The translations under genes and the position numbers were made by a program. The notes below the pieces were generated by a model. That model ran no database searches. It was not told where the DNA came from and saw only the letters and a program-made list of their open reading frames with translations. Below are positions 1 to 64,000 of a DNA stretch of 64,000 nucleotides, piece after piece (the first letter of the stretch is position 1; each line of letters starts with the position of its first letter). Source of the DNA: Bryoerythrophyllum caledonicum (Eukaryota; Streptophyta; Bryopsida; Pottiales; Pottiaceae); contig OZ020514.1 of the NCBI GenBank assembly GCA_963971425.1, forward strand, positions 43,375,158 to 43,439,157, in the 5' to 3' direction.

Positions 1-57
1 TTTCACACATTGTCACTCATTGTCGGGCAAGGTACCAAAAGATCTTATTAATTTTCA

Positions 58-1055
58 CATAAAACCTACATATCTTTGTATTTGTTATATTTTATTTTCT
101 CCACAATAATATGTGGTGTAAACCTTCTTATTGACCATTCGGATTAGTAATCCAAAACACATTAAGTTCACAAAGAATAAAATGTTTAAATTGGCAAATT
201 TTGAACCTCCACTACTTGCACGGTTGTTTTGAATACGCTACACCTATCCTCTACCTCAAAAAATTGTTGTCTAAGGAACTAACATCATGCTTAAGGTAGT
301 GGATTTAGACCTTGTGTAGTTCAAAATTTTGACACCAGGTAAAGTCAAAGTCTGCTGATCCACTGAACGCAGTGAAGTAAATGAACCATTTGCTTCACTT
401 CAAACACTATAATCTTTCAATCTGTGAGGTCAAAGTTTTTGAAATTTTGTAATCATATTTTTTAATAAGTCTTAATTGAGATCCTACGGTCAAAATTAGA
501 AATCAAACTTTTAGTTTCCTTCTATTGTCATTGTACTAGAATCCAACAACTTTGAAGTGTTTTCAGTGCAAAACTGTCACGATACCTTAGGGGATATAGG
601 AGACATGTTGTATGAGTAGGAAGTGAGGACTGAGGAGGCGTTTCAAATGGGGATAATTTCTACAAATGCTAAATTATATTCAAGGAACATAAAATGGTTG
701 AAGTTATGTATGATTTAATGCCATGGGCACTATGATCTATCCAAAAAATTTGAACCCAAACTCGTAAAATTTGATATACGTCTTTTCTACATAAAACCTA
801 GAGATTATCATATTTTACAAATTTTGCTTTTTCAACAAAATGTAGTGAAAACCTTTATAAACCTAGGTTTGGATTATCATTTGAAATCAAATTTAGTTTA
901 CAAAAAAATAAAACATGGAATGGCAATTTTTAAACTCCAGTATTTGAGCAATTGATTTGAATTTGCTATAGTTCTTCTCTACCTCTAAAAATTGGTGTGT
1001 AGGGAAATATCATCATAAGGATGGATTTGGATATTTTGAGGTGATTTAAAAAAAT
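58..1055. repeat. Diverged direct repeat, two ~270-bp copies
   Basis: The stretch 58-330 is repeated in the same orientation, with many substitutions and small indels, at 790-1055. Both copies begin with a CATAAAACCTA block and share the blocks around CTCTACCTC and the GGATTT end. A further 20-base block, CTTCAAACACTATAATCTTT, at 398-417 recurs exactly at 27,733-27,752, so this is a dispersed family rather than only a local duplication. No open frame of note lies in 1-1318, which is AT-rich. The class of repeat is not recognised. Confidence 0.6.
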
Positions 1056-1318
1056 AAAATTCTACAAGAATTCTGAAATAGAACACATAGATAAGTTAAA
1101 AAATTGTAACTATGCCACATGCAAAACCATATAAAATACCAAAAAAGTCGGTCTTTGCACGGCTATATGGAAAAAGGTTTTTTTACTTCTTGTGCCCAAA
1201 TTTCAAAGGCATGCAATACATATTAATCTAAGACTATTGCTACAGTCACTTTAAAACGTGCATGCTATCTATTACAGTCTAATAATGCCGGAAGGAATAA
1301 AGTAAAACCTATGAATTA

Positions 1319-2788
1319 CTAATACGTTGACCGAAAATGCTCATGAGGCGTAGGCCAATTGTATGTGTCGCTGAAGCGTGTAATGATATGAAACAATCTT
1401 CCAGCGCCCTCCCGGTTTTCGTTGCAGACTCTCTCCATGTACATATGAAATGCATCCGCAAATTCTTGATTTGAGAATACTACGGAACTCCGAGATTCAC
1501 GTTGCAAATTCTAGTAGTCTATGGACATTGTCCGCCCATTGATTCGTTGCGCTATTCGGACCGTAGCGAACTCCTCCGAAGCCATCGATAATTTTGGAAT
1601 CATTTGCACATCCGCATCTGGTTTGTGCAAGTACGCAACCCGCGGATCCACCCACCATCGCTTCCGCAGAGTCTCAGCCATGTCTTCACGATTCGTGAAC
1701 GTATAAAGAGACTGCATTGGTTTGTTAACCTTTGTGGTCATGCCCCAATTGCATACTCTAATATACACTCGCGATTCATCTGGAGGAAAGTGGAGGAGGA
1801 TATTGTCCGGAGACAAGTCGTTGTGGAGATTGTTGCTCTTGTGGATCTCGTTCATGATGCGCAACAACGCCGACGCAAGCCTGGTCCATTTTTTGCGAAA
1901 ACGATCCAACTGATGAACTCGAATAACCTCATCCTCGAGGAATCTCCCATAGATCAAATGTACAAAAACATTGTCACCAAACTCGATATCCCGGTTCAAC
2001 ATCTCTCGAATTGTCCCGCCATTCCACCAATACGCATAGTTCGGATGAATGGCCACAAAACGGATGACACCTGGATGTGGAATCCTCACCGCCATCAACT
2101 TGTTTTGATGCTCCACTTTTGCCAAGTCCGGCTGTGTCTCCGATTGGTTGGACAATTTGGCGGCAAATTTCCAAAATGGTTCAATGTCCGGAGCACCCTC
2201 AATGCGGACTTTGCAAATGGTCGCGTATCCACCTCCTGTTGGCATCGTCCATTCGTATAACCGCGGCCGTTGGCGGAATGGCAATGAGATGGGCTTTTCG
2301 CAGCAGGTCTTCTTGGTGCCCCTCTATTGAGTTCCACCATCCCACGGAGCCACGCCTGTTTCGATTCTTGGCGAATGGCTTCATCTGGGCCACGAACAAA
2401 TCCGCCTTCAATAGCACGTCGTTGAAAACTTCATCCGCCGCGCGATTGAACCTCCCAAACTTGGTCAACAAGTTCTTGGCATTCCAGAGTGAATCGTGCA
2501 CTCTGGCATCCATGAACTTCAAAAATCCCCGCTTCTGGGTCTCCGTATTCCACATCGGAGCTTGAAACGCGTCCATCATGTGCTGCCGCATGTCCGTCCG
2601 GAACTTCTCGGGGCCTTCATCCCGATATTTGACGTACTTGCTCTCCATTGATCAAAGAGTATGTACCTCATAGAATCTGACAGTCAATTCAATGAGGAAA
2701 TTCTTGCAAGCCTCAGATGGAACGTCGTGGATTGGATGAAGCTTTCTCCGAAGTCCGCAACCTTCTGCTTCTTCTTGTCCTTTGGCAT
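1319..2788 (-). pseudogene. Broken protein-kinase-like gene
   Basis: The minus-strand frames 2648-2199 and 2284-1511, plus a readthrough segment 1507-1319, read as one protein split by lesions. The core shows a kinase-like catalytic loop HNDLSPDNILL (about 1,985-1,955 on the plus numbering of the minus gene) followed by CNWG in the DFG position, so the metal-binding Asp is replaced by Asn. A C-lobe motif like SEEFATVRIAQRI follows. Lesions seen are a frame change near 2284, an in-frame TAG at 1511-1513 after which the same frame stays open for 62 residues, and an upstream in-frame TGA just before the Met at 2648. The first ATG after the TATA box is at 2788 (basic start MPKDKKKQK), in another frame. 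The frame leading into 2648 carries protein-like sequence (EACKNFLIELTVRFYEV), so the gene probably began further upstream. Kinase fold assignment is from motifs only. Catalytic activity is unlikely. Confidence 0.7.
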
Positions 2789-3017
2789 CTTCTTAAAACC
2801 GCCGCCGTTCGAAGTTTTTAAAAAAAACTTTTTAGAACAAGTTTTTAGAATTAAAAAAAAATGGCAAAACCTCCCCCCCAATGTGAATCACTTTTTCCCT
2901 CCCAAAGATGAGAAGCCAATGGATGGAAAATTGCCAGCCAAAGCCACTCCGCGTCTTCTCAAAAATATATTCTTGAGAGGGGAAGGAAAAAGTGAGAGAG
3001 AGAGGAGGGCGGACGGC

Positions 3018-3025
3018 CTTTTATA
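3018..3025 (-). promoter_or_regulatory. TATA box of the kinase-like gene
   Basis: The minus strand reads TATAAAAG here. About 30 bases downstream comes a pyrimidine-rich CTCTCTCTCTCAC stretch, the usual plant arrangement of TATA box and Y patch. It lies about 230 bases upstream of the first ATG at 2788. Only sequence supports the call. Confidence 0.6.
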
Positions 3026-3330
3026 GGGTGGCGGACGGCCATGAGGTCGACCGCCACCACGGCCGTCCGATCGGTCGGCCGGGCGGCCGTCGGCCTAATC
3101 AGACGACCTTCGCGTGCCCGCGCGATCTAATCGCGGCCGTACGATTGGTCCGCTGGCCGTCCGATCGCCCTGACGGCAGCGATCGATTGGACCGCCTATT
3201 GCAATTTGACGGCTGAGATCTGGCCTCGTGGCACTTTGTTGAATCTGACGGTCCAGATACTTACCAAGGCTTTCCATAAATGCATTTTACCCTCCGCGGA
3301 CGGTGCGTCCGACGTGACGTCAGGACGTCC
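3026..3330 (-). promoter_or_regulatory. GC-rich palindrome-dense upstream region with TGACGTCA
   Basis: Within otherwise AT-rich DNA, this block is GC-rich and full of self-complementary GGCCGTCCG/CGGACGGCC and CGATCG pieces. A perfect bZIP/CRE-type octamer TGACGTCA lies at 3315-3322 beside repeated GGACGTCC. It sits directly upstream of the TATA box of the kinase-like gene, so a promoter role is inferred. Alternatively it is simply CpG-rich repeat DNA. Confidence 0.4.
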
Positions 3331-3356
3331 TCGTCATAGGACGTCCTAGGATGCTC

Positions 3357-4220
3357 TCAGACCCCCAAGGACGTCGGATTGGTAACCCTCGTTTCTGGGC
3401 TACACTGTTGGACGAGAACCTCCTCTTTCTTCACTACGCTCGTAACTTTTGGAACTACAAAAGCCCTAACAGTAGGATCATGAAACAACTCATCAATCCC
3501 TTCATGCAGAAAGAGTTCATCCTTTGTTTTGCATGTGAGTTGTCCTAGAACCCTCAAAGATATCTTCACCTTCTTTAACCATTTGCTTCTTTGGTTTTTG
3601 TTAGAGGCCGCAGCAAACTCCGCCCAACTCACAAGTTTCTTTTTTTTCACCTCCATGACAATCCTCCTAGCAGATTGTTTAGCTATAACCTTGGACTTAG
3701 GCAGATCTCTCAAATAAACCAAGGGAAAAACCTCATTAATGTGGGTTAAGACTTTCTGGTCCTTACAATCTCCGTAACTATAACCAGCTCTCCCCTTCCT
3801 TCCCATAGGTGGTCCAAAAACATCAATTATCTCTTTGTCCTGGATGTCAACAGGAGGTCTCAACTTGTGTGGATTTTTTCCTTTGTTGGGGAGCCCATAT
3901 TTTGCCTCAAAATCTTCTTCGGTGACGGCGCATGGAGGAAGATAGGTCTTTAGAGACGTCAACTTCTCAACTTCCTTTTCCAAAGCACTCTTCTTCACCT
4001 TGTGATCAGCAAGGCCTTCTTCGTGTGATCTAGCAAGCGGAGATCCAGGGAGATCATCATCGTAGTCATAGTCACTTACATGTTCATCTTCTCTAGAGAA
4101 GAAACTCAAAGGGTCATCTTCCCTAGAGAAAGTCCTTGCAGGCTCATCTTCTCTGGAGAAGGTCCTGCTCTGAATCAACCAATCGTCTGCTTCAAATTCT
4201 GACCCATACGCAAAATCCAT
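3357..4220 (-). CDS. Uncharacterised acidic protein with FSRED repeats (terminal exon)
   Basis: An open frame of 287 codons runs from ATG at 4220 (MDFAYGSEFEADDW) to a TGA at 3357. Just upstream of the ATG the minus strand reads TTGTATTGCAG, a good 3' splice site, so this is probably the last exon of a gene with a 5' intron. The N-terminus has three imperfect repeats of about ten residues around FSRED(E/D). An acidic DYDYDDDLPG stretch follows, then a charged segment, and a basic C-terminal half containing KVIAKQSARRIVMEVKKKK and a WAEFAAASNKNQRSKWLKK patch. No known domain is recognised and no function is proposed. The frame is unbroken, unlike most in this window. Confidence 0.55.
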   Translation of the reverse strand: MDFAYGSEFEADDWLIQSRTFSREDEPARTFSREDDPLSFFSREDEHVSDYDYDDDLPGSPLARSHEEGLADHKVKKSALEKEVEKLTSLKTYLPPCAVTEEDFEAKYGLPNKGKNPHKLRPPVDIQDKEIIDVFGPPMGRKGRAGYSYGDCKDQKVLTHINEVFPLVYLRDLPKSKVIAKQSARRIVMEVKKKKLVSWAEFAAASNKNQRSKWLKKVKISLRVLGQLTCKTKDELFLHEGIDELFHDPTVRAFVVPKVTSVVKKEEVLVQQCSPETRVTNPTSLGV

Positions 4221-4227
4221 AGTTGAG

Positions 4228-4231
4228 GCTG
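4228..4231 (-). promoter_or_regulatory. Predicted 3' splice site before the FSRED exon
   Basis: The minus strand reads TATTGCAG followed by CCTCAACT and the ATG. The pyrimidine-rich approach and AG fit a plant acceptor. Its donor would be one of the two GTGA(A/G)TT sites near 4501 and 4820. Confidence 0.4.
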
Positions 4232-4245
4232 CAATACAATGACAA

Positions 4246-4892
4246 AAAATTATAGATAGTAAGGGATGATGGGTACTGTAGCACATCGCAGATAGTACAC
4301 TTTGTATTGAATTGTACTCTTTGTACTAGACTTTATTTCGTCGAGTACAATTAGCAATCTAGGTTTATTAAACTCTATCTACCTAAACTCTAAATTTCAA
4401 TAAGTTTGAAATAAAAGAGTATGCTTGGTCAAGTAAACATATACAAAAATACTCGAAAACCACATAAAAGAAACATACTACCTACCCTAAATCCAATTCA
4501 CCTGCGAAGGTGGTGTTGACACTCCCTGTTCAAGCTCCAAATGCACAAATTTTGCTTCAAAATTAGAAAAGATGGGCAATTCAACACATCACAAATTTAT
4601 CAGGGACTTTGCAAATAGTACAGTTTGTCTTGAATACTACGTTTTGTACTAAACTTTGGTACATCATGTATAACTAGCAAAGGGTTTTAAAAAACTCTAG
4701 CTACCTAAACCTAAACCTCTATAAGTTAGAAACAGAACCATGTGTTTTGTCAAGTAAATATACATGGGCACATATAAAGAACCGTTCAGAAAATACAACA
4801 ACACTCTAAACCCAACTCACCTGCAAAGGTTGTTTTGACACGCCCAATTTGAGCTCCAAAGCAGAGCAACTCCAAGAAGGTTGCTTCAAAAT
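4246..4892 (-). repeat. Tandem duplication of an exon-intron block
   Basis: Two diverged copies of about 320 bp lie head to tail: roughly 4246-4570 and 4571-4892. Shared landmarks are a TTTGTACTA stretch, CTACCTAAAC, GGTCAAGTAAA/TGTCAAGTAAA and the block ending in TTGAAGCAAA/CAACC. On the minus strand each copy ends an exon-like piece encoding LEL(E/K)xGVSxxPxQ immediately followed by a GTGAATT or GTGAGTT donor (exon ends at 4502 and 4821). A 10-base indel separates the two exon copies. This suggests duplication of an exon with its downstream intron in a minus-strand gene that may lead to the FSRED exon. Confidence 0.55.
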
Positions 4893-5690
4893 TTGGAGAA
4901 GGTATTCAGAGAAGGATGACCACGTCATTGTGTCTGGATAACTTGCAAGCGACAAAAGAATTTTTCCGCCTTTCAAATTTTGGTAATTCAAGAGAGATTC
5001 CTGTTGAAAAAACAACAGCCGACAACGTGGAGATGTCGGATAAATCCAAAATTGGAAGACAAAAGGGGCTCCCTGATTGGTCCATACAGTACAACAAGTA
5101 TGTACTATACAAACTGAGTACAAAGCGTTATAGAGAGGAATATATGAGAATTCTAGAAAAACTAAGGTAATATGAAGACCTAAATCTCCGATACAAAAAA
5201 TAAAGAGGGAGATTTTGTTATTTTCAAAATTTGTTAGTTGGCTACCCTAGACATATAGTTCCTAAACACCAATTTAAAAAAAATGGAAAAAAAGACTTTA
5301 AACTCATGTTTTGGATCCCCAAAAGAAAAGCCACATTTGTTACATTTATTATTTATTGGCTATCATTTTATCTATACAAATAGCAAGGCGTGATAGCTAA
5401 AGAATAGAGGATCATATATAGCTATTTAAAATGTAAAAATGATAATTAAAAACCATCATAATGAGTACAAGCATGTGAAACTTGAAACTATGACAGTACC
5501 AATGTTTTATGTTTGTACTCATTTAAAGGGTTTAATTTTATGCAATGACTATTTTGATTTCTATTCTTCAATGTATGCAAGACGTAGAACTATGCCTACT
5601 AAAAAATTTCTCTAAAGTATAAAAAAATCTAGTCTAAAATTGAGTCCAAACTTGTACCAAGCCCTGAAATTGTGCCGTGTCTACAAGTTC
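4893..5690. other. AT-rich stretch without a supported gene
   Basis: The first 230 bases may hold more of the minus-strand exon upstream of 4821 (an open frame reaches 5123). The remainder is AT-rich with A-runs and no open frame, splice pattern or repeat that I can recognise. Confidence 0.4.
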
Positions 5691-5699
5691 GTACAATCG

Positions 5700-6345
5700 T
5701 AGTGTGCGTTCACCCAAATGATGCGGACTGAAAGCGGCCAAAGAGGCCTGCCTGCTGAACCAATATCCCATGGCGATCCATGGTATCATCAGATCTCAAA
5801 CATGGTGGCCACGCTGAAGTAATCCATACTTCCGTAGTCCACGCTTGACGGTCTGAACCACACGCTCCGCTCAACCGTCCGCCTCCGGATGATTCTGAGA
5901 AGTGGTACGGTGGTCAATCAAAGCTTTGGTGCACAAAGCTTTGAAAGCACCAAGGAACTCACGCCCTTGGTCAGTCAACACCTCAGCTGGAGCTACGAAA
6001 CGAGCCAACACTCGGTCAAGGAATGCCATGGCCGCCGACTCCGAGGAGTTTTGTGGTAGTGTCACAAGCTCAATCCACTTGCTGAAGTGCTCCACCATCA
6101 CCAACACATACTTGGCTCCACATGGGGTGAAACAAGCGGCCCGACAAAATCCGGAGACCAACCATAGCCCAAACCCATGATGGGAAAACGCTGCAACTGT
6201 GGTGATATGGTGTTGAAACTGGATCTGACCCGATCACAGACTTCACACCGTGAAACGTACGTGGCGACCTGCTGATACATGCCGGTCCACCAATATTAGT
6301 TGCGCAGCATCGGATGAGTCCGTCGCACGCCAAAATGTCCAAGGT
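5700..6345 (-). pseudogene. Integrase of gypsy copy 1
   Basis: The zinc-binding part is visible around 6,345-6,240: a GHFGVRRTHP stretch supplies the histidines and CEVCDRVR supplies CxxC, with an in-frame TAA between them near 6,292. The catalytic core (6161-5871) has MVEHFSKW, where the first catalytic Asp is Glu. LTDQGREF carries the second Asp, and the HPEADG...AER segment carries the Glu. A TGA interrupts the last segment. After the core the sequence continues as IPWIAMGYWFSRQASLAAF, a typical post-core integrase stretch, and is cut near 5,690. The integrase would join cDNA to host DNA. This copy is non-functional because of stops and the D-to-E change. Confidence 0.85.
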
Positions 6346-6466
6346 CTTCGTGTACTTGCCGTACCAACAAAGCCCTTTGATCTGGTGTGGGAACTATGTG
6401 CCTAGTCCTATCCAGCCACAATCGAAATAGAAGGTCGTTCTCCCAACGGAACCTCGCTATCCGGTG

Positions 6467-6996
6467 TCAAACTCGATCGTGCTCCATGGCCGAAAGAGTG
6501 GACGGAAGTGTGTCATGTTGCAGCTTGTGCAAGACTGGACCGTCTTCCCACACATCGCTATCAACTTTGGCTCTATCCGGTTCCTCATCCGTTGCCAAGT
6601 CAGACAACGTCGATGCGGAGCCAGACAACAACGTGAGGTAAGCCGCTGGATGCCACTCCGGGACTGACTCTCTATCGCAGTCTCCATACCACCTGGAACC
6701 AGTCAAATCCTCCTCCAATGGACTTGGATTACGAGATAGTCCATTCGCATCCAAACTAGATGCACAACCTCAAAATCATACTCTGGAAGCAACAAATCGC
6801 ACCTGGCAAGCTTGCCAGTAAGCTTGTCAGACTCCATGAGCCACTTCAAAGGCTGGTGGTGGGTCACCAAGGTAAAACGTTGCTCATACAAGTAGGGCCT
6901 AAAATGAACTATGGTGCAAATCGCGGCCAAAGCCTCCCCCTCATAGGATGAATACTTGGACTCCGCGTTGTTGTTGCTCCTAGAAGCAAACGCCAC
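6467..6996 (-). pseudogene. RNase H region and RNase H-integrase linker of gypsy copy 1
   Basis: The open frame 6996-6703 contains AFASRSNNNAESKYSSYEGE followed by LAAICTIVHFRPYLY and THHQPLKWLM, the pattern of the RNase H domain that follows gypsy RT. The expected Asp in the DHQPL motif is His here. The overlapping frame 6754-6467 continues as MDANGLSRNPSP, the end of RNase H, into an acidic linker toward the integrase zinc region. A frame change near 6,750 and a TGA close to 7,005 separate it from RT. Confidence 0.8.
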
Positions 6997-7005
6997 AACG
7001 TACTC

Positions 7006-8141
7006 TCATTTCTCATCATCCTTCTGAGTCAACACATCTACCAATCCTACCGCACTCCAATTTGTGTGCAAGTGGAAAGGCTGTGTAGCATCTGGACGCC
7101 GCAGTACAGGTGGTGAACCGAGCTTCAGCTTCAAAGTAGCAAACGCCTGCTGCTGCTCCCCTCCCCAAGTCCATGGCTGATCTTTCTCCTTGAGGATAGT
7201 CAACGGCTTGGCAATCAAGCTAAAGCTCTTGACAAACTCGCGATAGTAATTTGCGAGGCTTAAAAAAGCTCTGAGCCGTGACACGTTGATTGGGGCTGGG
7301 ATCTTCTGCACCGCGTCAACCTTTGCCTGCTGCATCCCAAGACCTCCTAGAACAACCATATGTCCCAAGTATGGCAACCGGTCATGGAAGAATTTGCATT
7401 TGCCTTGGTGCAAGCGCAATCCCCACTGCCGTAGCCTCTCGAACACTGCCTGAAGATGCCTCACATGCTCCTCTAGGCTGCTACTAAAAATGATAACATC
7501 ATCAATGTAGCATCAGGCAAACGGTAAAGCAGTCAACACCCGGTCCATAACCCTCGGAACTTAGCGGGTGCGTTCTTCAGGCCAAATAGAAGAAACTCCC
7601 AATGGTAGAGCTGATCTCTCCCATCTAGATCAAATCCCCAGAACGCAGTCTTCACCCGGTCGTCCATCATCAATGGTAACTGGTGGTAACCAGACCGCAA
7701 ATCCACAGTACTAAATACTCTAGCATGTTCCACCGCATCAATCAACTTCTCTGGCGTGGGCATGGGATACCAATCCGACTTGGTCATACGATTGACCGTC
7801 TTATAATCCCCACACATCCGCTTTTCCGTCCAGTTGCCAAAGATGTCCTTCTTTGATGGCATCACCGTGGCACAAGCATACTCGCCGTTAGAGAGCTCAA
7901 TCAAGCTGGCGGCCAACAACTCCTGACAACGAGTCTGAACTCCAACTTTCTCAGAGAGACTAAGCTTGTACGGTTGTCGAAAGATTGGGTGGTCGTCCTC
8001 CAACTGAACGTGAATCGGTTTGCCTCTATAGCCCTCCAAATCATGGAGACTAAAGGCAAAACAACTACGATACAAACGTATAAACGCTCGTACCCTTCGT
8101 GCCTCGGCACCAGTAAGATGTGGCCTCGAATCCAAAGCCAA
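7006..8141 (-). pseudogene. Reverse transcriptase of gypsy copy 1
   Basis: The frame 8141-7533 carries fingers and palm motifs: MPSKKDIFGNW, FSTVDLRSGYHQLPL and FLLFGLKNAPAKF. After a frame change near 7,540 the sequence reads through an in-frame TGA at 7513-7515 straight into CYIDDVIIFSSS (catalytic YIDD at 7498-7509). It continues in frame 7464-7006 with LRLHQGKCKFF, LPYLGHMV and LRAFLSLANYYREFVKSFS. The domain order and lengths fit Ty3/gypsy RT. The same TGA before YIDD is present in copy 2. The enzyme would copy element RNA to cDNA, but the frame here is broken. Confidence 0.92.
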
Positions 8142-8209
8142 TCATTAAATTCCGTGGTCTCCTTCTCCACCGTAGAAGACTCATCGTGTACTAGCACGGC
8201 CGGTGATTG

Positions 8210-8895
8210 CTACTTGGTAGCGGAGAGGGCATTAATGCCCCTAGACTCCTCACTCACGGGATCTACATAAATTCCCGTGTTGTGATGATAAAACCGGGCA
8301 AAGATAGTCTGGGCATCCTCTCGACCAAAAGCCTCGGCCAAGGCTGCAAAGACAGGCTCAGCACGAAGCTCCTCAAGTGCATGCCTCTTCAAACGAAAAA
8401 GCAACTCCGCTTCGTTGATCTCTGTGAGATGTGGCACCGCAAGTGGATATAGTGCGTGCTGGTCCACCAAAATGTCGTAGTTGGTGGTGCTAGTCACCGC
8501 GCACTGGAGAGATACGTGAGAGAATAAAGGACCAGATCCCATGCCGAACATCAACTCCAACGGATGTCGGGTGTAACCCATGGCCTTCTCCGTGCCCCAA
8601 CTGATGTAACAATCGTGAATGAGCAAGGCTCGAGGTCCGAAGCACCTAGATCCAAATCTTGGGCTAGTTGCTTGCCAATCATCACTGGCTGAGCTTCGGA
8701 GTCCAACATAACACAAAGGGGGGTAGCTCGAGTGGAGTTTCCGTCCATACAACCAACCACCATGACTCCGTCATCGTTTACCAAACGTACCACCCCTAGA
8801 TGCATATTACGTTGCTCCCATATGGACCGGGTTGCAACGTCAGACATATAAGCCATTCCAAAGATCAAAGAGTGATCCCCGGAGGATTGCTCCAT
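8210..8895 (-). pseudogene. Retropepsin and downstream spacer of gypsy copy 1
   Basis: Frame 8895-8551 includes LCVMLDSEAQPVMIGKQLA, the active-site region of an aspartic protease in which the expected DSG is DSE (copy 2 retains DSG). A frame change near 8,600 leads into frame 8752-8210. That frame runs GTEKAMGYTRHPLELMFGM, then NYDILVDQHALYPL, then directly AVPHLTEINEAELL. In copy 2 about 1 kb lies between LYPL-like and AVPHL-like sequence, so a deletion junction is placed near 8,440-8,447. The stop at 8210 precedes the RT segment, which restarts at 8141. Confidence 0.8.
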
Positions 8896-9080
8896 AAATG
8901 TGGAAGTGGCATTGGCCTCAAACGTGGAAATAGCCTACGCGGCCAACTTGGCCCGCATTGCTACCAAATCCTCTTCGGTAGGTGGAGCCGTCAATGCCTA
9001 CGACACCTCCAATGATGGCACCTTGCCCTCCAACATACTACCCGCTGATTGAAATACATCGGATGGTTGAAAATTTGGTG

Positions 9081-10718
9081 TCAGAAAGTCCACATCGGCA
9101 AGCACCGGCAACCGCAACACCTTGTACGCCAAGGAATGTACGGCATCCACATGAGTGGAAGAAACTGCTGATACGGTAGTAAAAGGAGGAGCAACACCGG
9201 GAGCATCCGCATCCACAATGCCAAACAACATTGGTAGCCGTGACTGACCAATGTGGTCAGGTAACCCCACGTGGCGTAGACGTCCACTGGTGCAGGTGAC
9301 ACCGCCTGTGTGGTGGTCTGAGCACGAGTGGCAACTGCAGCCACAACCTCCCCAGAAGCACCATACAAATAGGCATCCATGGCTAAGGACAAACCTCAAC
9401 TCTTCATCGGAGCCCGTGCGTCCACTACTTGTCCCAAAGACGCATTCGCACTCAACTTCTTCTCCAACTCCGCCACTTCGACCTCCAAGTCCTTCTCCTG
9501 TGATGAACCCGGCCGCTTCTCCGGGTGGAGAACAAAGTAGTTCTCATCACTATGGCAGGACTTGCCACAATGAGAACAAGTAACCGACTTCTTCCCCTTG
9601 CCCGCAATCTTCTCACCAGACTTGGCCGCCTCGGTCTTGGGCTTCACCTTCCCCTTCTCTGCCCCTTTCTTCTTGGAACAGTTTGGATCCACTTTGATGT
9701 AACCGGGTTCTCCACAAGCCCAACAATGCATAACCTTTTTAGGTTGTGCCTCCGCCAAGCTACATATCGCAATAGAAAGCTTCTTGGACTTGGGAGCGTC
9801 TTTCAATGACGTGACCAAGTCTGTGGCCTCAGACACGCCCAACGCTCTATCAAGCGCTTCCACCTCAGCTTACGCCTGAGCCAAACTAGCGTTGCCATGA
9901 TAATCAAAAAGAAGACCGGAAGTGATCAAGTCCACCATCCTCTTGTCGAACTTGGAGATAAAAATCTTCACAAGTTGGTGCTCCGTGAAGACATCACCTG
10001 CCTCCGCCGCCAACCGCGCCAATCGGGTATACATGGTGCGTGGCGTGTCCTCTTTTTCACGGCGGAAATCTTAGATGTGTTGCATTTGATCACGCCGGGA
10101 TCCCCCATACTCCACCTCCAAGTGCGCCATGAACCGCGCCAGAGGGTCAAAGATTGGTGGCGGTCCGACGGCCACCAATGCCGCTTGCGTGGCCTGGGCG
10201 AAACGCGACATGGCCCCCATACCGAACGCCTCATCTACAAGGGCAATGCCCTTCTGCTTGGAATCCTCACTAGAGGAGACTCCATCCTTCTTAGATTGAT
10301 CGGTAAAGGCCGGAACACGAGCAACGGCACTTTCCTTGAGCGCAGTCACCAACTCCACCCGGTCGTGCCAGTAATCCTCAACTGGACGCAACTCCTCCGC
10401 ATGCAGTACCGACCACCTTCCATAGGTCTGGAGCGCCTCCAACTCCAAATGTTGGGGCAAAAGCGTACTTGTCGTTGAACGACGTTGAACGCTGGCGCTT
10501 CTCCTTCATCCATGTCTGGAAACAAAGCTGCCAATCGGGCAGGGAGATGCCCCCATCCCGACCTAAGAAACAATCATACACAACCTGGCGGTGATCGTCC
10601 TCCATGTCGTCAAACGTGCCCACACTCCAAACTCGAAGCCTACGTATGGTATCCAACGCCGAAATAGGCCCAAAGTCTAAAGCCGATGCACTCTCCGGAG
10701 AATCTGTGAGGGAGAACA
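9081..10718 (-). pseudogene. Gag of gypsy copy 1 with zinc-knuckle remnants
   Basis: The likely N-terminal part is in frame 10656-10378 (TIRRLRVWSVGTFDDM, FQTWMKEKRQR). The central part is in frame 10460-10071 (LELEALQTYGRW, ALKESAVARV). The C-terminal part is in frame 9863-9396: MEALDRALGVSEATD, then CWACGEPGYIKVDPNC, a lysine-rich stretch, and CSHCGKSCHSDENY. The second knuckle matches CX2CX4HX4C except that the final Cys is Tyr. After it comes a Glu/Lys-rich segment, and frame 9392-9081 has DAYLYGASGEVVAAVATRAQ, also present in copy 2. An in-frame TAA sits after QMQHI near 10,070, at the same place as a TAG in copy 2. Gag would form the particle and bind RNA. Confidence 0.85.
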
Positions 10719-11364
10719 GTAATATCGACTTCTTGTACTCACCATAAATAAAATTATCTCGGGTAACTATCTAAAGGGTAAGGGTACGGACGGGCAACCT
10801 ACACCTGGAAAATCACCAAACTATATGCTTTACCAGTTATCACCTCCGGCTAACACAGGTCCAACCACATCCCCCCACATGAAAAGGTCTTGCCAGTCAT
10901 TACTCCGACTTTACCCCTACGATACCCTATCACAAGCTAGCACAACAATAAATGGGGCCACCGGAAAATACCAGCAACAAGCCCACAACACGGGGGAGGT
11001 ACCGTACAAGAATCCAGAAATCCAACCCGGATCCTGTCCCCCAACAACATAAAAGCATAAATGACAAGGGGTCAGAGCCACTGGCACACGCTTGCAGTGG
11101 ATGGCCCGAGTCGCAAACCTGCAAATCAAAGAGAAATATTAGAAGTACTTCACCAAAGTCTATCACTAAGGGAAATAGTGGGAACTTGTCCGCGGTGTTC
11201 AAAAACACAAACCCCCCAATGAAAATGCAATTCTATGGGTGAGAAACGCGACAAACGCCAATCTACTACCAAAATATGATTAAATGACGGAATCCCAAAC
11301 TATAGGTGCAAAAGAATGTTAGTCCAAACCGAGTAACAAATCTTGCAATCCCCTTCCAGAGTGC
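10719..11364 (-). other. Gypsy copy 1 leader between LTR and gag
   Basis: No open frame is supported. A block near 11,065-11,135 (minus strand: CAGGTTTGCGACTCGGGCC) matches 16,007-16,025 in copy 2 with one change. It is preceded by TCTTTGATTTGCAG, a good splice acceptor, and the minus strand has a possible donor GAG/GTAAGAAATA near 11,440. A leader intron is possible but not proven. A primer-binding site complementary to a tRNA could not be identified with confidence. Confidence 0.45.
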
Positions 11365-12262
11365 TGACACTTTTTTATTCTGTGTAGCCACATAAAAATG
11401 TGATTTTAAAAAAACTTTCATCCCAAAGGTATTTCTTACCTCCTGCGCGACAACCCCCCTAAAAAACTCAAATCCAAAGTCGGAATCCAAAAATGGTAAC
11501 TATTTTGGAAGATATGAACTCACAGTTGTTTAAATCTGGCCAAAATATAGTTTCATCCGCAGTGGATGAAATCTGCCCGGAGCGGATGAAAACTCGCGTA
11601 GTGGATGGAAAATCGCGAATCAGATGAAAAATCGCCGCAACGGTGAAACTGCCGCAGCGGATGAAGGACAAGCGGCGGTTGAGAAACGACGCAGTGGATG
11701 AAAAATCGGCTTAGACCTGAATGCTGCCCTTCTTCACTCCAAACTTTGAACGCCCACAATTTCTCCTTAAAAATTCTCCAAATTGAGCGCCGTTTCTTGC
11801 GTTGTCTTCATCTAACCGCGTTCTACAACATCAATCTAAGTATCCACCAAAAAAATTTATTCACCGAAGCTTACATCCACTCTAAGCGTTTTACAAAGAA
11901 GAGATTCCGGAGGGTCTTTGTCAAGTGAACAAGAATGAAATCACACAGAAGTCAAGCGTCTCGCACTCCACAAGGGCAGAATCAACGAGTGCAAGTAGAA
12001 CTAGAGAATGAGGAGCATTCACTAATGAAAACCATCACTTACAAGTAAACACTCACAAATCACTCTCTAAACATTCACAAAGCTTGACTTGACAAAGATG
12101 TCAAGTCAAGGACAAGTGCGGCGCTATATGCACACACGGGCAACCATAAGTGGATGAAAGTCATCCATGGATGAATGGGGTGCGCCGCCATACGTCCCTA
12201 AACATAAACTAACGTAGATTAGACTAATCTAACCTATGCTAACACCACGAGATGTGGCGTGA
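11365..12262 (-). repeat. 5' LTR-like region of gypsy copy 1
   Basis: This segment is the inverted counterpart of 14,959-15,680. Shared blocks include TTGACAAAGA, TTGCACTCGTTGATTCT, TAGCGCCGCAC, ATCTTTGTCAA, a cluster of TTTCATCC/GGATGAAA units and the ATTTGA.CTTTTTAGGGGGG end. The outer boundary is put near 12,262, where similarity to copy 2 stops. The GGATGAAA/TTTCATCC units at 11,560-11,710 are a local tandem array with variable spacing. Because no 3' LTR remains, the exact LTR limits cannot be fixed by comparing the two ends of one element. Confidence 0.65.
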
Positions 12263-12482
12263 AATTTTAGGTGTTTATTTCAAAAAATATATTTTGCTTG
12301 ATTTGCATAGGTGGATCGCACATGGCTTCCTTCTTTGATGGGGAATGACCCTCTGCCCTCTGACGATTGCTTTCATACTGTCAAACACGAGCTCTTGGTC
12401 CGCGACAAAATACTTTAAGAGTAGCATTGTAAATGCTTATTTGCTCTTGGTCATATAAACACACATTCCAAAAGATAACGTG

Positions 12483-12781
12483 TCAAACTGGCCATGCTCG
12501 AAGAGCAAGCATCCAATTCAATGGATTGTCATCCTCATTGAAGGATTCGGTGATCAGAATTGCAACATGATCATTGCCAAGTGGCTGAGCCCTAGTTTCA
12601 CGAACGAAACTAAAATCAACACACTGGCATAATAGACCAATTCCAACATGAGCCCCTGATAGGTTTTTAAGAATAACGTGCTTTGAAAACCAAGACGCTC
12701 GAGGAATACCCTCACATGGAGCAACACCAGCAGGCAAGTTGGTCGCACTCGAACACCGCTATCATATGACGCATTCTCCAA
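12483..12781 (-). pseudogene. Exon-like fragment of unknown gene
   Basis: The minus strand is protein-like over about 100 residues: FSKHVILKNLSGAHVGIGLL, CQCVDFSFVRETRAQPLGN, DHVAILITESFNEDDNPLNW and a stop at 12,483. A pyrimidine-rich ATCATTTGTAG acceptor lies just upstream near 12,791. The upstream DNA (12,900-13,740) carries the same palindromic units that lie in introns of the 49.7-59.5 kb gene, so the two loci may be related. No domain is recognised. It may be a terminal exon or a relic. Confidence 0.4.
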
Positions 12782-12899
12782 CTACAAATGATAACATTTG
12801 AAGAGATCAAGGAATAGTAAATTAGTTGTACGAAAAATTGTCAGAAGACGATTTGAAAGAAAAGGGAATATAAAATATGAAATACCAAATCATTATCAT

Positions 12900-13741
12900 T
12901 GACTTGAGAATAATTCCAAATCAATTGTATTTATCAATGTCTTACGAGGTCATTTAAGTGTCACTCGACTCTAGGATAACATCAGACATAAAATTGTTCT
13001 CCAATAGAACAAGCTAAATATATATAACAACACATCGAGCATGTTGTGGACATCATTATTCAACCACTAAAATGTTGTTGCTTAGGAATATCATAAAAAT
13101 ATAAAAGGTCTGAAATATATCATTCATGGTATCACACTTTTCTTAATCATGACACTCATAATTATCCACGACTCGAGGATAATCTATAAATCATTATAAC
13201 ACACAGATTGGTTCAAGAATGACACAGGCACTACACAACCTAATTAAAGAGGATTTTTGAATTTAAAATTTGTGATGATTCTTGTGTATCATAAATTTTT
13301 AGGAAGTTATCCTTGACTTGAAGATAATCACTATTTTAGGTTTTTAACGAACACAAAGGAACTTGTTTAGATTTATCATGAGCTCTAGAATATCTTTCTT
13401 TAATTTTCCAACCAATTTGGTTCAAGGATGATACAAATCGTCATCATACTTTCTGATTAAATGTGCATTCTTGTGATTTTCTTCTATTTTAACTTATTGA
13501 ATAGCATTAAATTGAGATGAGTTATCCTCAAGTTACTTGATCATAACTTACATGTTAACTACATTTTATCTTACTCAAGCATGAGTTTACACTTTATAAT
13601 TCACTTGTAGTAATATATAGTTTTCCTTAAGTTTCATCCTTGAGTCAAGGATAAATCTAATTAATATCCACTAACTAGAAATTTACATACTCTTCTTATA
13701 CAGTCACGTGAAATATGAATATCCTTGACCCGAGGATAATA
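12900..13741. repeat. Cluster of short TTATCC...GGATAA palindromes
   Basis: Imperfect palindromes close to TTATCCTTGASTCAAGGATAA occur at 13,161-13,184, 13,306-13,330, 13,521-13,540 (half-degraded), 13,635-13,656 and 13,719-13,740, with weaker ones near 12,901 and 12,962. Spacing is about 85-215 bp. The same motif recurs at 48.87-49.66 kb and 56.6-56.7 kb. The DNA between units is AT-rich with no gene. Confidence 0.65.
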
Positions 13742-14954
13742 ATTTCAATAAAAATACAATATCCATTAAGCTCTGCAATGCTAGAGTGATCCCAAAATTT
13801 TCGGTACAAATCGTACAAAGTTCACTCTTTATGCACTTCAGTCCAAAAACAGAAGTTGGAGAGCATAATTCAAATAAACATAACGGCTTCGGCCGCAACA
13901 AGGAGAGCATAAACAATCGCCCCCCAAATCAATGTTCAGTGCCACACTAGTATATCCTAGGAGAATATGAAATCCAACTAACGTACAAGAAACACAATTA
14001 TACACATTAACATTTTTACACAAAAACCCTTCAACAATATCAATAAACACAGTATCTTACTGCAAAGAAGCAACAACATGAAGCACAAACAAGGGAGCAA
14101 TGGCAAACTGCAGAGATGTTTAGAGAGGAAAGAGTACGAAATGACTATTCCCAACTGAAAGTATGAAAGTCATGAGCAATGTCGTGCACGAAAGCTAGAG
14201 CTGGGCGGGAAAGAGAATTTTCAACCGCAACATTATTTGGCCACGAAAAGAATTTTGAGGTCATTGTCACTACTTTTTAGTTGACAGAACGTATTTCTCG
14301 ATTTTAGGGTCACACTAATTTAGGAAGGCAACCAACCCGAATGAAACAAAATAAAATTAGCTATGAATCTATTTCATTTGTGTTCAAACAAAAAACAAAA
14401 ATACAAAGTAAAAGAAAACTTCTTCCCATAAAATAGGATCTTCTAATGAATCAAATACTTAATTTTTTTTTTAATTATTAAAAAAACAATTTTTTTTTTT
14501 ACAATTGCCAAAGTAGTGTGCAAAATATATTGAATAAATTTAGAAAATGACCTTTATATGTAATTAAAAATAATTTGAATAAAGAACTTTTAGATATTTC
14601 TATACTAAAACAAAAAAGAACAATACTTTAAGTTTTGATTCAAATTTTTTAGTTAATATACAATACAAAAAGCATGCAAAATAAAGAAAAATTGTACCCA
14701 AGGTTACAAATCAATTATTTAAATGTAATTGTAGGAGCAAAAATAACAACATATGATTTTTGGTCCCATTTTTTAATCATGTTTTTTTGTGATTCTTTTT
14801 TTTTATCATAATTAACAATTGAGCAAAAATAAAATTTGGGTAGAAACACAAAAATGCTTATTAAATTTTGTATCAAATTTTATATTGATAATCAATGTTT
14901 ATTAAAATATAAGAATAAGGAGTTAGCAATAGTTGAAATACTTTAAAAAAATTC
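13742..14954. other. AT-rich stretch between the two gypsy copies
   Basis: Low-complexity A/T runs dominate, especially 14,460-14,940. Short minus-strand open frames at 13,704-14,050 have no recognisable domain and composition typical of chance. No RNA gene or mobile-element end is visible before the LTR of copy 2 begins near 14,959. Confidence 0.5.
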
Positions 14955-14958
14955 TTGT

Positions 14959-15680
14959 TGTCACGGGACGTGGCGTCGAGGGCCACTCCGTATTGTAGTT
15001 GTAGCGTAGATTACTTTGTTACTAATCTACGTGTGTTTAGGATCAAACGGCGGCACATAGCATTCATCCACTTAGGATTGTATGCGTGTGCGCATAGCGC
15101 CGCACATGTCCTTGACTTAACATCTTTGTCAAATCAGGCTTTGTGAGTGAGTTAGAGAGGGTTAGTGAATTTCTTTGTTTGTAAGTGATGTGATTTCATT
15201 AGTAAAGGCTCCACATTCTTCTATTACTACTTGCACTCGTTGATTCTCTCTTCGTGGCGTGCTAGTCGCTTGACTACCTAGTGATTTGCTATCTATTCAC
15301 TTGACAAAGACCTTCCATTTCCTCCTACTAGATTTCTTATTTTTAAGCTAGAAAATGTGAGAAAAAATTGTAAGAATTCAGAACTATGTTGTAGAGCGCA
15401 TTTAGACAAATCCAATACAACAAATGGCGCTTCAATTCGATGATTTTTGAAGAAATTGTGGGCGGTGAAAGTTTAGAGTGAAGAAGGACAACTGCTGGAC
15501 CTACTACCGACAGTTTCATCCATTTTGCCATTTTTCATCCGTCGGTCGATTTTTCATCCACTGTGGATGAAACTGTAATTTTGGGCATATCCATTTAACT
15601 GAGTCAATATCTTCCAAAATAATTACTATTTTTGGACTTTGACTTCGGATTTGATCTTTTTAGGGGGGTTTCTATATAGA
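14959..15680 (+). repeat. 5' LTR-like region of gypsy copy 2
   Basis: Starts with TGTCACGGG and is the inverted counterpart of 11,365-12,262. TTTCATCC units lie near 15,510-15,565, and the region ends in the TCTTTTTAGGGGGGTTT block. No second LTR of this copy is present in the window, so the boundaries rest on comparison with copy 1. Confidence 0.65.
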
Positions 15681-16138
15681 GTACTTGAGAAACTTTTGAT
15701 TAAAGAGTCTTTCAAAAACCACATTTTTGTGGGTGTTAAAAAAGAAAAAAGAATAGTCTAATCCTTGAAGTTTATTTGTGGAGGCAATTTAGCTTGGATT
15801 TGAGCAAAATTTGCACTCACTTCATGAGAAATTTGCCAAGGAATCCATTTGAATTATTGGATTGGCATTTGGAGTAGATCTTCAGCCCTAAATGATGATT
15901 TTTAAGGGCTGAATTGTGTTTTTAAATGCCAACTTCCATAAATTTCCATAGAACTTCAAGTTTTGAGACTTGGCGAAATACTTTCGAGTGTTTCTCTTTG
16001 AATTGCAGGTTTGCAACTCGGGCCATCCATTGCAGGCGTGTGCCAGTGGCTCTGACCCCTTGTCTTTTCTGCTTTTATGTTGTTGGAGGAGAGGATTAGG
16101 TTTTGATTTTTGGATTCTTGTGCGGTACTACGGACCCC
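15681..16138 (+). other. Gypsy copy 2 leader
   Basis: No gene. The end, TTTGAATTGCAG followed by GTTTGCAACTCGGGCC at 15,999-16,025, matches the copy 1 leader, again with an acceptor-like CAG. The upstream donor seen in copy 1 is not conserved here. Confidence 0.4.
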
Positions 16139-17252
16139 TCCAATTCCAAACTTAGATCAAGAAGAAGCGCCAGCGAACACCGTCGATTAACGACTGCTAT
16201 GGCGTTTGAGCTCTTGCTCCAACATTTGGAGCTGGAGGCCCTTCAGTCATACGGACGGTGGACCATGCAGCACAAAGCATAGTTGCACCCTGTAGAGGAG
16301 CACTAGCGCCAACGTATGGAGTTGATAATTGCGCTCAAGGAGAGTGTGGTTGCCCAACTCTCGACTTCCACGGAGGAGCCCAAGGTAGAAGAGGGTTTCA
16401 TTGGTGAGGACTCCAAGGGCAAGGGCATTGCCGTTGTGACCGAACGGCTGGCATGGGGGCCATGTAACGTTTGGCCGTGGCAACACGTGCAACATTGATG
16501 GCGGTTGGCAATCCGCCAGCCTTCGATCCTTTGACGCAATTCATGGCGTATTTGGAAGTGGGGTACGAGGGATTCAAGCGTGATTAGATGTAGCGCATCT
16601 AGGATTTCGGCCGGAAGAAGGACGATACCCCTTGCACTATGTATACTTGGTTGGCAGAGTTGTCAGCGGAGGCCGGTGATGTATTCACAGAGCGCCTGCT
16701 TGTGAAGATCTTCATCTCCAAACTAGATAAGCGGATGGTGGAGTTGATTAGTACACATCTTCTTTTCCGGTATCACAGGAACGCCACTTTTGCGGAAGCG
16801 TTTGCCAAGGTGGAAGCGCTTGATAGAGCAATGGGCGTGAGCGAGGCCACGGATTTGGTCACAGTGCTGATGGACGCTCCTAAGCCCAAGAAGCTTGCCA
16901 CCGCGATCGGTAGCTTGGCAGAGGCACAACTTGAGAAGGTTGTGTATTGTTGGGCTTGTGGGGAGGCGGGTTACACCAAAGGGGACCCTAATTGCTCCAA
17001 GAAGAAGGGGGAAACACCGTGAAGGCCAAGCCCAAGATCGAGGCGGCCAAGACTGCAGAGAAGGCTAAGGACAAGGGGAAGAAGGCTGTGACATGCTCTC
17101 ATTGTGGCAAGTCTGGCTACAGTGATGATAATTGTTTTGCTCTTCACCCGGAGAAGTGCCCAAGGTCTTCGGTTGCTGAATCAGAGGTTGTGAAGAAACT
17201 TCAGGCCGAGATGGCGCAGCTGAGGAAGGAGATGAGCGCCATGGCTTCATAG
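16139..17252 (+). pseudogene. Gag of gypsy copy 2
   Basis: Protein-like segments run LELEALQSYGRW, MELIIALKESVVAQL and, in frame 16,639-17,022, MYTWLAELSAEAGDVFTERL, MVELISTHLLFRYH and CWACGEAGYTKGDPNC. Then frame 16,992-17,252 has CSHCGKSGYSDDNC followed by ALHPEKCP. In the second knuckle the His is Tyr but the last Cys is kept, the opposite of copy 1. Several TAG codons stand where copy 1 has sense codons, for example two after KRD near 16,590 where copy 1 has Gln codons. The segment ends with an Asp/Glu/Lys-rich helix-like stretch. Confidence 0.85.
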
Positions 17253-17258
17253 GGGCAA

Positions 17259-18201
17259 GTGGCGGACACACAACTTCCGGTGAGGGGTCACAGCTCATCT
17301 TCAGCCCTAGATTGCTATTTGTATGGCGCTTCAGAGGAGGTGGTGGCAGCAGTTGCCACTCGTGCTCAGACTATCGTACAAGCGGTGGCATCTTCTCTCT
17401 CTATGTCAGGGGATAGTGGCTGTCCACGCCACACGAGATTGTCCAGCACCAGTAGTCAGTCTTGGTTACCTCTTTTGTTCATCATCGTGGATGCGGCAAC
17501 TTCTAGTGCCGCTCCGACTTCGATGGATGGGATAATCCCACCAGTTTTCTCTAGTCATAAAGATGCCGTACACACCTTGGCGTATTAGATGTTGGAGTTG
17601 CCAATGTTTGCCGGTGTGGAATTTCTTACACGCAATATTTGACCCTCTAGTGTATTCCACCTGGCGGGTAGTATATTAGAGGGCAAGGTGCTTATGTCGG
17701 AGGTGTCGGAGGCAGTGACGGCTCCATCCAATGAGGAGGATTTGGTGGCAATGCGGGCAAAGTTGGCGGCGTAGGCCATTTCTGCGTTTGAAGCATATAC
17801 CACTTCCACACCTGTAGAGTAGTCCTTCGAGGGTCAGTCCTTGATCTCTGAAGTGGCTTATTTGTCTGACATTGCGGCCCGGTCAACACGGGAGCGACGC
17901 AGTGTGCTACCATGAGCGGTTTGCTTGGTAAACGATGACAGAGCTATGGTGGTTGGTCGTACAGACGGCAATTCCATCCGATCTACCCCCCTCCTTGTTA
18001 TGATGGACTCTGGAGCTCAACTAGTGATGATTGGCAAGCAGCTAGCCTAGGATTTGGATCTATGTGCTTTGGACCTTGAGCCTTGCCCATGTACAATTGT
18101 TACATTGGTGGAGGGCACAGAGAAGGCCATAGGCTACACCCGACATCTGTTGTAGTTGATGTTCAACGTGGGATCTCAACCGATGTACTCTCAGGTATCT
18201 C
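17259..18201 (+). pseudogene. Gag-pol linker and retropepsin of gypsy copy 2
   Basis: The linker has DCYLYGASEEVVAAVATRAQ as in copy 1, then a stretch with several TAG codons. The protease active-site region at about 17,990-18,050 reads PLLVMMDSGAQLVMIGKQLA followed by TAG. The catalytic DSG is intact, whereas copy 1 has DSE. The frame then continues with EKAIGYTRHLL and ends at the piggyBac insertion. The protease would cleave the Gag-Pol polyprotein. This copy is interrupted by at least six stops. Confidence 0.8.
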
Positions 18202-18205
18202 TTAA
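18202..18205 (+). other. Left TTAA target-site duplication of piggyBac
   Basis: TTAA directly precedes the left terminal inverted repeat, and an identical TTAA at 27,929-27,932 follows the right one. In copy 1 the same position reads TCCA, which fits a single target TTAA in copy 2 before insertion. Confidence 0.9.
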
Positions 18206-18221
18206 CCCCTAACAGCCCAAG
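18206..18221 (+). repeat. Left terminal inverted repeat of piggyBac
   Basis: CCCCTAACAGCCCAAG, matching the reverse complement of 27,913-27,928 at 15 of 16 positions. Confidence 0.9.
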
Positions 18222-20247
18222 TGTACGTGGGACGTACGTTTTGGGTTTTGGGCATGTATCTGTGAGTGGAAAAAAACTTCATTTTTTATAAAAATTTCTC
18301 ACGACATTGTCTTTGATGACATCTTTGTGGGGCACTTTTCAAAAATGTTATTCAATTTTTTATTCAAAAGTTATTAACGTTCAAAGGTGAAAATGGGGAG
18401 TCTGGGTTGTAGGGGCAGCCATATGAACCAATGGAATGTTAGGACAAATGTGGGGCAGTATAATGGATTAGAAAGGGCGAGGAAAGGGGGTAGCTGAAAT
18501 CATGGGTGGGAGGGAAGAGAAGACCAAGTCTGCGTTCTTGAGCCCGAAGTCCAAGAAATTTCAAATTTAAAATAATTTTTTTAAATTAAAAAAAACATTA
18601 GTCACAAGTATATTAGCAACGTCCAGAAAGTACACGTTTCACGAAGTCAACATACACAACTGTACTCGCACAAGAAGACGACATCTAGAGAAAGCTACAC
18701 CGTTTCGTGAATATAGTGTAGACCAAACTATTTGAAATTCCAAAACTAATTAAAAATTTACATGCAATTATTGACTGACAAACACTTGCTTGAGAACAAA
18801 TACCCAATCAGAACTTGGCATGCACATGCTTTGATGGAAATTAGTGTGAGTGATCTACATCTATAATCCCTCTACACTATATTCAGTGTTTAGTGTAGTA
18901 AGCGGCAACAACATGGTCCGAGCTGCTAGTAACTCTGGTGAATCAGAGCCATTTCTCAGCTTCCTAGTAACCAAGTCAACAGAACCCGAACAGAACATCT
19001 GAAGCTACGCCGACATTCAAACTCGACTGAGGTGACAAATTCAAAGTCGACTGAGGTGATCCGCAGGCCGGGGAATACGCCTGAAGGACGAACAAGGATG
19101 TTTATGACATGGTGATCAAAATCAGCTCGGCCATTCGTGCTGTTGGTGTCGAGCCGGTGAGTTCCTCCACCTACTCCAACCGTACTCAAATAATTCGGCA
19201 CTCATTTTCTACCCAGCTTCAAAAGAAACACCAAAAACAAAAAAGAGAGTCTAACCCTCAGACGGACAGCACACCTAGTGAGGTACAGTAACTGGCAAGA
19301 CTATGTGGTTCGACGTTGACAGAATAAACAAGACTTGAGACTGAGTCACAGAAAACAATGTGGAAGTTGTCTATGTGGTTCAATACCTCCGAGGAGTGGC
19401 ATTGACAAGACTACAGGACTGCATACAAGGAGAGTGGGGTCAGTGCATTCAGCCGCACTCTCATGCCAGCTGAGTGCATAAATCTGCGACGTCGGAGTCC
19501 TATGTGATCAAGCGTTCAAACCATCGCACTAAAAGCTTATAAACATGCGCCCGGATCATCTTGCTCACAGAGGCGCAGGTACTCAATATTGCTTACAGAG
19601 GCGCAGGTACTCGAGCGTGAGCGCGGGCTCATGTAACGCACCTTCGCGGGCGAGCAGTGAGGGATTCTCGAGCAGCGACTCCTCTTCCCTCGACGCCGGT
19701 TTGTGAGATGCTCTCGTGGACCAGCCACTGGATGTTGCCACTGGAAGCGCTTTCCTTCCTTCTCTTTCGTTAACTTCTCAACAAGTGCTTCCCTGAAATA
19801 GGATTAAACAAGCTGAAAATCAATACCGGCATCACAAATCTAATTCTAGGATTTCGACAACAAACACCAGCTACAAGAACATGCAGATCTGAAGAAATCA
19901 GCTTCACCACATCAAATGTCAAACTGGACCTTGTCAAGTTGGACCGTGTCAAACTGGACCTCGTGAAATGTATCGCGTGGGAAGACGTCGTCGTCCTGCA
20001 AGCCGGATACAATGCATGAGTTTACAATGCTACTTCAAGACTCAATAATGCTACTTCAACACTTCCTCTTCTACACACACAAGCATCACCTATACAATCT
20101 TTGTTACCATTGTATCACAAGGATCATTCATGCATTGTACTGCGACATCCATAGTGGGAAGAACGGCATTTTGCTAGCATATCTAAGGAGCAAGAGCTGC
20201 AATATTGGTGGGAGGTATTGCAGATGTCAGAGTATTATTGAGGAGGC
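18222..20247. other. piggyBac left interior without a supported gene
   Basis: This arm holds a MITE at 18,695-18,898 and several small duplications: ACTCGACTGAGGTGA-like units at 19,020-19,060, a GCTCACAGAGGCGCAGGTAC-like pair at 19,561-19,612, and a TCAAACTGGACC trio at 19,918-19,962. Short open frames at 18,956-19,728 look like chance. The stretch from 18,940 to 19,760 is more GC-rich than its flanks, which may mark an older inserted sequence. Confidence 0.5.
18695..18898 (+). mobile_element. MITE copy A
   Basis: A 204-bp non-coding element with terminal inverted repeats: left CTACACCGTTTCGTGAATAT, right reverse complement CTACACTAAACACTGAATAT, both continuing AGTGTAGA. Related copies are at 23,633-23,760 (partial, same orientation) and 60,646-60,853 (inverted). 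The superfamily is uncertain. The CACTA-like inner end is suggestive only, and no clear target duplication is seen. Confidence 0.7.
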
Positions 20248-21222
20248 ATGGAGACAATACAAGCAGAAGAAGATATGTATACTCCTGATGAGGTAAGTGT
20301 GGAAGACTTGTGTTGGCCTCCAGAGTTGTTGCACACCATTGATTGCAATAGTGAAAACAAATCCAAGAGAAAGAGATTACACATTCATGAGACGTCAAAC
20401 ATGGAGGAGGAAGGACTTGGTGTGGAGCGGGAGGAAGAGGGGAATGTAGGAGGTAATCGCAACATGCAGGACGTCGCCACTTCGTCTCTACGTACTGTTG
20501 ATAGGCTGGGCGGAACTTTCGTAGTGGGGGCCGCCGATGGGCTGGTGGGAGCCGTTGATGGGGTGGCGTGGGCCGTTGATGGGCTGGCTGGCGAAACTGC
20601 GCAGGGAGATGCACCGACGCAAATTGGCGCAGGGAGTGGGCCACTCGGGACAGGGAGTACGCCTGGATTAGTCGGGACAGGGAGGCCAGGATCAGTCGGG
20701 ACAGGGAGGCCGGGATTAGTTGGGTCAGGGAGGCCGGGATTAGGACTCGGTTTAGGGTTTGAGGCAGGGAGTGGGGAAGTGAGCGAGAGGGAGATGTTGG
20801 GCCGGGGCAGGGAGGGTATCGGCGGTGGGTTGGGTATTGGGGGTGGGTTGGGGAATATCGTTGTAGGGGAGGGGGGTATCGGGGGGGGAAGAGGGGGTAT
20901 GGAAGGTGGGACGGGGGGTATTAGGGGAGGGAGGGGGGGTATTAGGGGAGGGAGGGGGGGTATTAGGAAAGGGAGGGGGGGTATTAGGGGAGGGAGGGGA
21001 GGTATTAGGGGAGCGAGGGGGGTATTAGGGGAAGGAGGGGGGATATTAGGAGAGGGAGGGAGGATATTAGGAGAGGGAGGGAGGAAACCGGGGGAGGGAT
21101 TAGGGATATCGGGGGAGAGAGGGGAAGGATTAGGAGGCTTAGGGGGAGAGGAAGGATTGACTTTGGGAGGGATAGGGGAGAGATTGGGTTGGGGGTTGAA
21201 GGGGAGATTAGGGAGGTTATAG
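20248..21222 (+). CDS. Gly-rich N-terminal frame upstream of piggyBac transposase
   Basis: This is a 324-residue frame beginning METIQAEEDMYTPDEVSVED. After an acidic, basic and mixed start of about 80 residues it becomes a long Gly/Arg/Ile repeat with units such as GGRGGIR, encoded by GGGAGGGAGGGGGGGTATTA. The last part overlaps, in another frame, the start of the acidic frame 21,189-21,638. It may be a Gly-rich N-terminal extension of the transposase joined by a frame change in the G-runs, or repeat DNA that happens to be open. The first 80 residues, with an acidic DEVSVED segment, look more like real protein than the rest. Confidence 0.4.
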   Translation: METIQAEEDMYTPDEVSVEDLCWPPELLHTIDCNSENKSKRKRLHIHETSNMEEEGLGVEREEEGNVGGNRNMQDVATSSLRTVDRLGGTFVVGAADGLVGAVDGVAWAVDGLAGETAQGDAPTQIGAGSGPLGTGSTPGLVGTGRPGSVGTGRPGLVGSGRPGLGLGLGFEAGSGEVSEREMLGRGREGIGGGLGIGGGLGNIVVGEGGIGGGRGGMEGGTGGIRGGRGGIRGGRGGIRKGRGGIRGGRGGIRGARGVLGEGGGILGEGGRILGEGGRKPGEGLGISGERGEGLGGLGGEEGLTLGGIGERLGWGLKGRLGRL

Positions 21223-21240
21223 GAGAAATTGGGGGGGCCG
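20840..21240 (+). repeat. G-tract minisatellite with G-quadruplex potential
   Basis: The plus strand has dozens of G3-G8 runs separated by one to four bases, with a core unit of about 21 bp (GGGAGGGAGGGGGGGTATTA) at 20,920-21,060 and looser units on both sides. Many overlapping four-run groups fit the usual G-quadruplex pattern. Strand asymmetry is extreme: the minus strand is C-rich. Runs of seven or eight G are also likely places for sequencing-length errors. Confidence 0.85.
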
Positions 21241-21601
21241 GGGGAAGATTGGTCTCTTCATTTGAGGGAGACATACCTCTAGCGGACGAGAATATTGACG
21301 AAGATATTAGTATCATCGATATGAGCATTCCATATTATGAGGATTCTAATGTTATTGAAGACGAGGGATATGCTGAGGATGGAATGCATGAGCGGACAAT
21401 TCCACTAGATTTTGGATATATTTTGCAACAAAATATTGATGGAGATAGAGTGAACATTCCAATTTTGCATGATGACAGTGATGATATTCACGAGAGTTCG
21501 AGTGAGGACAATGGTACAATTCCAAGCGAAGCGCATGAAGAAAGCATAAACATCTATATCGAGAGTCAACATGGGATGATAATTTTTCAACCTATTCTCT
21601 T
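21189..21601 (+). pseudogene. Acidic N-terminal region of piggyBac transposase
   Basis: This frame has many Asp/Glu: DIPLADENIDEDISIID, YYEDSNVIEDEGYAEDG, HDDSDDIHESSSEDNG. An acidic low-complexity N-terminus is typical of piggyBac transposases. Reading shifts to the core frame near 21,560, where the sequence TGGGATGATAAT in the other frame gives STWDDNFSTYSLMPMDFDG. A one-base indel is the simplest explanation. Confidence 0.6.
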
Positions 21602-23115
21602 ATGCCGATGGATTTTGATGGTGTTTCGGGGCCTATAGTAGCATGGCGTTTCTTCCCATCATTCATGCAATTGTTTCATTTATTTTGGCCCGAGGTTTTG
21701 CTATGGAAAATCATTATTGAAACAAACCGTTATGCTCGAAGTACAAACTCTTCTGGGAGATGTATTGGCGGACGCAATTGGGAAGATATTGACATCCTAT
21801 GTTTGAAAGTGTTTTTGGCCATATGTTTGTATATGGGTATGAAAAGACAACCAAATATGCGAAGTTATTGGTATAAGAAAGATTCAATTTTTCATTGTTC
21901 TACTATATCGAACCTTATGACAAGAACCCGATTTTTCTCAATTATGAGTTGTTTACATGTTACCAATGCAAATACCTATGTGAGAAATAGGGAGCTCCCT
22001 GGATATGACAAGTTAGGACAAGTTCGATGGCTCGTAATTTCTATACGGGATAATTGTAAAAGAGTTTGGAATTTAGGAAAATTTTGCACGGTGGATGAAA
22101 TGATGGTTAGGTATAAGGGTATATATTGTCCATTGCGTCAATATATGCCTCGAAAACCGCCAAAGTGGGGCATTAAAGTATGGTGTTTAGCATGTTCACA
22201 TACAAAGTTTGTGTGGAATTTTGAGGTATATTGTGGAAAAACATCCGTTGCGATCAATCTTCCTCCAACTTCACGAGGAGAGCCACAACTAGCTCACAGA
22301 GTGGTTTTAGATTTGGTTCAAGACATAGAACAAAGAGGCCGTGTTTTGGTGATGGATAATTATTTTACAAGTATTGGGTTATTTTTGAGTTTATTAGAAC
22401 GTGGTATTTATGCGACAGGTACAATTAGATCTAATAGAGTTGGCATTCCTAGTATCTGTAAAAACACTAGAATCTTTGCAAGAGAGCGAAAAGGTATTTT
22501 TGCATGGAGAATGCATACATCACGGAAAATTGCATGCGTCATATGGAAAGACAAGAAACCGGTTATTTTACTTTCCACACATGCATTGCCTCGAGTAACT
22601 CCCGGTTTACCGGAAGTTACAGTTCCTCGACGAAACGGAGCCGTTCGTGAAAACATCACGACATCACCAATTCATTTAGAATATACTACACATATGAGAG
22701 GTGTAGACGTCGCTGATCAATTGAGGGCGTCATATGCTACTCAAGATCGGACACATAAGTGGTGGCATAGGATTTTTTTTTCTTGTTGGATATGACATTG
22801 GTAAATATGTATGTTATATATGTAGAAAAATGCAAATCTTGCTCCCCACCTAGAGATCCGCTGACACATTTACAGTTTATGGAGGAAATGTGTAAGGCAT
22901 TGACCAAGAATTGACAACGTAGAGACGTGCGAGAAGTACTTTCAATTTGCGATCGAGGATCCGTATGTTATCCGGCAACATCAGAAAATCCTCGTGGACT
23001 ATGTGTTATTTGCAAAGCGCGGGGTTGTACTTATTGTCCAACATGTGGAAATAGATTCATGTGTTTCAAGAAGGGATGTTTCAAAATATGGCACGAGCGC
23101 CTCAACCGTAGATAG
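21602..23115 (+). pseudogene. piggyBac transposase core and C-terminal Cys-rich domain
   Basis: Frame 21,602-22,795 matches the DDE_Tnp_1_7 layout. PIVAWRFFPSFMQLFHLFWP starts the domain. CTVDEMMVRYKG holds the first catalytic Asp, GRVLVMDNYFTS the second, and MRGVDVADQ the third. KWWHRIFF marks the C-terminal end of the core. The frame stops after a run of nine T at 22,773-22,781. With ten T it would continue as FLLDMTLVNMYVIYVEKC, the usual continuation. That second frame has one TGA at 22,912-22,914 and then a Cys-rich domain at 22,975-23,090 (CVICKARGCTYCPTCGNRF, then CFKKGC), as expected for the DNA-binding tail of piggyBac. All three catalytic Asp residues survive, and only the T-run indel, the TGA and the upstream frame change break it. 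The enzyme would excise and insert at TTAA. Confidence 0.92.
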
Positions 23116-23632
23116 ACAAATGTCTAATATGATGGTTCATAGTATATGCCAATTTATGTGTTTTTAGATACATAAATAAAGTATGTATATTGTTCATTTA
23201 CTTTCCATGTCAAACAAATATGAGTTTGTATATGTCAAATAAATGTGAGTTTATCCATGTCTAACAAATATGAATTTATCTATGTCTAACAATTGTCTAT
23301 GTCTAACAAATATCAATGTCTAACATATATGTTTCATGCATATTAGTCATTTATATAACATATTATTAATTTGTATTTGTAATTCACATATTTCAATTTG
23401 TAGCAAATTGTTGTTAGCATTTATGGAATGAAATTGGTTTTTTAAGTGAATAATTTTATTCCTCACTAAATACTTTATCTTGTAACATAAGTGATTTTAG
23501 ATAATCAAATATAATTTGCCACATTTTAGATACAAATAGTTCAAATTCTAACATATAGAAAATCAATAGGGGAATAAGAAGTCATGTAAAAGCGTAAAGA
23601 AATGTGGTTTTGATGGTAATTACAAAATGGGA

Positions 23633-23760
23633 CACCAAACACCGAATATAGTGTGGAATAGAGTAGTTTGAGTTTCTAAACTAGCTGAATATTTACATTC
23701 AATTAGCGACAACCTCACACTTGCTTGAAAATGAATACTAAGCTCAAATTAGGGTTATAT
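23633..23760 (+). mobile_element. MITE copy B (left part only)
   Basis: CACCAAACACCGAATATAGT opens this copy. The following bases match MITE copy A through the CACTTGCTTGAAAA region. The right half and terminal repeat are missing. Confidence 0.6.
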
Positions 23761-25330
23761 ACTTCGGCAATTAACATTTGTAAATTTATTTCATTTAAAT
23801 TAAAAACTCATGAAATTTTGTCCACATCATCTTATATAAGTCTAGAAGAAGATCCTACAATTACATTTTCACTACATTCATCTTTGCAAATCAATCAATG
23901 AAGTAGAGATTGATCTAAAATGGCTAGGGCCTTTTGAGGTTATTTCATGTACATTCTCTTTTCACATTTAGATTATTCGAGTGTGATGCAATTATGAATT
24001 ACAAAATAAATCAAAGTATAAATTATGACAAGGTAGTCGAACATGCTTCTAATCACCTATCAGAACATTTGGAACGCATTTTTCATATTTTCTATTTTTG
24101 AATCAACCTTGCATCTAAAGTGTTGAAGGAGTCTTGCAAAGGATACATATATTTCAAGCATAGTTATTGTTAGAAATTCTCATATGTGTATAAGTTTTAC
24201 TTATACGTGAAACTAAGGGTTCCTAGGTATTATGGACATATTCATCAAGAATGATTATTTTTCAAATTTGGAAAAAAAATGAGTGTCTACCCTCAAGCTG
24301 TTCCATACTACTAATCCTTTGTCTAGTGGGCATGATTAGTGGTGGACTGAATAGACTTTATGGACTTTATGTACGTCGGCCTCCTCAAAATCCAGAGTTT
24401 TTCTTCCTTTTATGAGATTTTATATTTCTAAAGAACACTTCAACAATTCACAAAAGTGAATCACATAATTAAATGTACTTTGAACAAAATTAAAATGCAA
24501 AATAGACATAGAGGAAAATTAACCCCTAAACGTCCCTAATGTCGAAAAACGACATTTTGGATGAGCTCGGGGAAGTTCAAATGGCTGCCATTTTTTCATC
24601 TGAAGTCCGTTTCATTCGTTTGTTTTTGGAAGTTACTATAGACCGGGTGTAGTTTACTATGGAGTTATTTCCTTTACTCCAAGCGTTACTGTGATTTTTG
24701 TAGGGAGGTTTTAGATGGAGGAGGTTTTTGTTTTGAAGCAAGATTTGCAATTTTTGGTAAAAATTTTGGCTGCCATTTTGAGTTGGGACAGTAGGGATTA
24801 GTGCGAAGATGAGGAAAAAAATTATGCTGCCCTTGGTGGTTCAGTTCAAGAAAAGTGTGTTTTTAGAAAGATAAGTAATTAGAGCTACTAATTACTATGA
24901 CAGGGTGGTTGGACAACCTCCTAAACGGGCTCCCTCATCAAATAGGGCAGATCTCAAGACAAGGAGGGGGAAGGACAAAGTGGCATTCAAAATTCAAATG
25001 TGCACATAAACTACCTTCTTATGCATTCAAAAAACCAAGACATACAATACATTTCAACATTATTGAGCCACCATTTCAACATCTCAGCAATCAAATTGCA
25101 AGATTCAAATCACAACCAACACCATCCCACCACCATCACGTAATAAATGCACATGGATTTCAAAATTCAAAATTCCAAACTCATGTACATGCTACATCAA
25201 ATTCTAGAGGATTCCATTTACAACTTGGGCTCAAATCAATTTGCAAACATCCAACAGTTGAAATTTGAATCAGTTCTTCTAAACTGGGTTGCATACTGAA
25301 TTCCATACTATGCCCCATCCGCACTAACTG

Positions 25331-25494
25331 GGACCCCAATAACAATAATTAGGGTCCCCAACAACAGCTAAAGGGGCCCCAACAACAGTGGCTGGGGCCC
25401 AAGCAACAGTCGTTGGAGCCCCCAGCAACAGTCGTTGGGGCCCCCAACAACAGCTGTTGGGGTCTCAACAACAACTGTTGGGGCTCCTACAACA
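25331..25494. repeat. Palindromic GC-rich minisatellite
   Basis: About seven imperfect units of 18-28 bp built on CAACAGTCGTTGGGGCCCC. Each unit is itself nearly palindromic around AACAGCTGTT and GGGGCCCC, so the array can form strong hairpins on both strands. It is followed by a pyrimidine-rich microsatellite. Confidence 0.75.
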
Positions 25495-25498
25495 ATAT

Positions 25499-25562
25499 CT
25501 TCGTCTTTTTGTCTTTGTCTTTTTGTCTTTGTCTTTTTGTCTTTGTGTTTTTGTCTTTTACT
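25499..25562 (+). repeat. TTTGTC/TTTTTGTC microsatellite
   Basis: Alternating CTTTTTGTCTTTGT units, about five copies, directly after the palindromic minisatellite. Confidence 0.8.
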
Positions 25563-25796
25563 TTCAACACGAAATTGAACATACTTTTACATTTTAATAA
25601 TTTTAGAAAAAAAATTATATTTTTATAAATTCAAACTGATACTTACATTGTAAATTTATTATTACAGCAAAAAAAGTGAAAGCTTGTAGAAGTTAGCTAT
25701 AAATACTATTTACAAAAAAATATATTGTTATTGTATAGAATAAACACATATAATTATCAAAATATATCAAGATATTTATTGCCTTATATTCTGAAG

Positions 25797-25985
25797 ATGG
25801 CTGAGCTTGTACAACTGAGTGCAAAAAAACCTAGAGTAGGACAAGTTATTGCCCTAAATTTTATAGAAGATCAGCAAATCCTGGAGTTGGTATACGATTC
25901 AAAGAGTAGAGGTTGTAAATTTGTAGGGCACACCAACAAAGCATTTGACCGGTTATATGCCATACCTTGTAGAAAAAGATTTTGA
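25797..25985 (+). CDS. Small open frame of unknown function in piggyBac
   Basis: A 62-residue frame starts MAELVQLSAKKPRVGQ and ends PCRKRF. It has mixed, protein-like composition (LNFIEDQQILELVYDSKSRG) in an otherwise AT-rich arm. No domain is recognised and no splice site or promoter is evident. It could be an exon remnant or chance. Confidence 0.25.
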   Translation: MAELVQLSAKKPRVGQVIALNFIEDQQILELVYDSKSRGCKFVGHTNKAFDRLYAIPCRKRF

Positions 25986-27912
25986 CCACAAAGATTGAAC
26001 GATTATAGTGTTTGAAGTAGGAAAATTGGTTCATTTTCTTCCCTACATCAAGTGGATTACAAAGCTTTGACCTCACTTGATGTCCAAATTTTGCACTAAA
26101 GAGGGTCTAAATTCAATACCATCATCTTCAACATTATATTATTTTTTTGTACACCAATTTCTAAAAGTAAAAAAAGGGTGTAGCATATTCAAAAAAATTC
26201 TGCAAGGAGTGGAGGTTTTAGAATTGTCATTTCACATTTAATAACAACTAAAGTAAAAAATATTACAAGGTAGTGGAACATGCTTTTGATCTCTTATTAG
26301 AATATTTTCAACACGTTTATCATATTATGTATCTAAGGGATGTTGCAAAGAATATATATTTTTAGCATAGTTATTGTTGAAATTTCTTTTGTGTATAAGT
26401 TTTTTGTGTAGGTGCAACCATGAGTTTCTAGGTACAATGAATATATTCATCAAACTTGAATATATTGCAATTTTGGAAAAACTGTACAAGGTGTCTACCT
26501 CAAGAGTAGTTCCACACTACTAATCATTTGTTGTGTGGGCATCGACTTAGTGGTGGAATGAATAGAGACTTTATTTATGTCCATGTACATTAGAATCCGG
26601 AGCTTTTCTTCTTTTGATAAGACTTTATTTTCCAAAGAACACTTCACCAATTCACAAAAGTTAAATAGTTAATCAAATTTAGTTTGAACAAATTCTAGAG
26701 AGAAGTAATAATTCAAAATAAACTTAGGGAAGAATTTAAATATGAAATTATATGGGAAATACAAAAAGAATTATGTAGCAAATATATATCTTCAATTTGT
26801 TATGATAAAATAGTAGAATTTTAAAATTATAGTAAAAATTATTTATCAATTTGTCACGGTAATTTAGTAATAATAAAATATTTTTAAAGTGAAAAGAAGA
26901 AGAAGAAAATGAGCTAAAAAAGCAGAAAGGCAAAAAATCGAACACCATTCAACAAATGAAGTTAAAATTTATAAAAAAAAAACCAAAAACCAAAATCAGT
27001 ACGAAATAGGCAGGTCGCCCCCTCTCACAATGATTTTTTTTAAAAAAAAATTTAAAAAAATTTAAAAAAAAAAAAAACAATTTTATGTTTTTCCAAAGTG
27101 CCTACGCCAGCCAGCTGCGGCGCATCCTTGCGGATCGCCACCTGGGCGTGGCGGGCCCTCCTCCCGATGGCCAGTGTGGCGGCGGGGCCCCCGGAGATAA
27201 GGTTTTTAATTTATTTTTTTATTGATTATTCTGAAGACCCTTCTAACATTTCAAGTCCTTTCCAGGAAGACCCTGTCTTCATGTGGGGTGGGTGAATGAC
27301 GTGGCCCTTGATATTGTGAAGAGTCCCCAATTTCAAGCGCTGCCCTTCCCCATAATGCTTCATTTATTCAATAAATTCATGAAAATGAGAGATTTTACTA
27401 ATTTTAGTCGCTATTTTTTCTAAAGTTAGTAGAAAAATAAACTTGAAGTTCCCACCGTTGGGATTCTCAAATGAAACAATTTGTATAAAACAAACAATTT
27501 CATATCACTTATGTAGTAATTGTCATCATTTCGTGACCTCTTTCACTAATTTTTAAATTTCTACATCTATCACCCCTCGAATTGACCTCAAATTTTGCCC
27601 AAAAATAGCCAACAACATATGGGTCATACTGGTAAAAGATTTGATCACACTTTAGTGTTAAAGTTAGAAGATATGCTAAGTCAAAGTGGGCTGACCTTGT
27701 CGGGCAAGGGGTGAAAAAAACTTCTCTTTGCACTTCAAACACTATAATCTTTACATCCGTACGGTGGATGGCAGCCAAACTTTTTCCGTAAGTTTATATG
27801 GATGTCTTTTTAAAGATCTTACGGTTGAAAGCCTAAATTTAGACATGAAAAATAGATTTCGTTGCCACTTATTGATTGACGCAGTTTTGGAGTGTTTCAT
27901 GAGGAAAATTGC

Positions 27913-27928
27913 CTTGGGCTTTTAGGGG
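27913..27928 (-). repeat. Right terminal inverted repeat of piggyBac
   Basis: CTTGGGCTTTTAGGGG, the reverse complement of the left repeat with one mismatch, followed by TTAA at 27,929-27,932. Confidence 0.9.
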
Positions 27929-27932
27929 TTAA

Positions 27933-28380
27933 GTACGCTGTTACTGGCGCCACCAACTACAACATTTTGGTGGATCAGCAGGCGCTTTATTCCCTCGATT
28001 TTAGAGTGTATAATTGGACAGAGGAAGCCTAGATTAGGCCTAGGTGGTCTGCCGGTGATGGCAAAAAGGAGCTTATTCCGGTTGTCTTCGTAGCTGACGC
28101 AGTGACTTCCATGGCAGATGCAATGTTTGGGTGCAGTGCTTTGACATCCAATTTGCCATGTGGTTCTACGCTTTTGGAGGAGACATATGCTTTTATGTCA
28201 GAGGTAGCGGAATCACGTGAGCAGAGATCAGTGGGGATCCTTGCACGCAATTGCAAGGATCTTCTTTCTCCATAGGGAACTCAGTTGGAGCTCACACGCC
28301 TCAGTCATAAGATTGTGGAAGCTATTGATGCTCCACTGCGTTCAGTGGACTCTTCATCGCTATTGTTGGCTCGCACTATT
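27933..28380 (+). pseudogene. Spacer between protease and methyltransferase in gypsy copy 2
   Basis: Starts directly after the TTAA with VTGATNYNILVDQQALYSL, the same sequence copy 1 has just before its deletion. It continues as a protein-like stretch: AGDGKKELIPVVFVADAV, MFGCSALTSNLPCGSTLLEE, YAFMSEVAESREQRSVG. TAG stops occur near 28,030 and 28,274. A helical segment LSHKIVEAIDAPLRS leads into the methyltransferase motif I. The function of this spacer is unknown. Confidence 0.65.
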
Positions 28381-29010
28381 CAGTGGCGACCACCGGATGA
28401 GAGTTTTACCCTTGAGGAGTTATTTTTCGGTATCGGTATGGGGCTTGCGGCTGTGTTGGAGGTCGGGCTCAAGTACAATGGTATATCCATGTGGATAGTG
28501 GCTTTGCAGCCAATCGGCTGCTTACCATTACATTCAACATCTTCCGGCGTTGTATCCGGAGCAATTATCACCTTTTGCGATTCCAGGGTGTTTTGGCATG
28601 TTGCCACGTGATGTGACGTTGATCAGTGAGGATGATCTTCGCCCGATTAGGTCACGTGGACTTGGTGATTGGCGGATGGCTTTGCCAAGACCATTCATGG
28701 GCGTTGGTTTCACTCGGGGGGCGTTTCCCACGTTGATGTGCTACTCAGGGTCTTTTACCTTTACGACATGCGGTCTGGGCATGGTTTGGGATTCTTCTTC
28801 CCAATCTTACAAGGAGCCTTGTGTTGATGAGAGAGAGCAGGCGATATGCTTTTTGACAAGCACCACCGCCGCACTAGATCTTTCTGAGGGCGAGCGTCGT
28901 TACTTGTTGGGTCAAGCCTTTGACCTCAACACCCTTGTTTGGGTTTGTGGCCTTAGTTTCGCTGTTCAGCGCCGTTTGAGTGACCATCTACGCATGCTGG
29001 GGGCAGACTC
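28381..29010 (+). pseudogene. C5 cytosine DNA methyltransferase remnant carried by gypsy copy 2
   Basis: Three frames together show C5-MTase landmarks in the right order. Motif I (SAM-binding FxGxG): LEELFFGIGMGLAAVLEVGL at 28,411-28,470. A following segment reads SPFAIPGCFGMLPRDVTLI. Motif IV: VDLVIGGWLCQDHS at 28,656-28,697, where the usual PCQ is LCQ but the catalytic Cys is kept. Then RGAFPTLM, a target-recognition-like start, near 28,715. Last come motif IX/X-like CVDEREQAICF and GERRYLLGQAFDLN near 28,820-28,930. The stretch between motif IV and RGAFPT is far too short, so motifs V-VIII, including the ENV motif, are deleted, and two frame changes occur. It lies between protease and RT, as in retrotransposon-borne methyltransferases reported in charophytes. 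It would methylate cytosine in element or host DNA. This copy must be dead. Confidence 0.78.
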
Positions 29011-30300
29011 TGATGGTCAGGGGGCAGCGGTGCCATATCTCACAAAGATCAAGGAAGCAGAGTTGTTTTTTCATTTGAAGAGGCATGCAACTGAAGAGCT
29101 TCGTGCTCAACGTGTCTTTGCAGCCTTGGCCGAGGACTTTGGTGCAGGGGATGCCCAAGATTTCTCTCCAGTTTTATCATGACAACACGGGAATTTATGT
29201 GGATCTTGTGAGTGGGGAGTCTAGTGGCATTAATGCCCTCTCTGCTACCAAGTAGCAATCACCGGCCGTGCTGGTGCACGGTGAGTCTTCTACGGTGGAG
29301 AAGGAGACCACAGAGTTTGATGATTGGCCTTTGGATTTGAGGCCACATCTTACCGGTGGCGAGGCACAATGGGTATGAGCGTTTATACGTTTGTATCGTA
29401 GTTGTTTTGCCTTTAGTCTCCATGATTTGGACGGCTATAGAGGCAAACTAATTCACATTCAGTTGGAAGACAACCACCCGATCTTTTGACGACCGTACAA
29501 GCTCAATCTTTCTACGAAAGTTGGGATTCAAACTTGTTGTCAGGGGTTGTTGGCCGCCAGCTTGATTGAGCTCTCTAACGACGAGTACACTTGTGTCACG
29601 GTTATGCCATCAAAGAAGGATATCTTTAGCAACTAGACGGAGAAGCGGATGTGTGGGGATTATTGGCTGGTCAATTGCAAGACCAACTCAGACCGATACC
29701 CATTCCCACGCCAAAGGAGTTGTTTGATTCGGTGGGCCACACTAGAGTATTTTATACTCTAGATTTGCGGTCTAGTTACCACCAATTACCATTGATGGTG
29801 GATGATCGAGTGAAGACTGCACTCTAGAGAGTTGATGAGAATGAGAGAGATCAACTCTATCATTGAAAGTTTCTTCCATTTGGCCTCAAGAATGCACCCG
29901 CTCAGTTTGAAAGGGTGATGGACCGGGTGTTGACCGGTTTACCGTTTGTCTGATGCTACATTGATGATGTTATAATTTTTAGTAGCAACCCACAGGAGCA
30001 TGTAGAGCATCTTTAGGCAGTGTTTGAAAAGTTACGGCAGTGGGGATTTCCTTTGCACCATGGTAGGTGCAAGTTCTTCCTCGTCCTGTTGCCATATTTG
30101 GGACATATGATTGTTCTAAGGGGTCTTGGCGTGCAGCAAGCCAAGGTGGATGCGTTGGAGAAGATTCCTTCCCCAACTGACGTGTCACGCCTTCGAGCTT
30201 TTCTTGGCTTGGAAAATTACTATCGCCGATTTGTCAAGAACTTTAGCTTGATTGCTAGGCCATTGACTATTCTCACGGGAAAGGATCAGCCATGCACTTG
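29011..30300 (+). pseudogene. Reverse transcriptase region of gypsy copy 2
   Basis: The start, VPYLTKIKEAELFFHLKRHA, matches copy 1, as does the NTGIYVD...SGINALSATK block that ends in the same stop before RT. RT motifs then follow. The frame has TGA at 29,376 and 29,487, TAG at 29,634, 29,825, and TGA at 29,864, all at codons that are sense in copy 1. A TGA at 29,951-29,953 precedes CYIDDVIIFSSN exactly as in copy 1. Frame 30,020-30,301 is open: FEKLRQWGFPLHHGRCKFF, LPYLGHMIV, LRAFLGLENYYRRFVKNFS. A TGA at 30,299 ends it where copy 1 has Trp. Confidence 0.9.
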
Positions 30301-30301
30301 A

Positions 30302-30476
30302 GGACGGGAGCACAGCAAGCGTTTGCTTTTTGGAGCTGAAGCTTGGTTGAGCGTCTCTGGTGCGGCGTCCGGATGCTACACAAGCCTTTCAGTCGCACAC
30401 AGACTGGAGTGTTGTGGAATTGGGGGCTCTGTTGACTCAGAAGGATGATGAGGGACGGAAGTACGTTGTGGATTGA
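30302..30476 (+). pseudogene. Truncated RNase H start of gypsy copy 2
   Basis: RPDATQAFQSHTDWSVVELG then LLTQKDDEGRKYVVD correspond to the connection/RNase H start in copy 1. Similarity ends at about 30,476, where minus-strand sequence of another gypsy element begins. The junction marks a deletion, or insertion of the second element with loss of the rest. Confidence 0.75.
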
Positions 30477-30479
30477 GTT

Positions 30480-31063
30480 TGTGATAGTCTATGCAAACTC
30501 TCTACTTCCCATTTTTTTTCTTGACTATCACCATGGGGGAGACCCATTCGGTAATTTCTTCTGGCGTATAAATCTAGCGTGAATCAGTTTCTTCAATTCC
30601 GCCTTGGCTATAAGTTGGAGTTGTGGATTCATTCTTTGCTCCTTTTGGCGCATGGCCACTGAGCTTGGAATTAAAGGAATCTGATGTTGCACCACTCTTG
30701 GAGGGATGCCCTTGACTTCCTTATAAGACTAAGCAAATACATTGCTATACTCCATGACTAGGGCTCTAATTCTTCCTTTGTGAGTTGGCTCTCAACCTTG
30801 ATCATTTGCGATTCTTCACCTTCAAACAATATATCAATCTCTGGCCAATCCTTTGGACTCGCATGTGGTTGTTCCGTTGGTCCTTTATAGCAGTCATTGG
30901 GGATTGGTGGATAGATAGATAAATCACTTCCCACCTGTATTCCTGATGAAGTGGTCTTGAAATGCAACGGAGAAATGAGGGCCTCTTCGTCCAATATAGG
31001 ATCTACATTGGACAATTGTGTGCCATCTAGGGTGACACCAAACATCCTCGTAGTGGAAGTCAT
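30480..31063 (-). pseudogene. Pol linker and RT N-terminus of the second gypsy element
   Basis: Frame 31,063-30,758 is acidic (DEEALISPLHF, WPEIDILFEGEESQ) and ends just before the RT start. Beyond its stop the same strand reads NVFA, stop, SYKEVKGIPPRVVQHQIPLI, then QKEQRMNPQLQLIAKAELKK and ARFIRQKKLPNGSPPW. That is the standard N-terminal approach of gypsy RT. The TAG after NVFA stands where this family normally has Trp. The palm motifs are missing because the element ends at 30,480. Confidence 0.75.
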
Positions 31064-31100
31064 CTACGAGAACAGCTAAGTCGATGTCCTTGAGAGGATT

Positions 31101-31625
31101 TCAACTAAGTTCTTCTATGAAAAATGTGTCCATGGATTGCTCAGACTCAGTGTGCGAGTGTTCAGCCAACCAAGTAGAGAATTCTCCATCATCCTCCCAT
31201 TCATATAAACTAGGCTCTAAAGAACTCAATGGAGGAGGAAAGGTGGGTTCTGCCACATTTGGAAATGCAAACTTAACCCCTTTGATAAAATTGGCCATGT
31301 TGATCACATAAGGTGAGGGCTCGGTAATCTCTAGCCCTAATTGCTCCATGGTACAAAGGGGCATGATGTTTACATCACTACCACCATCCATCAACACTTT
31401 AGGCAACACCTTATCCACTATAGTGGCTTTGGTACCTACTGTCCAAACCTCAAATGCTTTCTCAGAAGGCTTCTGAGAAGAGTTCACTCTAGCGGCTAGA
31501 TTGGCCTTGACCTTCACTCTCTTGGTTAGTGGAATTTTCTTCTTCAACTCCTTCCGTACCAAGGGTGCCAACTGGATGAGCTGGGCAATGGAAATGTTGG
31601 CCTTCAACCTATGGGTGATAGTCGA
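31101..31625 (-). pseudogene. Retropepsin-like protease of the second gypsy element
   Basis: An open frame of 168 residues: ISIAQLIQLAPLVRKELKKK, then a basic segment, then VLMDGGSDVNIMPLCTMEQL with the catalytic Asp in DGG and a following hydrophobic flap-like part (YVINMANFIKGV). This is the clan AA protease pattern of plant gypsy Pol. The C-terminal part is acidic and leads to the RT linker. The frame has no internal stop, but upstream continuity is lost near 31,627. Confidence 0.75.
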
Positions 31626-31627
31626 CT

Positions 31628-32430
31628 AAGGTGGTACGAATAAACTGTCACAAACCATGTTTTGCCATGTCACAACTGCTCTTTCGCGTCACATGCCAAA
31701 TTTTCTTTTGATTTCAGATGTTGGTCTACAAAATGTGAGTCCTGACTTCCATGCCATTACACATATTGTAAATTTTCACCAAACCGGTCTACAGTTCAAA
31801 TTACTATATACTTGTCAAAGTTTTAAAATGGCTTCAAATATACTTCTTGTGGAAGATCACAAGTTCACAATTCTACAGAACTTTTAGATTGCATGCATAA
31901 CATGTTCTTTTTGGTCATTCCAAATGAAAAATTATGATCTGAGACTTAAATTTGCTTGTAACAACAAAAAATGGGCTGATTTACAAAAATGCTTAAAATG
32001 GGGGTTAAATGTTGATTTTTGCTCCAAATTTTTATCGAACCTTCTTAAGTATACAAAAATCTATCTTAGAATATAAAGTGTTCTAAAAAATACTTCTTTT
32101 TTTCATAATTTTCTTCAAAACCTAGTTTTCGATACCTTGGAAAAACATATATACTGTGTGGTATTTTTGGTATGTTTTCAGTCTCTATAGTATGCAGCAT
32201 TCTCATGTCGGGAAAGGGTTCGGCCACTTATTGAGCAACATGTGTTATGACAACACAAAGTCCCAATAATCAACACTTTGTTCAAGAGATTTTCTGTTCA
32301 CCTAACTTTTTGTTGGCCATGATTTCTTCACACCTAAAAAATGGACGGTTGGCATTCAACAACAAGTTAACAAAGGGCTTCAAAACAAACATACTATGGA
32401 GTATATTATTTTTGCCCACTTTGTACCCCC
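31628..32430. other. Unassigned AT-rich insert-like stretch
   Basis: About 800 bases with no coding sense on either strand separate the protease from the gag-side sequence that resumes near 32,430 (minus strand STSTFRPYDLWEDLN). It starts near TGTCACAAACC. It could be an inserted non-coding element, but terminal repeats are not evident. Confidence 0.35.
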
Positions 32431-32672
32431 CTTAGTGTACTTACACCCCTATTTAAGTCCTCCCAAAGGTCATAAGGTCTAAAAGTGGAGGTGGATAGAG
32501 GGTTTTTAATTCCTATTTCTTGAATGGGAATTGTTGGACCCTCCCAAGTTGGCTCAGATGTGGGGGTTCTGGGGTTCTTCACCTTCTTTTGAAGAGGTGG
32601 AATCCAACATTAACGGATTTATTGGAGGTACCTTTTGGTTAGCCCTCCATGTCGACTTTAAAGGTTCATGAA

Positions 32673-33480
32673 CTACATCATTGAATTTAGACAAGTGTGG
32701 TGATCCACATTGCTAATCTCTGATTCAGGAGCTACAAAAGGTTGATTGGTCCTTTGTGCTCGTGTCATCACCGCATTAGCGGGAAGTGAAAGGTGAGCCA
32801 CTTGATGTGGAATGACAGGCTCATGCGATACCAAACGAGATTGAGAAGAAGTAGAACTTTGGGAGGCTCCTTCAGATCCAAGTTCTGTCAACTTGACAAT
32901 CGTAGAGGGAGAAGAAGAGGAAAGAGAAGCAAATCGAGCATCTTGGTTAGATGCTTGATTTTGGCCCAAGGGCACAAAACCTTGGTTGGTGTGTAAGCCT
33001 AAAGGAGGTTGGTGGTTTTGTCGATGATTATCATAATCATAGTACATGTTAGGAGGATGAAGACTATTGTCATTCGAAGGATTTTGAGCCCCTCTCTAGT
33101 TATCCATGGCTTGTTGGAAAAAATTCCCTCTCAACGGCTTCATGGGAATGACATTGTCCTTTGCTCTACATCTATCTGTGGGATGATTACCACCGCAATT
33201 CCCACACACTACCCTATTCTCCAACCAACAACTCTCAGGAGGGTGTTTTCATCCACAGGAGTGGCAGATCTCCCAATGTGGTGGAGGCCTTGAGCCTTGA
33301 CCACGGTTGAACTGTTGGTTCCGGTGTGGGGGTTGGTAGAAGTTTGGTTGTTGTGGAAAGGTGGTACAGAACTGCATGGTGTGACCACTCTCGCCACATG
33401 AAGTGCACTACATGCCAGAAAAATGTCTTCCTGATTCTATTTGAAGAGGTGGGCATTAGGGTTTTAGTTCATGAGTAAAA
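32673..33480 (-). pseudogene. Zinc-knuckle and Ser/Gln-rich part of second gypsy gag
   Basis: The minus strand shows CTSCGESGHTMQFC, a perfect CX2CX4HX4C knuckle, at 33,367-33,408. A second, CHSCG-stop-KHPPESC, lies near 33,240-33,275, and a third, CGNCGGNHPTDRC, near 33,175-33,215. Then comes a Pro/Asn/Gln-rich segment, and frame 33,047-32,673 is Ser-rich (FASLSSSSPSTIVKLTELG). Three CCHC-type knuckles in one gag is more than the usual one or two. Knuckles bind the RNA genome. Confidence 0.75.
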
Positions 33481-33868
33481 GAGCCATCTAATTTGTCATC
33501 GCCCTCAATTGTTGTTGGAGTTGCTCCTAGAACCCCTGTTGGGCGTCGTGGATCTCCTTCTCCATCTCGTAATGCCAATTAGGTTCATATATAAGAGCTG
33601 GTAAGGGAACGGGAGGCCTAACACTTAAAGGGATGGTATTCACCACATGTGGAGGATAATTTAATGGGCTAGGTTGGGATCCAACTAAGCTTGACTTCTC
33701 ACGGGCATGGATGGGGATAAAGCTAGGAATGCTCTCATTCTCCTTCCTCTATAATTTTTCGTGTTCTATTGCGACTGCAGCCACGATCCTAGCTGCCGCT
33801 TTAGCTTCCTCTAAGGTTGTAGGCCTTGTTTAGAGAATGTCCCATACCGTTTTCTCTAGATAAAATCC

Positions 33869-34297
33869 TTATAGGAAGAAGTGTCTCAAGGTATCATCTG
33901 TGAGCAAATTACCCACGAATCGGGTAACAACTTGATCAAACCTACAAATGTAAGATAAAATGTCTTCATCCTTCCCTTGCCTAAAGCTCGCCAAGGCGGT
34001 CAAGGCTGCACTTTGGCCTACTTCGGGCCTATATTGTTCCGAGAATGCTCTCATGAGGCCAACCCAATCACGGAAGGTGGATGCCGCATGATTGTGGTAC
34101 CATTCATAAGCAGATTCTTTGAGTGTGGTTGGAAACCACATCAAGTAGTAACGGTTGTCAATTATCAAACAAATAGTTAATAACTCTATGATCCGCTCTA
34201 TATGCATCGAGGGATCCTCATCTCTAGTTCCCTCGAAACTAGGAAGATTTGGGGGCATAGGTGTACCTTGAAGCCCGTCACGAACTACAACTGACAA
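33869..34297 (-). pseudogene. Gag core of the second gypsy element
   Basis: PPNLPSFEGTRDEDPSMHIE, WFPTTLKESAYEWYHNHAA, FRDWVGLMRAFSEQYRPEVG, ALASFRQGKDEDILSYICRF: this is the Retrotrans_gag (PF03732-like) pattern with the W(F)P.TLKE.A..WY core. A TAG follows RHFFL at 33,869, after which the frame remains protein-like (RPTTLEEAKAAARIVAAVAI), so the stop is a lesion. Confidence 0.88.
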
Positions 34298-34323
34298 GCC
34301 CTTTGGTTGAACTAGAGATGCAA

Positions 34324-34635
34324 CTAGAGGGCAAGCCCTTTGGGGTTTAGAGGTGGGTCGATAGGTGGATCTTCCATGGCCACAAGACTAGGAGGAGGAG
34401 AAGAGCAGGAAGAGGAAGAAGACTTAAAGCTAGATTCCTCAACTTTACTAAAGCTTTGAGGGCTTTCCAAATCGGTTCTTGAATTAGGACTCCCTTCTAC
34501 TGTCTCAGGGTTGGGAAATGAAGTCGTTGGAATATTCGAGATCAAAGAAAGGAAAAACCGTCTATAATATTTTCCAGATCGAGTCACCGGGCTCATCGAA
34601 ACAATTAAAGTCTCAATTCTTAGTTTTCTAGACAT
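34324..34635 (-). pseudogene. Gag N-terminus of the second gypsy element
   Basis: The frame starts at ATG 34,635. An internal MSPVTRSGKYYR is probably the native start, since gypsy gags often begin with a short TRSG motif. A Ser/Pro/Glu-rich disordered stretch follows (SSSSSCSSPPP), then DPPIDPPLNP, and the frame shifts before the gag core. Confidence 0.6.
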
Positions 34636-34640
34636 TTCGT

Positions 34641-36271
34641 GAAAACAAAGGATTGTCTTAGATTATCTTGAGTTTCTCCCAAACATCCCCTTGCTGGGAA
34701 GTAAAGCGAACAAAAGATTACATCTAGGGCTATCCTCCGGAAGAGGTATATCCACTATGCCTATACGATACAGACTCTTAGTTGGGCTCACCACCTACTT
34801 AGAGATTTCTCCCCCATATCCAGATATCTCCTAATTCCTCTCCAAGGGATGGCATCACCAACTTAAGAGAAACGACACCAGCATTTACAAAATCATTCAT
34901 TGGTTCATCATAACTCATTCATTGAGAAGGAGAGAACGTAACTAGCTGCAAGTCCATCTTTTCTGTTCGATCCCTAACCGAATCTATGTGTCTAGTGTAG
35001 GGTTTGGTGTAGTGAGGAAGGTTTGTACACTTACCTCATGCCGTGCTCCTTCCTTACGGCCCCTTCAATATGCATACCATTCTAGATGTGCAACATTCAT
35101 TCCATTCAACATACAAAACAATTCAAAACCTATAAGACATGAGTTGCCCTTACCTTGGTGGTAGATCAAGTTTGGGGGGGGGAAGGAAAGGGCACCCTTG
35201 TCCCATACCTGGGCTCAACAACCTTTCCTTAGAAGCTCACTGATTACTTTTCAAGCAATTGTGGGAGGGCCTCAATTTTTCACCCCAAAGCCCCCTTACT
35301 TAACCAAAGCACAAAAGTTAGAAGGTGATCCTCTGAACACAATGTGCTTGTGTTAGGAGGTCAGGAATTCCACACTCCCTTCTAACTCTCCACCTCCAAT
35401 ACAACTTGAACAATACACCCCATACAAAAATACATGCACAAAAGTAGGTTCAACACCATACCTCCAGCAATAGCGCACTCCACTTCCCAGTATGTGACAA
35501 AACACCACTACAGCTCATAGTTTAGGTTAGTAATTGACAATTCACAACCTTAGAAACCCTAGTTTCAGCAATCCAGCTGTAAGACATCCACCTTCCAAGC
35601 AATAAATCAAACAAAATCTCCTCTCGACAGACCCACCAAATGTGAACCAAAAAACTTAACCCCCTACAGAGATTAGTCCATAATCCACAAGGTCCTAGGG
35701 CTCTGTTCCAAATCACGCCATGTGCTGATTCTTAACTTTTATTTTCTTCAAATTGTAAGTTCAGATTGGTTTTTTATCTAATTTTTTCTTAACCCTAATG
35801 ATTTAAAAATAAAATAAAAAATAAACTCAATTAAGCCTTGAATTTATTACTTACCAGACCTTCATGTTTTATCCCACAAAATTAAGTGATAATCAATCTT
35901 CCCTTTGTAGTCATTAAGATTTATCACCGATCTTTAAAGTAATTCTAAAGGTAAAAACTATCTATTTTATTTTATTTTAATCTTATTTTTTATCTTTTAT
36001 TATATACTAGAGTGTTATCCGTATCCTCCGGACACAATATTTTTTTGTATGTGTTGGCAAGTATTCACATCTTAACACAAAGATATCCTTAAGGTAATCG
36101 TTCCCACAGAGAGTCACCGAGAACTACAACGACTAACATCAAGCCAAAAATCTATACAATGTCGAATATACAGTAGATACATCAAAAGAAAGGAGGGAAT
36201 AAAGATTTAGATCACAAAGCCTGGGTGTTAATTACACCAATTACCCCGCTTTTCGTACGCTTGTTGTCTTC
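34641..36271. other. No supported gene; possible LTR/leader of second gypsy element
   Basis: By position this should contain the leader and 5' LTR of the minus-strand element. I found neither a convincing primer-binding site nor paired LTR ends. A G9 run is at 35,172. The rest is mixed-composition non-coding DNA. The motif CGTTCCCACAGAGA at 36,098 recurs near 38,909. Confidence 0.35.
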
Positions 36272-36380
36272 TCGTACGTCCTACCTTCGTACGTCCTACA
36301 TTGTACGTCCTACATTCGTACGTCCGACATTCGTACGTCCTACCTTTGTACGTGCTACCTCGTACGTACTACCTCGCACG
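36272..36380 (+). repeat. CGTACGTCCTACMTT minisatellite
   Basis: Seven to eight units of about 14-15 bp (TCGTACGTCCTACATT and variants) in a row. Each contains the palindrome CGTACG or GTACGTAC. Confidence 0.9.
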
Positions 36381-37433
36381 GGTAGGAAGGACTTTTATTA
36401 CTCAAACTTTAGATTAGATCTGGGGCTTCTAGTTACACCTATGCACAATATGGACATCTAGAGTACATGCGTACCCGGCAGGGGTTTTTATCACCACGGA
36501 CGATGATCCAAGGACTCACAGAGATTTTAGTGTTTGACACAAGTAACAGATACTCTTCCTCCCATTCTCTCCTTCTAACTCTACTAACTCACTTGGATGG
36601 TTATGGTGTCACTGAGATCCCCCTAAAGGGGATGTTAGACCCGTGTTTCCGAAACTGTGAAGGACGTAATGTAAGTGAGCAAGGGGCCTACCCGCCCACT
36701 ATCCGTCCTCTCAGTCTCCCTCCACATCCGATGTGGCTGGAGGTAGGATGTTTCAGGGTCGACCCGAGCCCTCACAACCGACACCAATCGGTTGTCGGAA
36801 GGTCACTCAAGACTCGCTAGGATCCTTACACATCCGTCACTCCCCCCTCGTCCTTCCCTAGACACTTGCAACCTCACATGTTATTCCCACCCACACGTAC
36901 TAATCTACTAGATGGAACAAAGAAAGAATTGTAAGTATTTAGAGTTAGTGTCACACCCCTACTAACTATCTCCCCATCTCACCTGTTATTCCCATCCACC
37001 CGGACTAACTCTACTTGATGGAACAAGGAAACAATGAGTTGATAGTTAGTACAAATTTGAGGAGTGGACTACTTGAAATGGCACTCACAATCATGTATGG
37101 AATTCGAGCTCTCCAACCATCGAAGGTTTTTTGAGAGCGTAGGTTTAGAATTAAACTGAAAGCAAATGCACACAACAAGCAGTGAAGAGAGGTGCCTCGA
37201 GACTCCTCTCTTATACTGCAGCAAACTCACACTAACGTCCAAAGAAATCGATACCTTCTAACTAGAAACAACGCATTAACTATCCTTGGCGGCGGTGGCT
37301 GCCACTCCACACCACGTGCACCGTCAGAAGGTAACTTATTACACAAATCTCCAGGCAAAACTAAGTCAAAACCAAAGTCAACCGAGGGCCAAATCCCGGA
37401 ATGAACAGTGACCTACGAAACAAGATCCTTACC
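36381..37433. other. Non-coding stretch with a local direct repeat
   Basis: A block around CCTGTTATTCCCA...GATGGAACAA is repeated at about 36,866-36,930 and 36,976-37,035. Open frames here are short and without recognisable domains. Confidence 0.4.
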
Positions 37434-38873
37434 CTATAGACGTAAGTTTCTACCTACCCTGCGCCAACTCCTCGAGCCTCTTCTTCTCCACCTACCTTTT
37501 AGTTTCTTGGAGCTTCGGCTCGAAGAAGGGGTGGGTGCGGCCGTAGCAAGTGTCATCAAGGGTGCCAAAGTGGCATCCGTGGGCTGAGTCGGAGTAGCAA
37601 ACGAACGGGACACGGTTTCTCTTGCAGAGAAAGCGGTGTCCGTCCTGGTGGAGGTAACGGGTAAGGAGACATGAACTGGAGGAAACTCGGACCAGGTTGG
37701 AAGAATCGGTACCTGGTTTGGAGTTGTCATGATATCCGGGCCGGATGTAAGGACCGGGAGGTGCCAATGAGAAGAACTCTCACTAGTAGTCTTTCCTAGG
37801 GGAAAGACACTCGATAAAGGGACCATAACTGGTGCAGAGTGAACGATGTTGCCTTGGGGTGGCTAGCGATGACGGATCAAGGGTGGGGGTTCCACCCCTG
37901 CATCTGAGCTCTCCTTCCATCCACTCTGTGCCTGGGTGGTGATTTCTGAAAGAGAGGGTCTCGCCGGAGCCCTCGCAGGTCGTACGAGAGGAGTTCAACT
38001 GTGAAGGTCCACAACAGTCTTCCCCTTGTTGTTGCCCGTGCCGCGATCTTCCATATCGGAGTCCGAATCCCCGTCCTTGCTTGAGCTGTCGGAGTCATCC
38101 ACAAACTTGGGTAAGATGTGTGTGAGGTTGCTTACCAATAACCTCATGCTGGCATAAGCCTCCTCAACCTTCACGGTTTGCTCCATCATGAATGCGATCA
38201 CCTTCTTGCTCGAAATGTGGTCGTCTCTCTCCAACCTAACATCGAACATCCGGGCCTTGAGTACGACATCTGCAGGTAGGTGCAAGGTACCCTCCACTCG
38301 TTGTAATGCCTCCGCAGAGGCATTGGCTTGGAGAAGAGCTTCCTTCTGCCTCTTCTCTACCTCCAAGGCCCGACTCTTCATCTTGGTCATCTCAAGGGTG
38401 AGCCGGTGGACCTTCTGTTCCATACTACGGAGGTCACTCGCTCCTCCTATACGTTCCTTGACCGCAGTGACTAGTCCTTGGATGGATGGGTTGCCCACCA
38501 AGCTGCTCACATGTGCCAAGGTCTTGTCGGTGTCTTCTACGTACACACGCAGGGCCTCAATTAGTTCAGATGCCCGGTATGTCTTGTCTCCGAGGTGAGC
38601 GGGTCCGGTAATTGCTGCGCGGAGTGTGGCTCGGGTCCGAGTAGAAGGGGCTCCTCCCTCTCTCCTTCTCTGACGCTTGGGAGGTGGAGGCGCCTCTTCT
38701 TCTGATGGGGAGGAAGTGCTTCGTCCCTCAGAACCTGACTCGCACTCCGATTCTGTCCCCTGGAACTTCTTCATCATCAAATGAGTCCCGTACGCCGTTG
38801 TCTCCTCTGGCGTTGTTTCCTTGAAGTGATTGTCGTAGTTTGCAGAGTCAATATTCCTCTGGAATGCGCTCAA
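37434..38873 (-). pseudogene. Coiled-coil family member 1 (C-terminal part, N-terminus missing)
   Basis: The frame 38,873-37,995 has no genuine start and probably lacks the N-terminal domain seen in members 2-4. It contains an acidic/Ser stretch, a basic PKRQRRREGG patch (possible nuclear signal), and a long predicted coiled coil with MEQKVHRLTLEMTKMKS and VEKRQKEALLQANASAEALQ. The conserved block PADVVLKARMFDVRLERDD then SSKKVIAFMMEQ follows, then an acidic DDSDSSSKDGDSDSDME tail. The TGA at 37,995 and a second stop near 37,855 interrupt a frame that stays open to 37,434 with Ser/Pro/Thr-rich sequence. The conserved block is shared with the genes at 40.7 and 51.4 kb. Function unknown. Confidence 0.6.
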
Positions 38874-40179
38874 TCGTCACTAAGTGCTTCCAAAGTAAAC
38901 CACTCCGGTTTCGTTCCCACAGAGATCTATTTATCCTTTCAAATTATCCCAAAACCACTACTCTATTCATCACCTAGGTTAGTTAATCTATTCAGTAATA
39001 GTTTCGGATCCTTCCGGATTCCGAAACCCAAGCAAAACTTTCCGGAACTAGTTTCCGGAAGATATATACAGTTGTTCCCGGAAATGGTTTCCGGAAACCA
39101 GAAGGGTAGTTTGATTTACCTCTGTTCCTCCTCAGAGCGGCTTCCAAAAAGTTTAAACGAGTGACCGGAAGGCCACTGATCCTATTTTGTGTAAGTGGCC
39201 GGATTCCCCACTGCCTTGTGGCTTTAAGTGGCTAGACACCCATTGCCCCGGTGTTTATAGTGACCGGACAATCACTTTCCCCCTAATCTACTAACCGGTG
39301 ATATGGTGTTGATCCTAGACGTAACTCTCACGACATCCGGAAGGCCTTCCGGATGCGGTCACACAAAGGTACGCCCTGACTACAACAACGTTTCAGTAGC
39401 ACTTTTGTAGCCCTACAAAGATAGTGATGTAGTTTCACTGGGGAGGACTCCTTCTAGACTCACATAGCAGGTTTTTCCTATCGTGGGGGTAAACTCCGGT
39501 TTTGGACCGGAATCCGGGTTCACACGGACTAGTCCGTGCCCTAGAGACTACCAGGAACACCTTTGCAACAGATCTCTTCCCCTACTGGTTCTTCCGGTCT
39601 TCTGAAGGTGACCAGGAACACCTCTGCAACCTCCTCCAGTTATTCCGGACACTCCCCTGCTGAAGATCCAAGCCGGCTCACTTCTTAGCTCAACAAAACA
39701 GCCTTCTCTTTGAAGAAACTTGCACAAATACGTACTACAATAACGGACCTTGAACCTCACACGTAAAATAACTCTCTTCACAAGTACTAGGTAGCAAATC
39801 CAGTGAAAGCTCTGAAATATATTCAACGTAAAGGAAAAGAAACAAGGTGATGAGTTTTCCAAAACCCGTCTACTAAGTACTAGAACAATTCCTAATTTAA
39901 GGCTTATCCTATCTACAAGAAATCCGGAGGATCTTATCCCTAAAAATCCGGAAAAGAGAATCTCAGATCCTATTTTTCCAGGTCCGGATTCCAGACATCC
40001 GAAAAGTACGCAAAATTCCGGAAGTGTTTACAAGAGTCCGGAAGCCTTAGTTTCCGGATTAAGTAGCCAGGTGCAACTCTGGGCCCCATCGTTAATCGCT
40101 ACTTAATTCCAATCACTAAGCTACAAATACTACTAAATTTAATCTACCTAAGGAGGTGATCCAACGCTCTTAAATCAAG
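38874..40179. other. No gene; dense TTCCGGAA motifs
   Basis: The palindrome TTCCGGAA or its half CCGGAA/TTCCGG occurs about every 40-80 bases (for example 39,015, 39,040, 39,055, 39,080, 39,905, 40,015, 40,040). The stretch would be upstream of member 1 and downstream of member 2. No open frame with protein character is seen. Confidence 0.5.
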
Positions 40180-42144
40180 GACTGGTACGCCTCGTGGAAG
40201 TCTCTGCCCTGGTCTTGCCGGCCCTCCTACGCGGTGGGGTAGTAGCTGTCGGAATGTCCTATGATCCGGCTCCGGATGTTGGAACCTGTGATGCTGCCGG
40301 TGGAGCTGGCTCGGAGGCGGAATCTACCACAATGGTCTCCGGAGCTTGAGCGAAGCCTTGAAATTGGGCTCCAGGACTGGGGGGATTGGTCGCCAAACGC
40401 CTTGCAAGCGGGGGAGTGGACTTCCGGCGGCTTGATGTAGGAGGAGTCGGTTGCGGTCTTAGGGGAGAAGGGGTTTCGTTATGACTTACCTCTGGAAGTA
40501 AATCCGTCCAGTGCTTTCCGGTACTAGTGTTCGGATTGCCGGTAGGACTGCTGCTCCTGTGCGTAGTAGGCTCCGGCTGAGTTAAGATCTCCTTCTGCTT
40601 CTCGGAAGCCTCTTGTGTATGCTTGAAGGTCCGGCTTTGTCTGGGGACGTCCGGATCCGGACCGGAAATGCTAAGTCCTCCGGTGCTTGGGTGCTCCGGT
40701 CCTCTGGTCCTTCCGGGGTGATGTTAGCTACCAACTCCTACATGCGAATCCATGTCTTCTCCATCTTCTTGCCGTGATCGTGTAGGAAGCGTATAATCTG
40801 CACCCGGTTTAGCTTGCCTTCCTGCTCCAGCTGACCTGTAAAAAGCAGACTCCGGTTGACCGTGTCAACCGAAAATGCCAGTGCTTCACGTACCTCGCTC
40901 AAGGCTTGGGCAGACGCGTTTGCTCGATCTTTGGCCTCCTTCAACTTCTTCCGGGACTCTGTCAACGCCGTATACGCCTCGTCGCACTGGGCCACAAATT
41001 GATCTCGACTCCGGATGATAGTAGCCTGCTGGATCTCCAAGGCTTGGAGTCGGAGCGACAGGAGCGTGTTCTTCTGTAGTCCTTGGATCGCTGTCGGAAT
41101 CTCCACGACCCTCTCCACCTCCAGCTTCCGCCGGATGCCGTCCAAGACTTCTCGTAATCGTGCTTCGGATTGGCACACGATCGACGCACGCCAACCTACA
41201 TGCTGAATGAGCTCCAGTAGGTCGGGCCCGTCGAGCCCAACGAGGTGCGGGGGCTCCGCCGGAGGAATGCGACCTTCATGTGGAGCTTGCCTGGGGTCTT
41301 GCGGAGGTTGCCCACCCGTTGGCTGAATCGATGTAGATGGTCCCGGTGTCGACTCTCTTAGTACGGATCGGCTCCGCTTCCGGGATTGGGGAACAACCTC
41401 GGGCAAGGAAGCTTCCGCATCTTCCATGGTCTCGTTGTCGTCTACTCGTTCCGGACCACCATAGTTCTGGATCTCCAGGAGCAGCTCGTATGCATCTTGC
41501 TCGTCCGGGGTAAGCACATCGTGTTGCGCGTAGAGGTGAGTGAGGTACGAGGGAAGAGGGGTGCCGGCCCTCTTCGACTTCTGGAGCCCTCTCACCATCC
41601 GGTTGACCATCTCGCTCATAAGCGAGGCCCAATCTACACTAAACTTCTCCTTCATCGAACCTAGAATTGTGGTGGCCCATTTAGACACCACCCGTTTGGG
41701 TTTTTCCGGGTGAAAGATTGGGTTCAAGAACCTTACCACAATCTGGGCGTCCTGATGCCGGAGGTCGTCGGTACTGTAGCCTTCCTTGGGGTCGGCTTGC
41801 TTCGTGAACTCGTCCCCGAGGATGTCGTCGTTCCGCTCTGCTGTCTTGACGGTTCCGCTACTGAAAGAGTAGGTACGCTGCCACTCCGGAATACCCCATG
41901 TCTCGGGGTGAGCTCGTATGGTGCCGTTGTACTGGTTTTCCGGTGCACCGAGTAGCTCCACCACCAGCTTCGCGTCCTTCGCTCCCCACGCAACGTCAAA
42001 CAGCCCCCGGCAGCCCATGTTGGTGAGGTAATGTTTGAGGACGGCCTTCTCCTCCGGATCTGTCGGTATGATTGGTACCACCCGCTGTACTGCTGGTTGG
42101 GTCGTCGTACCTCGGGTAGTCCGGGAAGGTTCGCCTTCCGCCAT
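40180..42144 (-). CDS. Coiled-coil family member 2 (best preserved)
   Basis: ATG at 42,144 (MAEGEPSRTTRG) is the first after the TATA box and gives 468 codons to a TAG at 40,738. After the TAG the frame stays protein-like (ELVANITPEGPEDRSTQAPE) and a Pro/Ser/Thr-rich tail continues in a second frame to about 40,265, so the native protein was longer. Domains: N-terminal domain about residues 20-220 with VVPIIPTDPEEKAVLKHYL, MGCRGLFDVAW, NGTIRAHPETWGIPEWQRTY, FLNPIFHPEKPKRVVSKWAT and LPSYLTHLYAQHDVL. A basic, Ser/Pro-rich linker (SRKRSRS) follows, then a coiled coil of about 150 residues ending in ANASAQALSEVREAL. The N-terminal half loosely resembles plant-transposon-associated domains in layout, but that is inference. 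Function unknown. Confidence 0.6.
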
Positions 42145-42306
42145 GTCCACAAAAACTCTCACAGTCTCTCCGGTTTCACCTGCACGCACTGTCCTTACCA
42201 CACACCCTCACGAGTGGAAATACTTCCGTTCTAATGCGATCACGAAAGTAGAGAGCAAGGGAGAAGAGCAACCCAAGAAGTGAGGGAAGCCAGTTTTAGC
42301 TTCTTG

Positions 42307-42314
42307 CTTTTATA
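42307..42314 (-). promoter_or_regulatory. TATA box of coiled-coil family member 2
   Basis: The minus strand reads TATAAAAG, 163 bases upstream of the ATG at 42,144, followed by a pyrimidine-rich leader (CTTCTCCCTTGCTCTC). Upstream lie several TTCCGG/CCGGAA motifs at 42,355-42,480. This matches the promoter of the kinase-like gene at 3,018 in its TATAAAAG plus pyrimidine-patch design. Confidence 0.6.
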
Positions 42315-42319
42315 CTTTC

Positions 42320-43267
42320 GGCGGTGTACGGAGGGCCATTATGGTCATGATGGCGGTTCCGGCTCGTGACCGGTTAAGGATCCGGGTGCCTTCCGGCTCC
42401 GGTTTACTTCCGGTTCCGGATGCTTCCAGAAGGTTTCGGATGCTTCCGGAAGGTTCCGGATGTGAGTGTTTTATCCGGTTTTGGATCCCTTGGATTTATG
42501 GTAATTCCTAAGCGCTTTTAAGGATCTTGGGTACCCCTAGGTTGTCTTATTTCTTATTTATCTATTCTATGGTTCAAACCTATCATTCTAACATCCTAAC
42601 ACGAATTTTTTTTTGTTTTTGCCGGATTTTTAGGTTAATTTCCGGAACCTTGTGGGAAGGGATTCCCACAGTGGGGTAGAAGTTAGCTAGGGTAACTCAC
42701 TTTTGGGCAAAAAAAATATACCCAAAAGTATATTTTTTTGGCCAAAAAAACTTAATTTTGCCCAATTTAATGGAAAAAAAAGGTTTTTCTTCAGAAAAAA
42801 TTATGTTTCAAGATGGATCTATGCATGATGTATCTGATTGGATAAGAAATCAAAGAAAAAATCAACATTGAGTCCTATTTTAGGAGCCTTGAAGAAATAT
42901 CTCGTTTTTTAGCAATAAAAGTGAAAATAAGTTTCCGATCTAGAATTTTCAATTATAATATATGAACACATTATGGCATGAATGTGTCCCAAAAGTTTTG
43001 GAGTGTTTAACTTCCTAGAACTCTCAAAATAAGTATATTTGGCAAATGTCATATACTTGTGAGAGGTATATACTGATGAAAGATATACCTATATTGGCCA
43101 AATCGTAAATCAAAACTCAACATTTTTGAGGTTCCTAGACTTTAAATCAAGGCAATCATCACATTCCATCAATAGAATTCCAAGATCAATCCCACATTCG
43201 CACTATGCAGCAAAAGAAGGTTCGTGACTCTTTCCAAAACCATTTGTGACACTATAAATATACCACC
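42320..43267. other. Promoter-side CCGGAA cluster, then AT-rich DNA without a gene
   Basis: 42,350-42,480 has at least eight TTCCGG/CCGGAA units. 42,700-43,260 is AT-rich with poly-A/T runs, and no frame or repeat is recognised. A block TTCCCACAG near 42,662 is like those at 36,098 and 38,909. Confidence 0.4.
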
Positions 43268-43876
43268 TTAGTGGACTTTCACCCAGTGATGATAGAGGTG
43301 GATCAAGAAGGGACAAAGAGGAGAGCGCTTGGCATTGCTAACACTCTTGGTCAACCGGAGTACCATGTCCTTCACAATGATGGCCCAATTTACCATCCTC
43401 TCTCCTAAATACCATCCATACACGGTGTTAGCAAGAGTCATGGTGACTCGCGTGGGTTTTTCACGGTGTAGAATGGGTATGAGGAATGCAAAGACCCGTC
43501 CGGCTCGAGTGTCTATGCAATCCTTCAGACCATAACCATTCTTGGAGTCCTTGGTGTCGAATCGTCCCTTGCCATACTCCTTCTTCAAACTCGTCCATCC
43601 TGCACTCTGCCGAGGAAACTCGTATACCTCTTGCCACTTCTCCATAGTCCACCAGCCTGGGCAAGCCCGGATACTATCATTCTCCGGTTCCGGTAATGGG
43701 TCTTGCCTTAGTTCTTGCACGGTAGACTCGATGTAGAAACTCCAACAAAAGTCGAGGAGGGAAAGACATCCCATGCGAAGGAGGTCCTCCTTGAGTTCGG
43801 TAAGCTCAAGGGGATCCTTGGGGATGGCAGGGGAGATGGCCCTTACCAAAGATAGGACTGGATTGGAGGAAGCCAT
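43268..43876 (-). CDS. Coiled-coil family member 3 (N-terminal domain only)
   Basis: An intact frame of 203 codons begins MASSNPVLSLVRAISPAIPK. It aligns along its length with the first ~220 residues of members 2 and 4: IPKDPLELTELKEDLLRMGC, then VQEL, SIRACPGWWTMEKWQEVYEF, KNGYGLKDC, FLIPILHREKPTRVTMTLAN, GERMVNWAIIVKDMV and FLIHLYHHW. It stops right where the linker would start, because the gene is cut by AT-rich DNA to its left. The 43.9-45.2 kb minisatellites lie directly upstream, so a working promoter is doubtful. It is useful as evidence that the N-terminal domain is a discrete unit. Confidence 0.55.
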   Translation of the reverse strand: MASSNPVLSLVRAISPAIPKDPLELTELKEDLLRMGCLSLLDFCWSFYIESTVQELRQDPLPEPENDSIRACPGWWTMEKWQEVYEFPRQSAGWTSLKKEYGKGRFDTKDSKNGYGLKDCIDTRAGRVFAFLIPILHREKPTRVTMTLANTVYGWYLGERMVNWAIIVKDMVLRLTKSVSNAKRSPLCPFLIHLYHHWVKVH

Positions 43877-43984
43877 GACCCCCCCCCTTTTACCTTGTTC
43901 ACCCGGTGAGGTCTTGGCCTATGTTGTCGGTAGCCGGGCCCTTCCCTTGTTGCTGGAGAGCCTTCATCTTTCCTTCCTGAGTCT

Positions 43985-44165
43985 CGTGCACCGCCTCCAG
44001 GCTTTCGTCCTGCGATCAGCTTATGCATACCAACCTTGTGCACAGCCTCCGGGCTCTTGTCCTGCGGACAGCCTATGCGTACCAACCTTGTGCACAGCCT
44101 CCGGGCTCTTGTTCTACGGACAGCCTGTGCGTACCAACCTTGTGCACAGCCTCCGGGCTCTCGTC
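43985..44165 (+). repeat. 52-bp minisatellite
   Basis: Three and a half units of CACAGCCTCCGGGCTCTTGT...TACCAACCTTGTG, 52 bp long, nearly identical to each other. 52 is exactly twice the 26-bp period of the array at 44,750. Confidence 0.85.
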
Positions 44166-44239
44166 CCGCTTGTTTGCTTACCTTTGGCTCCTTATCTAGC
44201 CGGCGTGGATTTCCTCCGAGGGCCGGCTCTTCCTTAGGC

Positions 44240-44490
44240 AGCCTCCTGGTTCTCGTTCACAGCCTGTGTTGTCTCCGGGCTCACAAGTTCACAGCCTGTG
44301 TTGTCTCCGTGCTCACACGTTCGTAGCTTGTGTCGCCTCCGGGTTCCTCCTGCTTGCAGTCGGTGTGGTTTCCGGGCTCTCGTGCTTGCAGTTGGTGTCG
44401 CCTCCGGGCTCTCACGTTCACAGCCTGTGTCGCCTCCGAGTCCCTCCTGCTTGTAGTCGGTGTCGCCTCCGGGCTCTCACGTTCACATCC
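44240..44490 (+). repeat. ~32-bp minisatellite
   Basis: Seven to eight units built on CTCCGGGCTCACACGTTCAC followed by AGCCTGTGTCGC, with variants carrying CCTCCTGCTTGCAGTCGG. It shares the GCCTCCGGGCTC core with both neighbouring arrays, so all three probably arose from one seed. Confidence 0.85.
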
Positions 44491-44749
44491 TGCTTCCTGT
44501 TGACTCTCTCTCTTTCTAGGCTCATGTCGTGGTGTAGAGCTGAAGGAGGGGGTTCGATTAAGTAGCCGATTTTGGTTTGATGAGGAAGATTCCTTCTGTC
44601 TGCGGTTGGAAACTCCACGTCTCTTCTTCTTGCTTTCTAGTTGGTACTCCTGATCTCCTTATCCCGAATACGCTGGTTAGTCTCCAGGTTCCTCGTTGCC
44701 TTTTCACGCTTGGTTAACAGCCCATGCGTACTGATTTCCTGTTTAGTTT

Positions 44750-45125
44750 CCGGGCTCGGGTATTGGGAACAACCTCCGGGCTTGGGTCTTGGGAGCAACC
44801 TCCAGGCTCGGGTCTTGGAAGCAGCCTCCGAGCTCGGGTCTTGGGAGCAGCCTCCGAGCTTGGGTCTCAGGAGCAGCCTCCGGGCTCGGGTATTGGAAAC
44901 AGCCTCCGGGCTCGGGTCTTGGGAGCAGCCGCCGTGCTCGGGTATTGGGAACAGCCTCCGGGCTTGGGTATTGGGAGCAGCCTTCAGGCTCGGGTCTCGG
45001 GAGCAGCCTCCGGGCTCGGGTATTGGGAACAGCCTCCGGGCTCGGGTCTTGGGAGCAGCCTCCAGGCTTGGGTCTTGGGAGCAGCCTCCGGGCTCGGGTC
45101 TTGGGAGCAGCCTCCGGGCTCTCTT
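44750..45125 (+). repeat. 26-bp minisatellite, open in all forward frames
   Basis: About 14 units of 26 bp, core GGGCTCGGGTCTTGGGAGCA followed by GCCTCC. Because 26 is not a multiple of three, successive units cycle through the frames and each forward frame reads the same 26-residue period (SWEQPPG, GLGSSLRARVLGAAS). None of the three contains a stop, and one reverse frame is open as well. Long open frames here are a product of the repeat, not evidence of a gene. Confidence 0.92.
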
Positions 45126-45344
45126 TTCTCCTATCTACGGTTTTAAAATAACCTTGATTATTCTCTAACTCTAGTCTAAGTATCAAACTATTTTAGAGAG
45201 TATTAACTTTGGAATCTAACTAACAAATCGAAGTTTATCATCATCAACCCTCTAACTAAAAAAAATTTGAAAATTCGTGGTACGACAAGTCCCCACCTCC
45301 CCGTTGCCTAGCCATTTCCCTCCACCATCGTCCCCTCCGTCCTT

Positions 45345-45478
45345 GTCTCCTTGTCCCCCGTCCCGCGTCCCGCGTCCCCCGTCCCCGTCCCCGTCTCCGT
45401 CCCCGTCCCTGTCCCCGTCTCCATCCCCGTCCCCATCTTCGTCCCCGTCCCCATCTCCGTCCCCGTCCCCGTCATGTC
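45345..45478 (+). repeat. CCCCGT/CCCGTC microsatellite
   Basis: About 20 units of CCCCGT with CCATCT, CCGCGT and CTCCGT variants. It reads as a Pro/Ser repeat in one frame but has no gene context. Confidence 0.92.
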
Positions 45479-45514
45479 CTTTTATCTAAAACCCTAACTT
45501 TTAGCTTTTCATCC

Positions 45515-45722
45515 AAAAGCGTTTTTCATCTACGCGTTCATCCATTCGATGCTCCGTTTTCATCTACGCGTTCATCCATTCAACGCGTTCTTCATCTTGT
45601 ATTCTTTCATAGATATACAAAAGCGTTTTTCATCTACGTGTTCATCCATTCGACGCTTCGTTTTCATCTACGCGTTCATCCATCAAACGAATTTTTCATC
45701 TTGTATTCTTTTATAGATATGG
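45515..45722 (+). repeat. 104-bp tandem duplication with CATCTACGCG motifs
   Basis: Copies at 45,515-45,618 and 45,619-45,722 differ at few positions. Each includes two TTTTCATCTACGCGTTCATCC modules (written here as TTTTCATCTACG and CGTTCATCC) and ends in TTGTATTCTTT.ATAGATAT. Confidence 0.85.
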
Positions 45723-46110
45723 ATATATGTATATATATTATATATATTTTTAATTTTATTGTATTATTATTATTTGTATTTAAATTTTTTTTAATTTTTT
45801 TTTTTTGTTTAAAATAAAACTCTTCAAAAATTCATTAATTCATAACTCCTCCATCCCACATCAGAATTGCAATTCTTTAGAGTCCAACCATAATTTTTTA
45901 TTTCCTAGTCAACTAAGAGGTTGTATGCATCATACTTTTGCTCCAGCTCCTAGAAATCTACTGTAGTAGAATATTAGGCAAGGTTAAGGTCAAACGTCCA
46001 TAACTTTTGCAAGCCAAGGCCAAACCCAGAATTTTTTGAGCGTAACTCAGCTAAAATTTTGAGCTCAACACAATGGAAGAAGAAAAAAAATCCATCTTAC
46101 ACACACACAG
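45723..46110. other. AT-rich stretch without gene
   Basis: TATATA and poly-T runs at the left. The rest shows no open frame or repeat. Confidence 0.4.
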
Positions 46111-47570
46111 TAAGTGGATCGTAGCCCCACACACATAGAAACCGGAGTCACGGCTCACACACACATAGAGAGTCTATGTTGCAACTCACGTAGGCCGCAA
46201 CCTCTACACAAAACCGCCACCAGCTGCCCACACAAGTCCCTAGCAATGTATAGACCACATGAACAACGTACGATCCTGGAAGTTGAAGCGGCTCGAGCTC
46301 CAGCGAAGTACTGCCACCGATGTCGTTGCCGTCTTCTTCAAGAACGCCCCACGAGCATCACCGTCCCTTAGCCTTCCTTGCTTACAAACCTTGGGCCGCA
46401 CTCCAACACCGGCTTTGCAGCGCTCCTTCGAGACAAAGATCCTTGCGTCGATACTAAGCAAGTTCACCGGAGCTCGAATGGGAGGGCTGGAGCTAGAACC
46501 AGCTATAGCGGATTTCCTTGAACTGCGATCCCCCGGTTCGAGCAACCTTCAACCTTCCGGCGGCAGCCTTCACAACGTCCCATCGAGGTCGTTCACCTTC
46601 GCGCCACTAATCCTCCAGCCTTGCACGGCCACCTTCACCACGCTCCAGATCTTCACTATAGCACCCACACCAAGACTTTCAGAAAATTGGGCAGCGCTTC
46701 CGCGCTGTAGAGACTCCAGGGGAACATACGCATACACCTCCGGCACTTCATCACACAAGTCCTACAACCATCCATGCATGGAAAGAAAAAGAAGGGAGAA
46801 CTCTTTGGTTCATCAGCTTGACTTCGGCTTGATCTCTAACACGCCTCGCCTCGGCCTTGGTGCGTGCACCCTTCTCGGCAGGTCCCTGTGGTTGACCCTT
46901 CTTTCCCGTCATTCTAGTTCACAGTAGTCGCTGCTCTCGTCTCCGCTGTTGCGGCTACACCTCAAGCCACCTTCTTTGCGCCTGGACGTTGCTCCTCGCG
47001 GCTGGCTCCTTCAGCTGTCTCTCCTTCCACTTGATCCACGATCGCTCACACCAGTATCTCCACCAACAAACCGCACAACCCTCTTCCAGGCCTGAGATTG
47101 TAATCAACCACTTCAATGCCTCCCACTGAATCTTCGGATGCGTGGCGTGCACGTCAAACCTCCTTGCCTTAGGAATATGCGCCAATATGCCAAACCCTAA
47201 TGGCGAGGACACGACGGCGGTGAGGAGAGCGACGGGCGCAGAGCAACGGTGGCGGCAAAGAAGTGCTTTTGCTGATGCGAGCCGCGTCCACAACGCCAGC
47301 CTGGTGGCGGAGGTAAAGGTTGACGACCGCCCAACGACGAAGGTGAGATGTACCTGCGACCTCCGAATCGAGCGATCTCTTCCCAAATCCTTAATCTTTC
47401 CTCAATAATATACACCTTTCCCAAAAAACCTCCCTCGTGGAGCTCAAGGAATTTTCCACAATCTAAATAAATAAAATAAAACTCTTTCCCTACAGCCTCA
47501 CACGCGAACAAAGACTCCCTCGAAGCAGCTCCATAATGAGCATATCCGCCGACCACCCCCGAATCCAAAG
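46111..47570 (-). other. GC-rich block of uncertain coding status
   Basis: Open frames exist on both strands: a 222-codon plus frame 46,259-46,927, and minus frames 47,386-46,955 and 47,568-47,197. The minus frame 47,386 ends in a plausible protein-like segment (QWEALKWLITISGLEEG, then RYWCERSWIKWKERQLKEPA). The plus frame has the Ser/Pro/Leu-rich composition of an antisense shadow. A CACACA-rich segment is at 46,098-46,170. No domain, splice pattern or element end is recognised, so I make no gene call. A retrotransposon leader or LTR is one possibility. Confidence 0.3.
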
Positions 47571-48865
47571 CACAAGTCTCCTCTGCTAAAACTTCAGCCG
47601 CCTTTTCTCATATGATTATCTTCTTTGCCCCTCTTCGAGAGCAGCGATCACTCACACTTGCCTAGAGTCCTTGCACCCGATTCTGTGAACTCAATTCACG
47701 GCAGGCTTTGTAAGATGGGCCGCCTTTTTTTTTCTCTTCTTTCCATTTTTACTTTTTCTCCCCAACAGAGCTGGCTTCTTTGCCTCAAGCAGCCCACAAC
47801 CTCGCGCAGTAGTGCTCGACTGGCTGCTTTAATAGCTATCTTCTCCTTAATTTAGTATGAGCATTTAAATCGCCGCCTTCAGCTTGACACACCACCTCTA
47901 TCCCTAAATTCATAGTGGCTCTAGCTAACTAAACTTGTCATGTGCCATGAGCGTGGGGAAGTACCTCCCACTTACTTTTCTTTTAAAAACTGGTTCAACT
48001 AGTTCTAATGCTATCTACCGGTGATTTGCAATCTACTTAACAATTCAAAAACTAACCACATAGCTCGATTCCTAGCACCTTGATTACGGTACCTAAATTT
48101 TTCTAACTTTTTTTGAAGTTTTCTAAATATTTTTAACCAACAACCAACCCGCTAATCAACATGTCAAATCCTAAAATAAAATAGCACTCTAGCTTAGAAA
48201 ACTCCAAAAATTTACCGCTAGTTCTACTTGCTAGAAGGCACTCCTCTAATTTTTTTCATAATTTTTGGCCCGTTTCCCAAAATTTAGCCATTTCTTCAAG
48301 GCCTTTTCATTTCATTTTTTCCCAATCTTCCACTTCTTTCTCATTTTCACTGTGCTTCTGGGCATGTTAGTAGGGAGGAGGAAGAATAGAGAATTTTAGT
48401 GTCACAACCATGGCACTAGGCCTATTAATTAGGAGTTAAACTCTAATTGAAGGGTTCTCCACCATTTTAACCTAAACTCGATCTATTCTATTTAATAACT
48501 AGAAAAATGAAGGAAAAAACAGTAGGGGGCCTATTTGGCTACTCACAGTGGGGTCAAATGTGTGTACATTTGGATCTGTGCGATTGGGTGTCTTATAATT
48601 TGGTTGCTGATGGAACTGATGTTTTACAATTCAACTTGTTTGCAAGACTCTTAAGAACGCATTGAATTGAAAACCATATCCACATTTTTGTTGGTAATTT
48701 ACAGGTGCGAAATTCAACATTTCATGAATTTGACTACAATTGGCTTGTGTTGTATGTCTAATATCGTGCATTATATAAAATTCGGCAATTTTAGAGTGTG
48801 ACATAGAGCGTTAAGACGTAGAGTGTTAAGAAGTAGAGCATTGCTAAAAACAACCATATCGAAGT
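47571..48865. other. No supported gene
   Basis: AT-rich with a few short open frames of no recognisable type. The region includes AAAACTCC and TTTTT runs and ends just before the palindrome cluster. Confidence 0.4.
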
Positions 48866-48870
48866 GGCAG

Positions 48871-49662
48871 TTTATCCTTGAGTCAAGGGTAAATTCCATG
48901 AATGATATTGTAAAAACGTGTAGTATGCCAACTATGTGGTATCAGACCTACGTATCAAGACGTGAATCTTTGCCAAAAACAACTCCCATTTTATCCTCGA
49001 GTTGAGGATAAATCCTATGTACGATAGTGTGCAGAATGTGCACGTTGTGCATTTCTCAACGGTTAGTTATGGGGTGTAAAGAAGTCAAGATTTGATGAAT
49101 TGAACCACGCATGAGTCGCACTTTATCTTTGAGCCAAAGATAACCATTTGTAAATCAATTAAGCTGCTATCATAGTCCTTGAAAAATCATAGAGCTAATT
49201 GGATACCACGTTTTCTATAGAAATCAATTCCAAGTTATCCTCCCGTAGAGAATACTTCACATCTTCAAAAACTGCTGACTAAGACAAAAATTTCACGGCA
49301 AGAACATTGAAGTCATACTACATAAATCATAGTAATTGCTATCATTCTACTACATCATCCAAATTCATACTTAGGTCATTGTTTAATATCTGTATTTGTT
49401 AATTACTGTTTCTAATCCATCAGCATCAACATTCTGCTCCTATGTTATACAATTCTCATAGATGGTGGTAGTTTTAATGTGTGGGCATTCAAATCCCTAA
49501 GCAATAGGAATGCCCATGATTCATATGGATTTGCAACCTTATTTTAAAACCACACATAAAGGCATTGATGTGGAAGTTATCTTCGATTTGACGATAAAAG
49601 TCTCCTCGGCTGATTGAGTAAGAGACTAATAAGCTAACAGGAATCCTTGATTTGAGGATATA
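48871..49662. repeat. Second cluster of TTATCC...GGATAA palindromes
   Basis: Units at 48,871-48,895, 48,990-49,013 (arms TTTATCCTC/GAGGATAAA, nearly perfect), 49,122-49,144, 49,233-49,253 (degraded), 49,575-49,599 and 49,641-49,662. Spacing is about 65-340 bp. The cluster precedes a predicted acceptor TTTTGCAG at 49,701-49,708, so it may lie in an intron or promoter of the next gene. Confidence 0.65.
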
Positions 49663-49708
49663 GCTGAGAGTTTTCAACTAATATGTGCGTAATTCTGGAT
49701 TTTGCAGA

Positions 49709-50880
49709 TGGCATCCTCCCCTCAACAAGATGAGGATAAGTACGACTACTTTGCCTATGAGACTTTCATTCAAAGGTTTGAAAATCCTTTGGCACCGTCC
49801 TTGTTCATTGACAATGTTGTAGAGAACTATTGGTCCTTATGAATGTAACTTCCACATCAATGCCTATATGTGTTCAACAATACTGTAAAGAGCTAGTCAT
49901 TTTCAAAGTTTGGGAAGTTTGTTCAAGTAATGCTTAAGGTAAACGATGAAGTCCCATTTGTGCCTCTCAATAGAGACATGTGGATGGCATTTGTTGAACA
50001 ACAACAACGAGAGTACATTGTTTCTGGCATTTAGGCATTTGACTAAGCGAGAGTTGATCCGCTACATTGCCACTTCATTGTTGTGAAAGTTGGTCCCACT
50101 CTCAGCCAATTTGACCTCCCCAAATTGTTTGAAAGTGTCGCAAAAAATAGATAGGGATTGCTGAGGGAGGCTTTCAAAAAGTATGAGCTCTATACGAACA
50201 AGGATGCGTAAAAAGAAACCGACAATTGGTACAAAATCACCAGTTCTTTTTGACATTTGAGGCTTGATTAATACTCGTTAAAGCCAATCGACGACCTCTA
50301 GCATGTGGAAAAGCAAGTGTCCAACCACATCCTTGGGATCGACCGCGCCCCGTACCTCAAGTGGTGCTCCTCCTAGGCGGCCATCAGCAAAGCTAACGAG
50401 GCTAGATGAACCGTCTACTAAGAAGATGAAGTCCACCGGTGGAGGTAGTTTTACATCCACTCTCAGAAGGGCCACTACTCCAAAAAAAGCATGAAACAAC
50501 CCGCAGGTGGACTTTCAAAAGATCACAGAATCACACGCCTATTCTGAGAGCAATGTAGAGGATGCTTTCCGTTTGAATCCTTATATTCAATGGGATTCCA
50601 CTGGTGTATTGTTGCTAAGGCGCAGTTCGTGATTCAGAGGGTGGTGGAAGGCATTGCGTTGAGCACAATGGATTTTCTTGTCCAGCTCCACAAAACAATC
50701 AACGCCAAAAGATGTACATCTGTCCAAGTGGTAAGCATGGCGAGCCAATCAAGACAAAGTCCATCTCATAGAATGTCTTCAAGGATGGCAAGTTCATGCT
50801 CATCAACGGAGAGCATAGTGTCAAGCTGTCAGAACGTAGTTTATGAAGAATTGTTGTCTCAGTATAAGTCTAGGGAAAAT
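49709..50880 (+). pseudogene. Decayed 5' exons of an unknown multi-exon gene
   Basis: After the acceptor TTTTGCAG the frame reads MASSPQQDEDKYDYFAYETF and FENPLAPSLFIDNVVENYWS. Across several TAG/TGA/TAA codons the DNA then keeps a protein-like frame: VQVMLKVNDEVPFVPLNRDM, FIVVKVGPTLSQFDLPKLFE, REAFKKYELYTNKD and KKMKSTGGGSFTSTLRRATT. From about 50,690 another frame reads MYICPSGKHGEPIKTKSIS and FKDGKFMLINGEHSVKLSER. No family is recognised. At least nine in-frame stops mean it is dead. It is separated from the 54.9-59.5 kb exons by the coiled-coil family member at 51.4 kb. Confidence 0.5.
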
Positions 50881-51367
50881 GGATGGTAATTTTTTAGAAA
50901 TTAGGAACACCCCACTATTAATAGATAGTTTTACTAAAAACTATTAAAAGTCCTCGTTGCCTAAGATCGTAAAACCCTTAAAACGCTAAGAAAGAATCCG
51001 GGTCTCATTGACCAGATTCCGGTCTCGATCGATTATGACCACGATCAGGATCTAACGGTCAGAACCGTAACCGTATTCAACGGTCATAACCGGCCGCGGG
51101 TTTGGATTCAGGTAATGAATACCGGACTGGGAAGAAACAGTTAGTTCTAGGGTTCTTCTTCTCATATTTCTTAGCGAGTTTGGGGTTGGTTAGTGGCAAG
51201 CGAGCGAGCGTGGGCAGCAAAGGGTTTGGGAGTGAGAGCGTTATAGCGAGGATTGTTGCCGCTAGTGGGTTGGAAATCAAGAATTGCGGGTTAGGGTTTG
51301 AGTGTAGATTCATTTGCAGATCTTTTGAGAAGAACCCGGGTTTGAATTGAGTCACAGGATTGCAGAG

Positions 51368-53171
51368 ATGACGCTTAAGAAGGCGACCAATAGCACGACG
51401 ATGATTGAGTCCATCTTGAACCTCTGGAATGTGGTTCCGATGATTCCCAAATCCGAGAGCGACCGGAAGGCGCTAGATGCGGATCTAAAGAAAATGGACT
51501 GCTTTGGATTCCGGCAGGAGCCGTGGGATTTCAGAGACGGCGCGATGGTCCAGGAGCTGCTAGACGGAGTCTTCAACAAGTTCGAGGGCACCATCCGAGG
51601 GAGGCTGGAGAAGTGGACTTCAGCAATGTGGAGCGCCGTGTATGGGTTCTCAACACGAGGAGAAGGTATGTGTTCACGTCCAGAGTCTTTCATTGACAAG
51701 AAGTACACCCGGAAAAGCAGATCCGAAGGATGGGCTGACCCTGGCGGACTGCAAGGATTCGAGGTTCATGAAGGTGATGGAGTTTTTACTTCCGATCATG
51801 TATCCGGATTGGCCCTCAAAGGCAACCATAACATTGGCCAACACGATCTAGGGAGCATACCACGGTGAGAGGCAAGTGGCATGGGGAGACATCGTAGGAG
51901 AGTTGGTAAGCAAATTCCTAACCGGATTGGGGAAGGTGCGACCTACCCCAACCTCTCCATTCCTGTATCACATTTACGAGCACAAAGACAAGTTGCTCGA
52001 CAACGAGAAGACCGCCTACAAGACGGCAATGGTGCTGACAAGCCACGGCTAGGAGGATGCGGAACCAAATACAAAACCTGAACGGGAACCGGATTTTGAT
52101 TTGGATTCCTCCAAAGACAACATCCAATCGACATCAGCTAGCACGAGGAAGAGGAGGAAGCAGACCAAGAGGAGCAACACCACTCCTCCGATCCGCAAGA
52201 AGAAGGTCAACAAAGAGAAAGAGGAAGAAGACCCTTTCGACATGATCGCGGAAGGATACGAGAAGGCCAAAGAACCTAAGAGCGAATCGAAGTGATCCTG
52301 GCTCAGGCGTACCGGATTGCAGGAGACGTAGAAGCTGATGAGCTGTGCGAACATCTGGAGAGGAACCTGCAATCCCGGAACGTATAGGAATTGGAGGCTT
52401 GCCTCGTCTCCTTGGAGAACTGGAACTAGCAAATGAAGACGGCCATGGACAAGAAAGATGAGGAGTTGGTTGCGGCGATGAAGAAAGCTAACGATTCCGC
52501 GCTTGCTCTCACCCGTGTCACCAAGTTTGTGCAGCAACCACGCGACGTGTTGCTGAAGGCGAGGTTGTTCAACGTCAGATTCTCCGAGGCCCGGAAACTT
52601 GACGGTCCGGTGTCAAAGAAGCTTGTTGGGGTGTTGGTGGAGTACCATTCAAAGATGGAGAAGGAACTCGAGGAGTGTCGGAAGATCCACGCAGGGATCT
52701 TCCGCGATATTGGGAAAGGTAAGCGGAAGGTGTCTCCTAAGTTGGAGTCGACGGAGGCGCTTTTGGAAGTGCTCACCATTTTGGAACCGGAAACCAGATT
52801 CTAAACTCGTGGTCCGGAACTTAAGAAGCGGAAGGACGAGCTTTCTCCGTTGTCTCAGCTGAAGGTGAAGGTTTGGAAGGGGAAAAAAAGCAAGGTGGAG
52901 GAGGACACTCTAGACTTGCGAGTTTCCAAAAGGCGGGCCATTTCCGTTTCCGAAAGGGCAACCGCCATGCGGCAAACTCGGTGAGCTTTACGGACTATCA
53001 TTCGGGAAGTGGAGTAGAGGACGCTTGTGAGCCAGCGGATCAAAGTGCAGAAGCCGGTTGATAAAGGCAAAGAAAAAGAAGAGGCGTTACCCCAAATTGG
53101 AACTTTGACGGTGAAGCTCTTGGACTCTCTGGAGGAGGACGAAGGTCAGGATCAAGAAGACAAGGAGTAGA
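51368..53171 (+). pseudogene. Coiled-coil family member 4 (full length, broken)
   Basis: ATG at 51,368 opens MTLKKATNSTTMIESILNLW. The N-terminal domain follows members 2 and 3: VVPMIPKSESDRKALDADLK, VQELLDGVF, GTIRGRLEKWTSAMWSAVYG, then, after a frame change near 51,665, PKDGLTLADCKDSRFMKVME, FLLPIMYPDWPSKATITLAN, a TAG at 51,852, GAYHGERQVAWGDIVGELV and FLYHIYEHKDKLLDNEKTAY. A basic linker (STRKRRKQTKRS) and KKKVNKEKEEE precede the coiled coil. The C-terminal block ANDSALALTRVTKFVQQPRD then VLLKARLFNVRF matches members 1 and 2. The tail is Lys/Glu-rich and ends at a TAG at 53,168. At least five stops and two frame changes break it. Confidence 0.65.
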
Positions 53172-54860
53172 GTGACACCTTGCCTTCTGGGCTGGAAACT
53201 AGCCGTCGGTGGTTAGAAGTCTAGTAGTAGGGTTAAACGGTCACATCGGTGACCCGGTAATTATGGTTATTACCCAAAACCAAAACTTGTTCCGGGGAAA
53301 GGTGGATCTGATCCATAACTTTTGGATCTGGTCGGAGGTAGTTAGGAAGTGGCACACAAGCTATTAGGGACCGTTTTGTCCGATGGATAGGAGGCTTATC
53401 GTGGGATTCTGGGTCTTGTGTTTTGCTCTCGAAGGGAGGGTACTTAGTTGTTAGTCACGAGGTTGTTAGGGTCTCGTTAGTTAACCTATTTGTCAGAGCG
53501 TGGAGAAATTGCTGACCCGGGTAGCTTGGATTTTGGGTGTAGGTCGGACGCCTTGCATGGCCATTGCTAAAGCTAGAATCCGGTTCTTGTTATCTTAGTG
53601 TTAGAAAGAGGGTTTGCAAGCATCCAACTATGGGGCACTATTCCTAAGGTTGTATGAGATGTGCTGCTCATTTTTTATGTTAAGTTTGTTTCTCTAATCT
53701 TGACACCTATCTATCTCTTTTTCTGTGAGCTCCAAAGTGGTCGTTGTCATGGACATACCCCATTCTGCATGGTTGTGTAACCTTTGTGAAGCCTGGATTG
53801 TAGTAGAAAGGAAGGTGGGAGGGATCTAGGTCTCTTTGGGATTCCGTGAGAGGGTTAGAAATCGTAACTGGTCATAACCGGATCTGGATTCTTTAGGATT
53901 TTCGTTGTTGTAGTAAGGGAATGGTCGGAATACTTCTTGCGTGACCAGCTATTTGAGCAGCGACCCTACAATTGTGAGGGGGTAGACACCACCCTCATGC
54001 GTGTGTTTGTTATGTGTAGGAGTGTTTAGATTGATAGTGGATTCTTTCGCCACTCTAATCTACTAGAGGAGAGTTTTGCACACCGTTCGTCTTCAAATAC
54101 GACGTGTCCTCCGATAGCTAATGTCATGGGGGAAAACTAGAGCTGATTAGTATTACTTGTCGTTTGATATACCTGGAACTGGATCTAGATTGAATACCGA
54201 AAATAGGAAAGGGAGGAGAGGAAATCCGGATAACTTGAAGGGTGAGATAATTGGATTGGGCGTGATTGAAGAAGAAGAATAAGAGGAAGTTTGGGTAGGA
54301 GTCATAACCGGATTGTCCTAACCTAGCTAGCTTCACATGAATCCTTGGAACGATACACGAGTCACCACCTCGGGTGTTTTGGTCACTTAAAACACTCAAG
54401 GGGACGCATTTGCAACAAATGTGTTTCGACGCAAAGCATCCTAGAGACTCCAAGACAATGGAAATTGCTGAGAGAATCGGAGAAAAGACCTGCAGCGATG
54501 GAATGCATATAAAGTTTGGTCAAGAGATCCTCTAAAGTTATAGAGGTTTTTAAAATTTTGCAATGACACCAACTACCTTGACCATGTTCAACCAACATGG
54601 AGGAATTAGATCCCAAGTTGCCGGCAAATTTGCCTCAACTGTGGACGTCCGTGTTACCAGTAAGGTGAGGGGATAGCTCGGAAGAATGGCGTTGTCTTTG
54701 ACACAAGAAGTCCCCGGTAAGTTGTCCGTTTGAAATTTTTTGTCATGTGGAGGATACTAATTTGCAATGCCATCTATTCTTAAAGATCAAATACCTTTAT
54801 TTAGGACTGAATGCCTCTTCAGTTTTAGTATGTATACGACTTGACAAATCATGTTCTGTG
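53172..54860. other. No supported gene
   Basis: Mixed DNA with GGT/AACCGG motifs (ATAACCGGAT near 53,876 and 54,306) and short open frames without domains. Some may be non-coding tail of the family member to its left or intron of the gene to its right. Confidence 0.35.
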
Positions 54861-55330
54861 TTTGCAGTGTTTTTGAAGGTCATTGTCAACCGCTTCTTGA
54901 ATATCAATCCGACTAACGAAGGGAAGCAGGCGAGCAAGTCATTCGGCCTAACAAATGAGATCAAGGTGATTTCACTTCATGATGACATCTTCAATTGTGG
55001 GAGGATTTCCTTGAAATGCATAGCAAGGGAGAGATTATCAACCCTGACACCACGACTTCCTATATGGAAGCCAAGGAGAGTTAAGTTTATTGATCCATTG
55101 CAAAATCTTCAAGAGGTAGGGCCATCTTACTGATAATGACTTGAGGGATCTGTTCACCTTCCTAGTAAACAGCGATTGTGCATACGAATATCCTAAAGTC
55201 ACTCTCCAAAGGTTTACGATTCTTGCTACCATTACGAGGAATAGGCTGATCTCTGGAAGAAGAAGCGCATTGTCATGCAAGATCACCAAATTTGTTATAA
55301 TGAAAAAATCCCATGATTTGGGAAAATATC

Positions 55331-55630
55331 GTTTAGGTCGAGTCGACGTGAACTGTACCCAAAGATTGAGTACTTCACTAAAATTGGACAAAACAACCAA
55401 TTGTCTAAATTTTCAAATGGCCATTATTAACTCAAATTCAGTCTAAATTGGGCATATGAGGTGTTTTTTGACATCTTCTTTTGTAGATGTAAAAAACACC
55501 TTCTATGCCCAATTTGGACTAAATTTAAGTAAGTTATAGCCATTTGAATATTTCAACAATTGGTTGTTTTGTCCGGTTTTAGTGCATTACCCAATCTCTG
55601 GGGTACAGTTTAGGTCAACTCGACCTAAAC
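55331..55630. repeat. 300-bp foldback element (near-perfect hairpin)
   Basis: Two arms of about 145 bp are inverted copies of each other. The left arm starts GTTTAGGTCGAGT, the right arm ends ACTCGACCTAAAC, and the arms meet around 55,472-55,490 (GACATCTTCTTTTGTAGATG). Differences are few small substitutions. It interrupts protein-like sequence between the exon blocks ending near 55,290 and starting near 55,690. A foldback MITE or an miRNA-like hairpin source are both possible. Confidence 0.85.
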
Positions 55631-56595
55631 TGTCATTAAATTGGAAGATTGGAAATCTTCCAAAATAACAAATATGGTGTTCAGGAGTTGATCGCAATTG
55701 ATCCATTGTTTTCTACTAGATGGGTTCGTTGACGACGTAGTATAGAAGTCGTAGAAGGAGGATCACCGAGTGTCTTCTACAATATACAGCATGATTTTTT
55801 GTTGTCCTGGCAAGGAGTTTTTCTCGAAGAGGCTCATAAATGTGGAGAAATTGAAGTTTCCCAACGTTCTTCTGACTTGGTGGAGAAGTTTTCTAACGTT
55901 CTTATGTTCTTGTTTGTGAAGAGTTAGTTCTCTCCACATGATGTCCCTCTAAGCTTTGAGATTTTGGTGGGGAAAGAATGGAGTTTGGTGGGTATTTTGG
56001 CCCGCCTATTGAGAAGAGACAGTGGCCTCTTGGAGTGCTTGACCTTTGTCAGGTTCTTTGGTGGGCATCCAAGGACGACTCTGCAAAGTTGGCATACTTA
56101 TCTACTTTTACAAAGACACTGTTGTTCCAAAAGAGAGTCCCAACCTTAAACACTCCTTTCGTTTGGGTTTGAATCACTTCTTTTGAGCACAGAGCAATGC
56201 ATGCACGGAAGCATGTAGAGAAATGGATGAAAAAATACATATCCATTTCTTCTGCGTACATGCCATCAACATACCAGAGGCTCAACTTGGAAACGTCAAG
56301 ATCCAAGTGTTTTGAGGTATACCTTCTATTCCTCATTGGAAGTGACCATCCACAAGCCCTTGCTCTGCTTGAAAAAGTGCTGCCAAGTTATACTACCGTG
56401 GATACATCTTATTATACGGAGAATAACAAGTACTTGGAGGCATGCTATGTTGTCCACGACTTTGAATTGCGGATGGAGTGCTACCTTGAACTTATACCGC
56501 AGTTCTCCAATCAAGAAGATCGTGTATTAGGAATATATTGTGGCTCAATGTTTGTGCTGGCTTGCAAGGTAATTCATTCTCTCTTCATTGTTCAA

Positions 56596-56696
56596 TTTAT
56601 CCTTGGCTTGAGAATATAATCATTCCGATTGAGTATTATGAAATTCCGATATCTCTAATGTTTTCCTGGTGAGTTTATCCTCGGGTCATAAATAAA
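56596..56696. repeat. Two palindromic TTATCC units in an intron
   Basis: TTTATCCTTGGCTTGAGAATAT-like (56,597-56,618) and TTTATCCTCGGGTCATAAATAA-like (56,676-56,696) units lie between the donor at 56,571 and the acceptor at 56,771. This ties the palindrome family to introns. Confidence 0.55.
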
Positions 56697-59491
56697 CTCA
56701 AATCCGTCAATACTTATGCTCTACACTTGTTTTGTTTGATTCTTCAACAAATTGCATGTTGTATTTTGTAGATGTTTGGAACTTCATTCTACAGTGTCAT
56801 TGACAAGGACTATCAATTGTCATACATGTTTCCTACCAAGATGATATTTAATTATAACATGAATGATTTCATTCATGAGGATTGTGCGTACATAAGGTCT
56901 CTTCCTTTGTTGACCGGAGTTTGAACTACCTTGGCCTCTCGATCTGCACCAGTTTGACTCGTAGCCGTAGATGCAACAACCATCCCGAAGCTGCTCCCCA
57001 AGTGGATTCAGAAAGGGTTCAATCCGAGGATGATGAGGATATGGAGTCTCCTCTACCACGGTCTGCCCCCCAATCACCAATCACGTCGAACTAATGTGTG
57101 TTGAAGGACCGTTTGGACTTCAATTCGTATGGTAGCAATGTGGGTGTAGATCTTTTGATCTTGGGCGGCTCCACAACTATCACTTGCTCGTCTCCAACAG
57201 TATGAGGAGTGCATCGGAGAGACCTTTAGGATGGAGGCGCCTTTGGCAAGAGAAGATGTTTGCATGGTGGACAAGGATTGACTAGACTACAAGCCATCTT
57301 GAAGATTGGGCAACGCGCTTCTGAGGAGAATAAGGTTGGCTAGCCTATTTCGACCCTTTTCATGGATTGATGACGTGCTATAGCCATGCCTTATTTGGAT
57401 GACTGCCAATAGTTGCAGTTGGTCTTTTATGTATTTGTCGTGGCTTCAAAGTGTTAGATCCTTACAATTTTTGATGTACAATAGGTCAAATGATCATTTC
57501 TATAAAAACACTTTGTTCATAATATATGGAATTATTTAACAATTCAATTAATACAATTGTTTTCTCAGATGAGATTAGATATTATTGTTCACCGTCCTCT
57601 TGCTCTGAAGCCTAAGAATGGACAAGGTTTTTTGCAGTCGCTATGTAGAGTAGAATTCCTGGAATCGGTGACAGTTCCTTTTCATATTGCTCAATATGCA
57701 TTTGATCAGGTAACTTCATATGATTCCTCCCATTGACTGTTCCGTGTGTTTGTCATGTACATGAACCGTCTTCTTAGGAGTGTGTTCATTGTCTAGAACA
57801 TTCGACTTGTAACGTGGCTGAATATCATTCTCAATAGAATTGGCATCCTGTGCAATTCAGCATATGCACCTATGTTGTCGATGTTCGTTGGAAATCTGGT
57901 GGAATTTATATCCACCGTTCCTATGTACATAGCTTTGTAATCTATATATACTGGCCCGGGCGTGCGTGAGTTTTTCGCGAACATCAATGAATTAACAAAC
58001 TATGTTGTCATCTTGAGCTCAACGATGAAGCCCAGCGTAGCAGAGATCACTAAATATCTCTTACGTGATATGTCTCCTCCAACTCTCATTCTTAGTAAGG
58101 AGAGTTGTGAGAAGATTGAAACCTTGCAAAATAAGATTTTAATGGCTCAGGGGAATTCGAAGAAGATGATATTTTTGAAAACATTTTCTTCGTTTCCATT
58201 AACCATCATGATGACTTGAGAGTCTTGAACTCCAAGAACACTCTACTTATAGATGTCAGTCTAGAAAAAAGCGTTTGAAATCATTCTGAAAATGCCATTT
58301 TCCTTCATCCATGGCGCCGTGGAGCTCAGGATGATAAGTTTTTGATTCAAGAATCTATTCCTTGGCTTTGTTGTTTGGATTCTGAATGCCTTGTCGGCCT
58401 ATTGAAGGATTATGTTAATAGCAACCGCGTAGGCGTTCCACCATTGGCACCTAATAGTCCTTTGATGAAGTATATCCTGGATGAAATGGCTCCATCCGCA
58501 AAGAACCTTGGTTTGGTGTATAAGATTCTAGATGTTTGTACATCATGCTAGGTTATAGTAGTGTTGATAAGATTACAAGAGTAGGCACTAAGTTTTGACG
58601 TAAAAAACTCCTTGAACGTAAATTTTGTTTATAAATTTTTTTCATCGGTGAATATGTTTTTATCTTTGTTTTTACAATTTTGTTTTTGTCGTCTATCGTA
58701 ACTTTACATGAGCTTTATTTCAGTTGTGGAGACAATTATTTATCTTTGTATCGAGCATAATATTGAATGTAGAGTCAGGCTTCTTGATTATCGTTGGTTT
58801 AAGCCTATTAATTGTCATTCTCATTGCTTACTTTATCATGTCATTCTCATTGCAGGTTGTGGAGGCTAGCACCACTCCTACCCCATGCATGAGTGATTGT
58901 AGTAAACTACCGTCCAACATTGGCTTGTTTTTTGAGTACTTTGGGTCTCTTTATGGAGGTATCTCCTAGATGTGCTCTTTTGTAGAGCCTAAAACATATT
59001 GTACTTCTCAATGGCAATTCTATGTTGATGAAGCAATTGATCTAAACCAGGTGAAGGAAGCTAAGCTTTTTTTCTAGTCATATGGTGGCTTCTTGTTTGC
59101 CCCTCCAGCCTTCTTGTCCACCTATTAAGCAAAGGCGGCTTTAGAGTACTCGATCTCAAGGTGCTTTTGGGGTTAAAAAACCTCCTATTCATTCACGCTA
59201 GTTGGAAACTTAGTCAGTGGGTGTATAGCCAAGACGTCTGAGTTTTGCATCTGCACAATATCGTAGGAAGTCTCTATCCTCTTTGTATGTGATGGTATTA
59301 GGCCTGATAGTTATCAATGTCATCCATCACCTATTTTGGAGAAAATGAAGGATATAAAATTAGATGCTTATTTTAAACCTTACTCTCAAAGGAAAGAAAT
59401 CATGGTTGGATATGCAAAACTGAAAGCGCAAGAGGTGTCACTTCTAAAGGCACGTGGAGTTGGATCAAATGTGTCTGAATCTTGGAAATAG

Positions 59492-60240
59492 TGTTACTGC
59501 AACTTTGAATTTGTTATTGAAGCTATTGTAGTAATTTTCCTCTTGGTCATAGAAACAATAGTGTAATTTTTGACTACTATAAATAGATAGTGACATAACC
59601 TTGTACGTTTGATAATCAATACCTTAAAATATATTTTGATTATTATGGTTTTGTACCACATTCAGTCCTCTTAGGTAAATATTTCATTCCACTTTGTATT
59701 ATAATCTATTAATAGTATGTGAGTGTAATGCTATTGTGGACTGTTGCGTTGATCATGTTGTATATATGAAGGATTTGAGATGTTTTATCTTATGTCCTAC
59801 GTAGTATGTCTCAGTTTACAATTGCTTTTCATAAGTTTTTATTCCAAAATAATAGGCTTTTTGTCTCAAATTTCACATTGTCTCATTTTAATGAATATGG
59901 TGTTATCATCAAAGATACAACAACAACACAAACATCATTTAACCGCCATTATAATCTCAACTTGGAGCATGACCAGGACTACCATATATTCCACCAAAAA
60001 TTTAGAGCCGTGTACAACAAGGTGCCTATACGAGTAGAATGCAAACCAAGAGAATGCACGGTGTTGCATACCAAAGCACCACAGCTCTAGATCACGTCGA
60101 TTGTGAGTGTCCACACCAAGGTGCAGCATTCCAGAGCAGTCCTCGAACTTGGTCTCCATTGAAACAATATCAAGAACGTAGACAGTCATGAGCAAGCTCA
60201 CATTTGAGAATCTACCTATATGATAGGCGACAACGTGTCT
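59492..60240. other. Stretch with one weak open frame
   Basis: A plus frame 59,806-60,090 has a mildly protein-like end (LEHDQDYHIFHQKFRAVYNK, VPIRVECKPRECTVLH) but no start context, domain or splice support. The remainder is AT-rich. Confidence 0.25.
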
Positions 60241-60249
60241 GTCCGCCGC

Positions 60250-60413
60250 TCCCTAACCCTAACCCTAAACCTAAAAACCAAAAAACCCTAAAATCCTTGA
60301 ACTCCCTAAAATCCTAAAAACCCTAAAACCCTAAAATCCCCTAAAATCATAAAAACCCTAAAAACCCTAAAATCGTAAATCCCCCTAAAAACCCTAAAAT
60401 CCCTTAAATACTA
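60250..60413. repeat. Degenerate CCCTAAA telomere-type repeat
   Basis: About 18 irregular CCCTAA/CCCTAAAA units. Two perfect CCCTAA steps at the left give way to CCCTAAAA with insertions. The CCCTAAA (TTTAGGG) unit is the plant-type telomere repeat. Its degeneracy indicates an old interstitial tract, or simple-sequence drift, rather than a chromosome end. Confidence 0.8.
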
Positions 60414-60645
60414 GGATTAAATCTACAGTAACGTTTACATGCATTCCAAAAGTAAAGTACTTTTCCATTTAGATTTGATTTGAGCTTATAGATTTTAAAA
60501 TACAAAACATACAAACATAAATTTAACACACCACCGTTAGCTCTCCCGGTCGGGACGACGGGTAGAAACCCTAGTTCTTAATAATTTCAAAGTTACAGTT
60601 ACTCCTCCAAGTGTGCCTCGGATGCGGGGCCTCTCACAGAGATCA

Positions 60646-60853
60646 CTGCACTAAACACTGAATATAGTGTAGAGGGATTATTGATGTAGATCACTCACAC
60701 TAATTTCCATCAAAGCATGTGCATGCCAAGTTCTAATTGGGTATTTGTTCTCAAGCAAGTGTGTGTCAGTCAATCAACAATTGCATGTAAATTTTCAATT
60801 AGTGTAGGAAATTTCAAATAGTCTGGTCTACACAATATTCACGGAACGGTGAG
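60646..60853 (-). mobile_element. MITE copy C
   Basis: Inverted copy of the MITE at 18,695-18,898, about 208 bp, opening CTGCACTAAACACTGAATAT and closing with the complement of CACCGTTCCGTGAATATTGT. Internal similarity to copy A is high over the whole length (CATCAAAGCATGTGCATGCC, ACAATTGCATGTAAATTTTC). Confidence 0.75.
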
Positions 60854-62156
60854 GTGTTTTGAAAATCTTTGGCCACTTCGAAGGGCTTGACTTCTGAATG
60901 CTACAGCATTGATGGCTCGAAGACGCGGAGTTCCTTGATGTGCTCTTTTTAAGGCTGCCATTTGAGCATGATCTTGCTTGTTAAATTCACGAATGTGAGC
61001 AATGATCCTGTGGACTAGGCCGGGCTAGACTTGTGTATGCTGCAGCCGTAATGGCTCAAGTTCGTTGTGTTCCTTTCAAATCATTTAAGACAATGTCGAC
61101 GAGCATGTAGATACTCACCATTGATCATACTCGCTCCTGAACTTGACGTGCTTCAGACTCCGCACGTCTCGCCGCAAGTTGGTTAGCAACGTCCCCTCAA
61201 CGTGGCGAAGCCAAAAGTTTAGTACATTACAACCTGTGTAGAAATTTCAATTGAAACCCAAAATCCAATGAAATCATGATCAATTGCTAACCATGATTTC
61301 ATGTATCTTCTCTACGGAAAACAACAAAGCGAATTTTGAACGGAATCGAATCCGTAGAGAAGATACACCTCAATTGCAACTGCCTCCCTCAAGCGATTTG
61401 ATAGTCTCTCCCTGAAGCTTGTCTGTGGAACCTTGTCCGCTTGCGACTGCCCTGAACTTTCGCTGGAATGCCCTCGCGGTGCTTGCAAGAAATAGCAAAA
61501 CACTCAGAAAGTATCCGGAGCTGTTGTGTTTCTGCAGTCGCTTTCATTTTCAAATTTGCACAATGAGTGCCTCGGATCCACAGCATCAATCACTGTATGT
61601 GAAAGCCTCAGTTCCAAAAACCCTAAATCCTTACAAAGCTAAAATGTCAACGCGCAAACCCAACAAAATTCGACGCAAGAGCAATAGAATGTGCTCATTA
61701 CAATCCCCACTATGACCTTGAAATCAAAGATCACAATCACAAGCAGGATCACCTTCAACTGCCACAATGCAGGAACAGATCCACGACAAGTTCAATGTCG
61801 ATTAAAATCATCTCAGTAGGCATGCACTAACACAAGAAAGATCACCTCATGCTCGAGCATCACGAGCTCAACCAGCTCAACCATCAGCACGAACTCGATA
61901 TTCAAAAGTTCATTGAAGTTAAAAAGTCGAACAAAAACGTAGTGCAGTGAAAACTTTGCATTTCAGTACATGAGTGATGTGTGGCTACTAATGATTATCC
62001 AAATTTGCTCTAGAATTGTTAAATGAGAGAAAGTTATAGCACCCGAGTTGGTGGGGGCCCGTGGCGGTTACAACTACACTGGCATTGGTTTCCCTACGCT
62101 TCCATGATTGGTTTTTGAGCAAGAATTGGGTGTCTCAGACGAGGATACATTACTAA
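60854..62156. other. No gene; includes a small inverted-repeat structure
   Basis: TGTATCTTCTCTACGGA at 61,299-61,315 pairs with TCCGTAGAGAAGATACA at about 61,350-61,366. Just upstream ATGAAATCATG at 61,269 pairs with CATGATTTCAT at 61,289. Open frames at 61,312-61,715 look like chance. Several ATCAC and GCTCAACC repeats at 61,730-61,920 are unremarkable. Confidence 0.4.
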
Positions 62157-62738
62157 GGGCCGGTTTATACTTGGGGCCGGATTGAGGGCCGGCCGGAACT
62201 CTCCAAATTTCAACCTATAGGATCTTTCAATCTCTCAAAATCCAACCCAAGAGCTTTATACTTAGGGCCGGCCGGAACCACATTTCATCCTACGTGTCAC
62301 CTTAGGTCGCATGGTTTTGGCACCAAACCATCCGGCCCCAATAGAGCAATTGGGAGGAGGTTTGGCTGGGCCCAAACTCCCATCTAGGGCCGGATTCGGT
62401 TCCTCCGTTGGATCCTTCAAATCGCTACCGTCAATTAATAAAATTTTATTTTTATTTTTTAAACATTCTTCGTCTGTGCGTACAAACGTGCAACAACATC
62501 TGCAACCTGTTCATGTGTACGTCTGTACGCACATGCGGTCTTAAACCACTCAAACCGCTTAAATTCACGCTGCTGCGGTCCTAAACCCTTTAACGAGTGC
62601 GGTCTAGCCTCTTCGCCGTTTAGGGTTGAGTCGCCTCTTCGCGGTGTGAACTTGAGTCCCCGCTTCGCAACACTCCCTACTTGTTCTTTGGTTTAGGGTT
62701 TTATTGTTTCCAATTGTAGGATTTAAAGCTTTGAGAGA

Positions 62739-63635
62739 ATGGAGAATTTGCACAATGTGGGTTTTCTTCAGTCAGAGTTCAAAAAGAGAAGCAAGATTGA
62801 TGAGGATAGGGTTGATGAGGAATGTCAAGTGCTTACAGCAGAACCAGAGAAATAGCGTAAAAAAGGGAAATCCAAATAAATCAAGGTTGTAGAGGAAGAC
62901 AACAAACACAATTGGTTGGATTGTGAGATGGAAGCATTGATCGCGTTGAAGGGAGAGATGCAACTAGAGTTCATTAAGAATGCAAAAAAACAAGGTATGG
63001 AAGAACCTACCTCTAAGGTTTTTTTTTCCCTTCTGCTCCTCTTTTTATCAATGTTGTTGCGTTGTTCTTCACTCGTACGTTAAATGAAGAGAAAAAAACA
63101 ATTCAATCTTTATAACAATCATCATTGCCTTAAAAAAAAATTGGTTATCCAGGAATATTAATTTAATTTTCCATGTGCAATGCTAGATTTTTAGACTCTT
63201 CTATTCACTCCACCTTCATAATTATGTTTTGCACATATCCGTTTTGGTGATACCAACAGTCCATGGCATTTTGAAGACAAAAACATTTCACATCAAAGAC
63301 AGAACACTTCACATTGAAGACAACTCTAAAGCTTCTCAATGTTGGAGTCCATGACAGCTCTAACATTGCTCAAACATATTTTTGCTTCTTCTAATGACAT
63401 GCCTAGCGTAGAAGGTGATGTTCACGAAGGAAAGGAAGAGACCTCTGAACTAGAGCCTTCCTCTATATCAAAACAAGTAAAGGCTAGTGGCAAAATAAAA
63501 TATCAAGAAAGTGCTTTAGAGCTCATGGAACAGTTGGTAAAAAATAGCAAGGACATGGCCTAGAGCATGAAGGAGGCTAGTGGATTCATGAGTAGCCTCG
63601 ACAAACATATGGAGAGGCTCATTGAGAAGCTTTAG
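62739..63635 (+). pseudogene. Myb/SANT-like ORF of the Harbinger-like element
   Basis: ATG at 62,739 begins MENLHNVGFLQSEFKKRSKI. After two stops (TAG, TAA) comes KHNWLDCEMEALIALKGEMQ, which resembles the first helix of a trihelix/Myb-SANT domain, and LEFIKNAKKQGMEEPTSK ending at a possible GT donor near 63,019. A later block at 63,339-63,635 reads EGDVHEGKEETSELEPSSIS, ESALELMEQLVKNSKDMA, a stop, and KHMERLIEKL with a final TAG. A helical, Glu/Lys-rich C-terminus is usual for these proteins. The middle of the domain is missing or diverged beyond recognition. Confidence 0.4.
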
Positions 63636-63655
63636 AGTTGTCTTCAATGTGAAGT
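63306..63655. repeat. Perfect 35-bp inverted repeat
   Basis: 63,306-63,340 (starting ACTTCACATTGAAGACAACT) is the exact reverse complement of 63,621-63,655 (starting ATTGAGAAGCTTTAGAGTTG). The right arm encodes the last codons and stop of the Myb/SANT-like frame. The left arm lies upstream of the preceding block. Loop length is 280 bp. Confidence 0.9.
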
Positions 63656-64000
63656 TTAGGTTGTATTCTTCATTTCACGGTGTGCAAAATGATTACTCTC
63701 TATGTCTCATTTAATGCATGTTATCAATTTTTGTATAGTCAATTGTTGTGGTTCATTGGGGAAACCATTATTGTATTGAACTTCTCTTTTGTCAATGAAA
63801 TTTTTTGTGTTGTTTTTGAAAATAGTAAAAGAAATTGGAATTTTATGTGTACAAGGTTGTTTAATTTTGAGTTGCATTTGTAGTTGCAATTGCATTCCAT
63901 ATGCAAGTTGTAATTTTGAAATGAAGAATACCAGATTACCACACTCATAAAATGCATTCCATATGCAAGTCAAGAAATGAAGAATACAATCGGACATACG
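63656..64000. other. Window end with a short direct repeat
   Basis: TGCATTCCATATGCAAGT occurs at about 63,892 and 63,953, each time followed within 20 bases by AAATGAAGAATAC. No gene is supported. Confidence 0.5.

Follow-up and report, generated by a model that had tools for sequence, protein, structure and literature searches.

A DNMT3-type cytosine methyltransferase remnant in a Ty3/gypsy retrotransposon of the moss Bryoerythrophyllum caledonicum, and its open sister copies

The window analyzed here, a stretch of 64,000 nucleotides from the moss Bryoerythrophyllum caledonicum, holds a decayed Ty3/gypsy retrotransposon in which part of a C5 cytosine methyltransferase of the DNMT3 type survives in degraded form. 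The evidence supports reading this part of the window as a retrotransposon-borne methyltransferase fossil lying between protease and reverse transcriptase (RT). We put the probability of this reading, taken together with the mechanism of dosing, self-methylation and PHD-finger targeting proposed below, at roughly 0.8. Land plants, too, are thus shown to host mobile elements that carry a predicted DNA-methylating enzyme of their own, and other copies in this moss keep its active-site residues. The moss genome holds more than 100 scored matches, and proteins of the same kind occur in Marchantia, Calypogeia and Sphagnum. With these bryophytes, one of them a laboratory model, it can be studied why a mobile element should bring along an enzyme of the very kind that silences it.

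The remnant was recognized by homology to a sister copy (L010, contig C7). The open ORF1 of that copy (P0003) matches window positions 27,922-29,164 colinearly by tblastn (E = 2e-87 and 1e-75), and the DNA of the two copies is 85-86% identical over alignments of 777 and 1,777 bp, separated by a single gap of ~395 bp. A first-pass annotation, made from the letters of the window alone, had proposed a motif I of the form FxGxG, a motif IV with GGW(L)CQ, and IX/X-like motifs. All are present (Table 1), although motif I lies slightly downstream of the position 28,411 assigned to it, and the reading frame changes between motif I and motif IV. It was also right that motifs V-VIII have been lost, namely in the gap, and that LCQ has replaced PCQ; this is a C-to-T change that left the Cys codon intact. 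Among 150 scored places in the genome, the window alone matches its own open frame across the gap. One other place (C9:24,255,859) extends 19 residues beyond the junction, but does so inside a full 1,353-aa frame; thus, no shared deletion is seen.

Table 1. Features of the window, numbered from its first letter. Motif numbers follow the usual numbering of C5 methyltransferases.
Position	Strand	Feature	Remark
5719..11304	-	Second copy of the same gypsy family	1.43-kb deletion at 8440/8442
14959..18205	+	5' part of the gypsy copy: A repeat starting TGTCACGGG, leader, Gag, first part of protease	
18206..27928	.	piggyBac-like element nested in the protease; end repeats CCCCTAAxAGCCCAAG	
27929..28386	+	3' part of protease and spacer before the methyltransferase	
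28387..28957	+	DNMT3-type methyltransferase remnant, in two frames, with internal deletion	tblastn of P0003; DNA alignment to L010
28423..28443	+	Motif I remnant FFGIGMG (FAGIGTG in sister copies)	
28668..28688	+	Motif IV remnant IGGWLCQ, Pro to Leu	Catalytic Cys codon TGC at 28683-28685
28701..28703	+	Junction of ~395 bp deletion, motifs V-VIII gone; deleted stretch corresponds to L010 5790-6183	DNA alignment
28826..28927	+	Motif IX/X stretch DEREQAICFLTSTTAALDLSEGERRYLLGQAFDL, DEREQ...LLGQAFDL	
29253..29261	+	TAG CAATCA, recoding-type (UAG CARYYA) stop between methyltransferase ORF1 and RT ORF2	
29256..30471	+	RT and start of RNase H, with stops and frameshifts; copy truncated at 30,471	

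The window copy was taken from the outset for a fossil, and it was indeed disabled by deletion, frameshifts, C-to-T decay, truncation, and the nested piggyBac-like insertion. The latter is 9.7 kb long, is flanked by TTAA on both sides (18202-18205 and 27929-27932), and retains an open 418-aa transposase frame (21539-22792) that matches PF13843, a family covering piggyBac transposases (E = 1.7e-68). The second copy in the window has lost the entire methyltransferase in its deletion. Relative to L010, C-to-T changes in the window copy amount to 19-23% in CG, 18-22% in CHG, and 8-10% in CHH contexts, and in the second copy to 13%, 9%, and 6%. This is the pattern that plant CG and CHG methylation would leave, and the decay of these dead copies fits ordinary host methylation in the two contexts as well as it would fit self-methylation.

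A PF00145 profile search of the 437-Mb genome yielded at least 123 matches (all 123 scored, from 1,055 first-look candidates), and a search with the window remnant at least 150, the window itself included (all 150 scored, from 2,345 candidates); both counts are lower bounds. Open frames of exactly 1,353 aa hold nine of the 150 remnant matches. With the exception of the best PF00145 match, every sequence read was of the element type, with open frames of 1,353-1,371 aa in many rows and of 1,710 aa in one. A full-length open methyltransferase domain was found in 35 of 54 copies (58 stretches), a share that overstates that of open copies because the stretches were picked from the PF00145 matches, most of the 20 from family A for their long open frames. 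L019/L020 and L023/L024 count as fragments solely because a stretch boundary cuts the domain. L003 and L037 were dropped (motif I missing, signs of frameshift), and 33 copies entered the tests of selection, composition, and transitions.

These copies form two families, named here A (with subfamilies A1 and A2) and B, which are 54% identical in the methyltransferase domain; the window copy belongs to B. The preserved plan of the element is A repeat, ORF1, UAG CARYYA, ORF2, and then B, A, and B repeats. ORF1 encodes Gag, a zinc knuckle, protease, and the DNMT3 methyltransferase, the Gag and protease matches being weak and below Pfam's cut-offs. ORF2 encodes RT, RNase H, a DDE-type integrase, and a PHD finger (PF00628, E = 2.3e-9), the last of these common to family B by alignment (L012, L021). 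The gypsy order can be read in one frame in P0002, which has RVT_1, RT_RNaseH, Integrase_H2C2, and rve.

The ends of the element depart from the ordinary arrangement of LTR, internal region, and LTR. Instead, split A-coding-B-A-B repeats were found in four of six copies and B-B at the 3' end in six of six, the layout of the other two having been read at the 3' end only. The outer ends are TGTC...GACA, and 4-bp target duplications (CCTC, AGCA, and GTGC) accompany all three copies read. The inner B-A junction, GACAGCTGTC, looks like joined cDNA ends, and we infer that it is used in reverse transcription. As to a tRNA primer site, one copy per family was inspected by eye, and the ~20 bases that follow the 5' A repeat contain no TGG. 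DIRS elements have the same split direct repeats; they employ a tyrosine recombinase and make no target duplication, unlike the moss elements with their rve integrase core and their duplications. The moss elements, then, combine DIRS-style split repeats with a DDE-type integrase.

Which kind of methyltransferase is this? The sister copies keep PCQ and ENV, and the Cys and Glu of these motifs do not vary across all 25 rows compared, which were drawn from several lineages. Both the sequence and the predicted fold of the domain are nearest to DNMT3, which scored 67 bits in a profile search, followed by HaeIII (36), HhaI (31), and DNMT2 (18.5). Sequence and model together point to a DNMT3-type domain with unrearranged motif order, whose place inside DNMT3 rests on similarity because our trees contain no plant DNMT3, DRM, or CMT sequences. 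When a single DNMT3A fragment was put into a tree, its branch was very long and joined a second long one; no weight was given to absence from structural match lists. The DRM enzymes have a rearranged motif order, VI-X before I-V, and the sister ORF1s have motif I, motif IV, ENV, AHRPR, and the LLGQ stretch in that order. Chromomethylases (CMT) combine a chromodomain and a BAH domain with the methyltransferase, and neither gave a Pfam match at E ≤ 0.01 in the five element proteins scanned. Animal DNMT3A and DNMT3B agree with the moss domain in catalytic-domain fold (predicted here), motif order, and catalytic residues. They differ in having PCND in motif IV where the moss elements have PCQG, and in bearing the chromatin-reading PHD finger on the methyltransferase, whereas in the moss elements it is on the integrase product.

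The first-pass annotation had named two grounds for abandoning its claim, namely the lack of a significant PF00145 match and sister copies with a different domain at this position. The former did materialize, in that neither of the two pieces of the window copy's own open frames gave any Pfam family at E ≤ 10, and this is what could be said for a chance likeness of motifs within decayed retrotransposon sequence. We nevertheless find such a coincidence scarcely credible: it is refuted by the DNA alignment and the colinear tblastn homology to L010, an open copy whose domain does score PF00145, and the domain of a related family A copy (L009) is predicted to fold as DNMT3. As to sister copies, the three ORF1s scanned all match PF00145 (E = 3.3e-12, 2.6e-13, and 6.6e-14) at the same place between gypsy protease and RT, and the proposed genome search did recover copies with both ENV and PCQ. 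A better case can be made for an enzyme of the bacterial or viral restriction-modification type, since PCQG in motif IV is as in bacterial enzymes, as opposed to PCND/PCNN in animal DNMT3 and plant DRM, HaeIII and HhaI come next in the profile search, and a true bacterial-type gene is present in the assembly (L001). We consider this origin quite improbable.

The DNMT3-type domain is under purifying selection, its dN/dS (0.041) being close to that of the RT (0.048), with 0.252 and 0.387 in the segments on either side. Trees of the methyltransferase and of the RT were built from 23 rows, that is, three from the moss and 20 used of the 22 proteins that passed a length cut among 27 candidates with both domains; P0058 and P0225 were left out for their long branches. 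In the two trees, respectively, moss and Marchantia group together (100/98 and 100/99), family A is nearer to Marchantia than to family B (95/91 and 98/94), and the PR-MT-RT type is one group (99/99 and 100/100) apart from the RT-RH-MT-INT-PHD proteins; the deepest forks are weak. This agreement indicates that the domain has travelled with the element at least since A and B parted.

A single stop, lying between the methyltransferase and the RT, separates ORF1 from ORF2, which are otherwise in the same frame. TAG followed by CARYYA was found at 23 of 23 junctions, as well as in the dead window copy. The L009 and L010 junctions served as queries, with up to 12 mismatches allowed in 42 bases; more diverged junctions would be missed, and subfamily A2 contributes just one of the 23. 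The bases after TAG are CAACCA in 11 family A copies and CAATCA or CAGTCA in 12 family B copies; the codons thus differ between the families, yet both still fit CARYYA. As the copies are related and were selected by similarity, their independent weight is that of two families. According to the text of PMC5382211, type I readthrough in plant viruses takes place at UAG CARYYA, and the moss junctions have this Type I (TMV-like) leaky-stop sequence.

If the stop leaks, the methyltransferase would be a product of the Gag side and the ORF2 enzymes a minor product. Most ribosomes would stop after the methyltransferase, which would accordingly be made at Gag dose and would enter the particle in excess over the RT; the leaky stop thus yields a prediction of dose. 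In the particle or the nucleus, the enzyme would methylate the element's new cDNA or new insertion, and the PHD finger would help direct the integrase to chromatin with a particular H3 tail state. Together, the writing of methylation and the choice of site would place new copies in tolerated, quiet chromatin. The hypothesis that the element methylates its own copies had been raised by the first-pass annotation.

Composition tests of self-methylation gave mixed results. In the methyltransferase region, the nine A1 copies are poor in CpG (0.56) with CWG at 1.23, and the 13 A2 copies are poor in CWG (0.59) with CpG at 0.96. All coding segments of the A1 element are low in CpG (0.25-0.61), but its leader is not (0.95). 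Across the A2 element, CWG is low in six of seven segments (0.34-0.69), roughly as in the window as a whole (0.58-0.75), and CpG ranges from 0.46 to 0.97. Family B shows strong CWG loss in the methyltransferase only, which decay by methylation would not explain. Transitions within A2 are threefold higher at CHG than at CHH, those within A1 show no CG excess (0.98), and those within B are raised at both CG and CHG (1.75 and 1.64). That A1 (CpG) and A2 (CWG) are depleted in opposite ways, although they belong to the same type of element and share a genome, is an observation in its own right, noted in the coding regions of L009, L010, and L011. The contrast offers a prediction of methylation context, and is a lead rather than a result because the copies of one subfamily represent one lineage.

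Two other accounts of the domain concern its role. It could be a passenger, a captured host DNMT3 kept by chance and with no role for the element, seeing that copies without it exist (the second window copy) and that many copies have decayed. However, the domain is as constrained as the RT amid far looser neighbors, its Cys and Glu are invariant, its tree agrees with that of the RT, and the window copy that lacks it is itself decayed; we regard a passenger as very improbable. Alternatively, the enzyme may act mainly on the host genome or on RNA (for instance m5C in the RNA of the element, or methylation of host silencing loci in trans) rather than on its own cDNA. An enzyme produced in the same amount as Gag could act in trans, consequences for the host methylome are discussed in the text of de Mendoza 2018 (PMC5890265), and the composition tests gave no clean signal of self-methylation. 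Even so, this seems unlikely to us, as the domain is nearest to DNMT3, a DNA enzyme, and far from the RNA enzyme DNMT2, and its place beside the RT in one polyprotein plan favors cDNA as the substrate. Methylation of the element's own cDNA or insertions remains the hypothesis that we prefer. Its widest form, in which the gypsy elements hosted by bryophytes and streptophyte algae have a complete epigenetic kit (a DNMT3 writer dosed with Gag through a leaky stop, and a PHD reader on the integrase product) and the A1 CG and A2 CWG (CHG) footprints within this one genome reflect diverged methylation contexts, is a tentative proposal that we think rather unlikely to hold as it stands.

Database searches gave related proteins from Marchantia, Calypogeia, Sphagnum, Closterium, and metagenomes (53 matches; in a second search, the best 120 of 271); the Klebsormidium nitens element was not among the named matches listed. 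Several of the proteins (P0047, P0048, P0050, P0054, P0055, and others) resemble the moss elements in that their gypsy pol includes a related methyltransferase and has a PHD finger downstream of the integrase. The order RT-RH-MT-INT-PHD, found in 12 of 138 proteins examined, differs from that of the moss elements by placing the methyltransferase between RNase H and integrase. GAG-PR-MT, ending after the methyltransferase, was read from the protein sequences of 32 of the 138. The relatives in IMG/VR comprise 12 loci with best segments 23-37% identical. One protein named as a bacterial DNA cytosine methyltransferase (P0201, from a Candidatus Obscuribacterales MAG) shares 55% identity with the domain of the moss elements, and that MAG may therefore hold moss-type DNA.

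Some observations concern the assembly itself. The best PF00145 match, L001 (G000:C14:16014858-16018817), is a full-length bacterial-type C5 methyltransferase (E = 2.4e-62) with a G+C content of 0.63 that adjoins an IS-transposase-like frame within a 22-Mb contig; it represents contamination, a misjoin, or gene transfer. In addition, there are two different moss plastomes, L025 (G000:C821) and L026 (G000:C894), whose matK genes are 69% identical. The plastid matK of C894 shares 93.3% identity with an ENA sequence and 92.7% and 92.3% with Cinclidotus and Barbula, and the DNA of a nuclear matK fragment on C14 matches the C894 plastome at 91% versus 77% for C821. Together these values mark the host as a Pottiaceae-like moss, and C821, the second plastome, probably belongs to a contaminant moss. 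Finally, 363 codons of chloroplast rpoB form an open stretch in nuclear DNA close to an element of family A (L011 7411-8499, minus strand), with a PDB match to plastid RpoB (E = 6e-180).

Elements of this kind were already known from a charophyte, and on this point the first-pass annotation was correct in citing captured methyltransferases in charophyte gypsy elements. Its mention of copia in dinoflagellates is at odds with the text of PMC5890265, which gives LINE and DIRS, although a 2025 paper writes of "LTR Copia and DIRS" (PMC12344493). No report of DNMT-carrying gypsy elements in mosses or liverworts appears in the titles and abstract openings of the CC-licensed papers searched, and the available text of PMC5890265, PMC6338049, PMC12344493, PMC6453930, and PMC5382211 describes no such moss or liverwort elements, leaky stop, or PHD finger.

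The closest known system is KnitGypsy-Dnmt3 of Klebsormidium nitens, as described in the text of PMC5890265. Like that element, those of the moss join a gypsy pol to a DNMT3-type domain and have repeats arranged as in DIRS (Fig. 4c legend), two features in which they agree with the KnitGypsy-Dnmt3 type. Purifying selection acts on both (Ka/Ks <0.2 in K. nitens; 0.04 between A1 and A2 in the moss). In KnitGypsy-Dnmt3, however, the domain is in the Pol polyprotein ORF, whereas in the moss it is on the Gag-protease side of the UAG CARYYA stop. A PHD finger follows the moss integrase, and the term "PHD" occurs 0 times in the main text of that paper. The moss elements are set apart here by a text description, and some of these differences may be apparent only. 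When expressed in yeast, the K. nitens gypsy DNMT showed no activity, a test that its authors called inconclusive (PMC5890265). Two DNMTs from SymbioDIRS elements methylated CG in yeast, according to the same text. SymbioDIRS-Dnmt3 and SymbioLINE-Dnmt of Symbiodinium similarly carry a DNMT within a retrotransposon, the former with DIRS-like repeats as in the moss; these elements employ a tyrosine recombinase or a LINE endonuclease, and those of the moss a DDE-type integrase (PMC5890265).
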